Positions 1-42,745 of a DNA stretch of 42,745 bases are shown piece by piece. The position numbers and the translations under genes were made by a program. Positions within the stretch are counted from its first letter, which is position 1, and the number at the start of each line of letters is the position of its first letter. Source of the DNA: a virus; the IMG/VR virus record IMGVR_UViG_3300044613_002301, positions 1-42,745 of that record, one strand, 5' to 3'. The notes below the pieces were generated by a model. That model was given only the letters and a program-made list of their open reading frames with translations. It ran no database searches and was not told where the DNA came from.

Positions 1-51
1 CGATCAGGACGGCTTGATAGAGGGTGATCCCTTGCGCCCCGTAGTAGAAGC

Positions 52-441
52 CTAGTGTTTCAGGTTCGCCAGAACGGTCTTCCAGCGAGTGTCGGCATGG
101 TAAGGAAGATAAACCAATGTGACTGCATGGCGATCAAACTGCTTTTGGAGCGCCTCGGAAACGCTGAGGTTGGCTACAGCAGGTTGAAGGCCCGAGCCGA
201 TGGCTTCCAGGGCATCTAGGGCTAAGACGTTGTCTACGGTCAGGATGACATTACACCGGGTTGTGAAGTCGTCAAGTGCGGCTAATGCGGCAAGTAGATA
301 GAGTTTCGTCGAGTCTTGGCAGGAAGCTTTACCTGATAACGCTACGGTCCATTTTGCGTGGTGCGGACAACTTAGAACCGTCCATTTACCTGTCCCGGTA
401 GTCGGGCAGAGTGCCGCAAGGAAACTCGTATACGAGTGCAT
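52..441 (-). CDS. Putative RNase H-fold protein, probably catalytically degenerate
   Basis: This 129-residue protein has the layout of RNase HI. A helix at about residues 45-60 (KLYLLAALAALDDF) sits where RNase HI has its ELLAA helix. It is followed by a strand with an Asp (VILTVDNV) matching the TDS strand, and a late segment (RHAVTLVYLPYHADTRW) resembles the VTWHWVKGH strand. Of the usual acidic active-site residues only the Asp in TVDN is obvious, and the helix Glu is replaced, so an inactive or divergent RNase H fold is the most I would infer. The gene is last of three minus-strand genes; its start abuts the stop of the next gene at 441. An unrelated short protein is possible. Confidence 0.45.
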   Translation of the reverse strand: MHSYTSFLAALCPTTGTGKWTVLSCPHHAKWTVALSGKASCQDSTKLYLLAALAALDDFTTRCNVILTVDNVLALDALEAIGSGLQPAVANLSVSEALQKQFDRHAVTLVYLPYHADTRWKTVLANLKH

Positions 442-695
442 TATCCTTTTCTTTCTATGGCATTTCTGACTTCTTGGATTCTGGCTCTCTCCTCGTCCTT
501 GCGGCTGAGGTGCTTTTTGATAAGCGGTTCATTTGGCTTATAGCACCTGCACCAATCATTCCATTTGACCGTAGGAAACCCACCAGGGCGCGGCGGGTTA
601 TAGCGACACTGATAGAGAGCGCCATCGCCAATGCGTTTGCAATGTTCACAAAACTTACATGCCTTTTGCGGCATCTCCGGGGTTTCGTTACTCAT
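441..695 (-). CDS. Small Cys-rich protein, probably metal-binding
   Basis: An 84-residue protein with an N-terminal CKFCEHC cluster, further Cys residues at about 30 and 49-51, and the run PPRPGGFPTVKWNDWCRC. The pattern C-x2-C-x2-C ... YxCxxNPP ... GGFPxVxxxDWC is one I know from small phage and bacterial proteins assumed to bind zinc or an iron-sulfur centre. The C-terminus is charged and helical. Its start overlaps the stop of the upstream metallopeptidase-like gene (692-695), so the two are probably translationally coupled. Function is unknown. Confidence 0.65.
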   Translation of the reverse strand: MSNETPEMPQKACKFCEHCKRIGDGALYQCRYNPPRPGGFPTVKWNDWCRCYKPNEPLIKKHLSRKDEERARIQEVRNAIERKG

Positions 696-988
696 GTTTC
701 GTCACCTAAGTCGATAGATCGATATCCTAAATCCCACAATATCTTAGCCAAGTCGGTAGAGAATCGCAAAACAGCGTCCTCACTCCACTTTTTTTCGCTA
801 CAGTGCGTCACTTCGTGTATAATAGTATCTAGTAAGTCGATGCCCTTTGCCTTATCAGAAATCCAGATATGTTTTTTAGGTGTGGCAGGGTCGTTTTCGG
901 CTAATCCGTCCAGTCCACGAAGCGGGGCGGTCGTCAAAGTCCAGTATTTACCGTCAATTACTACACGCTTAGGATGAATTGAAGCCAT
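692..988 (-). CDS. Putative HExxH-type metallopeptidase-like protein
   Basis: This 98-residue protein contains HEVTH at about residues 58-62 inside a predicted helix (LLDTIIHEVTHCSEKKW), the zinc-binding HExxH signature of gluzincin- and SprT-like peptidases. A short beta region around IDGKYWTLTTAPLRGL precedes it and an amphipathic helix follows. Phages often carry such single-domain HExxH proteins; their substrates are unknown. No third zinc ligand can be assigned. Its ATG (986-988) overlaps the ATG of the divergent HNH gene (987-989), so no promoter fits between them and any promoter must lie inside the HNH coding region. Confidence 0.6.
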   Translation of the reverse strand: MASIHPKRVVIDGKYWTLTTAPLRGLDGLAENDPATPKKHIWISDKAKGIDLLDTIIHEVTHCSEKKWSEDAVLRFSTDLAKILWDLGYRSIDLGDET

Positions 989-1673
989 GAGAAAAAAGTC
1001 CGCTAGTTATCGTTGCTGTTTTTTGGATGTACGTCTTGAGTATACAGAACAAACGTATGGCAAGTTAAAAACACTTGGACCTGCGTTTTTCTTGCCAGTA
1101 GGTAAACAGGGACGCAAATGCGATTTCCAGGTAGTAGCCTGCTCTTGTTCGAACGAAGTATTTGTAAAGCGAGTCGATGACATGAAGTCCGGGCGTGTTA
1201 CATCTTGCGGCTGTGCTAGGCAAACGCATGGGTGCTGGAATAAACCAGAAACAGGCTACAAATGTTGGGAAGCCATGCTCCACCGTTGCAAACATGTTGA
1301 TAAATATGCGTGTCGCAATCATGGAGCTAGGGGCATACAGGTATGCGAAAGATGGAAAGAACCAAACGGCCAGGGGTTTTTGAACTTTATAGCCGATATG
1401 GGGCCTAGGCCATCTCTAAAACATTCCATAGACAGGATAGACAATGAGGGACACTATGAGCCGGGGAATTGCAGGTGGGCGACACAGAAAGAACAAAATT
1501 CTAATACGCGACGAAACACCTGGATTGAACACAACGGGGAAAGAAAAACAGTCGCAGAGTGGGCTAGATTAGCGGGTTTGGACGCTGGCACTTTATATTC
1601 ACGAATTTTCATAGGAAAGTGGAGCGTAGAAAAGGCATTGACCACTCCTGCGAACACTACGCGACGGGATTGA
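987..1673 (+). CDS. HNH homing endonuclease, copy 1
   Basis: A 228-residue protein of the phage HNH family with an N-terminal zinc-knuckle-like segment. It has Cys clusters (ACSCSNE ... TSCGC), the block HGARGIQVCERW, the HNH core SIDRIDNEGHYEPGNCRWAT, and a C-terminal NUMOD-like DNA-binding helix pair (KTVAEWARLAGLDAGTLYSR ... WSVEKALTTP). It is a paralog of the genes at 10477-11148 and 22497-23213, which supports the chosen start because all three share an N-terminal TFG/TYGKL-type block about 24 residues in. Such enzymes nick or cut DNA to spread their own gene. Its start codon overlaps that of the divergent gene, which looks like an insertion into what was a control region. Confidence 0.85.
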   Translation: MRKKSASYRCCFLDVRLEYTEQTYGKLKTLGPAFFLPVGKQGRKCDFQVVACSCSNEVFVKRVDDMKSGRVTSCGCARQTHGCWNKPETGYKCWEAMLHRCKHVDKYACRNHGARGIQVCERWKEPNGQGFLNFIADMGPRPSLKHSIDRIDNEGHYEPGNCRWATQKEQNSNTRRNTWIEHNGERKTVAEWARLAGLDAGTLYSRIFIGKWSVEKALTTPANTTRRD

Positions 1674-1802
1674 CGGTAAACATCTGCTTTGCGCGGACAA
1701 TTTTCACCTTTGGCCCAGGAAACCGTTTTCTCAGCTTTCCGGCAAATCTTGCTACTAAATTGACTGCCACAGAGAAATTTCCTGCAATTCTGTCTTTTTG
1801 TA

Positions 1803-1831
1803 TTGACAACTGACCAGGAAATGCCGATCAT
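1803..1831 (+). promoter_or_regulatory. Candidate sigma-70-type promoter for the sigma factor and replication operon
   Basis: A consensus -35 box TTGACA lies at 1803-1808. After a 17-bp spacer, GATCAT at 1826-1831 matches the -10 consensus at four of six positions. The roughly 200-bp gap between the HNH gene and the gene at 1877 has no other convincing gene, and this is the best promoter ahead of the long plus-strand operon. The -10 box is inside an inverted repeat. Confidence 0.5.
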
Positions 1832-1859
1832 TTCCCTCGACAGTTTAACCCATTTCCCT
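1817..1859. promoter_or_regulatory. Operator-like inverted and direct repeats
   Basis: GGAAATG (1817-1823) and CATTTCC (1829-1835) form a perfect 7-bp inverted repeat with a 5-bp spacer that covers the -10 box of the candidate promoter. CATTTCCCT at 1829-1837 is repeated exactly at 1851-1859, 22 bp away, about two turns of the helix. Both features are typical of sites for a dimeric or multimeric repressor or activator. The protein that binds is unknown; the ribbon-helix-helix-like protein (4057) and the LysR-type protein (8026) are candidates. Confidence 0.4.
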
Positions 1860-1876
1860 ACTGAAAGGCAAAAAAC

Positions 1877-2383
1877 ATGGAAGCGACCATCGAAAATGCA
1901 ATGAGTATCGTAGAAAAAGCAGTAAATCGGCTGTTCTACAAGAAATATCGCGGCAGGCTGCGGGACTCCGATGAACTTCTTTCCGATGCCCAGATGCTGA
2001 TTTTCAAGAAATTTAGCAGTTATGACCCAAAAATCGGGTCGTTTGAGGGGTATATCAATATGTACGTCGAATTTGCGGCGATTCGACTGCTTTCCACTAC
2101 TTACAAACGATCCTTACGCCGGAAAGAACACATTGGAACCATCGACGATGTCACACGGATTTCCAAAGACATTCCAGAAGGACTCGACGACCTCGTCAGA
2201 CGGGCTATCGAAATTTTTGAAAGCCAAAAGTCTATGCGGTCGGATTCAGTCCGGAGAATTCTGCGAGGCGAACTCCAATCTCAAGGGTGGAGTTTGCCAA
2301 GAATTCAAGAGGCTTTCCGAGAAATCGATGCCGCCATCACGGGGGATCGAGTTTGCTGTTACGCCAAAACCGAGGAGGCATAA
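1877..2383 (+). CDS. Phage RNA polymerase sigma factor (sigma-70 family, ECF-like)
   Basis: A 168-residue protein whose first 85 residues look like sigma region 2: DSDELLSDAQMLIFKKF, then YDPKIGSFEGYINMYVEFAA and a basic TYKRSLRRKE. The DELxxDAQ/ExxLKxF pattern and the aromatic helix correspond to the core-binding and -10-recognition helices. The C-terminal part (VRRILRGELQSQGWSLPRI) may be a reduced region 4 helix-turn-helix. A sigma factor at the head of the operon fits a role in redirecting host RNA polymerase to phage promoters, probably the late ones. AAAGG lies 8 bp before the ATG. The stop overlaps the next start at 2383. Region 4 is weakly matched. Confidence 0.7.
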   Translation: MEATIENAMSIVEKAVNRLFYKKYRGRLRDSDELLSDAQMLIFKKFSSYDPKIGSFEGYINMYVEFAAIRLLSTTYKRSLRRKEHIGTIDDVTRISKDIPEGLDDLVRRAIEIFESQKSMRSDSVRRILRGELQSQGWSLPRIQEAFREIDAAITGDRVCCYAKTEEA

Positions 2384-2718
2384 TGGCAACTGCTCCCGAT
2401 GAAGTGAACGAAGATTTACTGCAAGAGATCGTCAATCAAGTCAAATACTCGATTGAAAGCCCATTGCAGATCGCACGGGTGGTAACTCGCAAACATCCTG
2501 CGTTCAGGGCTGCCGCTAAACTTGCGAATAAGGCAGACAGAGAACGGCAAAACCGAACTATACGGAATACGGTGACTAAAGCTGTAGAACGAATTCGTTC
2601 GTTCATCAGACCTTTTCCTAATGATCGATGCCCCGATTGCGGGAAAAAGATACGAACAAGACGATGTCTTGTGTGCGATCTTGAGAAGGGGCTAGTGAAA
2701 GAGACGGCATACGAATGA
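2383..2718 (+). CDS. Small protein with C-terminal zinc ribbon
   Basis: I start this 111-residue protein at 2383 because GAGGAGG lies just before that ATG and it overlaps the sigma gene stop. It has a helical basic N-terminal and middle part and a C-terminal treble-clef-like motif, CPDCGKKIRTRRCLVCDL, with two C-x2-C pairs. It sits between the sigma factor and the SNF2 helicase, with a 4-bp overlap to the latter. A nucleic-acid-binding or transcription-related role is plausible, but I do not recognise the family. Confidence 0.55.
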   Translation: MATAPDEVNEDLLQEIVNQVKYSIESPLQIARVVTRKHPAFRAAAKLANKADRERQNRTIRNTVTKAVERIRSFIRPFPNDRCPDCGKKIRTRRCLVCDLEKGLVKETAYE

Positions 2719-4076
2719 AACTGTTTCAGCACCAAGTCGAAGGCGTTGACTTTATGGCAAAGGTCCACGGAGGCGTTCTGCTTGCGGACGAACCCGGCCT
2801 AGGAAAAACTGCACAGGTAGCTACCCTCATCAAACAGCAGAACTTGCTTCCTGCGTTAGTTATTTGCCCGGCATCGGTCAAGGATAACTGGAAGCGGGAG
2901 ATCAAGGCATGGACTGGGTATGATGCCCAGATACTTTCTGGGAAGTCCCCGGAAGGTATGGATCAGCCACCACCCATTACCATCATCAATTACGACATTC
3001 TGGATGCCTGGAAGATGGTTTTGGCTGGAATACGCTGGGGATGCCTTGCTATTGACGAATGCCACATGCTAGCCGATAGAGCTTCTAAACGCACACGCGC
3101 TACTAAGCTGATCTCTCGCCATGCGTTAAAGGTAATAGGCATCAGCGGGACTCCGGTACTGAATCGGCCTGCCGACTTCTGGCCTATTTTGAACATCATT
3201 CGACCAGACATGTTCAAGTCGTTCCCGGAATATGCCTGGGCGTATTGCGATCCTCGTAAAACCCCGTGGGGATGGGAATACAAAGGCGCAAAAAACCTGG
3301 ATCGTCTGCATCAGACTCTCCAGACGTTTATGATTCGCAGAAAGAAGGATGTCATGGACTTACCCGACAAAAGCCGAGTAATCGTTCCAATGACTGTCGA
3401 TGAGCCGGAAACCTTGCAATCTGCTGAGAATGACTTCATCGGGTGGCTTACGTCCAACAGCCGGTACGGAAATGTGACCTCGGCTAAAAAGGCCGAAGCA
3501 GTCACAAAACTCGGAGTCATCCTGCGTTTAACAAGCAGACTGAAATGCCGGTCTGTTGTGCGATGGGCTAGGCAGTTTCTTGCGGACAACCCTAACGAAA
3601 AGTTGGTGCTGTTCGCGGTTCACAGGGATATGATCGATGTCCTACAGCGCCGGGTACACCCAGAAGGGGTAGTAGTGATCGACGGGTCTGTGCCTACCTC
3701 AAAACGCCAAGCCATTGTAGATTCGTTCCAGAACGATCCCAAGGTGCGGTTGATGGTCGCTAACGTAAAGGCGGCAGGCGTAGGTATCACCCTGACAGCG
3801 GCCAGTACCATTGGGGTAGCCGAGCTTTGGTGGACTTCTGCGACGATGGCACAGGCCGAGGACAGAATTCACAGGGTTACGCAAGACAAAGCTTGCACGA
3901 TTCATTACTTGGTTGTCCCGGGCACAGTAGAACAGAAAATCTGTAATGCGATCCAGACCAAACAACAGATCGCAGATGCAGTGATTGACGGGCATCGCGT
4001 GACTTCTATGCCTATTTTGGATTTGTTACTGTCTTCTTCTAAAGGACTGATGAAAAATGTTAAAAAAACCGTATAA
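2715..4076 (+). CDS. SNF2/SMARCAL1-like superfamily 2 DNA helicase or translocase
   Basis: A 453-residue protein with the complete SF2 helicase set. Motif I is DEPGLGKT (residues 25-32). Motif Ia lies around CPASVKDNW. Motif II is DECH (114-117). Motif III is GISGTPVLNRP. Motif V is VKAAGVGITLTAAS and motif VI is QAEDRIHRVTQ (about 379-390). The QAEDRIHR form is typical of SNF2 proteins of the SMARCAL1/HARP type, which remodel forked or annealed DNA with ATP. Phages use them in replication-fork processing or recombination. It overlaps its neighbours on both sides, so it is part of the early operon. The family call is firm; the exact job is inferred. Confidence 0.9.
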   Translation: MKLFQHQVEGVDFMAKVHGGVLLADEPGLGKTAQVATLIKQQNLLPALVICPASVKDNWKREIKAWTGYDAQILSGKSPEGMDQPPPITIINYDILDAWKMVLAGIRWGCLAIDECHMLADRASKRTRATKLISRHALKVIGISGTPVLNRPADFWPILNIIRPDMFKSFPEYAWAYCDPRKTPWGWEYKGAKNLDRLHQTLQTFMIRRKKDVMDLPDKSRVIVPMTVDEPETLQSAENDFIGWLTSNSRYGNVTSAKKAEAVTKLGVILRLTSRLKCRSVVRWARQFLADNPNEKLVLFAVHRDMIDVLQRRVHPEGVVVIDGSVPTSKRQAIVDSFQNDPKVRLMVANVKAAGVGITLTAASTIGVAELWWTSATMAQAEDRIHRVTQDKACTIHYLVVPGTVEQKICNAIQTKQQIADAVIDGHRVTSMPILDLLLSSSKGLMKNVKKTV

Positions 4077-4341
4077 AAGCCTGACCGTAAATCGGCTCCC
4101 ACGGGAGCTTGTTGACGGGATCAAGTATCTGGCAATCGAACTTGACTGCAACATACCTGAACTGGTCGAAGTTCTGATTCGGGAGGGATTGAAGCAAAAG
4201 GATACCTTGTACGCTGATATCCACAAACTGCGACAGGCCAGGATCAGAGAACAAAAAGAGCATCGCCAAGCCAAGAAAGAGTTGGCGGCTCTCCAGCAAA
4301 AACTTCACGGGGAGGTTATCCATGAGCCTGTTGCCGACTAG
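4057..4341 (+). CDS. Ribbon-helix-helix-like DNA-binding protein with coiled-coil tail
   Basis: This 94-residue protein begins with a basic strand (KSLTVNRLPREL) and two helices (VDGIKYLAIELDC, NIPELVEVLIREGLKQ), the strand-helix-helix order of CopG/Arc repressors. The second half (residues 55-90) is a charged coiled coil (IREQKEHRQAKKELAALQQKL). This suggests a dimeric or tetrameric transcriptional regulator. It overlaps the helicase gene by 20 bp and the next gene by 20 bp. It could bind the repeats near 1817-1859, but nothing here shows that directly. Confidence 0.5.
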   Translation: MLKKPYKSLTVNRLPRELVDGIKYLAIELDCNIPELVEVLIREGLKQKDTLYADIHKLRQARIREQKEHRQAKKELAALQQKLHGEVIHEPVAD

Positions 4342-4960
4342 TAAAGGCGAAGACAAGGGAGATTCTCCTGCGGTCGCGTTGACGAAGCTGTACGCTAGAA
4401 ACCTTAGCGTTTCGCAGATTCCTATTCCATGCTACGCGACAGACTTCAAAAAACTTCTCAAGAAGCATAGCTTCGACGAGATTAAAAGGGTCATTCTGTG
4501 GCTACAGCAACAGCCAGAGCATACGAGACTCAAACCATCTTCCTGGTTCGTGTATCGTTTTGACTGGTTGCGGTTTTCGTCAAAGAATGATCTGTCGGAT
4601 TACCCTGTCGGGGATGTTTCTGCTATTTCTCGCAAGATCGGTTTTGAAGGCGGGAATTTTATTCCTAGCACCTACATCCAGCATGCGCTAGATTCCTACG
4701 GGGTGTTCTTGGAATGGATGCGTACTCAACCGGACGGTAAGCCGATTTACGATTTCTTACCCCCGCCGAACGATTTTGTGGTTCGGTGGTTTGGTGTTTA
4801 TGTGCCGAACTACAGCAACCAGTATCGCAAATTCAGCACAGGCCATGAGTCGTTTCGGCAGTACCTTTATAAAGTAGCACTCAAATCTTCGAGTCGCCCA
4901 GTGGCTGACCGGCTTTTGAAGGCATACGAAGAGTACAGGCAGAAGAACGATGTTCTTTAG
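4322..4960 (+). CDS. Unknown replication-module protein (possible helicase loader or replisome organiser)
   Basis: A 212-residue protein with a strong GGGGAGG ribosome site before its ATG. The first 90 residues have the style of phage replication-organiser N-termini (VALTKLYAR ... FKKLLKKHSFDEIKRVILWL). The rest is rich in aromatic residues without a motif I can name. The position between helicase and primase genes supports a replication role. The last 31 bp of the gene (4930-4960) are repeated exactly at 5746-5776, where they overlap the primase start. This gene and the primase therefore probably overlapped directly before an insertion. Confidence 0.55.
   Translation: MSLLPTSKGEDKGDSPAVALTKLYARNLSVSQIPIPCYATDFKKLLKKHSFDEIKRVILWLQQQPEHTRLKPSSWFVYRFDWLRFSSKNDLSDYPVGDVSAISRKIGFEGGNFIPSTYIQHALDSYGVFLEWMRTQPDGKPIYDFLPPPNDFVVRWFGVYVPNYSNQYRKFSTGHESFRQYLYKVALKSSSRPVADRLLKAYEEYRQKNDVL
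4930..4960 (+). repeat. Left copy of 31-bp direct repeat flanking an inserted cassette
   Basis: The 31 bp from 4930 to 4960 are identical to 5746-5776. The left copy supplies the last ten codons and stop of the upstream gene. It also contains the sequence that, in the right copy, forms the primase ATG. Matching ends at both borders (4929 versus 5745, 4961 versus 5777). The repeats enclose 785 bp with three small genes. Confidence 0.9.
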
Positions 4961-4970
4961 TCAAATCCAC

Positions 4971-5005
4971 AGAACGCCCAGGATAACTCAGAGCGAGGAA
5001 AAAGC
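4971..5005 (+). promoter_or_regulatory. Hairpin leader element, copy 5 (diverged)
   Basis: This stretch between the left repeat and the gene at 5006 matches the leaders at 15133-15162 and 15533-15562 in the pattern GAACGCxCAGGATAACxCAG followed by xGCGAGG and an A-rich spacer to the ATG. GAGG serves as ribosome site. The arms CGC and GCG can pair only weakly here, less well than in the other copies. Confidence 0.6.
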
Positions 5006-5374
5006 ATGGAAATTGAAGGTATACCAGAAGGTTGGGAGTTTGTGCGGATAGGGGGTCCAGACAAGGGTGAGTTCGTTATAGATGTCACTGGAGAACCTTA
5101 CGAGTCCGATTCGGATTATCGCGCAAGAAATTACGTCATAATCCGCAAGATCGAGAAGCCAAAGCGATATAGACCGTTTGCCAATGCCGAAGAGTTCAAG
5201 CCGCATCGAGATCGATGGATTGTTAGTGTCGGTAGTAGCGGAGCTAGGCGAGTGACTTCATACACGGAAACCGAAGTTGTTTGCCGATTTACTGCTAGTT
5301 ATGAAAAAATGCTAAAAGATTGTTGGTATTTTGATGATGACGGTTCGCCTTTTGGTGTTGAGGTGACAGAATGA
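5006..5374 (+). CDS. Unknown cassette protein (IPEGW-type)
   Basis: A 122-residue acidic protein that begins MEIEGIPEGWEFVRIGGPDK and continues with beta-rich segments (GEFVIDVTGEP, YVIIRKIEKPKRYRPF). The IPEGWEFVRIG-GxPxxGE opening is a pattern I associate with small hypothetical proteins of planctomycetes and their phages; no function is known to me. It is the first gene of the cassette between the 31-bp repeats and follows leader copy 5. Its stop overlaps the next start (ATGA at 5371-5374). Confidence 0.6.
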   Translation: MEIEGIPEGWEFVRIGGPDKGEFVIDVTGEPYESDSDYRARNYVIIRKIEKPKRYRPFANAEEFKPHRDRWIVSVGSSGARRVTSYTETEVVCRFTASYEKMLKDCWYFDDDGSPFGVEVTE

Positions 5375-5562
5375 GTAGTGAATGCAAAGACGAAGACTGG
5401 GACGACTTTGAATCTTCGATCGTTGAATGCGATCGTTGCGGAGATATACGGAAATGCAAATACACTGCTGATCCGTACATGTCAGAAGTCCACCCAGAGG
5501 AAGAAATCGGCAATGATTGGTGGTGCTACCTATGTTGGGATCAAAGGCATGGAGATGTTTGA
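5371..5562 (+). CDS. Small acidic zinc-ribbon protein, paralog of the 15171 product
   Basis: A 63-residue protein with two Cys pairs: ECDRCGDIRKCKYTADPYM, then HPEEE, then WWCYLCWDQRHGDV. The gene at 15171-15401 encodes the same pattern (ECDHCGEMKRC, DPYMREIHPEEE, YWCYQCWDIRHGD), and this paralogy settles the reading frame against the overlapping frame at 5378-5575. The Cys pairs probably bind zinc. The N-terminus is a run of Asp, Glu and Ser. It overlaps the upstream gene by 4 bp. Function is unknown. Confidence 0.7.
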   Translation: MSSECKDEDWDDFESSIVECDRCGDIRKCKYTADPYMSEVHPEEEIGNDWWCYLCWDQRHGDV

Positions 5563-5579
5563 AAGGGCAAGATAATAGA

Positions 5580-5744
5580 ATGAGTGCGTTAAAGACTGCG
5601 ACTAGATGGGCTATCTATGGCGGCATTGGTCAGCTTATTTTATATCCGTTTGGTATGTCTGATACTGGCGTATGGTGCGGGTGCATCTGCGGTGCAGTAG
5701 CAGAACATCTATGGGGCGATCGAATATGCAGTCGAATGGGATGA
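5580..5744 (+). CDS. Small putative membrane protein
   Basis: A 54-residue protein read from the ATG at 5580, with AAGGGCAAG upstream as a weak ribosome site. Two hydrophobic stretches, IYGGIGQLILYPFGM and GVWCGCICGAVAEHLW, could be one or two membrane segments. It is the last gene of the inserted cassette and stops 1 bp before the right 31-bp repeat. No family is recognised. Confidence 0.4.
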   Translation: MSALKTATRWAIYGGIGQLILYPFGMSDTGVWCGCICGAVAEHLWGDRICSRMG

Positions 5745-5745
5745 C

Positions 5746-5776
5746 AGAGTACAGGCAGAAGAACGATGTTCTTTAG
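5746..5776 (+). repeat. Right copy of 31-bp direct repeat
   Basis: Identical to 4930-4960. In this copy the part equal to the end of the upstream gene is no longer translated, while its ATG at 5766 starts the primase. The arrangement is what is expected if an insertion duplicated the former junction of two overlapping genes. Confidence 0.9.
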
Positions 5777-6665
5777 GGACGAACTGCGAAAACACGGTAT
5801 CAAGATCGCGGACGCGAGCGATCCGCATTACCGGGTTGGGTGGATCAATATGCCCTGCCCGTTTTGCGGTTCCGAGAAAAACCATCTCGGAGTCTCTGAG
5901 GATTTGCGCAGGGTTAACTGCTACAAATGCGGCAGTAAGCATCCGGCTCAGGTGCTGTCCCGGGTTCTTAGGTGGACCCGGCAAGAAATAGACAAGTACC
6001 AAGCAGATCGTTACGGCGATGCGGCTACTTGGAAACAACCCGATGTGCAGTTCGGCCAGTACACCCCTCCTAAAAATTTGATCGATTTATCTGCAAAAGA
6101 TCGGCAGTATCTTCGTAGCAGAGGGTGGGATGATGAGAAGATCGATCAGTCCATCGAACTTTATGGACTCCAAAGTATCGGGCCTTTTAGCGGGCTTCCT
6201 GCGGGAATCTTTATTCCGATATCAGACGCTAAAGGAACTCCTGTTTCTTGGACGGTGCGATTCCGTGAACCCGGCCCAGATGGAAGGCGATACCATACAG
6301 CCAGCAACCTAGAGAAAGCGGATTCTGAAAAACATCTTCTGTTCGGGGAGAATTTGCTAATCAAGGCAGGATGCAATAGCATCATCGTCAACGAGGGGCC
6401 ATTTGACGCGATGAGTGTCGGTGTCGGCGCGGTGTGCGTATTCGGGCTAGCGTACAGTCTTCACCAACTCCACCGGATTAGCCGATATCCCCGGCGAACT
6501 ATCTGCTTCGACAATTCTCCACAGGCTCAAAAAATTGCTTATCGACTTTGCCAGGACCTTGCAGTCTTTCCGGGGTATACTGAACAGGTGTGCCTGGATG
6601 CCGATGATCCAGGATCAGCCAGCCAAGAAGAAATCGAACAACTCAGGATGCAGGCGGGCGTATGA
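5766..6665 (+). CDS. DnaG-like primase with zinc finger and TOPRIM domain
   Basis: A 299-residue protein. A CHC2-type zinc-binding domain lies at about residues 30-62 (CPFCGSEKNH ... VNCYKCGSKH). A TOPRIM domain follows at about 200-260, starting with IIVNEGPFDAMSVG, where the Glu and the FDA match the catalytic signature. The second acidic motif, normally DxD, reads CFDNSPQAQ here, so its second Asp is Ser. Primases make RNA primers for lagging-strand synthesis. The start is fixed by the ATG inside the right 31-bp repeat. It is followed with a 4-bp overlap by the replicative helicase, the usual partner. It is shorter than bacterial DnaG and lacks a separate helicase-interaction domain. Confidence 0.8.
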   Translation: MFFRDELRKHGIKIADASDPHYRVGWINMPCPFCGSEKNHLGVSEDLRRVNCYKCGSKHPAQVLSRVLRWTRQEIDKYQADRYGDAATWKQPDVQFGQYTPPKNLIDLSAKDRQYLRSRGWDDEKIDQSIELYGLQSIGPFSGLPAGIFIPISDAKGTPVSWTVRFREPGPDGRRYHTASNLEKADSEKHLLFGENLLIKAGCNSIIVNEGPFDAMSVGVGAVCVFGLAYSLHQLHRISRYPRRTICFDNSPQAQKIAYRLCQDLAVFPGYTEQVCLDADDPGSASQEEIEQLRMQAGV

Positions 6666-8041
6666 AAGTCATTAAGCATGAAGGCAACGAGGAACGTCAT
6701 GCCATAGTCGCACTGGTACTCGACCCCAAGGTATTAGCCGAGGTCGCCCCGTCTTGGGAGGGCAAGGGGTTTGGTTCCAGATGGGCGAATCTGGTCGCGC
6801 AGTGGGCAGTTGACCACTGGAACAAATACAAAACCCCTCCCACACCAGGAGACTTGGAGGGGATTTTTACCGCATGGTCCCCGACTGCCGACGATGCTTT
6901 GGTCAAGATTGTCGAAGACTGGTTAAGCAATCTACCCGGCGAATCGACTTTGAACTCTGATTACGCCATCGACCGCATCCGGCAAATTGTACAGCAAAAT
7001 GCCATACATAGTCTGGGGGTGGCTCTGACGGGACTGACCGAGCAGAACCGACTAGAAGACGCTCAAAACGTCTTGGCCCTCTGGAAGGCCCCTAGAATCG
7101 GTCAGGAAGCATCCGGAGTGTTTCCGCTACAGGACGCTAATCTTGTTGACGAAGCGTTCCAGACGGCCTGCCAGGAGCCTTTAATACAGTATCCAGGGGC
7201 CTTGGGTGAGTTCTTCGGGCCTGTACTGGCAAAAGATGCGTTTGTGGCGTTTCTAGCCCCGGAAAAAACGGGCAAGACCACGGTACTGTTAGACCTCGCA
7301 TGGCGGGGCGTAGCTCAAGGTAAACGGGTCGCATTCATATCCTGCGGCGATATGTCGCAGTCGCAGGTCATCGCTAGGCTGATTCCTAGGGTCTGCAAGT
7401 CCCCCATTTCGGGGGGTTTGGTCAGCATCCCTGTTTCTGTCACCTACGAGAACAAGGAACCCAGAGTTGTTTGGGAGCAAACCACTACCAGAAAAGTCAG
7501 CAAAGAAGACGCGAAAAAAGCATTCGTTGAAGCAGGAGGGGATGATCCTTCCCGGTTTAGGCTTTTAACGTACCCCGCCGGGACCGTTACCGCTAGTGAC
7601 ATCACCTCATTGGCATCTCGATGGGCTGACGAGGGATGGACTCCCGAGATCATCGTAATCGACTATGCGGACATCTTGGCCTTGCCTCGCGGTATCAAGG
7701 AAACCCGAGACGGCATTGACGCAAACTGGAAGGAACTGAGGGCACTTTCGACACAGTTTCGGTGCTTGGTTGCCACGGCTACCCAGTCAGATACGGAAGG
7801 CTACAGTGCATGGTTGCTGTCTAAGAAGAACTTCTCGGACTGCAAAAAGAAGGTGGCGCACGTTACCGCGATGATCGGTCTTAACATGACCGAGCAAGAG
7901 CGCCGTATGCAAGTGTGCCGCTACAACTACGTTGCCTTGCGGGAAGCGGAGTTCATGGCTCAGAAACCCGTTTATATCTCGGTAGCCGGATGTACTAAGG
8001 TCGGTCGCCCGAGCATGGTGAGCGCATGGCCTACCGATTGA
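6662..8041 (+). CDS. DnaB-like replicative helicase
   Basis: A 459-residue protein with a helical N-terminal part (residues 1-170) and a RecA-like ATPase core. Walker A reads APEKTGKTT (about 197-205), with Lys and Thr in the usual places but a Glu-Lys entry in place of the common GxxxxGK form. Walker B is IIVIDYADIL (about 330-339), followed by a segment with a sensor-like LVATATQSD. The order primase then helicase and the fold of the core indicate the hexameric helicase that opens the fork. A ribosome site AGGCGGG precedes the ATG. It overlaps the primase by 4 bp and the regulator gene by 16 bp. Confidence 0.8.
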   Translation: MKVIKHEGNEERHAIVALVLDPKVLAEVAPSWEGKGFGSRWANLVAQWAVDHWNKYKTPPTPGDLEGIFTAWSPTADDALVKIVEDWLSNLPGESTLNSDYAIDRIRQIVQQNAIHSLGVALTGLTEQNRLEDAQNVLALWKAPRIGQEASGVFPLQDANLVDEAFQTACQEPLIQYPGALGEFFGPVLAKDAFVAFLAPEKTGKTTVLLDLAWRGVAQGKRVAFISCGDMSQSQVIARLIPRVCKSPISGGLVSIPVSVTYENKEPRVVWEQTTTRKVSKEDAKKAFVEAGGDDPSRFRLLTYPAGTVTASDITSLASRWADEGWTPEIIVIDYADILALPRGIKETRDGIDANWKELRALSTQFRCLVATATQSDTEGYSAWLLSKKNFSDCKKKVAHVTAMIGLNMTEQERRMQVCRYNYVALREAEFMAQKPVYISVAGCTKVGRPSMVSAWPTD

Positions 8042-8883
8042 GATACCGATTTAGCGCAGACAACATAAAGCTTTCCCACCTGCGGTGCTTCGTCACCTTA
8101 GTTGACTCCTTTGATGCGGTAGAAGCCAGCCAGAAACTTGGGATAGACTGTGCTTCTTTAGAACAAAGAGTCAGGACGCTGCAACACAGACTAAAGGTGT
8201 CGCTGTTCACTAAACGGCACAGGTTTTATGAGTGCAAGCTATCAGCATCAGGAGAAATCTTCTACAAGTACGCAAAGAAAATCCTGAGACAGTACGACAA
8301 AGTCTTAAAGGAGATGCGAGCGGTCGATATAACCGGCGGCAGAGGGCCTGTTTACGCAAGATGCAAGATAGGATGCCGCCGTGAAATGCTGACAAAAGCA
8401 GATTCTGTTCTCACCCAGATAGAAAAAGTGTTTCCTTATGGGGTGGTTACATGCCAAAGTGAACTTGAGTTTCGGGACAAGTTCACATCAGGGGAAATCA
8501 GCATGTCGGTCGGGTACACAGCGATCCCTGGCATGGTCAGCGAAGTTTGCGGAAGCGAGATTTTCACTGCTGTCGTGCGTAAAGATTACGATCTGGCACT
8601 TAGCAATTACCCTGTTCCAATAATCTCTGTAGTAGGATTAGCAAACGTAATACAGGAAGCTAAGGATAAGTTGCTCTTATTTTGCGGTATCGAAACAAGG
8701 GTTGTTTGGGAAGTTGATAACGTAGTCGCCGCTAGATGGTCAGCCGAGGCAGGCGCAGGAATTGCAATTATTCCCCACAGAATGCTTACACCTCAGTTGG
8801 TTTCTTTGTTTCCGGAAGAAATTTTCCTAGAAAAGCCGATTTTGGTGCATAAGACACCCGCCTTACAGCGTAAATTGCAGTAG
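8026..8883 (+). CDS. LysR-type transcriptional regulator
   Basis: A 285-residue protein. Residues 17-80 match the LysR winged helix-turn-helix: KLSHLRCFVTLVDSFDAVEA, SQKLGIDCASLEQRVRTLQ, RLKVSLFTKRHRF, then KLSASGEIFYKYAKKIL. These correspond to the family pattern L..F..v...S...Aa..L, avs..i..LE, LF.R, LT.aG. A linker helix and a reduced effector domain follow, with VVRKDYDLAL and AGIAIIPHRM resembling the usual substrate-binding fold. LysR proteins bind DNA as tetramers and respond to small molecules. One inside a phage replication operon is unusual and suggests capture from a bacterium. Its targets cannot be seen; the repeats at 1817-1859 are a candidate. Confidence 0.75.
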   Translation: MAYRLRYRFSADNIKLSHLRCFVTLVDSFDAVEASQKLGIDCASLEQRVRTLQHRLKVSLFTKRHRFYECKLSASGEIFYKYAKKILRQYDKVLKEMRAVDITGGRGPVYARCKIGCRREMLTKADSVLTQIEKVFPYGVVTCQSELEFRDKFTSGEISMSVGYTAIPGMVSEVCGSEIFTAVVRKDYDLALSNYPVPIISVVGLANVIQEAKDKLLLFCGIETRVVWEVDNVVAARWSAEAGAGIAIIPHRMLTPQLVSLFPEEIFLEKPILVHKTPALQRKLQ

Positions 8884-8896
8884 GAGGGCGCGAGCC

Positions 8897-9085
8897 ATGA
8901 AAGTGATTTTTGAGATGGGATTAACCCTGTTTGGCATGGGATTCACTACTTCTGGGATAATTCTGGCGGCAGAGAACAAGACTCAGTGGCCTTTGGTTTT
9001 GGTTTTTATTGGGATTCCAGTGCTTTTGCTGGCTTGCCAGTTCGATGACTACGAGGGTTCGCAAAATGAAACCCGCAAGCCCTAG
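8897..9085 (+). CDS. Small two-pass membrane protein
   Basis: A 62-residue protein with two hydrophobic segments, about residues 5-24 (FEMGLTLFGMGFTTSGIILA) and 31-47 (WPLVLVFIGIPVLLLAC), joined by a short polar turn and ending in a charged tail. TAGGAGGG precedes the ATG, a strong ribosome site. It overlaps the polymerase gene start by 20 bp. It could act at the inner membrane, for example in lysis timing or exclusion of other phages, but the sequence gives no specific clue. Confidence 0.55.
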   Translation: MKVIFEMGLTLFGMGFTTSGIILAAENKTQWPLVLVFIGIPVLLLACQFDDYEGSQNETRKP

Positions 9086-10430
9086 TGCCTACAGGCTGAT
9101 GCACGAAGGCAGTCTGGCATTGTGCAAGATGGAATGTGTCGGACTGCCCGTCTGCCGGGAAGAATTATCTCGCGCTAAAGATGCGGTTATTCAGCAAATC
9201 CGCAGCACTGAGCAACAGATGCGGTCGATGGACGAGTACCAGCGACAGCGAAAGAAGTTTGGTATCCGCACTAAGATCGGCTCACGGGAACAGCTTGCAG
9301 ACATTCTGTACAAGGATTTGAACTACCCCGGAATGCAGGTCAACCCGAAGACAGGCAAGATAATTTTTGATGACGAGGTGCTTAATGAAATAGATACTCC
9401 GTACACAAAACTGTTCAAGAAAGTGCAGAAGTTTCATAAGCTAAACAGCACTTACCTTACTGGCATCGAGCGAGAACTGTGCGGAGATCGTGTACATGCG
9501 GTACTCAATACGCATACGGTGACTACTTACCGATCATCGGCAGACAGTCCGAACATCCAGAACTTTCCCATCCGTGATCCTGAGATCGGGCAGATTCTGC
9601 GATCAATCATTCGACCGAAACCGGGAAAGGTGATCGTGGAGATTGATTACTCGACCCTAGAGGTAGTTATAGGAGCTTGTCTGCACGGTGATCCGACTAT
9701 GTCAGAGTATTTGCTGACTGGTTTCGATTTCCATCGAGCCACTGCCCAAGAATGCTTTTTTATGGAGGATGTGCCAAAGCCACTGCGACAACTAGCAAAA
9801 GTGGCTAACTTTAGCCTTATTTACGGCGATTTCTTTGCAGCGATTGCGGCAAAAATGTGGAAGGCAGTAGACGGACTTACGCAAGAGAATTCAGGAGTTG
9901 ATGGTCAGAAAGTATTTGCCCACCTCAATTCTAAAGGAATAAAACGGCTAGGAAACGAGAATGATACTGGCCCAGATACTTTTACCGGCCACATACAAAA
10001 AGTCTGTGACCGCTTTTGGGGGCAACGATTCCCAATTTTTGCTAAATGGCGAAGAGATACTTGGGAGGACTACGCTCGAAAGGGCTATCTGTATACACGA
10101 ACAGGTTTTCGCGTCTGGGGGGTATACAAACGTAACGAAATCCTAAACGTAGAGACTCAGGGATGTGCCTTTCACTGTCTTTTGCGGTCAGTAATCGAGA
10201 TCACCAGACGACTTGAGCAAAGTTCTCTGAAATCAAGATTGGTAGGACAGATTCACGACTCATTGTTGGCTGAGGTTCCCATAGAAGAACTTGACGAGTA
10301 TGTGGGAATGGCGACCGAAGTGATGACTACTTGGCTGAGGTCGCAGTGGAGTTGGATTAAGCTACCTCTCAGTACCGAGACCGAAGTGGGCGACTCATGG
10401 GCTACGAAAGCTCCTTACCATAAAAACTAG
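9066..10430 (+). CDS. Family A (Pol I-like) DNA polymerase, polymerase domain only
   Basis: I place the start at 9066, with GAGGG 8 bp upstream, giving 454 residues. The protein starts in the thumb (YRLMHEGSLALCKMECVGLPV) and has the family landmarks. YRSSADSPNIQNFP lies before motif A, VIVEIDYSTLE (about 189-199). Motif B is RQLAKVANFSLIYG (about 241-254) and motif C is VGQIHDSLLAEV (about 392-403). There is no 3'-5' exonuclease domain; a matching exonuclease with UDG-like domain is encoded separately at 21206-22417. It is followed by an HNH gene. Catalytic Asp residues and motif B Arg/Lys are present, so it should be active. Confidence 0.9.
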   Translation: MKPASPSAYRLMHEGSLALCKMECVGLPVCREELSRAKDAVIQQIRSTEQQMRSMDEYQRQRKKFGIRTKIGSREQLADILYKDLNYPGMQVNPKTGKIIFDDEVLNEIDTPYTKLFKKVQKFHKLNSTYLTGIERELCGDRVHAVLNTHTVTTYRSSADSPNIQNFPIRDPEIGQILRSIIRPKPGKVIVEIDYSTLEVVIGACLHGDPTMSEYLLTGFDFHRATAQECFFMEDVPKPLRQLAKVANFSLIYGDFFAAIAAKMWKAVDGLTQENSGVDGQKVFAHLNSKGIKRLGNENDTGPDTFTGHIQKVCDRFWGQRFPIFAKWRRDTWEDYARKGYLYTRTGFRVWGVYKRNEILNVETQGCAFHCLLRSVIEITRRLEQSSLKSRLVGQIHDSLLAEVPIEELDEYVGMATEVMTTWLRSQWSWIKLPLSTETEVGDSWATKAPYHKN

Positions 10431-10447
10431 ACAAACAGATAACTTTA

Positions 10448-10467
10448 CCATAGAATTATGCCTATGG
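10448..10467 (+). promoter_or_regulatory. Hairpin touching the ribosome site of the second HNH gene
   Basis: CCATAG (10448-10453) and CTATGG (10462-10467) form a perfect 6-bp stem with an 8-nt loop. The last two bases of the stem are the first two of the GGAG ribosome site ahead of the ATG at 10477, so the hairpin can limit translation. Similar hairpins restrain homing endonuclease genes in phage T4 early transcripts. Confidence 0.45.
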
Positions 10468-10476
10468 AGAAAACTT

Positions 10477-11148
10477 ATGGAAAACATACACGGTATTTCG
10501 ATTGATCTGACAGTAAAAGACAGTAAATTTGGTAAGTTGCAGATATTGGGAGCGGCTTTCAAAACTCGCCGCTCCGATTCGCGAACAGACTGGCAGGTAG
10601 TTGCGTCCTGCGAGTGTGGCAACATCAAGTGTTATTACCTAAGAAATTTAGTAACGGGAATGACAACTAGCTGCGGATGCGTTCAGAAAAAACGAGCTTC
10701 CATGGCGAATACTACACATGGAAAACGAAAGTCGCATTTATATGCAGTTTGGAATGCTATGCTCGCAAGATGCCATAACTTAAAAAACAAATCATATAAA
10801 AACTATGGTGGTCGCGGTATATCAGTATGTGACAGATGGAAGTCGTTTGAGAATTTTTATTCTGATATGGGGGACCGGCCCAGTGAGCAGCATACAATAG
10901 ACCGCATCGACAACAACAAAGATTATTGCCCAGAAAATTGTCGATGGGTCACAAGAAATGTGCAAGCCACAAACAAACGCAATAACCGATACTTAGAGTA
11001 CAACGGAAAAACACAAACAGTAAGCCAGTGGGCTAAAGAGTTTGGAATGGGAGCGGCTACATTGAAAAGCAGACTATTGTTAGGATGGTCAGTAGAAAAA
11101 GCGCTCACAGTTCCTGTAAGACCGGTGCGAAAAGCAAAAGGTAAATAG
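10477..11148 (+). CDS. HNH homing endonuclease, copy 2
   Basis: A 223-residue paralog of the HNH proteins at 987 and 22497. Landmarks are CECGNIKCYYL ... TTSCGC, YAVWNAMLARCHN, NYGGRGISVCDRWKSFENF, TIDRIDNNKDYCPENCRWVT and a C-terminal NUMOD-like segment (KTQTVSQWAKEFGMGAATLK ... WSVEKALTVP). It lies directly after the polymerase gene, and a second copy lies directly after the separate exonuclease gene. This is consistent with homing endonucleases having targeted the polymerase locus. A hairpin overlaps its ribosome site. Confidence 0.85.
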   Translation: MENIHGISIDLTVKDSKFGKLQILGAAFKTRRSDSRTDWQVVASCECGNIKCYYLRNLVTGMTTSCGCVQKKRASMANTTHGKRKSHLYAVWNAMLARCHNLKNKSYKNYGGRGISVCDRWKSFENFYSDMGDRPSEQHTIDRIDNNKDYCPENCRWVTRNVQATNKRNNRYLEYNGKTQTVSQWAKEFGMGAATLKSRLLLGWSVEKALTVPVRPVRKAKGK

Positions 11149-11151
11149 ATC

Positions 11152-11754
11152 ATGGGCAGCGAAGCAACCGTATTCAAAAACGTAGATCGATTACCAAAGA
11201 TCATAGGGCTTAACGGCCCCATAGGTTCGGGGAAGGACACGGTCGCTTCGTACTTAGGTATTTACTTTACCTACGAAATCATGGGGTTTTCGGACCCGGT
11301 GTACGAAAACCTATACCGGCTCAATCCCGGTATCGTAGTGGGACATAACAAAGTGGAGTACCTCCAAACCATTGTAAACACGCACGGATGGGACTACGCC
11401 AAACGCCGGTATTCTATCGTTCGCGGGATGCTTCGCACAGAGGGCACTGAGAACGGGAGGGAGATACATGGTAGCGATTGCTGGGTGAAGGTCGCCCAAA
11501 GGCGGGTGGAGAACTCCAACAAGCCTCGGTTTGTGTTCCGGGATGTTCGGTTTCCGGAGGAAGTAGATTTTATTCGTTCCCTGAACGGCGAAATCTGGAG
11601 GATCGAAGGTCGAGTGTCGGACGAAGTTCAGAATCTTCCCAACCATATTTCGGAACAGCATGTCATTGAACCCGACAAAATCATCGTAAATGACGGAACA
11701 TTGTCGCGTCTGTACCATCGCGTCAACACCCTACTTTCTTGGTATCTGGAGTAA
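11152..11754 (+). CDS. Deoxynucleoside monophosphate kinase-like protein
   Basis: A 200-residue P-loop protein with GLNGPIGSGKDTVA at about residues 19-32. The P-loop with Asp after the Lys is characteristic of phage dNMP kinases and related NMP kinases. Later segments (FRDVRFPEEVDFIRSLNGEIWRI) fit the conserved DxR..E pattern in the dNMP kinase group, where the Arg helps bind phosphate. The enzyme would raise dNMPs to dNDPs for phage DNA synthesis. It sits between the second HNH gene and the clamp loader. Other P-loop kinases cannot be excluded. Confidence 0.7.
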   Translation: MGSEATVFKNVDRLPKIIGLNGPIGSGKDTVASYLGIYFTYEIMGFSDPVYENLYRLNPGIVVGHNKVEYLQTIVNTHGWDYAKRRYSIVRGMLRTEGTENGREIHGSDCWVKVAQRRVENSNKPRFVFRDVRFPEEVDFIRSLNGEIWRIEGRVSDEVQNLPNHISEQHVIEPDKIIVNDGTLSRLYHRVNTLLSWYLE

Positions 11755-11756
11755 TT

Positions 11757-12665
11757 ATGGGCCTCTATCAAAAATATCGACCTACGCTGCTCTCCGAGAT
11801 CATCGGACAGCCTACGGCAGTTCAGCAACTACGGAAAATGGATGCAGAGGATTCCGTGCCTCACGCAATCCTTATGTCCGGGCCTAGCGGGTGCGGGAAG
11901 ACCACGGCGGCTCGGATTGTTGCAAAACTTGTGGATGCAGCGCCGACTGGCGTTACCGAAGTAAACTGCGCTCTCAGTAACGGGGTCGATGTCATTCGAG
12001 AGATCGAATCCAAGATGCACTTGAAACCGCTCGGAGGGAAAGCCCGGGTTTATATCCTGGACGAATTTCATGCGGTCACTCCGGCAGGCCAGCGCGGAAT
12101 GCTTAAATTGCTGGAGGATACACCGGCACACATCTACTTCATTCTTTGCACCACCAACCCGGAAAAACTGGAAAAACCGGTTGTGACCAGATGTGTCAAC
12201 ATCAAATTCAATAATCTATCTGTATCAGAACTAAAGAAGCTTATACAGAGGGTAGCGACCGAAGAACAGATTCATCCCGGCAAGATGCCCGATCCGGCAG
12301 TAATTGCGACGGCGGCAGATGGCAGTGCTAGGAAAGCCTTGGTTTTATTGGAACAGATCATCGCTTCTGATTCTGCGGCAGACTGGCATGAAATTTTGGA
12401 AACCGGGGTCCAGGCTACCGAGTATTTTGACATGGTTCGCGATCTTTACGCTGGCCGGTTCACCATGAGCAAATGGGGACCGAAGCTCAAGGAACTCGGA
12501 GAGAACGATGTAGAGGGTTTGCGGATGTGCATCTTGTCTTACGGGGCTACGATTTTGTGCGGCGGCAGAAACGAGGATGCCATGCGAATCATGGAGTTAT
12601 TCACGGAACCGTTTTTTTCGTCAAAAAAACCCGGATTTATTTTGAATCTTGCGAAGTGTCAGTAG
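11757..12665 (+). CDS. Sliding-clamp loader ATPase (DnaX/RFC-like)
   Basis: I start at 11757, where GGAG precedes the ATG, giving 302 residues. It opens with MGLYQKYRPTLLSEIIGQPT, the near-universal start of DnaX and RFC subunits. Walker A is MSGPSGCGKTTAAR (about 45-58), Walker B is VYILDEFHAV (about 96-105), and the SRC-like arginine-finger motif reads VVTRCVNIKF. Sensor 2 lies around DGSARKALVLLEQI. It opens the ring clamp (gene at 20196) and loads it onto primed DNA. It is much shorter than bacterial DnaX. Confidence 0.9.
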   Translation: MGLYQKYRPTLLSEIIGQPTAVQQLRKMDAEDSVPHAILMSGPSGCGKTTAARIVAKLVDAAPTGVTEVNCALSNGVDVIREIESKMHLKPLGGKARVYILDEFHAVTPAGQRGMLKLLEDTPAHIYFILCTTNPEKLEKPVVTRCVNIKFNNLSVSELKKLIQRVATEEQIHPGKMPDPAVIATAADGSARKALVLLEQIIASDSAADWHEILETGVQATEYFDMVRDLYAGRFTMSKWGPKLKELGENDVEGLRMCILSYGATILCGGRNEDAMRIMELFTEPFFSSKKPGFILNLAKCQ

Positions 12666-12700
12666 TAGACTAGGTTAAGTCCCAACCAACGGAGGTAACA

Positions 12701-13123
12701 ATGGACGTAGACATCACAGTAGACCGCCACAAGCTCGATGAGCAGCTTGAGGCTATTCCAGGGGACGTACTCTCTTGGTCGCGGCAGGCAGCTATCCAAG
12801 TGGAAACGCTGCAACGCGCTGAAAACAATTTGAAGTTAGTAGAAGCCCGGTTATCCATCGCGATCCGGCAGAATCCGCTCGATTACGGTTTTGCTAAGGT
12901 TACTGAGGATTTGGTCAAGGCCATTATCCTGACGCAACCGGATTACGTCGAAGCTCTCGACCACGTTGCAGAAGCCCGTGCAGAGTTGACCGCTACCCGT
13001 GGGGTTGTGGATGCTCTTGAGATCAAGCGATCCAGTTTGAAGTACCTTGCCGAGTTGACGGTAGCGGGGTATCTTGGTTCCATGTCCGTCAATCCTCGCA
13101 ACCCATCAGGAGTTAAGAGCTAA
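12701..13123 (+). CDS. Possible UvsY-like recombination mediator
   Basis: A 140-residue, mostly helical protein with the strong ribosome site GGAGGT. Its length, helical composition, and order of segments (LSWSRQAAIQVETLQRAENN, LSIAIRQNPLDYG, KVTEDLVKAIILTQPDYVEA, RSSLKYLAELTVAGY) resemble T4 UvsY and a group of phage proteins annotated as recombination mediators. It is immediately upstream of the gp32-like SSB and in the same operon as a RecA/UvsX-like protein, the partners UvsY would link. Resemblance is by pattern only, so the call is tentative. Confidence 0.4.
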   Translation: MDVDITVDRHKLDEQLEAIPGDVLSWSRQAAIQVETLQRAENNLKLVEARLSIAIRQNPLDYGFAKVTEDLVKAIILTQPDYVEALDHVAEARAELTATRGVVDALEIKRSSLKYLAELTVAGYLGSMSVNPRNPSGVKS

Positions 13124-13124
13124 C

Positions 13125-14192
13125 ATGCGTATTTCATCATCTAAGACCCGCCAAGAAAATAAAGCCAACAACACGGTCGGCGTTCTTCGCGTTCCGCAGG
13201 GAATCGACCTTTGGAAGGTCGAAAAGCCCGGGATGTACCAGATGGTCATTCTTCCGTACAAGGTTCCGGACGGGGCGAAACACCCCTACGCAAAACCTGG
13301 GGAATTCCATTACAGCCGCGATTACTACATCCACCGCAACTTTGGTCCGTCCGGTAAAGACTACGCGATCTGCCCTCGGTTGACTGTCGGCGCTCCTTGC
13401 CCGATCTGCGAAGCGATCAAGCAACAGCTTGCCGCTGGCAACATCGACAAGGACACCGCTAAGAAGATGTCTGCGTCTCACAGGACGCTGTACAACGTCT
13501 GGTTGCCTAAAGAAAACAAGGTCGTACTGTTCGACACCAGCTTCTTCGGATTTACCGAAGTTCTGAATGCGGCAGTCGATGCCAAGGTGCAGATTCCAGG
13601 CATGGAGTGGGCCGATTACTTCGCGGACCCTGTTGAGGGTTCTACGCTCTACGTCCAGTACGTCGAGCAACCCCTTCCTTCGCCCGGCGCAAAGTTTTGC
13701 AAGGCGATTTCCATCGACTTTGTACAGCACAAAGAAGCGATTCCTGCCGAGATTCTGTCTCAGGCAGTATCTCTCGACTTGTCGCTAGTCGTCGAAAACT
13801 ACGATGTCCTCAAGAATCGATTCTGGGACACCGAGCCAGTCGCTACGGAAAGCGCACAGGAGCAGGAAACTCCTGTCACAAGGACGCAGGTTGCAGTGAC
13901 GCAACCTCAGACACCGAAGTCTGCACCGGCTGAACCTCCTGCGGTAGCCCCAAAGGTGACTGGATTCACCAAGGGACAGATTCTGCATCATAAGGATATG
14001 GGGGAGGTCAGCTTTGTTAAATCCAGCGATGGATCAGCAACGGTTCTGAACAGCCAGGACGACCCAGTCAAAGTCAAGATGTCCGATCTCCAGACACAGC
14101 CTTGGCCGGATAGTCAATCAGCATCCCTATCCGAGCCTGTTGCAGTGTCCAACGGCGGGGACGATGCCTGGGATTCTGGCTGGAAGGATTAG
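13125..14192 (+). CDS. gp32-like single-stranded DNA-binding protein
   Basis: A 355-residue protein with a basic N-terminus (MRISSSKTRQENKANN), a central OB-like core with a zinc-binding cluster (CPRLTVGAPCPICEAI at about residues 83-98), and a long Pro/Gln-rich linker from about 245. It ends in the acidic tail GGDDAWDSGWKD. Basic N-terminus for cooperativity, zinc core and acidic tail for protein contacts is the T4 gp32 plan. It would coat single-stranded DNA during replication and recombination. It is longer than gp32, mainly in the C-terminal linker, which contains a small extra beta domain (VTGFTKGQILHHKDMGEVSF). Confidence 0.75.
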   Translation: MRISSSKTRQENKANNTVGVLRVPQGIDLWKVEKPGMYQMVILPYKVPDGAKHPYAKPGEFHYSRDYYIHRNFGPSGKDYAICPRLTVGAPCPICEAIKQQLAAGNIDKDTAKKMSASHRTLYNVWLPKENKVVLFDTSFFGFTEVLNAAVDAKVQIPGMEWADYFADPVEGSTLYVQYVEQPLPSPGAKFCKAISIDFVQHKEAIPAEILSQAVSLDLSLVVENYDVLKNRFWDTEPVATESAQEQETPVTRTQVAVTQPQTPKSAPAEPPAVAPKVTGFTKGQILHHKDMGEVSFVKSSDGSATVLNSQDDPVKVKMSDLQTQPWPDSQSASLSEPVAVSNGGDDAWDSGWKD

Positions 14193-14294
14193 CAAAAAGC
14201 TTGTCGGGTAGCGCCCGACTGATCTGGTGGATGCGGTGAAGCACCAGTAAGAATGGGCCGTAGCTTTCGCGATCACGGCAGATAGACCGCACAA
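14193..14294 (+). other. Untranslated, hairpin-rich stretch
   Basis: No credible gene is present. Three short perfect stems can be seen: GTCGGG/CCCGAC (14203-14219, 5-nt loop), CTGGTG/CACCAG (about 14224-14247) and GCCGT/ACGGC. None is followed by a T-run on the plus strand, so I do not call a terminator. The stretch leads into the first tRNA-like element and may be part of a structured transcript. Confidence 0.35.
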
Positions 14295-14419
14295 GGTTCT
14301 GCGGCGTGGACAGCGACACGCGGAGAGCTATGCAACGCCTAAACGCATAGACGCAACGGATTCGGAACAGATCGAGTACCGCCAAGTATAGCCAGCAGGT
14401 GCAATTCCCGCCAGAACCA
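14295..14419 (+). ncRNA. tRNA-like element 1 (125 nt, abnormal anticodon region)
   Basis: GGTTCTG (14295-14301) and CAGAACC (14412-14418) form a perfect 7-bp acceptor stem, with an A as discriminator. GCGT (14304-14307) and ACGC (14318-14321) form a D stem two bases inside it. GCAGG, loop TGCAATT and CCCGC (14395-14411) form a T arm that abuts the 3' acceptor strand exactly as in tRNA, with one A-C mismatch. The middle 73 nt are far too long for an anticodon arm plus variable loop. They hold a 6-bp stem CTATGC/GCATAG with an 11-nt loop and no U33-type anticodon loop. A leader element begins 3 nt after it. Probably not a decoding tRNA. Confidence 0.55.
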
Positions 14420-14422
14420 TTG

Positions 14423-14464
14423 AGACGAACGCTCGGATTCACCGAGCCGAAAGGAAAGAGGTAA
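14423..14464 (+). promoter_or_regulatory. Hairpin leader element, copy 1
   Basis: These 42 bp are identical to 14778-14819. They contain the hairpin GCTCGGattcaCCGAGC (14431-14447) followed by the ribosome site GGAAAGAGG, just before the ATG at 14467. The preceding AGACGAACGC is shared with copies 3 and 4. Confidence 0.8.
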
Positions 14465-14466
14465 AC

Positions 14467-14772
14467 ATGAGTAACGACAGTAATGAGACTTCGGTGCAAT
14501 CCGTTGTTCGTCGGCGAATTGTCCAGGCGAGCTTGTGCTTGCGATTTTACACATCGGCAGGGTGGACACGCGAGGAGGTTCGGAAACTGCTGCGAGACGA
14601 CAAACGGTTGGCGCGTGTGTGTCCTCGGTACTTCGATGAACGCGACAAGTTGGGACAAGGAAGTTTTGAACTGGAGGATGGGCTACCACACGACGATTGC
14701 GATTACTTCGCAGTGTACGGAGCGGGCGAACCATTTTCAGCGGAGGCGTTGGCGTTGCACGACGTAGTGTGA
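14467..14772 (+). CDS. Unknown small protein of the accessory island
   Basis: A 101-residue protein. Its first 17 residues (MSNDSNETSVQSVVRRR) correspond to those of the next gene (MSETNEASVQSIVRRP), and the DNA there is nearly identical. After that the two proteins are unrelated. Residues 20-55 look helical (ASLCLRFYTSAGWTREEVRK), and the C-terminus is acidic (DGLPHDDCDYFAVYGAGEP). It follows leader copy 1. No family is recognised; the shared start and different body suggest a cassette with exchanged coding content. Confidence 0.6.
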   Translation: MSNDSNETSVQSVVRRRIVQASLCLRFYTSAGWTREEVRKLLRDDKRLARVCPRYFDERDKLGQGSFELEDGLPHDDCDYFAVYGAGEPFSAEALALHDVV

Positions 14773-14777
14773 TCGTC

Positions 14778-14819
14778 AGACGAACGCTCGGATTCACCGA
14801 GCCGAAAGGAAAGAGGTAA
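14778..14819 (+). promoter_or_regulatory. Hairpin leader element, copy 2
   Basis: Identical over 42 bp to 14423-14464, 355 bp away. The hairpin arms are GCTCGG (14786-14791) and CCGAGC (14797-14802). It begins 5 bp after the stop of the preceding gene and carries the ribosome site for the ATG at 14825. Confidence 0.8.
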
Positions 14820-14824
14820 CAAAA

Positions 14825-15130
14825 ATGAGCGAGACGAATGAGGCTTCGGTGCAATCCATTGTTCGTCGTCCGTGGGATTTTGTGTGCAAGTGGTACGGAG
14901 TGGATGAGATTCACGATTTCATTACACGGTCACGACTATTGCGGTCAGTCGGTGATTTACCGCAAGTTCCAGAGGACGTTTATAGTAGAGAGTTTGCCGA
15001 GTTTCTGACCGAGCAGTATAGGCTTGCGATGCGAAAGGGTGCGGAGTTGGCTGTTGCGGAAATGAGGTCGATGCCATGCGTCCACGATCTTGTGAAACAG
15101 CACAATGAAAATACGACGACTGAGTTTTAG
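14825..15130 (+). CDS. Unknown small protein of the accessory island
   Basis: A 101-residue protein whose N-terminus (MSETNEASVQSIVRRP) is shared with the preceding gene. The body (WDFVCKWYGVDEIHDFITRS ... LTEQYRLAMRKGAELAVAEM) is mainly helical and different. The start is fixed by the duplicated leader. It has no recognisable catalytic motif. The next leader begins 2 bp after its stop. Confidence 0.6.
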   Translation: MSETNEASVQSIVRRPWDFVCKWYGVDEIHDFITRSRLLRSVGDLPQVPEDVYSREFAEFLTEQYRLAMRKGAELAVAEMRSMPCVHDLVKQHNENTTTEF

Positions 15131-15132
15131 TC

Positions 15133-15162
15133 AGACGAACGCACAGGATAACCCAGTGCGAG
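15133..15162 (+). promoter_or_regulatory. Hairpin leader element, copy 3
   Basis: These 30 bp are identical to 15533-15562, exactly 400 bp away. CGCAC and GTGCG form a 5-bp stem around an AGGATAACCCA loop, followed by GAGGAG as ribosome site for the ATG at 15171. The first ten bases (AGACGAACGC) are shared with copies 1 and 2. Confidence 0.75.
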
Positions 15163-15170
15163 GAGTAAAC

Positions 15171-15401
15171 ATGGACAACGAAAAACAACAGACCGAGCAC
15201 TTGGGTTCATCCGATTGTTCGTCGGATGATTGGGATTCCTCGGATGACGACGTCATTGACACCGAGTGTGACCATTGCGGAGAAATGAAGCGATGTTGTC
15301 TAACAAACGATCCGTATATGAGAGAAATACATCCAGAAGAGGAAAATCCGGAGTCGTACTGGTGTTATCAATGTTGGGACATCCGACACGGAGACATATA
15401 G
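15171..15401 (+). CDS. Small acidic zinc-ribbon protein, paralog of the 5371 product
   Basis: A 76-residue protein. Residues 1-20 carry the island N-terminal motif (TEHLGSSDCSS), encoded by DNA identical to that of the 15577 gene over 32 bp (15194-15225 versus 15594-15625). An acidic Ser/Asp run follows, then two Cys pairs (ECDHCGEMKRC, YWCYQCWDIRHGD) separated by DPYMREIHPEEE. The C-terminal 50 residues match the cassette protein at 5371. It is therefore a chimera of the island N-terminus and the zinc-ribbon body. Zinc binding is likely; function is unknown. Confidence 0.7.
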   Translation: MDNEKQQTEHLGSSDCSSDDWDSSDDDVIDTECDHCGEMKRCCLTNDPYMREIHPEEENPESYWCYQCWDIRHGDI

Positions 15402-15408
15402 ACACAAC

Positions 15409-15529
15409 CGATCGGCGGCGTGATGGGAACACGCGACCCGTGGCGATGGCGACTAGGGGCCACACACGGCGATAAAACGAAAGCGAGTTGCGCATAGCTT
15501 GCTAGCAGGTTCGAATCCTGTCCGATCGA
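15409..15529 (+). ncRNA. tRNA-like element 2 (121 nt, abnormal anticodon region)
   Basis: CGATCGG (15409-15415) pairs perfectly with CCGATCG (15522-15528), followed by A. The D stem is GCGT/ACGC (15418-15421, 15431-15434), the same as in element 1. The T arm is textbook: GCAGG, loop TTCGAAT, CCTGT (15505-15521), abutting the acceptor. Between D and T arms are 70 nt instead of about 22-45. They include a 5-bp stem GTGGC/GCCAC with a 14-nt loop where the anticodon arm should be, and a variable-arm-like stem GCGAG/CTTGC (15483-15502). No anticodon can be assigned. Leader copy 4 starts 3 nt after it, as in element 1. Confidence 0.65.
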
Positions 15530-15532
15530 TTA

Positions 15533-15562
15533 AGACGAACGCACAGGATAACCCAGTGCGAG
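15533..15562 (+). promoter_or_regulatory. Hairpin leader element, copy 4
   Basis: Identical over 30 bp to 15133-15162, with the same CGCAC/GTGCG stem. It lies 3 nt after tRNA-like element 2 and before the ATG at 15577; GAAAGGAAAA serves as ribosome site. Confidence 0.75.
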
Positions 15563-15576
15563 AAAGGAAAACGACA

Positions 15577-15849
15577 ATGGCAGAAGACAGTAACGAGCAC
15601 TTGGGTTCATCCGATTGTTCGTCGGGGAATTTTGAACACATTGAAGTCCGTCCGCCGGATTGGGTGCTGAACGCAATTTCCGAGCGATGCGTCACGCATC
15701 ACAACGCTTGCGATTGTAGGGAGTATCGGTTTGCAAAGATGCAGCAAGCTTTGATTCGAATCATGATTTGGGCAGAGCATGACGCTATCAGTGGGGAAAA
15801 AGCTATGGAACACATTTCTAGGAAGTGCCATGAAGCACTAGAGGACTAG
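15577..15849 (+). CDS. Unknown small protein of the accessory island
   Basis: A 90-residue protein. It starts with the shared motif (NEHLGSSDCSS) and then has its own body: PPDWVLNAISERC, HHNACDCREYRF, and a helical C-terminus (IRIMIWAEHDAISGEKAMEH). The HHNACDC segment may bind a metal. The start is supported by the leader and the aligned N-terminus of the 15171 gene. I do not recognise the family. Confidence 0.6.
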   Translation: MAEDSNEHLGSSDCSSGNFEHIEVRPPDWVLNAISERCVTHHNACDCREYRFAKMQQALIRIMIWAEHDAISGEKAMEHISRKCHEALED

Positions 15850-15960
15850 AAATCAAAACGTATTATTACCTTGGCACGGGTGGGGTGTATCTTTTACTTG
15901 GAGGCCCCGAATGTGCTGGTGAGCGAAGAGTGCCGGGTTCCCATTGACCCTAACCTTCGA
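15850..15960. other. Gap with no gene seen
   Basis: The 208-bp gap between the 15577 and 16058 genes holds no open frame I trust. This first part has no clear signal; the second part holds a candidate promoter and a terminator, listed separately. Confidence 0.4.
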
Positions 15961-15966
15961 TATAAT
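15961..15966 (+). promoter_or_regulatory. Candidate -10 box upstream of the secreted-protein gene
   Basis: TATAAT at 15961-15966 is a perfect -10 consensus. No good -35 box lies 16-18 bp upstream, so an activator or another sigma factor may be needed. A 6-bp inverted repeat, TGTCCG/CGGACA, begins just downstream near the expected transcription start. Confidence 0.35.
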
Positions 15967-16002
15967 GGTGTCCGTTCTCCTTTCGGACAGCCGTTATTGA
16001 CA

Positions 16003-16028
16003 GCCGGGAAAGACCGGCATTTTTCTTT
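16003..16028 (+). terminator. Rho-independent terminator or attenuator
   Basis: GCCGGgaaagaCCGGC (16003-16018) is followed by ATTTTTCTTT, the form of an intrinsic terminator. It lies between the -10 box at 15961 and the gene at 16058, so it may end transcripts of the island or attenuate a short leader RNA. Confidence 0.6.
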
Positions 16029-16057
16029 CCTTTAGCCCTATAGAAAGGGACTACGGT

Positions 16058-16309
16058 ATGAAGAGGTTTATTTGGAGTGTTGTTTTGGTGCTTAGTGCCT
16101 CGCTCGGAGCGCAGGCACAGGATTGCCAGAACGGAAAATGCGTGCTTCCACGGGTTCAATCAGCCGTATCTGCTACCGCAGAAAAAGCTGTAAAACTTGT
16201 GGAAATCCCTGTGAAAGCGACTGCACAAGTGGCTCAGAAGTCTGTAAGATTTGTTGCAAGACCCGCCCGCAAGTTCGGCACAGTGTTTCGCAGGGTCCGC
16301 TGTCGGTAG
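16058..16309 (+). CDS. Small basic exported protein with signal peptide
   Basis: An 83-residue protein. Residues 1-20 (MKRFIWSVVLVLSASLGAQA) form a clear Sec signal peptide, with likely cleavage after AQA. The mature part starts QDCQNGKCVLP, so two Cys could form a disulfide outside the cytoplasm, and continues as a basic helix rich in Ala, Val, Lys and Arg (VQSAVSATAEKAVKLVEIPV). It ends RRVRCR. The CQNGxC opening after the signal is a style I know from many planctomycete proteins. An exported phage protein this small could modify the envelope or affect superinfection, which is inference only. AAAGGG precedes the ATG. Confidence 0.65.
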   Translation: MKRFIWSVVLVLSASLGAQAQDCQNGKCVLPRVQSAVSATAEKAVKLVEIPVKATAQVAQKSVRFVARPARKFGTVFRRVRCR

Positions 16310-16318
16310 AACGATACT

Positions 16319-16393
16319 TCCCCTATAGTTTAATCCAGGAAAAACGCGGCACGATTCGTGGCCGATTTGATGGTTCAACTCCATCTAGGGGAA
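16319..16393 (+). ncRNA. tRNA-like element 3 (75 nt, normal length, poor anticodon arm)
   Basis: TCCCCTA (16319-16325) pairs with TAGGGGA (16386-16392), with discriminator A at 16393. T8 and A9 are present. The D arm is GTTT/AAAC with loop AATCCAGGAA, including the GG pair. The variable loop is 5 nt. The T arm is GATGG, TTCAACT, CCATC (16369-16385), with every T-loop signature base. The anticodon arm (16347-16363) has two mismatched pairs, and the loop CGATTCG lacks U33; a one-base shift gives ACGATTC with one G-G mismatch. No CCA is encoded. It could be a decayed or highly unusual tRNA. Confidence 0.6.
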
Positions 16394-16414
16394 CTTAATT
16401 CAGGAGGGTAATCA

Positions 16415-16969
16415 ATGATTATTTACTTAGACGTAGACGGGGTTCTCGCAGACTGGGTGACAGGGATTCAGGTTTCAGCGGAAATCGATCCTTCTGTCTG
16501 GGATACCGTGGGCCACGGTTTACTACCCACGGAACATCAAGCAAAGCTAGATGCGGTAATGAGTACACAGTCATTTTGGACTGGGCTAGCATTGTATCCC
16601 TGGGCAAATGATCTTGTGGACTGGGCATCGACTTGGGGAAAGGTAGTGTTTTGCACACAGCCGTTTAGCTCGCCAGAGTGCTTACATGGTAAGTACCAGT
16701 GGCTAAACGATCACTTCGGGGCCACGATGGAGAACATCGTGTTCATCAAGCAAAAATGGCTACTCGCACATCCGACTTGCCTTTTGCTGGATGACAACGT
16801 CGAGAACTGTAACCGGTTTCAGTGGCGAGGCGGTCATTCGATTGTCTTCCCACAACCCTGGAACAGTGCGGGCATCCCATTGCATGATTCCGAGATGCGT
16901 GAAAAATCCCTGGAACAAATCAGAACATCTATTCGTAACATCTCTAGCATTGTCAGGTGGTATCAATGA
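16415..16969 (+). CDS. HAD-family 5'(3')-deoxyribonucleotidase-like phosphatase
   Basis: A 184-residue protein that starts with the HAD nucleophile motif YLDVDGVLADW (residues 4-14; DxDG with both Asp). Motif II is VVFCTQPFS (Thr in place), a Lys lies near FIKQKWLL, and the acidic motif is LLLDDNVENC. The fold and length fit the phage and bacterial NT5C-like nucleotidases that remove phosphate from dNMPs. It could adjust nucleotide pools alongside the dNMP kinase. AGGAGGG precedes the ATG. The stop overlaps the RecA-like start (ATGA). Confidence 0.75.
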   Translation: MIIYLDVDGVLADWVTGIQVSAEIDPSVWDTVGHGLLPTEHQAKLDAVMSTQSFWTGLALYPWANDLVDWASTWGKVVFCTQPFSSPECLHGKYQWLNDHFGATMENIVFIKQKWLLAHPTCLLLDDNVENCNRFQWRGGHSIVFPQPWNSAGIPLHDSEMREKSLEQIRTSIRNISSIVRWYQ

Positions 16970-18030
16970 AAAAAGCAATGAAGACATTGGAAGAAGGCGC
17001 GAAACCAAAAGAAGCATCTCGCTTGTACTTGAGCCTCGGGTGTCCTTTACTTAACCTTGCCGTATCGGGCGACTGGCGTAAAGGAATGATTGCAGGGACA
17101 TACTGCTTTTATGTCGGGGACTCATCCAGTGGGAAGACGCTCGCGACCTTGAGTATGCTCGCAGAGGCGGCTAACGACCCGAATTTCGACGAATACGAGT
17201 TGTGGCACATCAACGGCGAAGTGGGGAGCTTCTTTGATTTCGAGGTTTTCTTCGGGAGCAAGGCGGCCAAACGAATACAGGTGATGACACCCTCTAACGG
17301 CCAGCCGATGCTTCTTGAAAAAGTCTATGACTTCCTTGACAAGAAGTTGAGTGAAGGCAAGAAGATCGTAGCGGTCTTGGATTCAATGGATAGCTTTTCT
17401 ACGGAATCCCGGGAAGAGCTTATTCAGGAAAACGCAAAGCGCCGGGAGCAGGGTAAAGATACCCAGGGGTCTTACGGTGACGGCAAGGCCAAACTGAACT
17501 CTGAGCGTCTCCCCAGACTTGTTCAAGGAATTGAGCAGTCTGGCAGCATCGTAGTCTCGATATCTCAGACCCGGGACAACATCGGCGGCGGTCCTTATGC
17601 CCCCGCTAAAACGCGATCCGGGGGCCACGCCATCAAGTTCTACGCCAGTCTTGAAATCTGGACATCCCCTGGGAAAGTCATTACCAAGGAATACAAAGGT
17701 AAAGACCGGACCATTGGCATTAAACCGGTCTTTCGGATTAAGAAAAACCGAATCAATGGCAAAGAACGAACTGTGACGATCCCGATTCTACCTGACTTCG
17801 GCATTGATGCTCTTGGTGCGGCGGTCGATTACTTAATCGAAGAAAACGCATGGACAGTGTCAGGAGGCCGAATCGTTAGCGATCTATACGACAAAAGCTA
17901 TCACCGCGAGGTACTGGTCAGCAAAATTGAAGAAGATAATCGGGAAACCGAACTGTTTGACAAGATGCAAGCAGTTTGGGATGACATCGAAAACGCCATT
18001 CGCATTGAAAGAAAGAAGAGGTATTCGTGA
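16966..18030 (+). CDS. RecA/UvsX-like recombinase
   Basis: I use the ATG at 16966, with AGGTGG upstream and an ATGA overlap, giving 354 residues; a GTG three codons earlier is less likely. Walker A is VGDSSSGKTLA (about 50-60). Walker B is IVAVLDSMDSF (about 135-145). A conserved segment IVVSISQTRDNIGG is followed by SGGHAIKFYASLEIW, equivalent to the RecA L2 region. It would form filaments on single-stranded DNA for strand exchange. SSB, UvsY-like, gp46/47-like and resolvase genes in the same operon make a T4-style recombination set. Confidence 0.85.
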   Translation: MKKAMKTLEEGAKPKEASRLYLSLGCPLLNLAVSGDWRKGMIAGTYCFYVGDSSSGKTLATLSMLAEAANDPNFDEYELWHINGEVGSFFDFEVFFGSKAAKRIQVMTPSNGQPMLLEKVYDFLDKKLSEGKKIVAVLDSMDSFSTESREELIQENAKRREQGKDTQGSYGDGKAKLNSERLPRLVQGIEQSGSIVVSISQTRDNIGGGPYAPAKTRSGGHAIKFYASLEIWTSPGKVITKEYKGKDRTIGIKPVFRIKKNRINGKERTVTIPILPDFGIDALGAAVDYLIEENAWTVSGGRIVSDLYDKSYHREVLVSKIEEDNRETELFDKMQAVWDDIENAIRIERKKRYS

Positions 18031-18266
18031 TTATGCAAAGTAATCTGTTGCTTGATGCTGCCGAGGCGTTATCGGAAGCGGTGGACACGCTTGACCATCG
18101 ACTGTCGATCTGTCCTACCCTGCTCTACACTGAGAAGGAGGAGATAAGGAGGCAAGTGCGGAAAGAACTAAGTAAGCTCAGAAGCCACTACAACGAAATG
18201 ACTGAGCAGATTCAACGAATCGACGACCTGCGTAAACAAATTGTAGAAAAGAATACTAATGGCTGA
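18027..18266 (+). CDS. Small coiled-coil protein
   Basis: A protein of 79 residues from GTG at 18027, or 77 from ATG at 18033. The GAAGAGG ribosome site (about 18015-18021) fits the GTG spacing better. It is entirely helical (DAAEALSEAVDTLDHRL ... IRRQVRKELSKLRSHYNEM) with heptad-like hydrophobics. It overlaps both neighbours. No function is assigned. Confidence 0.5.
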   Translation: MIMQSNLLLDAAEALSEAVDTLDHRLSICPTLLYTEKEEIRRQVRKELSKLRSHYNEMTEQIQRIDDLRKQIVEKNTNG

Positions 18267-19089
18267 ACGGTACGCCATCCTAGATATGATGAACCTTGCG
18301 TACCGATCTTGGTATGCTTTGAATTTCACTTACAAAGGAGCCGCGCCACGGCTTGATTTTGTATTTTCCAGCCTTATACGCACATGCAAGAAACTGGAAA
18401 ACGATCTGTGTGCTGACACTATGGTTTTCTGCTTCGACGGTGGTTATGATTTCCGTAAAAGCATCTATCCAGAATACAAGCAAAACCGAAAGACCGAGGA
18501 ACTGAGAGAGGAACTAAAACTCAATCGTCAGTTATTCCATTCGGAAATCGAGTTGCTTCGGAAGTTGCATTTACCGTCAATCGGTGCTGCTAACGTCTTT
18601 TGGGCTAGTGGATTTGAGGCAGACGATCTAATTGCATCCTGTGTCAGAAATTTGGATGCCGCTAAAAAAGTGTACATCGTTTCCACGGACGAGGACTTGT
18701 ACCAGTTGATCGAGGGGACTCGCGTAGTGGTCTACAAACCTAGCACACAAACCGTGTTCTCTGAGGAAGATTTTAGGATGGCGTTTTCTGACTTACCTCC
18801 TTGCCTATACGCGAGTGCCAAGGCATGGGCCGGATGCAGTTCTGACGGCATACCAGGATTGCCCAGGGTCGGCATGAAAACTGCTTGTAAGTTCGTAAAC
18901 GGCCATAACAGAGGGCGAGAAGATTGGTGGGACCATCTCGACATCTACAACCGTAACATACAGCTAGTCAAGCTTCCTGCCCCGGGTACACCGAAATGCG
19001 TTCCTGTCCCACAGGAAACTCCGATAGCCTGGGACGAACTTTTGAAAAACATAGAGAGATCATCCACTCCAAGAGGAATGAAGAAATGA
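18259..19089 (+). CDS. 5'-3' exonuclease / flap endonuclease (FEN)
   Basis: A 276-residue protein with the PIN-like FEN core. It has ILDMMNLAYRSW (first Asp), VFCFDGGYDFRKSIYPEYK (second Asp and the basic helix), FEADDLIASC (Glu-Ala-Asp-Asp pattern), VYIVSTDEDLYQL, and the helix-hairpin-helix segment SSDGIPGLPRVGMKTACKFV. Such enzymes remove RNA primers and 5' flaps. The separate family A polymerase in this phage lacks its own 5' nuclease, so this gene supplies it. It overlaps the coil gene by 8 bp and the next by 4. Confidence 0.9.
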   Translation: MAERYAILDMMNLAYRSWYALNFTYKGAAPRLDFVFSSLIRTCKKLENDLCADTMVFCFDGGYDFRKSIYPEYKQNRKTEELREELKLNRQLFHSEIELLRKLHLPSIGAANVFWASGFEADDLIASCVRNLDAAKKVYIVSTDEDLYQLIEGTRVVVYKPSTQTVFSEEDFRMAFSDLPPCLYASAKAWAGCSSDGIPGLPRVGMKTACKFVNGHNRGREDWWDHLDIYNRNIQLVKLPAPGTPKCVPVPQETPIAWDELLKNIERSSTPRGMKK

Positions 19090-19388
19090 ACAAACGTGAC
19101 AAAGTGCTAAAACGCCGGGATATTTTGCGAAAGGTCCGAAAACAAGAACGCGACCAGCAACTGGCTGATCGTAAGGAATTTGCAAAGGCAAACCCAACAC
19201 CGCGACTGCCCAAGACAAGAAATCGAAGATTTCGGACAAAAATACAGATGGTCGAGAACGAGCAGGCGATACTGATGCAGATGACAGGCCAGCCAGAGAT
19301 ATCGCAAAGTGCGATTCGGTCTGAAATCGACCATTACAAAAATGACCCCGCTGTAAAGGCGGCGGTAGAGAGGCGACGAAATGACTGA
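19086..19388 (+). CDS. Unknown basic protein
   Basis: A 100-residue protein from the ATG at 19086, which overlaps the FEN stop. It is very basic in its first 60 residues (KRRDILRKVRKQERDQQLAD, PRLPKTRNRRFRTK) and ends in a helical segment (SQSAIRSEIDHYKNDPAVKA). It is probably nucleic-acid-binding or structural in the replisome, but I recognise no family. Confidence 0.5.
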   Translation: MNKRDKVLKRRDILRKVRKQERDQQLADRKEFAKANPTPRLPKTRNRRFRTKIQMVENEQAILMQMTGQPEISQSAIRSEIDHYKNDPAVKAAVERRRND

Positions 19389-19692
19389 ACCTAAATTTTT
19401 CAAGATCACAGAGCCAACTGAGGCTGATCTGATTGAACTAGACAACTTGTTGCACAAGGTCATTGAAGGCGAGAAGAACAATCCTCTTGGAGAGTTTTTC
19501 AAGGAAGCCTACGATTTATCAACCGAATCTCCCGAATTTGCGTTGTACTTCTGGCAGTTGGTTGCCGTAGGCATGTTGAAGCAGGTCAAGGATGCGGAGA
19601 ACTATGCGATGCTGGTCACGCAGATGGCTCAAGCCGCATTGGAATCGGTAGGAATGGAAAACCCTATCGAGGCTCAAGAATCCAATGGGTAG
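19381..19692 (+). CDS. Unknown helical protein
   Basis: A 103-residue acidic, helical protein (ADLIELDNLLHKVIEGEKNN, FALYFWQLVAVGMLKQVKDA, MLVTQMAQAALESVGM). It overlaps the preceding gene by 8 bp and the nuclease gene by 8 bp, so it is part of the same transcriptional unit. No motif is recognised. Confidence 0.5.
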   Translation: MTEPKFFKITEPTEADLIELDNLLHKVIEGEKNNPLGEFFKEAYDLSTESPEFALYFWQLVAVGMLKQVKDAENYAMLVTQMAQAALESVGMENPIEAQESNG

Positions 19693-20212
19693 TTCCAAGG
19701 GTTCTGCCTGGGAGCGTGAGTTTGCAGTAATGCTTTCTCTCTGGTGGTCCGAGGGTAAAGAAGACGATTTGTTCTGGCGTGTACTCGGCTCAGGGGGACG
19801 CGCCACTAATCGCGGGAAAAAAGGCAAATCGACGGCTGGCGGCTATGGTGACATAACCGCCACGGATCACCGGGGTCAGGCATTGCTAAACCTCTGTTGC
19901 TTTGAATTGAAAAGAGGATACAACAGTGCAACTGTCCAGGACTTACTAGACAAGCCGAAGAATGCTACTTACGCAAGCTTTCTGGATCAGACTAAGCGAG
20001 CGGCATCTTTGGCGGGTGTTCCCTACTGGTGTCTAGTACACAAACGGGACAGGAGACATGCGTTAGTCCTTACGAACGTCAAAGTCAGACCGGATACCTG
20101 TTGCATACTTACAGATGACTGGCATCCCATAAAACTGATGCGGCTAAAGGACTGGCTGTGTATCGAGACATTGAATTTTTTTAGGTCACTGAACCATGAA
20201 AATAGATCGTAA
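19685..20212 (+). CDS. PD-(D/E)XK nuclease, Holliday-junction-resolvase-like
   Basis: A 175-residue protein with the order seen in archaeal-type resolvases and related phage nucleases: an N-terminal Glu helix (GSAWEREFAVMLSLWW), FWRVLGSGGRATNRGKKGKS, the GGYGDITATD motif with its Asp, then CCFELKRGYNS with the E-x-K pair. A helix after the core (YASFLDQTKRAASLAGVPYW) fits the fold. It should cut branched DNA from recombination or replication. It overlaps the clamp gene by 17 bp. The family is clear, the exact substrate inferred. Confidence 0.75.
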   Translation: MGSSKGSAWEREFAVMLSLWWSEGKEDDLFWRVLGSGGRATNRGKKGKSTAGGYGDITATDHRGQALLNLCCFELKRGYNSATVQDLLDKPKNATYASFLDQTKRAASLAGVPYWCLVHKRDRRHALVLTNVKVRPDTCCILTDDWHPIKLMRLKDWLCIETLNFFRSLNHENRS

Positions 20213-21206
20213 AGAACTGCTTCGCGTTCTCGAATCCTGTCATCCAGGGATCGCCAGAACTGAAAACGTAGAGCAGAGCGATTGTTACACGTTTGTCCCA
20301 GGCGGGGTGAGTACTTACAACGAAGAGATTTGCTGTTTTCATGCAGTGCCTACGCAGTTTAACTGCGCTGTCCCGGCCCGGCCCATCATTGACACTTTGC
20401 GTAAGCTGTCGGAGGACGAGGTTGACATAGAACTTGTCGAAGGACGGCTGATGATTAAGTGCCCCGGGATGCGACGAATCGGGATCACGGTTCATCAAGA
20501 CGTTGTGATGAACTCGGAGAACGTGGAACGTGCCCGGACTTGGATAGACGTACAACCGGCGTTTTCTGACGGTTTGGCTATGGTGGCAGACTGTGCCGCC
20601 AAGGAAGCAGAACAGTTTGCCTGGACATGCGTAGAGATCAGTCCAAAAGGACTGCAAGCCACCGATGGGTATCAGGCAATGCGATACAAGGTTGAGTGCC
20701 CAGTCGAGCGGTCTTTTCTGATACGCCGGGAGTCCTGTACTGCGGTTGCAGGGCTTGGCGTTGCCGCGATCCATATCGGAGACGACTGGTTTGGCATGAA
20801 GACCTATACCGGGTTGGAAGTGTACGTCAGGAAGTACACCGACGAATTCCCCGACTTGTCGGAGGTTTTCAATGCGGAGTGCGTTTCTAGCTTACGCTTC
20901 CCTCCCGGTCTTCTCGACGCTACTCAAAAAGCCCTTCCGTTCTTAGCGGACACTTCTACCGGCAAGCAGATCGTCATCCGGCTAAAGCCCAAGAAGATGA
21001 TGATTCATGCTAGTAATATGAGCGGGTTCTACGAAGAGATTCGAGACATCGATTACGAGGGGCCTTCCCGGTCATTTGCCTTGAACCCCAAGTACATCCA
21101 GAATCTTTTGAAATACGACACCCCTTGCCACCTGGGGCAGAACACGGTAAAGATTCGCGGAGACAACTTCTCCTTGATCGCTAGTCTGGAATCGGCGGTG
21201 ATGTAA
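20196..21206 (+). CDS. DNA polymerase sliding clamp (DnaN-like)
   Basis: A 336-residue protein whose length fits a three-domain beta clamp. The domain-two landmark ISPKGLQATDGYQAMRYKV matches the ATDGHRLA-type motif of DnaN. Repeated sheet-helix patterns (LDATQKALPFLADT, VIRLKPKKMMIHASNMSGF, NTVKIRGDNFSLIASL) fit clamp domains. It would tether the polymerase and is loaded by the gene at 11757. DnaN-type clamps are uncommon among phages that carry gp32/UvsX-like proteins, which makes the replisome mosaic. Confidence 0.75.
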   Translation: MKIDRKELLRVLESCHPGIARTENVEQSDCYTFVPGGVSTYNEEICCFHAVPTQFNCAVPARPIIDTLRKLSEDEVDIELVEGRLMIKCPGMRRIGITVHQDVVMNSENVERARTWIDVQPAFSDGLAMVADCAAKEAEQFAWTCVEISPKGLQATDGYQAMRYKVECPVERSFLIRRESCTAVAGLGVAAIHIGDDWFGMKTYTGLEVYVRKYTDEFPDLSEVFNAECVSSLRFPPGLLDATQKALPFLADTSTGKQIVIRLKPKKMMIHASNMSGFYEEIRDIDYEGPSRSFALNPKYIQNLLKYDTPCHLGQNTVKIRGDNFSLIASLESAVM

Positions 21207-22417
21207 TGCCACTACTAACTAAACCGCAGATAACAAAACAGTTATCTGTGTTACCGAACTGCAATGCTTGTGGGGCTGCGGCAAAATGTCGCAGCCCTAA
21301 GCTTACATGGCCTGGAAAACAGGCTGATATCGTCTTTGTTGTGGACGGTGTCGAGCAGGATTCTCCGAGCGGGTTGCAGGATAGCCCCTATAATCGCTTA
21401 GACGGCCTCTGTAAGCGTGTTGGCATCGAGATGCGGGATTATGCCCTAGTACCCGCTTCTGCGTGTTTTGGGGCCTCTGAGGAGGCTTGGCGGCACTGCC
21501 AGCCTTTGATGGCCTCTGAGCTAAGTAGACTGCGTCCCCGGGTTATCATTCCGTTCGGGTCCAAGGCTACGCAAAGTGTCGTGGGCCGGTTCTGGCAGCG
21601 ACCGGCAGAACTGTTTGATAGATGGTACGGCTATCAGATTCCTTGCCAACAGCTTAATGCGTGGATTTGCCCGGTGGGGTCCGTGGCCCCTCAAAAGGGG
21701 CAGATGGACATCAGCCAGATGTGGGCGTACCGTTGGCTACGGGATGCGGTGCGTCTGACCGGTCGCCCGTGGGACCACGGGGTTCCGGACATCAAGGATT
21801 GCGTCACGGTTCTTACCGATCCTGCGAAGATTCAAGAATTTCTAGGATTTGCCAAGAACCTACCGATTACTTCGTTAGATTGGGAAACTCTCGGCTTAAA
21901 ACCAGAAAATAGTTCAATGCGGATATGGTCAGCCGCGATTGCCTACAGAGACGAAGACGAAATCGTGAGTGTAGCGTTCCCTGTGTTCGAGGATTGCCAT
22001 GATGCTCTCCGGGCATATCTAACTGGACCGGGGAGGATAATCGCGCACAACATGAAATTTGAAGCAAGGTGGGCGAAGCAAAAACTAGGTGTTTTTCCGG
22101 CTAATTTGTACTGGGATTCCATGCAGGCGGCGCATATAGAAAACCCTATGAGCGGGGTTACGGGTTTGAAGTTTCAGGCATTTGCTAGGCTGGGTGTTCC
22201 TTACTTTGCCGATGAAGTAGAGGGGTACTTCAACCAGACTGACTCTAACACCCCGAATAACATTGCCGCCTCGCCGCTTGTGCCCTTGCTGACCTATAAC
22301 GGGATTGACTCTGCCGTCGAACTGATATTGGCTAGCATCCAGATGAAACAAGCAGATTTGATTAGGCAACATTTTGTGCCGGAGAAGTATTTACCGAGCA
22401 ACTTGCATTCCGCATAA
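21206..22417 (+). CDS. UDG-like domain fused to 3'-5' exonuclease (detached N-terminal part of a Pol I-type polymerase)
   Basis: A 403-residue protein. Residues 15-165 resemble a family 4-type uracil-DNA glycosylase fold with a Cys cluster (CNACGAAAKC) but a changed catalytic loop (VDGVEQDSPSG), so it is probably structural. Residues 215-395 are a DnaQ-like exonuclease: Exo I SLDWETLGL, Exo II IIAHNMKFEARW (the usual Asp after Phe is Glu) and Exo III YNGIDSAVEL. UDG-like, exonuclease and polymerase in one chain is the SPO1-type layout. Here the chain ends just after the exonuclease, and the polymerase part is at 9066-10430. An HNH gene follows. Confidence 0.75.
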   Translation: MPLLTKPQITKQLSVLPNCNACGAAAKCRSPKLTWPGKQADIVFVVDGVEQDSPSGLQDSPYNRLDGLCKRVGIEMRDYALVPASACFGASEEAWRHCQPLMASELSRLRPRVIIPFGSKATQSVVGRFWQRPAELFDRWYGYQIPCQQLNAWICPVGSVAPQKGQMDISQMWAYRWLRDAVRLTGRPWDHGVPDIKDCVTVLTDPAKIQEFLGFAKNLPITSLDWETLGLKPENSSMRIWSAAIAYRDEDEIVSVAFPVFEDCHDALRAYLTGPGRIIAHNMKFEARWAKQKLGVFPANLYWDSMQAAHIENPMSGVTGLKFQAFARLGVPYFADEVEGYFNQTDSNTPNNIAASPLVPLLTYNGIDSAVELILASIQMKQADLIRQHFVPEKYLPSNLHSA

Positions 22418-22433
22418 GTATGCTGTAGAATAC

Positions 22434-22468
22434 GAAAAGCCGAGCGGCTGGAACCGCATCGGCTTTTC
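22434..22468 (+). terminator. Strong hairpin, probable terminator
   Basis: GAAAAGCCGA (22434-22443) pairs perfectly with TCGGCTTTTC (22459-22468), and GCGG/CCGC extends the stem inward with one unpaired A, giving 14 bp. The T-run lies in the 3' arm, as in bidirectional intrinsic terminators. It separates the exonuclease gene from the HNH gene at 22497, so that gene may have separate expression. Confidence 0.65.
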
Positions 22469-22496
22469 TAACCACTCAAGTTTGCGAGGAACTATC

Positions 22497-23213
22497 ATGG
22501 CTGAGTACATTCTAGTGCATGGCATTCGTGTTGCCAAGTCCTTTTTGCCCGAAACCTTCGGTCGTTTAACGACCATTGGTCCCACGTTCTGGCTAAATAT
22601 TCGGGGACGCAGAGGGCATCAGAGAGCAGGCTTCCAGGTTTGTCAGTGCGCCTGTGGTAAGCATACAGTTGTCCGCAGGAGTTATTTGGCTTCAGGTCAC
22701 ACTAAAAGCTGCTCATGCTTGGCTGCTGACACGCTAAGTAAGAGCAGGAGCAATCACAGAGAATCCTGCACACTAGGTAACACTTCCGAGTACAGATGCT
22801 GGTGCAAATTTAAGCGAAGGTGTCTGGCTCCTAATGACCGTGGTTACATTGATTACGGTGGCCGAGGCATTCGTGTCTGCGAGCGATGGCTTGGTTCCAC
22901 GGGCTTCCAGAACTTCCTGGCTGACATGGGGCGTAAGCCTAGTCCCGCCTATTCGATAGACAGAATCGACGTAAACGGCGATTACTGTCCCGAAAATTGC
23001 AGATGGGCTACCCGTACTCAACAGAATAATAACACCCGCAGAAACATCGTATTGACCCATGCCGGGAGGTCTATGACTATGGCGGAATGGTCGCGCGAAA
23101 CGGGCATAGACTACAAAATAATACATTCTAGGGTACAGATTATGGGATGGTCAGCAGAAGATGCCTTGACTCGCCCCATACGCCAAATAAGCAAACGAGG
23201 ACCGAACAGATGA
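22497..23213 (+). CDS. HNH homing endonuclease, copy 3
   Basis: I start at 22497, with GAGGA upstream, giving 238 residues; a longer frame would read through the hairpin. Landmarks are CQCACGKHTVVRR ... TKSCSC, WCKFKRRCLAPN, DYGGRGIRVCERW, SIDRIDVNGDYCPENCRWAT and the C-terminal NUMOD-like RSMTMAEWSRETGIDYKIIH ... WSAEDALTRP. It is a paralog of the genes at 987 and 10477. Its position directly after the detached exonuclease gene mirrors the copy after the polymerase gene. Confidence 0.85.
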   Translation: MAEYILVHGIRVAKSFLPETFGRLTTIGPTFWLNIRGRRGHQRAGFQVCQCACGKHTVVRRSYLASGHTKSCSCLAADTLSKSRSNHRESCTLGNTSEYRCWCKFKRRCLAPNDRGYIDYGGRGIRVCERWLGSTGFQNFLADMGRKPSPAYSIDRIDVNGDYCPENCRWATRTQQNNNTRRNIVLTHAGRSMTMAEWSRETGIDYKIIHSRVQIMGWSAEDALTRPIRQISKRGPNR

Positions 23214-24214
23214 TACAAGAACTGCGGCTAAAGAATTTCCAACGGCACAAAGACCTCCAGGTCACATTTGGCCCTCACATTACGGCTATCGTGGGCCAGA
23301 GCGATACTGGCAAGTCAGCAATTATCCGTGCGATTCGATGGCTCGTAGAACATCGCCCGATCAGTGGTCTGCCCACCCACGGAACCGATGACACGCGAGT
23401 CGGGATCAAGACAGACAAAGGATTAGTAATTCGGTTCAAGGACAAAAAGAACTACGGATACTCGGTCAACGGTCAAAAGTATCTGGCTACGGGAACACAG
23501 CAACCAGTTCCGGTTAGCCAGTTATTAGCGATGGAGGACATTAACTTTCAGGGCCAGCATGATCCCGTGTTTCTGCTTTCTCTGACCCCGGGACAAATGG
23601 CTAAGGAGCTAAACCGGATAGTCGATCTTTCAGTCATTGATGAATCGATGGCTGAGATCAATAGTCGGGTGACGAAAACGAAGGCACAGGTCACAACATA
23701 CCAAGAAGAAGAGGCTAGACTAGCCAAAGGCGTAGAAGAACTGCTCTGGGTCCAAGAGGCTGTGGACAAGCTGGCTTTGCTAGACGAACGCGCCACAAAG
23801 CTAGAATCGGTTGAGTGCCGCCATGCCGCCCTGGAAATAAAGGTTTTGCGTTTAACTGAATCGGATGCAAAGTTACAGAAATACAGGGAAATGGAAGACT
23901 GGCTTTCTCTGTTTGTGGAGACAGTCCGACAATACCGCGAACACTGTTCTCGCCGGGATTCCCTAAAAAAGGTGGTTGACGGCATCCTGAACCGTAAGTT
24001 CCCCAGTCAGAAATTTTACGACGCAATCGAATCTCTGCTTGCCAGGGCTGAAACTGTAGCACAAATGAAACAAAAGAGAGATCGACTAGCAGTCTTAGTA
24101 GCACAGGCAAAAAGCTGCAACTCGTCAATCGCTATCAAAGATACCGAGATATCCCAAACCCAGTCCCAGATCAAGGAGATTCCAGTATGCCCATCGTGCA
24201 ACCGTCCCCTGTAG
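23210..24214 (+). CDS. SbcC/Rad50-like ATPase, N-terminal half ending at the zinc hook (gp46-type)
   Basis: A 334-residue protein from ATG 23210, overlapping the HNH stop. It begins with MIQELRLKNFQRHKDLQVTF and Walker A VGQSDTGKSAIIRAIRW, typical of SbcC, Rad50 and RecF. A Q-loop region (NFQGQHDPVFLLSL) and about 180 residues of coiled coil follow. The chain stops right after CPSCNRPL, the zinc-hook CxxC. The second ATPase half (signature and Walker B) is encoded separately at 25430. It would work with SbcD (24187) on DNA ends to start recombination. Confidence 0.8.
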   Translation: MIQELRLKNFQRHKDLQVTFGPHITAIVGQSDTGKSAIIRAIRWLVEHRPISGLPTHGTDDTRVGIKTDKGLVIRFKDKKNYGYSVNGQKYLATGTQQPVPVSQLLAMEDINFQGQHDPVFLLSLTPGQMAKELNRIVDLSVIDESMAEINSRVTKTKAQVTTYQEEEARLAKGVEELLWVQEAVDKLALLDERATKLESVECRHAALEIKVLRLTESDAKLQKYREMEDWLSLFVETVRQYREHCSRRDSLKKVVDGILNRKFPSQKFYDAIESLLARAETVAQMKQKRDRLAVLVAQAKSCNSSIAIKDTEISQTQSQIKEIPVCPSCNRPL

Positions 24215-25104
24215 CAGTTCTTTGTTCTGACCTACACCTTCGTCATACGGTCCCCTCGGGCCGTGCCGAATCGAACTGGTACGATGTCATGTTTCCGTAC
24301 CTAAAGAACCTACGAGAGGTGTCCTATCGTTACGGAATCCCGATTATCTGCGCGGGAGACGTATTCGACCGATGGAATCCCCCGGCTGAACTGGTTTCGT
24401 GGGCCATTGACCACCTACCTGAGATGTATGCGATTCCGGGGCAGCATGACTTGAATGGGCATGACTACGAAAGGCGAATGGACGGGGCATACGGGGCACT
24501 GGTAAAAGCTGGCATTATCCATGACTTGATACCCGAGGCATGGACCGTAATCAGGGGTGGAGTAGCGGTTTGGGCCAATCCCTGGGGTCGGTATCTATTT
24601 CCCGATCACGGGCCATTGATACATAGTGAAGTTTCTTTGCAAGTGATCCACAAGTATGTCTACACAGATTCAACTCCGAGCAAATACTACGGAGCGCCAG
24701 AAGACGCAGAGTATCGAGCGTGCCTATCAGCAAACAGCAAGTTAGTGGATTACATACTTATCGGGGACAATCACATCCGGTGGAACACCCTGGAGGCAGG
24801 GAATCCCGGTAGCCTGATCCCCATGAAACAGGACCAGATAAACCATAAGCCTGCCTACGGCTTGCTATCTTCTTCGGGCCTTGCCGAATGGTATGAGTAC
24901 GATGTACCCGCTCCTAAGTGGCAGACCCTAATGTACGCAGCGTCCCTGACTGAAAAGGTCGCGGACGATGTAATCGCGGCTCTCGGCAGCCTAGAAACTG
25001 TATCAGAGTCTTTTTCGGATCGTCTTTTCCATGCCGCCGAAAACGCCGCTTGCCTAGAACTTTCTAAAATTTTGAGGGAAGTGTGGGAGCAGACTCGGAA
25101 ATAG
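24187..25104 (+). CDS. SbcD/Mre11-like nuclease (gp47-type)
   Basis: A 305-residue metallophosphoesterase. It has LCSDLHLRHT (DxH), CAGDVFDRWNPP (GDxxD), PGQHDLNGHD (usual GNHD, with Asn changed to Gln) and LIGDNHIRWN near the usual GHxH motif. The change of the catalytic Asn is unusual and may lower activity or be compensated by the neighbouring residues. It is sandwiched between the two halves of the SbcC-like ATPase and overlaps the first half by 28 bp, which supports a single complex for end resection. Confidence 0.75.
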   Translation: MPIVQPSPVAVLCSDLHLRHTVPSGRAESNWYDVMFPYLKNLREVSYRYGIPIICAGDVFDRWNPPAELVSWAIDHLPEMYAIPGQHDLNGHDYERRMDGAYGALVKAGIIHDLIPEAWTVIRGGVAVWANPWGRYLFPDHGPLIHSEVSLQVIHKYVYTDSTPSKYYGAPEDAEYRACLSANSKLVDYILIGDNHIRWNTLEAGNPGSLIPMKQDQINHKPAYGLLSSSGLAEWYEYDVPAPKWQTLMYAASLTEKVADDVIAALGSLETVSESFSDRLFHAAENAACLELSKILREVWEQTRK

Positions 25105-25346
25105 ATCGATACTTATGTAGACACTGCCAAGAGGTCTTGTACATAGCCTCGGGCAGTGGGAACGAGCATTTACTTGAATGCCCGTTCGGGTATAGACCAG
25201 GAATCAGTCCATGCAAACCAAGGGGAAGACGTAACTGTGGTAGCTGCAAACAAACTCGACAAACTCGTAAAGGAACTCCAATCTTTGCAGATGGCGAAAG
25301 CCCGTCTGGAGGGGGAACAGAAACAGTTGATGAAGTCGTTGAATGA
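25083..25346 (+). CDS. Possible small zinc-finger protein
   Basis: A GTG-started frame of 87 residues that overlaps the end of the nuclease gene and the start of the coil gene. The first half has YLCRHCQEVLYIASGSGNEH followed by LLECPF, a C-x2-C ... H-x3-C arrangement that could hold zinc. The second half overlaps another gene and looks less protein-like. The spacing to the GAGGG ribosome site is very short. It is possibly a real small gene, but weakly supported. Confidence 0.35.
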   Translation: MGADSEIDRYLCRHCQEVLYIASGSGNEHLLECPFGYRPGISPCKPRGRRNCGSCKQTRQTRKGTPIFADGESPSGGGTETVDEVVE

Positions 25347-25494
25347 ACTCGGCTTTGATTCCGTAGAGGATGCGTCTGAGGAACTGGATCGCTTGGACGA
25401 GTTTTTAAGACAAGAAGGGAGCCTGCTCGATGCCGACTACGAACAATTCCAGACCCAGTACGCTGACGCGATCCAAGCTGCACAGGCTAAGTAG
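25237..25494 (+). CDS. Coiled-coil protein between the SbcC halves
   Basis: An 85-residue helical protein from GTG at 25237, with AAGGGGAAG upstream; a GTG at 25156 is the longer alternative. The sequence (NKLDKLVKELQSLQMAKARL, EQKQLMKSLNELGFDSVEDA, EELDRLDEFLRQE) is a coiled coil like those next to phage Rad50-type ATPases. It overlaps the start of the C-terminal ATPase half by 65 bp. It may be a detached piece of the SbcC arm or a cofactor of the complex. Confidence 0.5.
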   Translation: MVAANKLDKLVKELQSLQMAKARLEGEQKQLMKSLNELGFDSVEDASEELDRLDEFLRQEGSLLDADYEQFQTQYADAIQAAQAK

Positions 25495-26029
25495 CGAATT
25501 ATCCCTCAAGCAGAGACAACTTGAAGATACTAGGGCACAGCTTATGTATGCACAGGATCGACAAAGATTCCAAGAAACCGCCAAAGAAGTCATTCGGCAG
25601 ATAGGTGCAGAATGCCAGGAAACCGCACAGGCTCAAATAAACACCGTAGTAACGCGATGTTTGCAGGCTGTCTTTGGTCCCGGATCGTACCAGTTTCGTT
25701 TGGTATTTGAACTCAAACGGGGCCAGACAGAAGCCCGGGCTGTTTTAATCGATGCCCAGGGCAACGAACTGGACCCCGTACAAAGCGTGGGCGGGGGCAT
25801 TTTGGACGTAGTGACATTCGGGCTACGCCTCGCGTGTCTTGCGTTGATGCGCCCCCGCCCGGCGCAGGTACTGATTCTGGATGAACCGTTTAGGTTCCTA
25901 AGCGAGCAGTACCGCGAAAACGTGAAGCGACTCATGGTTGAGTTGTCAGAGGAGTTGGGAATACAGATAATCCTGGTCACGCACATCTCTGAATTCATGG
26001 ACGTTGGGCATCTAATTACGGTGGTATAA
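25430..26029 (+). CDS. SbcC/Rad50-like ATPase, C-terminal half
   Basis: A 199-residue protein. About 55 residues of coiled coil (SSELSLKQRQLEDTRAQLMY) lead into the second half of an ABC-type ATPase: signature SVGGGILDVVTFGLRLACLA (about 122-141), Walker B QVLILDEPFRFLS (about 150-162) and the switch His in ILVTHISEFM. It lacks a Walker A and a zinc hook, so it must pair with the product of 23210-24214. Two-piece SbcC proteins are unusual; here the break is exactly at the hook. Confidence 0.75.
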   Translation: MPTTNNSRPSTLTRSKLHRLSSELSLKQRQLEDTRAQLMYAQDRQRFQETAKEVIRQIGAECQETAQAQINTVVTRCLQAVFGPGSYQFRLVFELKRGQTEARAVLIDAQGNELDPVQSVGGGILDVVTFGLRLACLALMRPRPAQVLILDEPFRFLSEQYRENVKRLMVELSEELGIQIILVTHISEFMDVGHLITVV

Positions 26030-26030
26030 A

Positions 26031-26237
26031 ATGCGAGATACTGGAGCAACTACTAAATCAGAGTATGTTCTGAGGTACGGAGTGCATGAAATTGACGAAG
26101 ATGTGGCAAATGCTATGTTTGTAGCCACGAATGCTGATCCAGGGTCCAATGAGAAGATAGAGATCATGGCAAAGCGATTTGAATTGGGCCAGCCCATTTT
26201 TCATCCGGACGACAAGACTTACGGAAACCAAGCATGA
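26031..26237 (+). CDS. Unknown small protein
   Basis: A 68-residue acidic protein (YGVHEIDEDVANAMFVATNA, SNEKIEIMAKRFELGQPIFH). It follows the SbcC C-terminal gene by 1 bp and overlaps the glycosyltransferase start (ATGA). No family or motif is recognised. Tight packing supports that it is translated. Confidence 0.45.
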   Translation: MRDTGATTKSEYVLRYGVHEIDEDVANAMFVATNADPGSNEKIEIMAKRFELGQPIFHPDDKTYGNQA

Positions 26238-26992
26238 AATTCCTTTGCCTGACTCCTCTGTATAACCATCATCAACGGCTTACTCAGAACGTGTACCAAG
26301 CACTCGTTGACCAGACCCACGGTGACTGGGTTTGGGTGCTAGGAGATGACAGGCCGTGGGAATCGCAATTACCGGGACTTCTTGAACCAGACCCCCGAGT
26401 TGTAATAAAGCGATTCCACACCAGATGCGAAAGCATGGGCGAGAAGTACACGGCTATGGTCGCACACGCAGAAGAACAAGGCATCCAGTGGGATGCGATT
26501 GCCATCATGGACGGCGATGACATGTTCATGCCAAAGCACCTTGAGAAACACGCGGAGGCACTTTCCTGGGGCCTCTACAGCCGTCCTAGCGTAGTGCTTA
26601 CAGCGATGACCGGGATTGTGCAAGTGGAGTCCTCGACAGGCCGGTTCTGGAGTTCTGTAGCGTTTACTCGTAAAGGGTTAGAAAGAGTGGGCGGTTTTGG
26701 GGACTCTAAGTTTGTCGGATTTGACCAGGAGATGCTGAAAAAATTCAAAATGCTCTGCGGGGAAACCGACCACGAAACACCGACTTACGTTTATCGGTGG
26801 GCTGATACGGCGAGCGACCATGCTTCCGGACACAGTTCTGGATTTGCCTGCACTGAGTGGTGGGGCAAAGTTCCTGTGATGCCAGGAGAAGGGCTTCTGT
26901 ATCCTAGGTACGACGATGCTACGGACATTTTTATCATTCCTGGGGCTGAGGCAGTCTATGCAAAACGAAAAGAATCTGGGCTTTCGTATTAG
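26234..26992 (+). CDS. Family 2 (GT-A) glycosyltransferase
   Basis: A 252-residue protein with GT2 features. It opens with a nucleotide-sugar-binding strand (FLCLTPLYNHHQRLTQNVYQ), then DWVWVLGDDRPW and IAIMDGDDMFMPKHLEKH, the DxD-type metal and sugar-nucleotide site. An acceptor-side segment FSSVAFTRKGLERVGGF-like (SSVAFTRKGLERVGGFGDSK) follows. It lacks membrane segments and so acts in the cytoplasm. It precedes a GT9-like gene and lies near a Thr-rich tail protein, which is a possible target; host polysaccharide or DNA are alternatives. Confidence 0.75.
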   Translation: MKFLCLTPLYNHHQRLTQNVYQALVDQTHGDWVWVLGDDRPWESQLPGLLEPDPRVVIKRFHTRCESMGEKYTAMVAHAEEQGIQWDAIAIMDGDDMFMPKHLEKHAEALSWGLYSRPSVVLTAMTGIVQVESSTGRFWSSVAFTRKGLERVGGFGDSKFVGFDQEMLKKFKMLCGETDHETPTYVYRWADTASDHASGHSSGFACTEWWGKVPVMPGEGLLYPRYDDATDIFIIPGAEAVYAKRKESGLSY

Positions 26993-27671
26993 TAAATCGG
27001 AATACATAGATGTAAATGCTATCTATGAACTGCATCACGGTAATCTAGGGGATCACTGGACTTCATACAGCCTTATGGCCCTTCTGGGGTTACGCTTTGA
27101 CCTTCCAAAGGGGTTCACCTACAAGCTGGGTACTTTGAACGGGGGGATGGATTACACAGGCAGATTGCAAGAGATCGATGCCCTTTTCTCAGAATTTGAG
27201 TACCGGCCCCAGCTAGTTCGGGAACAGGGAACAGTCAAAGTCGATCCCTGGTTGAACTGGTCTACCCCGCCGCTGATGGTTGATAAGAGATTCCGGTGGT
27301 CCCTGCAAAAATGCGAGCCGTATTTCTGCTACCAGTTTGACGGTCTATCGGCTGCTGAGAGCAAGAACCCGCCCCCTAGTTTGATTTTTGCAGTCAAGCA
27401 ATCCCTAAAATCCAAAGGGTATCGTTCCGTTAGGCTAGGGTCGCATGTTACTTTGCAGGAGTCTGCCGAGTTGCTTTCCCGGTGCAGTCTTTTTGTAGGG
27501 TGCGATAGCGGGTTCAGCCACATCGCCCACAGTGTTGGATGCCCGGTTTACATGTACGAGGGCAGTCTGCCGGTGTACACGGCACACCGGCTAAAGCAGA
27601 ACGACATCTTTAAGAGTCTGCCGGAGTTTGAAATGAAACTCCAGCATTGGCATTCCTTTTTGACGATTTAG
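26958..27671 (+). CDS. GT-B fold glycosyltransferase, heptosyltransferase-like (GT9-type)
   Basis: A 237-residue protein from ATG 26958. The C-terminal part matches heptosyltransferase-like enzymes: LGSHVTLQESAELLSRCSLF, VGCDSGFSHIAHSVGCPVYM. The DSGxxHIA motif corresponds to the donor-binding loop of GT9 proteins. The N-terminal half is short and diverged (ELHHGNLGDHWTSYSLMALL). It overlaps the GT2 gene by 35 bp and is the last gene of the plus-strand arm; a terminator begins at its stop codon. Confidence 0.65.
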   Translation: MQNEKNLGFRISKSEYIDVNAIYELHHGNLGDHWTSYSLMALLGLRFDLPKGFTYKLGTLNGGMDYTGRLQEIDALFSEFEYRPQLVREQGTVKVDPWLNWSTPPLMVDKRFRWSLQKCEPYFCYQFDGLSAAESKNPPPSLIFAVKQSLKSKGYRSVRLGSHVTLQESAELLSRCSLFVGCDSGFSHIAHSVGCPVYMYEGSLPVYTAHRLKQNDIFKSLPEFEMKLQHWHSFLTI

Positions 27672-27693
27672 GTCTACTTGCAAAGACCTTTTT
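27671..27693 (+). terminator. Rho-independent terminator of the plus-strand arm
   Basis: GGTCT (27671-27675) and AGACC (27684-27688) form a 5-bp stem with an 8-nt loop, followed by TTTTT. It starts at the last base of the upstream stop codon and lies inside the 3' end of the convergent minus-strand gene, ending the long replication operon. On the other strand no T-run follows. Confidence 0.6.
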
Positions 27694-29704
27694 CGATCTT
27701 CTTTTCTGCGGCACGGATTGCTCGTAATACCGCCAGCTTGACCACGGGTCGCACATAGAGGTGGCCCATGTTTCGTTTGTCGGCTTCTTCCTTGAGCCAG
27801 TCTAGGATCGTCTCTAACTCTTCGCGGCACTTAGCCGGTCCCCAATCATCCATCACGGCTGCGCGTGCGTTACAGGAGCAACCAGGGGCCGCCTCGATGC
27901 CTATAAGCTTTAGGGTGGCCTTTAGTTCTTGCCCGCAACCGCAAAGTTTTCCTTCGGGATCGAGCATCCCGGGAAACAGTTTTACGGGGTCTTTGGGCTT
28001 GTCACCCGGCAGCCGTGACAGCACCGTCATCCCGTACTGGTTTTTCGCGTGTTCAGCGATGAACCATTCAGGGTTCTGGTTGATAAATTGTGATATCCCC
28101 CAGAACATGCCCTTGCCGCCGCCCTCCCCGTCTACCCCGAAGATCGCGGTATCGTGAATCATTATGCGTGAAGACACTTTGGGTGCATACCGAGTCAGTT
28201 CTTCCAGAACCCGTTCGCCGCTGTGGACTGTATCCAGGAACAAGAAATCTGTTTCTGGTATTTCATCGACCAGCTTAGAATGGTCAAACGGAGCGATACT
28301 AAACTCCAGCGGTCGCCCGGAGTGCGTTTTTACCATGTCCTGGAGGATACCGATCAAGCTATCCTGTTCTTGTTGGAAACTGACCAAGACGGCAGGCTTG
28401 TCGCATCGTTTGTCACACTTGGACTTGTCGCAATTACCTCGGCAAGGGATTTTGCGTCCCAGTGCCCCTAACAACAGGGCAGTGGACTCTCGCCGTCCGG
28501 TGATGTCTACTGCATGGTGCATGTCAATGAGCCACTTCATAAACAGCCCGGCATGCTCGTTCAGATCGCGAGGGGCCAGGGCTACGAAGTTCACTACATC
28601 ATTGAGGGTTTCGTAATTCGTGGGCAACGGGAAACCGAGATTGGATGTCGCTGCCGCCGCTGCCGGTGCGGGACCGTTTGCCCTTGGCCTAGGCTGAAAA
28701 GGCTGGAACGCTACGGGATCGCGGGCAATGATGTCAAAGGTCGCTTGTGGGAACTTGACTTCGTCTACGAAGTGCTTACGCACCTCTTCGGTATCCCAAT
28801 CCACATCTTTGTACCCGATCAGATAGTTTCTGATCTTGTTTTCCATTGTCAGGGGGTACGGAACTCCTCCCGGACGACCAAAACGATGCACCCATTTGAT
28901 AAACGGCAGGCAGTAAGTTGTCCTGCCGTGTTTGCGATACAGGGCGTGATGCAGGATTTCCTCGCCGCCGAATCCCCGGAAATCGCGGTTAAAGGGAATC
29001 CAGTGTTCCTTGCTGGTTACAAATAACCCGAACCCTTGACCGGGAACCTCGAACGGCGGTTCGTCGTTGGTCATACCCATGACTTTGTAGCCGCGATCCA
29101 CCAACTGTTGTTCATGACCGGGCCAAGGAATCTCGGTAGGAGTCCATTCGCCCTTGCTTTCTACATGCAATTTGCGTAAATGCACACGGTTGTCAAAGTT
29201 TTTGCAGACGATAGCCGTCCCATCTGGATGCCGCCAAGCCGTGGCCCAAGTCCCGTTCATCTGGTCTTGAAAGCCGATCTCAAAGTGAGTGGAGACAAAG
29301 GAAAGCCCGTCATAAAGCAGCGGGCCGGTAAACAGATTCTTCTGCATCTCGGGAGTAGCTTCCCGTAGATGCTTCTTGAGCAAGTGAATGCCGTTTGCCT
29401 GAACGAAAACGTGAGGGTCCGTGACCATCACAAAATCGCCCTGGGCCTCCTCAATGATCTTGTTACGGGGTTGCGATGTGCCGCCGATCTCTGTGTACGG
29501 GATATATCGGATATTTTCAATGTGAGAAATGCTTTGGATAAAGTCCCGAGTGGCCTGACCTTCTGGCGAGTCAGGATTGTTGTCCACGATGATGAACTCG
29601 CAGTCCCGGGTATCCTGGTACATGCGATGTGCTTGGACGGTGAAATAAACACCGTTGAAGTCATTGTAAGTGGCGCAACCAATGGTTAGAAAAGGCTTGC
29701 TCAT
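27674..29704 (-). CDS. Fusion of family 2 glycosyltransferase and CmcI-like hydroxylase/methyltransferase domain
   Basis: A 676-residue protein. Residues 1-330 are a GT2 domain: TIGCATYNDFNGVYFTVQAH, CEFIIVDNNPDSPEG, GDFVMVTDPHVFVQ, with an acceptor loop rich in Trp and Pro. A Pro/Ala linker at about 340-355 leads to a Rossmann-like domain, residues 370-600, resembling the cephalosporin-hydroxylase/methyltransferase group (ALLLGALGRKIPC, TDFLFLDTVHSGERVLEELT, RIMIHDTAIFG). The C-terminus has scattered Cys (CGCGQ, CSC). It probably adds and modifies a sugar, perhaps O-methylation. It has its own promoter (29746) and lies next to the Thr-rich tail gene. Confidence 0.65.
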   Translation of the reverse strand: MSKPFLTIGCATYNDFNGVYFTVQAHRMYQDTRDCEFIIVDNNPDSPEGQATRDFIQSISHIENIRYIPYTEIGGTSQPRNKIIEEAQGDFVMVTDPHVFVQANGIHLLKKHLREATPEMQKNLFTGPLLYDGLSFVSTHFEIGFQDQMNGTWATAWRHPDGTAIVCKNFDNRVHLRKLHVESKGEWTPTEIPWPGHEQQLVDRGYKVMGMTNDEPPFEVPGQGFGLFVTSKEHWIPFNRDFRGFGGEEILHHALYRKHGRTTYCLPFIKWVHRFGRPGGVPYPLTMENKIRNYLIGYKDVDWDTEEVRKHFVDEVKFPQATFDIIARDPVAFQPFQPRPRANGPAPAAAAATSNLGFPLPTNYETLNDVVNFVALAPRDLNEHAGLFMKWLIDMHHAVDITGRRESTALLLGALGRKIPCRGNCDKSKCDKRCDKPAVLVSFQQEQDSLIGILQDMVKTHSGRPLEFSIAPFDHSKLVDEIPETDFLFLDTVHSGERVLEELTRYAPKVSSRIMIHDTAIFGVDGEGGGKGMFWGISQFINQNPEWFIAEHAKNQYGMTVLSRLPGDKPKDPVKLFPGMLDPEGKLCGCGQELKATLKLIGIEAAPGCSCNARAAVMDDWGPAKCREELETILDWLKEEADKRNMGHLYVRPVVKLAVLRAIRAAEKKIEKGLCK

Positions 29705-29735
29705 AAAAATCCCTGTAAAACGTGTCCCGCTAAGA

Positions 29736-29762
29736 AACTCCTTGCATTATAGACAAGGAGTT
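29736..29762 (-). promoter_or_regulatory. Inverted repeat enclosing the -10 box (operator or hairpin)
   Basis: AACTCCTTG (29736-29744) and CAAGGAGTT (29754-29762) form a perfect 9-bp inverted repeat with a 9-bp spacer. The spacer contains the -10 box of the gene starting at 29704, read on the minus strand. It may be an operator or, as RNA, a terminator for the tail operon arriving from the right, though only a short T-rich stretch follows. Confidence 0.45.
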
Positions 29763-29773
29763 CTAGGTTGCAA
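29746..29773 (-). promoter_or_regulatory. Candidate promoter for the glycosyltransferase fusion gene
   Basis: On the minus strand TATAAT lies at 29751-29746, and TTGCAA lies 16 bp upstream at 29773-29768. TTGCAA matches four of six -35 positions. The distance to the ATG at 29704 leaves a leader of about 35 nt. Confidence 0.45.
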
Positions 29774-29787
29774 ATCTACCGAATAAC

Positions 29788-32700
29788 TCATTCTGGGGCC
29801 ATTGTTGGGCCTGCCGTGGTCGCTGGTGCTTCCGTAGTTGTTGTGGTTGTCGGGGCTGCCGTGGTTGTCGGGGCTGCCGTGGTTGTTGGGGCTGCCGTGG
29901 TTGTTGGGGCTGCCGTGGTTGTTGGGGCTGCCGTGGTTGTTGGGGCTGCCGTGGTTGTTGGGGCTGCCGTGGTTGTTGGGGAGCCTAATTCTTCTGGGGG
30001 GACATTAGTAGTCACAGGAGGAATTTGAGTAGTCGTGCCCCCACAGAAAGGTGGATTACCAGATAAGCAAGTAACGCCGGTGTTCCAACTGCACGAGACT
30101 TGATTGTTTGAGTAGCTTATACAGGTTTCCAGCGCCACGCCATTTGTGCAACTATAAGACACAGGAAACACATTTGCATTAACACAGCAACAAGCACCTA
30201 GTAGTATAGTGGTTGTTGTGGTGCTAGTGGTAGTGAATCCGCAAGCGGCTAATGGGTTTGGTCCGCAGGTAGCGTTGGCTGTCCAAGACCCTCCGATTTC
30301 GGTACAGAATGACTGAGAGTAGCCCTCTCCGCATCCTCCTCCCCAAGGACTAGGCGGTACGCAGCAACGGCCTAAAGGAGTTCCTGTTGTGGTTGTTGTT
30401 GGACACGGGTTAGGAGAACATACACTGCCCGCACCCTGGAATGAACCGCCAGAATTGACGCATGAGTCTCGGGAACCGACAGTACAGGTTCCTCCCGGCC
30501 AGCAGCAGGCTCCAGGACCAATGGTCGTGGTGCTTGTGGTAGTCCCCGTGCCAGTGGTTGTACTGGTCGAAGTGCGAGTAGGTACAATCTCTCCGCACTG
30601 AAAATCGATCATATCACAATCAGACAGGCTTTGTGCTAATGGTGCGCCCGGACAAGGACAAGTGGTAGGGCAGTTATCAATAAATTTATTCCAACCACCA
30701 TAACCGTTGCCCTTATAAGTGCATTTTCGTTGACAGCTTGTGGTGTTACAACATGCGCACTCTGCATAACCTGATCCGCAACTTGTTTGAATGATCTGGC
30801 ATACATTAGTCGGAGGGTCAGACGGTACGGAGCATCGACAATTTGCAAAACTAGAAACTAGACTATTATCGCATCCCGGGGGGCCAAGTTTACAGCAGTC
30901 GCCGTGTCCTTCACCTAAATACACATAGCATGGTATCTCTTGCCATATATACTCAGTACCCGGGAAGTTAAATACTGAATAAAAAATGCAAGTACCGGAA
31001 CAGCTACTACAAGGAGGACGCGGGCTAGTAGTAGGAGGCAAACCACAAGGAACCGAATAAGTATCCCCGCAACTTGCATTAGGTGGAAATGTCCCGGCGC
31101 AGAGATTGCCACCGACCATGACGCAATCGGTGGGGCTGGGCGTGCCACCAGGCCCCCAGGCATAAGGAGGCAACGTACAGTGGCAACTATTAAGAGCATT
31201 CTCACACCTCTCCGTCATCTGCCACTGGTTAAGTGACGATGAAATCGGCACGCTTACATATGTCCATGTACATTGTCCGCAAGGCGCGGATGTAGTAGTT
31301 GTGCCTGTTCCAGTGGTAGATGTAGAACTGGTACAAATGCACCATTTTCGCCCGTCAAAACAAGTCGGTATCTCTGGTTCCGGAGTGGTCGCTGGACATT
31401 CTAACTCCGTACCTGCGCCTCCTGGAACGCACTCAGTTCTCACACACATCCCTGCTACATCAGGACAACGTACAGGCGGCCTGCAACCGCAAGGCGCGAT
31501 TGTCGTAGTGGTTGTCGTAAAAGTAGTAGTAGGGGCCGGGGTGGTTTCAGTTAAATCTTCTTCGTACATCTCGCGCCATGCTGGCGCAAAATTGCACAGG
31601 TTACAGTCGTAGCCCGGAACACAAGGGGTTTCCCACTTCCATAACCTAGAGCCAGATTCGGCATAGTCCAGTCTGCCATGCCTGCGCCCCCAGCTAGCAA
31701 ATCGTTCTCCCTCTACCCACAATACGCCATATCCCCAGTCTGGGTCATTCGGTGCGTCATCTATCAACCAGTTTCGCATACTGATCCACCAAGAGGTGTC
31801 CATTGGCAGCATACGAGGAGGGGGCAACTTTGGCCGAGTTCCTGGAGGGCATGACTGGCATATTGACCAGTTAGGTGCGTACCACGCTAAGGGATTGCGG
31901 TCAGGCGGGTCAGAAACAGTGTTCAAACTGTCCTGAAATCCTGGTAGTTGCAACCCTTGAATCTCCCATCCATCCTCCTCAGCATATAAAAACGCATTAC
32001 TCAGTGGTCTTGGTCCCGGATTCAGATCGAATCGTAGAAAGTCCGCAGACTCTAGGGCGTTTTGCCAGTTTGTTTGAAGATTGTCCCAGTTGAATGCCCT
32101 GTAGACCGCTTTACCTACTGGGTAATCACCGGGCAAAGGCAAATCAGAGGAACATGGGTCGTACACACAGCTAGTCTGATGGTAAACCGCTGTCGCATTT
32201 TCGCTAGGCAAAACAGGAGGTTTTGCACCGATGGGGTACAACGGTCTGTAGCCCGGGTCACATTCTTTGCAAACCTGCCACGGTCCTAGGCCGCCTTGCA
32301 GCCTAGCAGCGCGAAATGTATTTGCAGGAATACTTGCTGTAGGGGCAAACTTATTAACTTGGAAACAGGGATTCTGGCGATTGCTAGGCGACTCTGTCGT
32401 CGTTGTCGTACTGGTCGTAGTAACCATGAAAATACAACGACTCTCAATGTACGCATTCAAAGTGAAGCAGGGATCGCCCTGCCCGTAGCAAGTGCAAGGA
32501 GATGAGCATCCATCTGCTCCTGGGTTCTCTAACTGATAAGTCAACCCGGTAGAAGGAGCAGGGGGCCATGCACCTGAGGTCGTAGTTACGGCTACGCATT
32601 TAAGTTTGCAGGTAGGTTTTGCGGATAGACAAGGGGCAGCAGTTGTGCTGGTTGCCGTAGTAGTGGTAGTTGTTCCAGTTGTGGTAGGGCCGATTGTCGT

Positions 32701-33309
32701 AGGTGGGGGTGCGGCGGTCGTGGTTGTTGTACTTGTAGTAGTTCTGTTCTCGCACCCGCCTACCGGCCCTTCCCAAGCAAGGCCGGAGTTCGCAGTCCAT
32801 AAACAGTATCCCTGGCAAGGAAGATTCACAGGACTTGGGGTAGTGCTGGTAGTTGTGCCTGTAGTGGTTGTGGATTTTAATCCGAGCCAAATCCTTGATT
32901 GCTCAATATCGCCTTTGTCTACTACCCAAGTCCCGTTCTTATGTTTTGTGATTTTTACCAGATGGTTGACTGTCCACCCGGTTTCGTTGTAGACTATGGC
33001 TCTGGTAGGGATTCCCACGCCATCTAACAACTGAATGATACGCTTGCTTTCGCGGTCATACTTAAACAGACAGCACTTTGCAGCCCCGAAGGAGTCGCTA
33101 CTAGAGTCGTACCCATCTCTAAGATACCCCGCCGGAATACCTGTCTCACAAGGCGGTAAAGCGAAGTAGGTATCTGCTGCACTAAACAAATGCCCTGCTT
33201 TCGGCGCAATCATAGACGCAGGCGGCGCGCTTTCAGCGGCCCCTAAAACGCGCCCTAAGCGCTTGCGGTCGGCATCAGATAGAAAATAACCTTTGTGGTT
33301 GCCTAGCAT
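29788..33309 (-). CDS. Large Cys-rich, Thr-rich tail tip or fibre protein
   Basis: A 1173-residue protein. Residues 1-150 form a distinct N-terminal domain, perhaps for tail attachment. The rest alternates Thr/Ser-Pro mucin-like linkers (such as TTTTGTTTSTT) with Cys-rich modules. Several modules begin GACC, GRCC or GACCC and continue with GTC, C, GGS or GGT, C and PC, a pattern I know from planctomycete surface proteins. The C-terminus has seven PTTTAA repeats. Many Asn-Xaa-Thr and Thr runs could be glycosylated. Place in the tail operon, after the tape measure and two structural genes, suggests a receptor-binding or adhesion protein. Confidence 0.65.
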   Translation of the reverse strand: MLGNHKGYFLSDADRKRLGRVLGAAESAPPASMIAPKAGHLFSAADTYFALPPCETGIPAGYLRDGYDSSSDSFGAAKCCLFKYDRESKRIIQLLDGVGIPTRAIVYNETGWTVNHLVKITKHKNGTWVVDKGDIEQSRIWLGLKSTTTTGTTTSTTPSPVNLPCQGYCLWTANSGLAWEGPVGGCENRTTTSTTTTTAAPPPTTIGPTTTGTTTTTTATSTTAAPCLSAKPTCKLKCVAVTTTSGAWPPAPSTGLTYQLENPGADGCSSPCTCYGQGDPCFTLNAYIESRCIFMVTTTSTTTTTESPSNRQNPCFQVNKFAPTASIPANTFRAARLQGGLGPWQVCKECDPGYRPLYPIGAKPPVLPSENATAVYHQTSCVYDPCSSDLPLPGDYPVGKAVYRAFNWDNLQTNWQNALESADFLRFDLNPGPRPLSNAFLYAEEDGWEIQGLQLPGFQDSLNTVSDPPDRNPLAWYAPNWSICQSCPPGTRPKLPPPRMLPMDTSWWISMRNWLIDDAPNDPDWGYGVLWVEGERFASWGRRHGRLDYAESGSRLWKWETPCVPGYDCNLCNFAPAWREMYEEDLTETTPAPTTTFTTTTTTIAPCGCRPPVRCPDVAGMCVRTECVPGGAGTELECPATTPEPEIPTCFDGRKWCICTSSTSTTGTGTTTTSAPCGQCTWTYVSVPISSSLNQWQMTERCENALNSCHCTLPPYAWGPGGTPSPTDCVMVGGNLCAGTFPPNASCGDTYSVPCGLPPTTSPRPPCSSCSGTCIFYSVFNFPGTEYIWQEIPCYVYLGEGHGDCCKLGPPGCDNSLVSSFANCRCSVPSDPPTNVCQIIQTSCGSGYAECACCNTTSCQRKCTYKGNGYGGWNKFIDNCPTTCPCPGAPLAQSLSDCDMIDFQCGEIVPTRTSTSTTTGTGTTTSTTTIGPGACCWPGGTCTVGSRDSCVNSGGSFQGAGSVCSPNPCPTTTTTGTPLGRCCVPPSPWGGGCGEGYSQSFCTEIGGSWTANATCGPNPLAACGFTTTSTTTTTILLGACCCVNANVFPVSYSCTNGVALETCISYSNNQVSCSWNTGVTCLSGNPPFCGGTTTQIPPVTTNVPPEELGSPTTTAAPTTTAAPTTTAAPTTTAAPTTTAAPTTTAAPTTTAAPTTTTTTEAPATTAGPTMAPE
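29852..29977 (-). repeat. Seven in-frame 18-bp tandem repeats
   Basis: Seven head-to-tail 18-bp units (first GGGGCTGCCGTGGTTGTC on the plus strand, the other six ending in T) encode PTTTAA on the minus strand at the C-terminus of the large tail protein. Six units are identical, so copy number probably varies by replication slippage. Preserved frame marks selection for length variation without frameshift. Confidence 0.9.
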
Positions 33310-33746
33310 GGGAAAGCGGTCATGTGCAGAATAGCGGTTGCTTTGGTGGCTTTAACAGTAATAACCCCAGGAAACTCCCCGAACAACATCCTACCGGGCC
33401 TGAGGATTGCATGCAACTTTCCATCGAGGTAGACTTCGATAACATTGCCCTTTTGCTGTTCGGCCATCAGGGGATCGCTACCTAGGATTTCCAGTTCTTT
33501 GTGCCCCAGGAAAATTTCAAAACTTCCTTCGGGCAGTAGCAGTTTCTGTTCCTTGGCGGGATTTACTCGGATATCAGACTGGATCGCGGAGTCAACCGAT
33601 GGGCGTAGTCGGTCGTAGGCCCATCTAGAATTGACCATATTCCCCGTACCCCACTCCAAATAAGTCCCCTGGAAAACTGCTGTAAATCGGTCTTCTTCTT
33701 TAGGTTCACCTACCGTCTTGACTATTTCTTCGTTCGACTTTAGCAT
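33303..33746 (-). CDS. Unknown tail-module protein
   Basis: A 147-residue, beta-rich protein (RFTAVFQGTYLEWGTGNMVN, LLLPEGSFEIFLGHKELEIL, VIEVYLDGKLHAILRPGRML). It overlaps its neighbours by 7 bp and 1 bp in the tail operon and is therefore likely a virion or assembly protein. The family is not recognised. Confidence 0.5.
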   Translation of the reverse strand: MLKSNEEIVKTVGEPKEEDRFTAVFQGTYLEWGTGNMVNSRWAYDRLRPSVDSAIQSDIRVNPAKEQKLLLPEGSFEIFLGHKELEILGSDPLMAEQQKGNVIEVYLDGKLHAILRPGRMLFGEFPGVITVKATKATAILHMTAFPC

Positions 33747-34681
33747 TAGATTAGCACCGTTGGGATTCCTAAGAGTAAGAGATTTGCTTGCTTTGCAATC
33801 TGAACTGTTTGAATAAACGTGTTACCAGGAATCGGAACTCCTAGTATACCTACGTCATCAGGGGTAGCAGGTCTGCCGATATAATCCAAAAACACAGGAG
33901 GCATGTTCTCGCCGTTATCGTCTTTGGGGATTTCGTAAGACCCCGGCAGAAACGGAATAGCACCGTTTTTTAGCCTAGCCAGACCGTATGACGGTATCTT
34001 CTTATCAAAGGTATCCAGATTGCACTCAAACGTGTATTGTATCTTGTAGTAGTAAAAACATGTACCGTACAGAACTCTCTCAAACCGGCAGTCTGTAAAT
34101 CGGACACACCTTGCCGGAAACCCCCACAAAGGCGCATCGTTGACTCTGTTAATCAGTAAGTTGAAGGTAGACGCTGGTAAGACAGCACTGTTGAAACTGA
34201 TACTGATGGACGGATAGCTTACCTTTTCTTCGACCTCCGGTCCAAGAATAGGCTCCAGATTCGAGTGCCGAAGTGCCCTTCCAAACCGGTCAGTCTTCAT
34301 TTCCCGGGAGACATGCACAAAATCCCCAGACAGTGTGTACGGTTCTAATAGCGGGTTTTCGATCTGTGTCGAGTTACACCGCTGCATGGGCCTAGTGGTG
34401 TACTCATTCGTGATTTGCCAAGACTGCACTACGTCCCCGTCGCTGTATCCCGGGTGAGGTGCGATAGCTAACCGTGGGGTACAGAATGCCCAAGGATCGT
34501 AGTCGTTGTCTATGCTGTATACAGAACCCGTAGGCAGCACTGTATTGACAGCTTGTAGCACTGTCTCTGGGCCGTCTAGCGGACTGTCCGTATTGAATAT
34601 CCAAGTGCATTCGTAAGTTCGATGCCCCTCTTCATCACGGGACATTGATACGTTTTTTAGACCTCTCAAAACGGCTGTCAT
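33746..34681 (-). CDS. Unknown tail-module structural protein (distal tail or baseplate candidate)
   Basis: A 311-residue, mostly beta protein downstream of the tape measure gene, where siphoviruses encode distal tail proteins. Segments include TYECTWIFNTDSPLDGPETV, YPSISISFNSAVLPAS and FYYYKIQYTFECNL, followed by a C-terminal part PVFLDYIGRPATPDDVGILG. It overlaps the tape measure stop (ATGA). Position is the main evidence; the sequence shows no named family. Confidence 0.5.
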   Translation of the reverse strand: MTAVLRGLKNVSMSRDEEGHRTYECTWIFNTDSPLDGPETVLQAVNTVLPTGSVYSIDNDYDPWAFCTPRLAIAPHPGYSDGDVVQSWQITNEYTTRPMQRCNSTQIENPLLEPYTLSGDFVHVSREMKTDRFGRALRHSNLEPILGPEVEEKVSYPSISISFNSAVLPASTFNLLINRVNDAPLWGFPARCVRFTDCRFERVLYGTCFYYYKIQYTFECNLDTFDKKIPSYGLARLKNGAIPFLPGSYEIPKDDNGENMPPVFLDYIGRPATPDDVGILGVPIPGNTFIQTVQIAKQANLLLLGIPTVLI

Positions 34682-37600
34682 GGCGCACCTACGGCATTTA
34701 AGTTTGCAGGGCTGATGGTATTGTTTGCATCGGGTGGAGTGGCCCCGCCGCCAGTCAAAGCCCCAAGAATCTTGAGAAGAATGTTGTTAGCAGTCAACTG
34801 GGCGCTGAGTTGTGGGTTAGCCCCTGCGCCTTCGGCTTTTACCCGAGAGGCGTATTCTGCCATCTTTGCTCGATAAGAGCCGCTTTCATAGGTAAAAGCC
34901 GTAAGGTCTTCTACTCCTCTACCCCTACCTTTGCCTTTGGCTCCAGGACCGCCTTCTAATCCGCTAAAATCAAAGTCCTTAAACGCCGGAGGGATAGGCA
35001 TCCCAGGAGGCAGTTCTGCTGGTTTGCCTTCGGGGATTGTCAGATTGAGTGCGGGCATCTCAATGCCTAGAGCTTTAAGACGATCTGCTGCATTCCCCAT
35101 TCCTTCTAATCCAGACTTTAGCCTGTCCAGAACACTTGCACCTATGTTGGCGGCTTCTTGGCCTAGATTAACGCCTTCTTTTGCACCGGGGACATTGCTA
35201 CCAGGGGGCATGAACATACGGCTACGGGGAACGTAAGACCATTCGCCCTTTGCTTCCATCTGGTCAAGTATTCGACTTGCTTCTGCTCGTCCACGGCTAC
35301 GGGGAGTGGTATCTAAACCTTCTTTCCTGGCTATTTCAAGCACTTTTTCGTTGCGCTGCCTGTTATACTCATCTCTTTCTAATCCTTGCTCAGCAATCCA
35401 CATAGGAATGCTTGCCGCCATGCTTGCAAGCGTTCCTTGCGGACCTCCCATTGCGTTTACGCCCGTTGCAGCCATTGCCATCCCGCGTTCTTGGGTAGCA
35501 CCAAACCCTCCTGCCACCGCCGCCGTTATTTCTTTTATGATGCCAGGGAGGTTGGCTTTTAACCAGTGAAACGAGGCTACGATCAATTTGACCATAGCTT
35601 CTGCAAGCACCCCTATGTTGTGCAGCAACGCTTTAAGCATAGAGTTCATTGTCTCACCCAAAAACTGAGAAAGCTCTTTCCAGTTTTTGCGAATCCAATC
35701 CGTGAGGATTTGGAAGTTTTCTTGGAAGTTTGCAAAGAACCCTTTGGAAAATAATGAGAGTCTGTTAAGGTCTTCTTGAATCTGTCTTAATGCTCCGCTT
35801 AGGCCACCAGCACCCTTGATATAGTCCCGTACTAGGGCCACACCCATACCTACTGCCCCAAACGCCGCCGCAATCTGTAATAGACCGCCTATGGAACTAA
35901 TCAGCCCCATAACATTCAAAGTCACTATTGAGCTTAACACACTGCCTAGTGTCATAAACACACCAACAAGTGAGGTCAATACGCTGTAAAGCGGGCTAGT
36001 AAGCATTTTGAATATGGAGAACAAAGTGGATACTTTGTTAAGATTCCATGCTATAACAGCTACTGCTAATCCTAGTGCATTAAATGCCGCTAGTAACAGA
36101 AAAGCATTCTTCGCGGTTTCTGCTATCTGTTTTACCAGTTTCGGATTCTTCTCGATCCACTCCTCTAGGCGATTAAGGTACTCTAGCGTTCTCCTAGCAA
36201 GATTCTTCAAGTCTTCTTCAAGTATCGTGTAAATTTTCAAAAGAATCGATGTTTGAAAAGTTTCACGAATTCGATTCATTAAACCACCGAGTTCATTACT
36301 CATGCGGTTCATTGTACCTGCAAAGTGGCCGCCTTCGGATGTTTCGATTCTCAAAGCATCAATGACATGCTTTGAAGTAATCAAACCTTTCTCTTTAGCT
36401 TCAAACAGTTCTGACATGCGCTCTTCGAGCGTCTGCATAGGTTTCAGCGTGCGCTCTGCAATGGTCTTTAGGGGGTTAAACCCTTGCTCAGTAAGCTGCC
36501 GCAGTTCGTTCCCTTGGAGTTTACCGAGGGATACGATTTGCGACATAGCATAGGCAAGAAGACCGAACCGCCTAGAGTTACCGCCAGCGATGTCCCCTAG
36601 ACTTTTCATCAAGTCCATTGTTTGCTCTGCGCTCACACCGTAAGCCATCATATTTCTGGCTTCTTCGGCAAGGTCAGTAAACATATAAGGAGACTGAATA
36701 GCAAAATCGCGGATGTCTTTCATCACTGCGTCAGCTTTTTCCGCAGAGCCTACAAAGACTTCGATGGCTACCGAGTTCTCACGGAACGATGTTCCAATTT
36801 CAAGCAAAGAGTTTGCCGTCCTTGCGAGATTTTTCAAGGCATTCATGTGCATGTAGATGTCTGCACGCTCGGTAAGCCCTTGCCCGAATCCACCTTGCCC
36901 GAATCCACCTTGCCGAAAGCCTCCACCCCCACCACCGCTGCTATTGAAGTTTATAGTCGGTCTTTTAGAGGTATAAAACCGACTAGCCATTCTTCTTTGG
37001 TGTATTTCATTGGCTATGCGCAGTCTCTGCTGGTGTGCCTGTTCGGCTCTCCTATTTCTATCTTGGTTTATGAGTTGCTGGTTTTGGTGTCTTTGGTTAT
37101 CTCTGATCGTTCTTTGTTGAATCGATCTTGCTCTTGCGGCTGCGGTAGTAGCGGCTGTTTGTATGGTAGCAGCAGCCCGGGCTGCTGCTACCGTTGCCTT
37201 CGCTGCCGCCGTAGCCGCAGCAACAGTACGCTTGGCGGCGACAGAGGCGGCGGCTTTTTGCTGTGTGGCAGCAACGCTTGCTGCCGCTTTTGCCTGTGTA
37301 GCATTTGTTCTGGCTGTTATAAGCCCCGCTGTGAGTATTGTTTTTATTTTCGTAGCTGCAAGAGAAGCAGCCGTCTTCATCTGTGTAGCCGCTTGCCGTG
37401 CCTGGGTAGCTGAAACCCTGGCTGCGGATTCGGTCTGGATTGCAGCAACTCTAGCAGCGTTTTTAGTTTGTGTAGCTGCTACTGATGCCGCAGTCTTAGC
37501 CTGCGTAGCAGCGACGGCAGCGGCAGCCTTGGTTTTTGTGGCGGCGACCACGGCAGCAGCCTTAGTTTTTGTGGCGGCGGCTTTTGCTGCTGCTTCTGTT

Positions 37601-38148
37601 TTTGTGGCAGCAGCGGTTGCAGCGGCCTCTGTTTTAATAGCCGCAGCTTTGGCTGCGGCTTTAGTTTTTGTGGCAGCAGCGGTTGCAGCGGCTCTGGTTT
37701 TTGCGGCAGCGACTCTGGCTGCCGATTCAGTCTTTAGCGAAGCAACGGTAGCGGCGGCTTTCTGTCTATTGCCCGCTGCGTCTGCGGCAGCTATAGTCGC
37801 CTTAGCAGCAGCATTTGCAGCGGCCTCTATTTTCTTTGCTTCGTTTTTCCCCTTCGCCAATAGCATGGCAGCTTGAGTTGATGCACGGGCAATCTTAGCA
37901 GCCGCATTTGCGGCTTGTGTTGTTGCCCCGCCGCGAGAAAACAACCCACGAAGAGATGCTATGGCCCCAGCTATGCTACCGAAAAAACCTGTCTTAGGGA
38001 CAGTAGAGGCTGCGGATAGCCTAGAAATTCTCTGAAGAGTCTTTTCTAGCTTCTCAGCTTTTCTGATGGACTCATCCATCATTTTGCTGTAGTGCTTATT
38101 ATCACCCTGTAGCTTCACATACAGGGGAGGTAGCTGCCTAGTTGACAT
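34678..38148 (-). CDS. Tape measure protein
   Basis: A 1156-residue protein, by far the longest helical protein in the tail operon. Residues 130-252 are eleven-residue Ala-rich repeats. At about 400-620 lies the tape measure core domain (RENSVAIEVFVGSAEKADAV, IQSPYMFTDLAEEARNMMAY, LTEQGFNPLKTIAERT), familiar from many siphoviruses. Two or more hydrophobic segments follow (FLLLAAFNALGLAVAVIAWN, MGLISSIGGLLQIAAAFGAV), which in other phages help pass DNA through the membrane. Its length sets the tail length. It lies after the frameshifted chaperone genes, as usual. Confidence 0.9.
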   Translation of the reverse strand: MSTRQLPPLYVKLQGDNKHYSKMMDESIRKAEKLEKTLQRISRLSAASTVPKTGFFGSIAGAIASLRGLFSRGGATTQAANAAAKIARASTQAAMLLAKGKNEAKKIEAAANAAAKATIAAADAAGNRQKAAATVASLKTESAARVAAAKTRAAATAAATKTKAAAKAAAIKTEAAATAAATKTEAAAKAAATKTKAAAVVAATKTKAAAAVAATQAKTAASVAATQTKNAARVAAIQTESAARVSATQARQAATQMKTAASLAATKIKTILTAGLITARTNATQAKAAASVAATQQKAAASVAAKRTVAAATAAAKATVAAARAAATIQTAATTAAARARSIQQRTIRDNQRHQNQQLINQDRNRRAEQAHQQRLRIANEIHQRRMASRFYTSKRPTINFNSSGGGGGGFRQGGFGQGGFGQGLTERADIYMHMNALKNLARTANSLLEIGTSFRENSVAIEVFVGSAEKADAVMKDIRDFAIQSPYMFTDLAEEARNMMAYGVSAEQTMDLMKSLGDIAGGNSRRFGLLAYAMSQIVSLGKLQGNELRQLTEQGFNPLKTIAERTLKPMQTLEERMSELFEAKEKGLITSKHVIDALRIETSEGGHFAGTMNRMSNELGGLMNRIRETFQTSILLKIYTILEEDLKNLARRTLEYLNRLEEWIEKNPKLVKQIAETAKNAFLLLAAFNALGLAVAVIAWNLNKVSTLFSIFKMLTSPLYSVLTSLVGVFMTLGSVLSSIVTLNVMGLISSIGGLLQIAAAFGAVGMGVALVRDYIKGAGGLSGALRQIQEDLNRLSLFSKGFFANFQENFQILTDWIRKNWKELSQFLGETMNSMLKALLHNIGVLAEAMVKLIVASFHWLKANLPGIIKEITAAVAGGFGATQERGMAMAATGVNAMGGPQGTLASMAASIPMWIAEQGLERDEYNRQRNEKVLEIARKEGLDTTPRSRGRAEASRILDQMEAKGEWSYVPRSRMFMPPGSNVPGAKEGVNLGQEAANIGASVLDRLKSGLEGMGNAADRLKALGIEMPALNLTIPEGKPAELPPGMPIPPAFKDFDFSGLEGGPGAKGKGRGRGVEDLTAFTYESGSYRAKMAEYASRVKAEGAGANPQLSAQLTANNILLKILGALTGGGATPPDANNTISPANLNAVGAP
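37393..37758 (-). repeat. Eleven 33-bp Ala-rich (hendecad) repeat units in the tape measure gene
   Basis: About eleven units of 11 residues, such as AAAVVAATKTK, AAAAVAATQAK, TAASVAATQTK, NAARVAAIQTE and SAARVSATQAR, cover residues 131-252 of the tape measure protein. An 11-residue period fits three helix turns, giving a long straight helix. The DNA units are diverged in third positions, so the array is old enough to have drifted. Confidence 0.75.
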
Positions 38149-38835
38149 CGTCAGATTCCTGCTTCACGCCTAGCATACCTAACCACAAATCGCGTTCTTG
38201 TTCCCAAGTTCGTTCTTTTTTCTTCTCGGTTTCGGGTAACTTGAATTCCAGCAAATAATCACTGGGTTTCAATTTCTTTGCACCCTGAGACGCAAAAATG
38301 GCCCATGTCGTTTGAGCAGCATACCAGTCTGATTTGTCATGCAGCGTCTGCTTCAATCGGAAGTAAGACTGCCACTTTTCAAATTCAGACACCGTGGTAA
38401 GTTGCTTAACCAGCGACACGGGCCATTTAAGCTCGAAAGCGAGTTCGTACCAAAGAAACTCCTCGCTTTCGAGAGTTAGTTTTTTTCGGCGTTCTCTTCT
38501 GCTTCTTCGCTCTTTTTCAGCCCGTTCAATACGCTAGCCGCGTCAAACAAAACACGTTGCGCCGAATCCGGCCAAGCCTGAATGGATGCCTCGGGAACCA
38601 GTTTCCCGTCCGCATCGTACAGGCAGAACGACAACAGGGTGCTGTACATACCCTTGTAATCGTTCATCCCGACGACTTCGCCGGTGTTTGGATCAACTTT
38701 GAGCTTCTTGTTGGTCGTCGCCAGAAACTCATCCCGCTGTGCCCCAGTCATTTCTTTGATGTAGAACTGACTTACCCCAGACTCAGACTCCAGGGAAACA
38801 GGAATAGACTTACGAATGACAGAAACAGAAATCAT
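38138..38835 (-). CDS. Tail assembly chaperone, -1 frameshift product (gpG-gpT type)
   Basis: The upstream frame 38835-38476 ends in GAA AAA AAC TAA. A -1 shift on A AAA AAC leads into an open frame running to 38138, giving about 232 residues. The joined part continues LTLESEEFLWYELAFELKWP then VSLVKQLTTVSEFEKWQSYF, the typical gpT-like segment with a Trp-Pro and Phe-x-x-Trp helices. No ribosome site fits an independent start; the only nearby start is a GTG at 38419. Siphoviruses make two chaperones in a fixed ratio this way to guide tape measure and tail tube assembly. It precedes the tape measure gene. Confidence 0.85.
38432..38485 (-). other. Programmed -1 frameshift site with downstream stem-loop
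   Basis: On the minus strand the heptamer A AAA AAC lies at 38485-38479, in the correct phase with the zero frame and directly before the stop TAA. After a 5-nt spacer (TAACT), CTCGAAAGCGAG (38473-38462) pairs over 12 bp, perfectly, with CTCGCTTTCGAG (38443-38432) around an 18-nt loop. This is the full textbook arrangement. Confidence 0.9.
38476..38835 (-). CDS. Tail assembly chaperone, zero-frame product (gpG type)
   Basis: A 119-residue protein from the ATG at 38835; a TTG two codons earlier is less likely, and AGAGGG lies upstream. It has a beta-rich start (ISVSVIRKSIPVSLESESGV), then helices (EMTGAQRDEFLATTNKKL, GMYSTLLSFCLYDADG, ASVLNGLKKSEEAEENAEKN) and a charged C-terminus ending at the slippery site. 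It is the major form of the tail chaperone, between the tail tube and tape measure genes. Similar proteins bind the tape measure before tube assembly. Confidence 0.8.
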   Translation of the reverse strand: MISVSVIRKSIPVSLESESGVSQFYIKEMTGAQRDEFLATTNKKLKVDPNTGEVVGMNDYKGMYSTLLSFCLYDADGKLVPEASIQAWPDSAQRVLFDAASVLNGLKKSEEAEENAEKN

Positions 38836-38852
38836 ATACAACCCTCTGCGAA

Positions 38853-38879
38853 TCAGGCGGCCCTTAGCAGGCCGCCTGA
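38853..38879 (-). other. GC-rich hairpin between tail tube and chaperone genes
   Basis: TCAGGCGGCC (38853-38862) pairs perfectly with GGCCGCCTGA (38870-38879), a 10-bp stem with a 7-nt loop. No T-run follows on the minus strand. It may partly stop transcription or protect the 3' end of the tail tube mRNA, which must be made in large amounts. Confidence 0.5.
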
Positions 38880-38910
38880 GTAAACGTGGAAAACAAACCT
38901 ACTAGATGGA

Positions 38911-39372
38911 TCACGGACCAGCGGTCGTGGTGGTCGTAGCCGTGGTTCCGGTAGCAAAGACCGGAGCGGTTTCGACCGGCGTTGCTGCCGTGGACATATT
39001 GCTTGGAACCAGTTCCAACGTGCCTTCTGGCCGTTCGCCTTCCTTGAAGGAATCGAAGGTGAAGGAGTTGATGATGGCATAGAATACCAGGGTAGACCCG
39101 TCCGGGAACGTAATGGTAACGTGCCGGTTGGTTCCGAGGAACTGGTGCATCTGTGCAATGACCTTGGGGTCAAATGCGACTTTGATCGATACGGGTTCGA
39201 GCGTAATCAGGGCCTTACCGAGCATCGTTCGGTAACGGCTGTTACGCATCGTGGTTTGGTCGATCCCGCCACCGGAATTCATCGACGGTGGGGTTACTTC
39301 GATTTCCTCGAATTGGCCGCTGATCCCGTTGATCGCGATCAGGATTTTGAAACCGTCCTTCAAGTTAGGCAT
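38911..39372 (-). CDS. Major tail (tube) protein
   Basis: A 153-residue beta-rich protein: FKILIAINGISGQFEEIEVT, MLGKALITLEPVSIKVAFDP, HVTITFPDGSTLVFYAIINS, then FTFDSFKEGERPEGTLELV. Size, beta content and position directly before the chaperone and tape measure genes point to the tube-forming protein. It ends in a Thr-rich tail (TGTTATTTTTAGP), echoing the Thr linkers of the large tail protein and a possible glycosylation site on the tail surface. Confidence 0.75.
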   Translation of the reverse strand: MPNLKDGFKILIAINGISGQFEEIEVTPPSMNSGGGIDQTTMRNSRYRTMLGKALITLEPVSIKVAFDPKVIAQMHQFLGTNRHVTITFPDGSTLVFYAIINSFTFDSFKEGERPEGTLELVPSNMSTAATPVETAPVFATGTTATTTTTAGP

Positions 39373-39378
39373 GGAAAA

Positions 39379-39768
39379 TTACTCCAAAGTCAATCGGTAG
39401 TTCTGGGTGTAGACGTAGCGGCGGGTTTGTGGCTCATGGCCTGCAAATCCTATTGTATTAGATTTTGTGATAACCTGCAAAACTTGCCCGTTCGACAGGC
39501 TGAATTTGTAGGTAGTGTCTGCCAAGTCCGCTATAGACTGCAATACGTCCCTCGCAGACGAGTCCGCGCCCCTAACCAGCACCCTGAGTGCCGGATGCTC
39601 CTCGCGTTCGCCGGAGGCCATTTTACGCGATTCTAAGACCCCTCCGCTGGCCTCATAGATCAGAATGGCGTTATCCGGCTTATCCGGCATGTGGTTAATG
39701 AAGATTTCGTAACCCGCCGCCGTAGCTGTAGCCTGTATCAACTCTGCTAATGCTAGCCCGGGGGTCAT
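39379..39768 (-). CDS. Tail terminator or minor head-tail protein
   Basis: A 129-residue protein with a helical start (LALAELIQATATAAGYEIFI) and a mixed body (ALRVLVRGADSSARDVLQSI, TYKFSLSNGQVLQVITKS, RRYVYTQNYRLTLE). This pattern, and its place between a gp10-like protein and the tail tube, fit the tail terminator/minor capsid family that caps the tail tube. It overlaps the upstream gene by 4 bp. Confidence 0.6.
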   Translation of the reverse strand: MTPGLALAELIQATATAAGYEIFINHMPDKPDNAILIYEASGGVLESRKMASGEREEHPALRVLVRGADSSARDVLQSIADLADTTYKFSLSNGQVLQVITKSNTIGFAGHEPQTRRYVYTQNYRLTLE

Positions 39769-40199
39769 ATTTTCACCTTCTTCAATTCACTGAAAACAGC
39801 GTCTACGATCAAATCCCCGTAGTAATCCAGCCCATCTTCCAGGAAATGGTCAATGCCTTGCACATGGTTCATGGGAACTTCGTGCTGGTAAACAGCATAT
39901 TCCCTTGGGACTTTGATCTCTAAACCAGTTTCGCGAGTTCCCCGAAGGTAAATCTCTTCGATCTCAAACCCGTAACCCAGGAAAGTCTGAGTTTTCCAAC
40001 CGTTCCCTCGTTGAACTATGCCCCGGGATCGCCTAAGTGCCCCGGTTTCCATAGGGACCAGTTCGTCGGCAGCCTCAAAATAAACCTCAGAAGCCTTCTC
40101 CATTGCTGGCTTAAATGCTTCTCCCAAGTTTTCATTGTACTTTTTGAAGGAAGTCTTGAATTTGTCGAGGTTGAATATCCTGGCCCTGTAACTAAGCAT
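39765..40199 (-). CDS. Head-tail joining protein, HK97 gp10-like
   Basis: A 144-residue protein with the gp10-type order: an N-terminal helix (LDKFKTSFKKYNENLGEAFK), EKASEVYFEAADELVPMETG (the P.(d/e)TG.L turn of the family), GALRRSRGIV, then YAVYQHEVPMNHVQG near the conserved YA.y.E/H segment, and a final helix. It links the connector to the tail. It overlaps both neighbours. Confidence 0.7.
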   Translation of the reverse strand: MLSYRARIFNLDKFKTSFKKYNENLGEAFKPAMEKASEVYFEAADELVPMETGALRRSRGIVQRGNGWKTQTFLGYGFEIEEIYLRGTRETGLEIKVPREYAVYQHEVPMNHVQGIDHFLEDGLDYYGDLIVDAVFSELKKVKI

Positions 40200-40536
40200 A
40201 AGCTTCGTATAGCCTTTCCCGGTAGTTTAAGGTCGGGGTGTCGCATACTTTTAAGACCTCGTAGGCATCCTGGTTGCGTTTTGGGTCTTCCCAGTAAGCG
40301 GTATTCGCTAACGTACCCCGGCGAACGAGATCGCCTGGGGAAAGTAAAATCTCGGTGATTAACTCAACCTTAGAAAGCACTCGGGTATTGTTAGCCTGGA
40401 TGATTTCCCGGGCACAGTCGTCCCATCTACAGGTAATCTGCTGCGGTGCGCCCCAAATAGGTTCCCCGGTCTGCTTGGTCCCAATAAGGGGCCAGTGGAC
40501 TAGGGTTTCGCGTTGGCACTTGCGAATTAGGGACAT
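40192..40536 (-). CDS. Head closure / connector protein
   Basis: A 114-residue protein. QRETLVHWPLIGTKQTGEPI is followed by ITCRWDDCAREIIQ and ELITEILLSPGDLVRRGTL, then DAYEVLKVCDTPTLNYRERL. The small beta-barrel pattern, with RW/E and a final segment reporting on diagonal strands, and its place between adaptor and gp10-like genes, fit the head-completion or stopper family. The assignment rests partly on gene order. Confidence 0.6.
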   Translation of the reverse strand: MSLIRKCQRETLVHWPLIGTKQTGEPIWGAPQQITCRWDDCAREIIQANNTRVLSKVELITEILLSPGDLVRRGTLANTAYWEDPKRNQDAYEVLKVCDTPTLNYRERLYEAYA

Positions 40537-40544
40537 GGGCCACC

Positions 40545-40964
40545 TTAGCTGTTGTAGGCAGGGGACTGTTCAGGCGGTTTGCCGCCCCAGACCAAGGTAA
40601 AGGCCCCGGCAACCCCGTCAATCACTTTTCTGTTCCAGTTGGCTAGTTTTCCGCTGGTATCCAGCATCATAGCAGTGGCTCCCCAGTGGGTAATACCAAG
40701 GCCGTCTGAAAGACGGTACTGGTAGGAGTTCTGGAGACTCTTGACTTGCTCTGATTGCACTCGGGTAGAGCTATCGGTGATACTTATTAGATGTGCCGAC
40801 AAATACCGTGTTACCAATTCTAATCCGGGATCAGGCAATGCCGTTCCCACCACAGCAGTAACTATGAGGATCGCGGAATCAATAAAAGGTTGAATGTCCG
40901 TAATCACAGTATCATCGTACTGAATGATCTTCTGGACTGCGGTTATGGTGGTTGTGGCTGGCAT
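40545..40964 (-). CDS. Head-tail adaptor protein
   Basis: A 139-residue helical protein: TITAVQKIIQYDDTVITDIQ, FIDSAILIVTAVV, PGLELVTRYLSAHLISI, then QSYQYRLSDGLGITHWGATA and a short C-terminus. A first-helix, YLSAHL helix and W-GATAMMLD arrangement is familiar from phage adaptor proteins that attach to the portal. It precedes the closure protein. Confidence 0.65.
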   Translation of the reverse strand: MPATTTITAVQKIIQYDDTVITDIQPFIDSAILIVTAVVGTALPDPGLELVTRYLSAHLISITDSSTRVQSEQVKSLQNSYQYRLSDGLGITHWGATAMMLDTSGKLANWNRKVIDGVAGAFTLVWGGKPPEQSPAYNS

Positions 40965-40968
40965 GGCG

Positions 40969-42198
40969 CTACCCTACAATACTTCCCAAAGCTACCGTGT
41001 TGCCTGCGTTCGCCGGGACTAGAACATTGAACTTTCTAGTGCTGTTTGAACGGTAGACAACGTAGGTAGCTCCTTTTACGAGATTCGTGAACGACACAAC
41101 TCCACTTCCATTCGCTGTCCCGGTTCTAGGTGCATCTTCCATGACAAGGCCAGTTGAATCTTTGGGAGGATTAGCGGCCTGGATCACTACCTGGGCATTG
41201 GGCTGGATTGCCCCGTTCAAGTCTAGCACAGTCCAGTAGCCTGTGGTATAGGGCGGCGATGATGGGGTGACATTCTCCCCGGCAGCCATGCTGTATGTGA
41301 CCGTTTCCGTGCCATCGACAACAAGGGATGCCCCGGCAAATATAAGATTTGCCGCAGTGATGCCTACAACCCAAGTCCCATCGTTTAGGTTAAGCACAGC
41401 CTGACCAGAAGCGTTGGTTACGGCTATGTAAGTTTCCGCATTCTTGGTCATGCGGACTATCGCGTTCTGGACTGGGTTGCCGGAGTAGTTGACCGTGACG
41501 GTAACTGTTCTGGCCCCGGTTCCTACGCTTTCTTGCAATGCTTGCTTGATATCCGCAATCGCGTGAACGTGGCTAGCAGGCAGAATAAAGAACTTGTCTC
41601 CAGCTACAGGAGCAGCGGTTCTAGCTTCTTCCAAGGTAACGGTTGAAGTCCCATCACCGTTGTTTACCCATGTAAGAATTGGGCTGTTTTGCTCTGCCAG
41701 TGTTGCATCATCTTGGAATACCAGGACCGCATGTTCAAAAGCACCAGTCGGATAATTAACATTGCATTTGAACACCGTAGAAGTAGGTGCGGGCGATGCC
41801 TGTACCGTGCCTTCTACAAGAGTGTTGGCTTTTCTTAGTAGGTCCATCAACTTACCAAAGCTTCCCGCTGTAGTATGTTGATTGTATGATTCATCCCACA
41901 CGGCATCAGCAATAGCTCCTACGTTGATTGCCGCCTCACTCCTGGGGTAGAAGGTTGCAGTTGATAAGGTCAGGTCGTAGACCTCATTGGCAAATCCACC
42001 CACGTTAGACACGAACCCGTTTAGTCTGTAAGCACCCGCAGGTACGCCAGTAAAGGCTACTGCGTACCTATTCTTGTCGTTGGTCCGTTCAACCGCTGTA
42101 GCTGTAGCTACAACGGTATCGCTATTAAGACCAAACAGCTTACAGACTATTGTGAGTCCCGTGCCCGCATTAAACAGGAGTGTCTGCGTTTCCGGCAT
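40969..42198 (-). CDS. Virion protein with Ig-like or carboxypeptidase-regulatory-like domains (fibre or head decoration)
   Basis: A 409-residue protein. The N-terminal 85 residues form one beta domain (KLFGLNSDTVVATATAVE). Then INVGAIADAVWDESYNQHTT and AGSFGKLMDLLRK form a helical linker known from many phage fibre-like proteins. The rest holds beta domains resembling carboxypeptidase-regulatory/Ig folds (VTVNYSGNPVQNAIVRMTKN, YIAVTNASGQAVLNLNDGTW, VLDLNGAIQPNAQVVI). Such domains decorate capsids or tails and bind sugars. Its place between adaptor and head genes favours a capsid-attached fibre. Confidence 0.6.
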   Translation of the reverse strand: MPETQTLLFNAGTGLTIVCKLFGLNSDTVVATATAVERTNDKNRYAVAFTGVPAGAYRLNGFVSNVGGFANEVYDLTLSTATFYPRSEAAINVGAIADAVWDESYNQHTTAGSFGKLMDLLRKANTLVEGTVQASPAPTSTVFKCNVNYPTGAFEHAVLVFQDDATLAEQNSPILTWVNNGDGTSTVTLEEARTAAPVAGDKFFILPASHVHAIADIKQALQESVGTGARTVTVTVNYSGNPVQNAIVRMTKNAETYIAVTNASGQAVLNLNDGTWVVGITAANLIFAGASLVVDGTETVTYSMAAGENVTPSSPPYTTGYWTVLDLNGAIQPNAQVVIQAANPPKDSTGLVMEDAPRTGTANGSGVVSFTNLVKGATYVVYRSNSTRKFNVLVPANAGNTVALGSIVG

Positions 42199-42337
42199 CG
42201 CTGGAATCCTTCAACTGTTGGATCTTCGCTGCCAACGGCAACAGCACACTTGCGGCTTGCAAGCCACCTTGCTTGACGGCAAGATCGAGGCATGTCATCA
42301 ATTGCTGCTGTTCTTCTTTGGTTAGTTCGAGGTTCAT
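42170..42337 (-). CDS. Small helical virion-module protein
   Basis: A 55-residue protein read from the ATG at 42337: MNLELTKEEQQQLMTCLDLA, VKQGGLQAASVLLPLAAKIQ and a short tail. Short helical proteins of this form (LxxEExxxLxxxLDxAVKxGGLxxA) are common beside phage head genes, and their role is unknown to me. It overlaps the next gene by 29 bp. Confidence 0.6.
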   Translation of the reverse strand: MNLELTKEEQQQLMTCLDLAVKQGGLQAASVLLPLAAKIQQLKDSSDAGNADTPV

Positions 42338-42339
42338 GA

Positions 42340-42666
42340 TTACTCCGGTAAAACGTCAGGAATGTGCAACTGGGCTACGAGTGCCGCTTGTTGCTCTGGG
42401 GTAAGGGAATCAAACATCTGCAACGCCGACTTTTTCTTGAAATCGACGAGTTGCTTGTAGTAGCTATCGCAAGCCGACCGTATCACCGACTCAATATAGC
42501 TCTGCGGTGTGAACAGTTCCTTGAGCGGCTTCTTGTCCGCTTCGGGCAGACTCGCATTACTTGCGGTGATCTGTTCGTTCTCGGTGACGATGGGTTTGTT
42601 CGCTTCCAACGTAGCGAAGTCTACGCCCCATTGCTGTTCTTGTGTTAACTGTGTTAGGTCGATCAT
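42340..42666 (-). CDS. Unknown structural-module protein
   Basis: A 108-residue protein (LTQEQQWGVDFATLEANKPI, FTPQSYIESVIRSACDSYYK, LQMFDSLTPEQQAALVAQLH). It is helical and Gln-rich; the segment SYIESVIRSACDSYYKQL is of a type often seen in small phage head-module proteins. It lies 2 bp upstream of the 55-residue gene. Function is unknown. Confidence 0.55.
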   Translation of the reverse strand: MIDLTQLTQEQQWGVDFATLEANKPIVTENEQITASNASLPEADKKPLKELFTPQSYIESVIRSACDSYYKQLVDFKKKSALQMFDSLTPEQQAALVAQLHIPDVLPE

Positions 42667-42677
42667 GGTTTGGGTTC

Positions 42678-42745
42678 CTATGTTGCGATAAGGCCGAGGT
42701 CACGCATCCGACTAAGGAGTGCGTTTAACTGTGTAATCACCGATG
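42678..42745 (-). CDS. C-terminal end of a gene entering from the right
   Basis: An open frame runs from the right edge to a TAG at 42678-42680 and encodes about 21 residues ending LLSRMRDLGLIAT. The Leu-rich helix resembles the ends of the other small helical proteins here. The gene continues outside the window; nothing more can be said. Confidence 0.45.
   Translation of the reverse strand, partial: SVITQLNALLSRMRDLGLIAT

Follow-up and report, generated by a model that had tools for sequence, protein, structure and literature searches.

A probable two-subunit family A replicase in uncultivated tailed phages, its polymerase and exonuclease genes apparently dispersed by relocation of a clamp-exonuclease pair

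In bacterial DNA polymerase III, the polymerase (alpha) and the proofreading exonuclease (epsilon) of the core, the clamp, and the clamp loader are separate subunits. Among phages, the order uracil-DNA glycosylase (UDG), exonuclease, and polymerase is found on a single chain in gp205 of Pseudomonas phage PaBG (PMC7412058). Replication enzymes in two pieces also occur. The T4-like Aeromonas phages 25 and 44RR have a split family B gp43 whose products, 43A and 43B, co-purify and polymerise, and the nrdA of Aeh1 is a case of genes-in-pieces (PMC2988022). The OM43 phages MEP401 and MEP402 carry a family A polymerase in two ORFs, as do most members of their group (PMC10580990). Earlier work already covers intact UDG-exonuclease-polymerase chains, split polymerases (43A/43B, MEP401/402), and genes for nucleases next to those for polymerases. 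In the literature searched, no description was found of a family A replicase divided into an exonuclease gene and a polymerase gene, or of a dispersed form of it, which is weak evidence of novelty.

The DNA presented here is positions 1-42,745 of the IMG/VR virus record IMGVR_UViG_3300044613_002301 (termed the window, meaning this whole stretch of 42,745 nucleotides). This linear record is probably partial, with relatives of up to 69 kb. Tape-measure and connector genes in the window identify a tailed phage, a virus of bacteria. The window also contains a tRNA-Ile (GAT) gene (16319-16394), short repeated segments among small ORFs (14391-15631), and, at 4930-5776, a 785-bp stretch (4961-5745) between exact 31-bp direct repeats. 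This stretch is absent from the relative L001 and holds a small zinc-ribbon-like ORF (5371-5562) that resembles another at 15105-15401. The replication genes considered below are as follows:

9066-10430, plus strand: POL, a family A DNA polymerase domain with no exonuclease, 454 aa (Pfam DNA_pol_A, E 1.5e-51)
11152-11754, plus strand: deoxynucleoside monophosphate (dNMP) kinase, between POL and the clamp loader
11739-12665, plus strand: clamp loader AAA+ subunit
20196-21206, plus strand: DnaN-like sliding clamp (phrog_947), the stop of which overlaps the EXO start (TGATG)
21206-22417, plus strand: EXO, 403 aa, with a four-cysteine UDG-like domain, a 3'-5' exonuclease, and a clade-specific C-terminal tail ("QHFVPEKYLP")

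The initial annotation held that POL begins where EXO ends in a Pol I chain, and that the two pieces lie 11 kb apart in reversed order. Both observations stand. EXO matches positions 547-826 and POL positions 835-1237 of one chain in PHROG 17; because these spans are consecutive, the two proteins abut with almost no gap, and POL lies upstream of EXO on the same strand. Another complete polymerase, which the annotation had named as evidence against its reading, is not present in the record, which is linear and probably partial: neither a second PF00476 nor any PF00136 or PF07733 was found there. Searches of the window and eight relatives turned up no further family of replicative polymerase.

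The catalytic motifs A, B (the O helix), and C of POL are intact (DYSTLE, RQLAKVANFSLIYG, and HDS), as in family A polymerases, and its place between the DnaB and clamp loader genes is that of the ancestral order. In most relatives (152 loci), the O helix has an extra residue between the lysine and YG, giving a 15-letter motif. Canonical Pol I spacing is seen in the window, L001, and L107-L111, though these are nested among the 15-letter forms.

Relatives were retrieved from IMG/VR by single-protein and alignment queries; the close relatives are all metagenomic and may be incomplete. The classified loci comprise 16 with a fused UDG-exonuclease-polymerase gene, 130 with adjacent genes in the order EXO then POL (133 when three with slightly wider gaps are included), and about 33 with dispersed genes; some contigs are held twice (e.g., L056/L171, L061/L157, and L092/L130), so that these are not counts of independent viruses. 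L002, labelled dispersed by script, is a 24% distant match and was disregarded as a false case. Fewer than 100 bp separate EXO and POL in 66 of the 133 adjacent loci, and the reading frames overlap in 55 (in L022 and L023, an ATGA contains both the stop of EXO and the start of POL). In 45, at least 350 bp lie between the two genes and are filled by diverse genes. The comparison shows that the two-gene split between exonuclease and polymerase is common in this phage group and indicates that it is old. At least six changes between fused and separate states occur on the POL tree, which fits a functional complex of POL and EXO; the trees are quick maximum-likelihood trees with midpoint rooting, and whether the fused or the split form is ancestral is not fixed by them.

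The usual gene order, seen in adjacent and fused forms, is primase, DnaB, clamp, EXO, POL, clamp loader, SSB, RecA, exonuclease, RusA, SbcC, and SbcD. The clade of the window has primase, DnaB, POL, dNMP kinase, clamp loader, SSB, RecA, exonuclease, RusA, clamp, EXO, SbcC, and SbcD. Comparison with L063, L092, L071, and L010 identifies the clamp-EXO pair as the moved block, POL being in place; a move of the C-terminal piece (POL), which the annotation had implied, is rejected on this gene order. Twelve further records have POL upstream of EXO on the same strand, about 9-12 kb apart, with one copy of each. Both trees unite the dispersed members in one group (SH-aLRT 93 on the POL tree and 97 on the EXO tree). 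In the EXO tree, this group also contains one unassigned EXO fragment, most likely that of L044, and on the POL tree its nearest neighbours are the adjacent-gene lineages L063 and L092. With one dispersed group on both trees, relocation of the clamp-EXO pair appears to have happened once, in the clade's ancestor, and the two halves appear to share a history. Descent of POL and EXO from unrelated polymerases, the other finding that would have told against the annotation, is rejected, as the concordant trees place both in the same clade.

The DnaB-POL gap vacated by the clamp-EXO pair is occupied by a LysR-like regulator (8026-8883; Pfam HTH_1, phrog_3736). SbcC is also divided between two genes, which lie on either side of SbcD (23147-24214, 24187-25104, and 25430-26029), the C-terminal ATPase lobe being encoded after SbcD. 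The N-terminal half of SbcC ends with a zinc-hook-like CxxC (CPSCNRPL), 8 residues from the stop, and almost every relative whose gene is complete has a CxxC near the end of this half, the fused-polymerase phages included.

EXO scores weakly against the Pfam families UDG and DNA_pol_A_exo1, and a search with its family profile matches type-4 UDG structures (1vk2) at E 2.7e-29 and, at E 4e-7, the exonuclease of the Klenow fragment. The exonuclease residues D225, E227, N282, E286, Y364, and D368 are invariant across the family, which points to an exonuclease of the Pol I type, with glutamate in Exo II where aspartate is usual. The Fe-S cysteines C19, C22, C87, and C98 are also invariant. The UDG catalytic motifs GEAPG and HPS are kept in L005, L007, and L008 and are missing from the window and its clade; the domain is therefore classed as UDG-like rather than as an active family 4 uracil-DNA glycosylase. 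Because the four cysteines stay in the clade while the motifs are gone, the domain is probably structural or DNA-binding and inactive as a UDG. The tail that follows Q379 has 20-28 residues in the dispersed clade (median 26, n=24), compared with a median of 10 in the adjacent forms (n=129), and in both sub-clades a leucine comes after a stretch with aromatic residues (HFVPxKYLP; FWxxxLP). Since the 24 tails all come from one clade, they represent one evolutionary event rather than 24, and a p-value for the length difference means little. A function as a dock or tether to POL or to the clamp is hypothesised.

The HNH genes and the regions associated with them are:

987-1673, plus strand: HNH0, a third phrog_374 HNH gene, near a SNF2-like helicase gene and not adjacent to a polymerase gene
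10477-11148, plus strand: HNH1, a free-standing phrog_374 HNH gene directly after the POL stop
21777-22395, plus strand: divergent tract of EXO, about 620 bp, ending at the HNH2 insertion (54-79% identity to L003 per 100 bp)
22396-23206, plus strand: HNH2 insert, absent from L003
22497-23213, plus strand: HNH2, a free-standing phrog_374 HNH gene, with its likelier start at ATG 22497 (called as 22374-23213 from TTG 22374)

The annotation described paralogous HNH genes, one after each polymerase piece. The two do belong to one family, with 38% identity between them, but the presence of HNH0 (38-42% identity among the three) makes the pairing of HNH and polymerase genes less exclusive than first thought. 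A promoter-like site (TAGACA-17-TAGAAT, 10428-10456) lies ahead of HNH1; the promoter scan called none of its own for HNH2. Of the clade contigs, 8 have an HNH gene at the junction after POL and about 14 have nothing there; in 2, a putative DNA methyltransferase gene takes the place of the HNH gene (L113, after 1518; L115, after 1868). HNH1 sits between intact genes. The HNH gene after POL in L001 matches HNH2 DNA in part and HNH1 DNA in part, which suggests exchange among these HNH genes.

At the junction of EXO and SbcC, an HNH gene is found in one of 25 loci, that of the window alone. L003, which is 92-95% identical to the window over 16 kb, lacks exactly 22396-23206; there, EXO and SbcC overlap at an ATGA that holds the stop of the first gene and the start of the second. 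The blocks flanking the divergent tract are mostly 92-100% identical to L003. Over the divergent half of the EXO protein, other clade members are slightly more similar to L003 than to the window, so the window's version of EXO is the likelier import. A divergent flank as the trace of co-conversion during homing is established for T4-type endonucleases (PMC2988022), and the tract at 21777-22395 resembles such co-conversion. By its family match, empty site, and divergent flank, HNH2 is a candidate free-standing HNH homing endonuclease. Since HNH1 lies between intact genes, the HNH2 site is empty in L003, and most of the clade has no HNH gene at either site, these genes appear to be secondary; those beside POL and EXO would have arrived independently, after the split and the relocation.

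The annotation had assigned the breakage and rearrangement of the polymerase gene to homing nucleases, and the HNH genes could since have been lost from most relatives. Nuclease genes are known at exchange boundaries (PMC10448857), and single members do have HNH genes at or near breakpoints (between RusA and the clamp in L043, between EXO and SbcC in the window, and upstream of POL in L045 and L110), as well as the co-conversion-like tract beside HNH2. A causal role is nevertheless quite unlikely. The comparison with relatives for HNH insertion sites, which the annotation had proposed, finds the same split boundary in the 133 adjacent loci with an HNH gene between EXO and POL in just one, and many pairs overlap by a few bases; this does not fit a genes-in-pieces arrangement, in which a nuclease gene would lie between the two pieces and the sister lineage would have the gene uninterrupted. 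The twelve other relocated records mostly have no HNH gene at either site. The contents of the junction after POL differ from relative to relative, that between EXO and SbcC holds an HNH gene in the window alone, and L003, from which HNH2 is cleanly missing, keeps the relocated order. That the arrangement reflects a chimeric or misassembled contig, or parts joined by splicing, is barely credible: although the window is a single metagenome contig and no near-identical contig covers both genes, the occurrence of POL upstream of EXO in twelve other records argues against misassembly, and the local gene contexts at both sites recur in L001 and L003 with 92-98% identity. POL and EXO each have their own start and stop, and splicing is rejected because no Rfam intron is matched within the window.

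An unlikely alternative of a different kind is that EXO has left proofreading for end trimming in the recombination and repair cluster (RecA, exonuclease, RusA, and SbcCD), leaving POL to replicate unproofread. EXO now lies between RusA-clamp and SbcC-SbcD, its UDG catalytic motifs are lost, and its rate covariation with POL does not stand out (partial r 0.30 in a distance-matrix test, no stronger than 0.32 for EXO-SSB and 0.36 for POL-clamp loader). Against this, the exonuclease active-site residues are conserved, EXO is found in 13 of 13 clade records searched and goes together with the clamp, no proofreading exonuclease besides EXO was identified, and relatives interconvert fused and separate forms.

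The arrangement is probably a two-subunit family A replicase that acts in trans with the clamp and clamp loader, was dispersed once by relocation of the clamp-EXO pair, and acquired HNH genes later. That POL and EXO work together in trans is the likeliest reading: POL would copy DNA and EXO, with its probably inactive Fe-S UDG-like domain and its 3'-5' exonuclease, would proofread, both using the phage clamp and clamp loader. In this phage group, the chain is usually encoded by two adjacent genes divided between the exonuclease and polymerase domains; in the clade of the window, the clamp-EXO pair would then have moved once, about 10 kb downstream, to a site between RusA and SbcC, while POL stayed. 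The conserved tail of 20-28 residues may tether EXO to POL or the clamp. Free-standing HNH genes would later have entered the short junctions after POL and EXO, probably by homing. A more elaborate proposal, a Pol III-like family A replicase in which a separate proofreader with a dead Fe-S UDG and a new docking tail is co-expressed with the clamp, not with the polymerase, and recruited through the clamp, is offered tentatively.

Split phage polymerases have been known one by one; here, a large group of uncultivated phages has the polymerase and the proofreading exonuclease as stable separate genes. With its fused, adjacent, and dispersed forms, the group makes it possible to test how proofreading stays coupled in a replicase divided between two proteins. 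The locus is also a counter-example to the view that a split gene with a nuclease gene next to it was always split by that nuclease.

The domain order of EXO plus POL is that of SPO1 gp31, Mardecavirus KF4_065, Edwardsiella phage ZHS_59, and PaBG gp205, and the order clamp, fused polymerase, clamp loader in the cultured Vibrio phage KF4 and Edwardsiella phage ZHS is as in the adjacent and fused relatives. In contrast to the single polypeptide of PaBG, SPO1, KF4, and ZHS, the window has two genes 11 kb apart, with EXO after POL and the UDG motifs lost. As with 43A/43B and the Aeh1 nrdA, which still work, the replication enzyme of the window is divided between two polypeptides, and a free-standing nuclease gene lies close by; however, 43A/43B is a family B polymerase whose adjacent pieces have an insert between them, whereas the window has a family A polymerase split at a domain boundary, and its relatives mostly have no nuclease gene between the halves. 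In MEP401 and MEP402, the split falls inside the polymerase domain and the pieces are adjacent, with one small ORF between them, whereas those of the window are dispersed. Like the homing endonuclease genes of PMC10448857, the HNH genes of the window lie beside DNA polymerase genes, vary in occupancy, and have a divergent flanking tract, but their family (phrog_374) is different and homing is here putative. Compared with DNA polymerase III, the polymerase of the window is unrelated (family A), and the likeness is organisational only.

Follow-up and report, generated by a model that had tools for sequence, protein, structure and literature searches.

Organization of the array

The window analyzed here is a 42,745-bp stretch of viral DNA corresponding to positions 1-42,745 of IMG/VR record IMGVR_UViG_3300044613_002301, and its genes for a tape measure protein, UvsX-like recombinase, DnaB-like helicase, exonuclease and SSB mark it as a tailed phage. 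Positions 14423-15849 contain four small genes, each starting within a repeat of about 90 bp that spans an upstream leader and the first codons of the gene. The features of this region, named according to the interpretation developed below, are as follows.

14423..14513, + strand: putative attC site 1 (62.8 bits to covariance model R1, 14424-14512), with R' arm AGACGAAC, extrahelical bases (EHB) in the pattern T-N6-C, a loop containing the Shine-Dalgarno motif (SD) and ATG, and R'' arm GTTCGTC
14430..14784, + strand: cassette 1, 355 bp, running from C in the AAC box up to AA in the following site; ends predicted for this copy by the boundary rule drawn from relatives' arrays
14467..14772, + strand: cassette gene 1, 101 aa, first ~16 residues encoded by the putative attC
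14778..14868, + strand: putative attC site 2 (R1 67.2 bits, 14779-14867)
14785..15139, + strand: cassette 2, 355 bp
14825..15130, + strand: cassette gene 2, 101 aa, first ~15 residues encoded by the putative attC
15133..15224, + strand: putative attC site 3 (R1 71.2 bits, 15134-15223)
15140..15539, + strand: cassette 3, 400 bp
15171..15401, + strand: cassette gene 3, 76 aa, rich in Cys pairs, first ~18 residues encoded by the putative attC
15533..15624, + strand: putative attC site 4 (R1 69.9 bits, 15534-15623)
15540..15849, + strand: cassette 4, whose 3' end lacks the expected CGACGAA and is probably degenerate
15577..15849, + strand: cassette gene 4, 90 aa, first ~16 residues encoded by the putative attC
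15851..15875, + strand: possible attI scar, AATCAAAACGTATTATTACC / AACGTATTATTACC, directly after the last cassette and fitting nnnnAAC-NNN-TTATT

An initial annotation, made from the letters of the sequence, had drawn attention to these repeats, and all of the matches that it listed are real and lie where it placed them. The identity between leaders extends over 42 bp for the pair 1 and 2 and over 30 bp for the pair 3 and 4, and 15194-15225 is identical to 15594-15625. The element common to all four copies, AGACGAACGC, occurs at 14423, 14778, 15133 and 15533, and a fifth, unrelated copy lies inside a gene at 23782. At the protein level, proteins 1 and 2 have 11 of 16 N-terminal residues in common and proteins 3 and 4 have 10 of 10; the common part is confined to these first 10-16 residues, and the bodies of the four proteins exhibit no mutual similarity. 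Searches of Pfam and PHROGs assigned no function to the four proteins, those of genes 1-3 being without any family match. Likewise, the window had no match in Rfam at the gathering threshold, a relaxed Rfam search (E up to 5) of 14150-16420 returned only a tRNA-Ile and a weak antisense match, and the array matched none of 50,697 named phage records.

Individual cassettes of the window recur in other viral contigs. Cassette 2 is also found in contig L118 with a 97% identical body and the same core (that is, leader plus N-terminal segment), followed by a different downstream core (arm identity 0.77). Cassette 3 is found in L116 with a 96% identical body, and a body related to that of cassette gene 4 is located on a different core in L100.

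The L116 copy of cassette 3 (reverse strand, about 580-610) lacks a tRNA-like piece that occupies 15408-15528 of the window. The 7-bp direct repeats CCGATCG that flank this piece indicate an insertion or deletion of ~105 bp. Further members of the same tRNA-like RNA family are found at 14295-14418 of the window, at 17467-17588 of L026, and in L113, L102, L141, L135, L132 and L115. These combine an acceptor-like GGATCRG/CYGATCC, a D-arm-like GCGGCGTGGTGGGAACACGC and a T-arm GCAGGTTCGAATCCTGC with 50-60 nt of variable sequence in place of the anticodon arm; the window copies were called by neither ARAGORN nor Rfam. Shortly downstream of the array, a tRNA-Ile (gat) gene is located at 16319-16394.

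Hairpin structure and relation to attC sites

Folding of the four copies joined each leader to the coding sequence behind it. In all four, the leader start AGACGAAC pairs with the end of the common N-terminal stretch, GTTCGTC (arms at 14506, 14861, 15217 and 15617), forming one hairpin of ~90 nt. A short unpaired spacer separates its outer stem from an inner stem that contains bulged bases, and the ribosome site and ATG are held in a large loop. The inner-arm sequences of copies 1 and 2 differ from those of copies 3 and 4, with pairing retained. Covariance model R1, the training set of which includes window copies 1 and 3, identified exactly four sites in the window (E = 8e-14 to 6e-16).

Additional viral contigs were located with patterns based on the hairpin geometry, and the collections are thus sampled by patterns of the same family. 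Over 602 kb of DNA from related viral contigs, a structure-based scan identified 152 sites, compared with 0 in shuffled sequence; a strict pattern applied to genome contigs gave 19 matches, nearly all of them attributable to chance or of another geometry. Of the 152 sites, 151 have the second bulged T, for which the scan scored only the surrounding pairing, and an earlier scan in which the bulged C was optional showed C at that position in 93 of 98 sites from viruses. The extrahelical geometry is T, N6, then C, 8 nt from GTT. Among 34 diverse sites aligned, 97.7% of pairs were kept through 168 two-sided and 0 one-sided changes, with two-sided changes at 14 of the 16 inner-stem pairs and a covariation score of 0.675 (0.164 when shuffled). 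Only 15 of 1672 inner-stem cells contained G.T, of which the scanner permitted up to 2 per site. Such Watson-Crick-only pairing suggests that selection has acted on DNA rather than RNA.

This architecture corresponds to that of integron attC sites, which are defined by an unpaired central spacer, extrahelical bases of the R''-L'' arm and a variable terminal structure (PMC2727003, PMC3053210), the extrahelical pattern of the bottom strand being T-N6-G/C (PMC3053210, PMC2727003). Spacer, extrahelical bases and terminal structure are all present in the phage sites, where, read on the coding strand, T-N6-C falls in the 3' arm and AACG on the 5' side, and AAC/GTT outer boxes in an imperfect inverted repeat were found in the window as well as in all 34 aligned sites. 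The full 7-bp core RYYYAAC/GTTRRRY is absent from the window (GACGAAC/GTTCGTC) and present in some relatives (GTTAGGT); since the boxes vary widely beyond AAC/GTT, this strict consensus does not define the family. A class 1 integron served as a control for R1, a model with no training sites other than phage ones, which matched the attC of aadA2 on the strand opposite aadA2 (32.5 bits, E 3.7e-6 in 38 kb), revealing homology to a proven attC. The orientation of this match identifies the R1 strand as the attC bottom strand, and hence the bottom strand as the coding strand of the window. We had considered that the extrahelical base might lie on the wrong arm for an attC, an objection dropped once the strand had been fixed by the aadA2 control and by bottom strands with T-N6-C in the literature. 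Judged by sequence, then, each leader with its N-terminal stretch constitutes one integron attC site, a ~90-bp imperfect inverted repeat. The initial annotation was right to treat leader and N-terminus as a single front end, but it missed both the attC identity of the element and its inverted polarity.

Cassette ends, gene polarity and exchange of gene bodies

Cassette ends were examined in relatives' arrays with varied R boxes, using 88 distinct neighbours. The R' box of one site matched the R'' box of its neighbour at 4.30 of 5 bases, complementarity linking the 3' box of a site to the 5' box of the following one, compared with 2.26 after permutation (maximum 2.73 of 5000) and 2.38 within the same site, and among informative sites, the own boxes of which are mismatched, 44 of 50 matched the box of the neighbour. 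Such neighbour-box complementarity is the classical trace of a circular cassette, and the relatives' arrays display it. Within the window the comparison is uninformative because all R boxes are identical. The signature is also symmetrical, and by itself does not tell on which side of the core the gene lies; its use as proof of the crossover side was therefore dropped, and it is retained for cassette ends only. Together with the attC anatomy, it bears out an earlier proposal that the leaders act as a recombination handle.

Gene polarity separates viral from chromosomal arrays. Of 99 viral cassettes, 95 have their longest ORF on the R1 strand (clear cases 57:0), and of 83 cassettes in planctomycete chromosomal arrays, 73 have it on the opposite strand (clear cases 54:3), a contrast of 57:0 versus 3:54 in the clear cases (Fisher 4e-29). 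Viral cassette genes thus occupy the strand opposite to the canonical one, such that each attC precedes its gene. The canonical arrangement (gene on the top strand, followed by its attC) is seen neither in the four genes of the window nor in any of the 57 clear viral cases, all of which use the bottom strand. Where protein domains were matched in viral cassettes (Mom, Lar, C5 methylase, GIY-YIG and DUF4326), the ORFs concerned likewise lie on the R1 strand, and large flanking ORFs are co-directional with R1 in 99 versus 39 cases (12 to 0 in the window). Matches to R1 were obtained in 31 of 199 planctomycete genomes, reaching 77.6 bits, and reached at most 39 bits in Verrucomicrobiota. The top chromosomal score belongs to a 4413-bp contig of a planctomycete assembly (L196; G202:C105) with mixed gene polarity, which could be a phage or prophage fragment. 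Separately, Virus Rctr41k (L212; KX853513.1), from a DAMO/AAA enrichment, encodes an integron-integrase-like gene annotated xerD (4680-5678) and two attC-like sites (8415-8545 and 9305-9434), with genes opposite R1, the canonical polarity.

The view that the front end is reusable and joined to different small genes is upheld across the family. Core family 1 (MAEDSNEHLGSSDCSS, MDNEKQQTEHLGSSDCSS) comprises 19 sites with 12 distinct bodies and core family 0 (MSETNEASVQSVV) 13 sites with 8, the body counts being approximate as some body clusters are chained. An ATG opening a frame that continues for at least 30 codons past GTT is present in 66 of 136 distinct sites, 52 of these with a Shine-Dalgarno-like motif, and the three GTT frames are used 32, 34 and 0 times among start-bearing sites, which are not independent. 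At sites lacking a start, as in contig G002, the gene begins 3' of the hairpin with its own ribosome site. Several bodies are found on different cores, with homology starting exactly at GTT. Recombination of the top strand is reported to move the crossover to the R'' box (PMC2727003), and an R''-box crossover would be expected to yield body swaps joined at GTT.

Among the cassette products that could be recognized are Mom-like, Lar restriction alleviation, C5 DNA methylase and GIY-YIG proteins (L099:9658, L096:2521, L104:2308 on the reverse strand, and L096:652), several of which have anti-restriction functions. The anti-restriction cargo (Mom, Lar, C5 DNA methylase) suggests that phages may trade counter-defence genes via these arrays.

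Integrases and candidate attI sites

No tyrosine recombinase was found in the window record or in contigs G001, G002 and G003, the three array-bearing contigs closest to it. Without an integrase gene in cis, the array of the window is classed as a CALIN; integron integrases (IntI) are carried by sister phages. Five viral contigs encode such an integrase, with G311, G310 and G306 scoring 310, 280 and 259 bits, respectively (curated cut-off 265). In an unrooted tree with bootstrap not yet settled, these three IntI group in a single clade (100/99) that excludes IntI1 and 30 IntI from bacterial chromosomes. One of these contigs, G306, has a 123-bp terminal overlap and genes for terminase and portal, and phage hallmarks are also present in G001, L118, L104 and G311.

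The arrays of G311 and G310 are placed immediately 5' of IntI. A motif, nnnnAAC-NNN-TTATT, precedes IntI in four of five phage loci, against a background of 0.007 per kb, and its box is complementary to the last attC in two of these four; no such motif was found 5' of IntI in L216. We regard the motif as a candidate attI. Directly after the last cassette of the window, 15851-15875 fits the same motif, an assignment that is tentative because the outer arm is not complementary. Only 3 of 53 arrays have an attI-like motif within 1.2 kb, namely that of the window and two beside an integrase, and the window copy is possibly the scar of a lost integrase module. The similarity of the attC sites points to Planctomycetota as the host.

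Proposed mechanism and alternative explanations

The hairpin geometry, covariation, cassette ends, homology to chromosomal and class 1 attC, inverted polarity, reuse of cores, and the integrase and candidate attI of sister phages are all features of the sequences themselves. We consider it highly probable that 14423-15849 represents four integron gene cassettes in a tailed phage, organized as a CALIN in which the recombining attC bottom strand is the coding strand. Enzyme, strand, crossover and expression in the following mechanism are inferred. The attC strand would become single-stranded, for example during phage replication, and fold, whereupon an integron integrase acting in trans, from the host or a co-infecting phage, would bind it and cut in the R' box at the leader start, between nnnnAA and C. 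The mobile unit would consist of core and body, i.e. leader, ribosome site, ATG, N-terminus and gene body. With genes pointing away from the attC, an inserted gene would be placed in sense within a phage operon read through from upstream, and its ribosome site and ATG, held in the unpaired loop, would be accessible despite the hairpin. The cost would be translation of the 3' arm of the attC as a hydrophilic N-terminal tail. Bodies also occur on another core, joined between G and TT of the R'' box, the cut position published for recombination of the top strand, which generates new N-terminal fusions. A more far-reaching scenario, offered tentatively and with the balance somewhat against it, is that of a phage-specific integron lineage with its own integrase clade and inverted cassettes, in which the attC serves as a mobile, 5' exon-like module and R''-box recombination swaps bodies between start-bearing sites, providing new N-termini and a natural route of cassette birth.

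The initial annotation had raised translation control as a function of the leaders and likened them to the start-associated sequences of cluster K mycobacteriophages. Extended to the whole family, this would make the hairpins RNA elements governing translation or transcript stability and spread by homologous recombination. The start codons and Shine-Dalgarno-like motifs counted above fit such a role, as does the stable folding of the RNA (z = -5.1 for site 3). However, with an in-frame start in only 66 of the 136 distinct sites, translation control is not supported as the primary function; at the remainder genes begin downstream, covariation proceeds nearly without G.U intermediates, R boxes match between neighbours and not within a site, and the same element is located at the other gene end in chromosomal integrons and beside integron integrases. 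The cluster K parallel is not supported either, with about half of the sites lacking a usable start and host copies at gene ends, and we judge RNA elements a very improbable explanation. Duplication in tandem, with the gene bodies diverging afterwards, was named at the outset as the alternative that would overturn the notion of a reusable front end, and would account for the near-identical leaders in tandem and their regular spacing. It is hardly credible given that the bodies are unrelated and the arms co-vary, and that other genomes have the same cores with other bodies, one N-terminal core alone having 12.

An alternative that retains integron cassettes assigns each attC to the upstream gene, with canonical cassettes, the other strand recombining and the crossover between G and TT. 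The symmetry of the end signature is compatible with this arrangement, and bodies that occur on different upstream cores with a join exactly at GTT speak in its favour. Nevertheless, the coding strand carries its EHBs in the 3' arm, the position they take in canonical bottom strands, and the aadA2 attC is matched by R1 on its bottom strand. Furthermore, among non-syntenic pairs of the same body, the upstream core is kept in 7 of 8 and both cores are changed in 1, the downstream core never being kept alone, and the start codon sits in the upstream core. This arrangement is accordingly considered very improbable, and we favor bottom-strand recombination with inverted genes.

Comparison with known integrons and start-associated sequences

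Arrays of attC sites are already known from phages (PMC9892861), as are attC sites from Planctomycetes, for which an attC model exists (PMC8352920). Qi et al. (2023, PMC9892861) describe attC arrays, some with an integrase and others lacking one, in phages both temperate and virulent, with small ORFs in the cassettes; these phage CALINs and integrons resemble the family of the window in combining attC arrays with small ORFs. In the parts consulted, that paper makes no mention of phages of Planctomycetota, of cassette genes being systematically inverted, of start codons in attC or of a phage-specific integrase clade. The openly accessible literature searched contained no description of cassettes with systematic inversion or of attC sites harbouring start codons.

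In integron theory, the choice of attC strand puts captured genes in sense behind the Pc promoter. The present arrays constitute a large, coherent cassette pool whose genes have the opposite polarity with respect to attC, a feature that sets phage cassettes apart from host cassettes within the same site family. They also bear on the origin of cassettes, in that cores provide start codons and bodies occur on different cores, joined at one defined base pair.

The sedentary chromosomal integrons of Planctomycetota (e.g. Rhodopirellula) belong to the same attC family by R1 (up to 77.6 bits), with T-N6-C geometry and the same R'/R'' end signature (4.5 of 5), but differ in having genes on the canonical strand with the attC at the gene 3' end (54:3 in clear cases). 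Similarly, the class 1 attC of aadA2 has in common with the phage sites its AACG...TTGTT boxes, a T-N6-X extrahelical pattern and a match to R1, but has G rather than C as second extrahelical base, a short loop, and its gene on the opposite strand. The start-associated sequence of cluster K, a conserved sequence before gene starts that acts through translation, is by this description distinct from the phage sites. In the reversed layout of Spirochaete integrons, intI and cassette genes presumably read the same way, as they do in the phage arrays. There it is the integrase that is described as reversed (mentioned in PMC9668308), whereas in the phages the attC sites, candidate attI and IntI retain the canonical orientation and it is the genes that are reversed.
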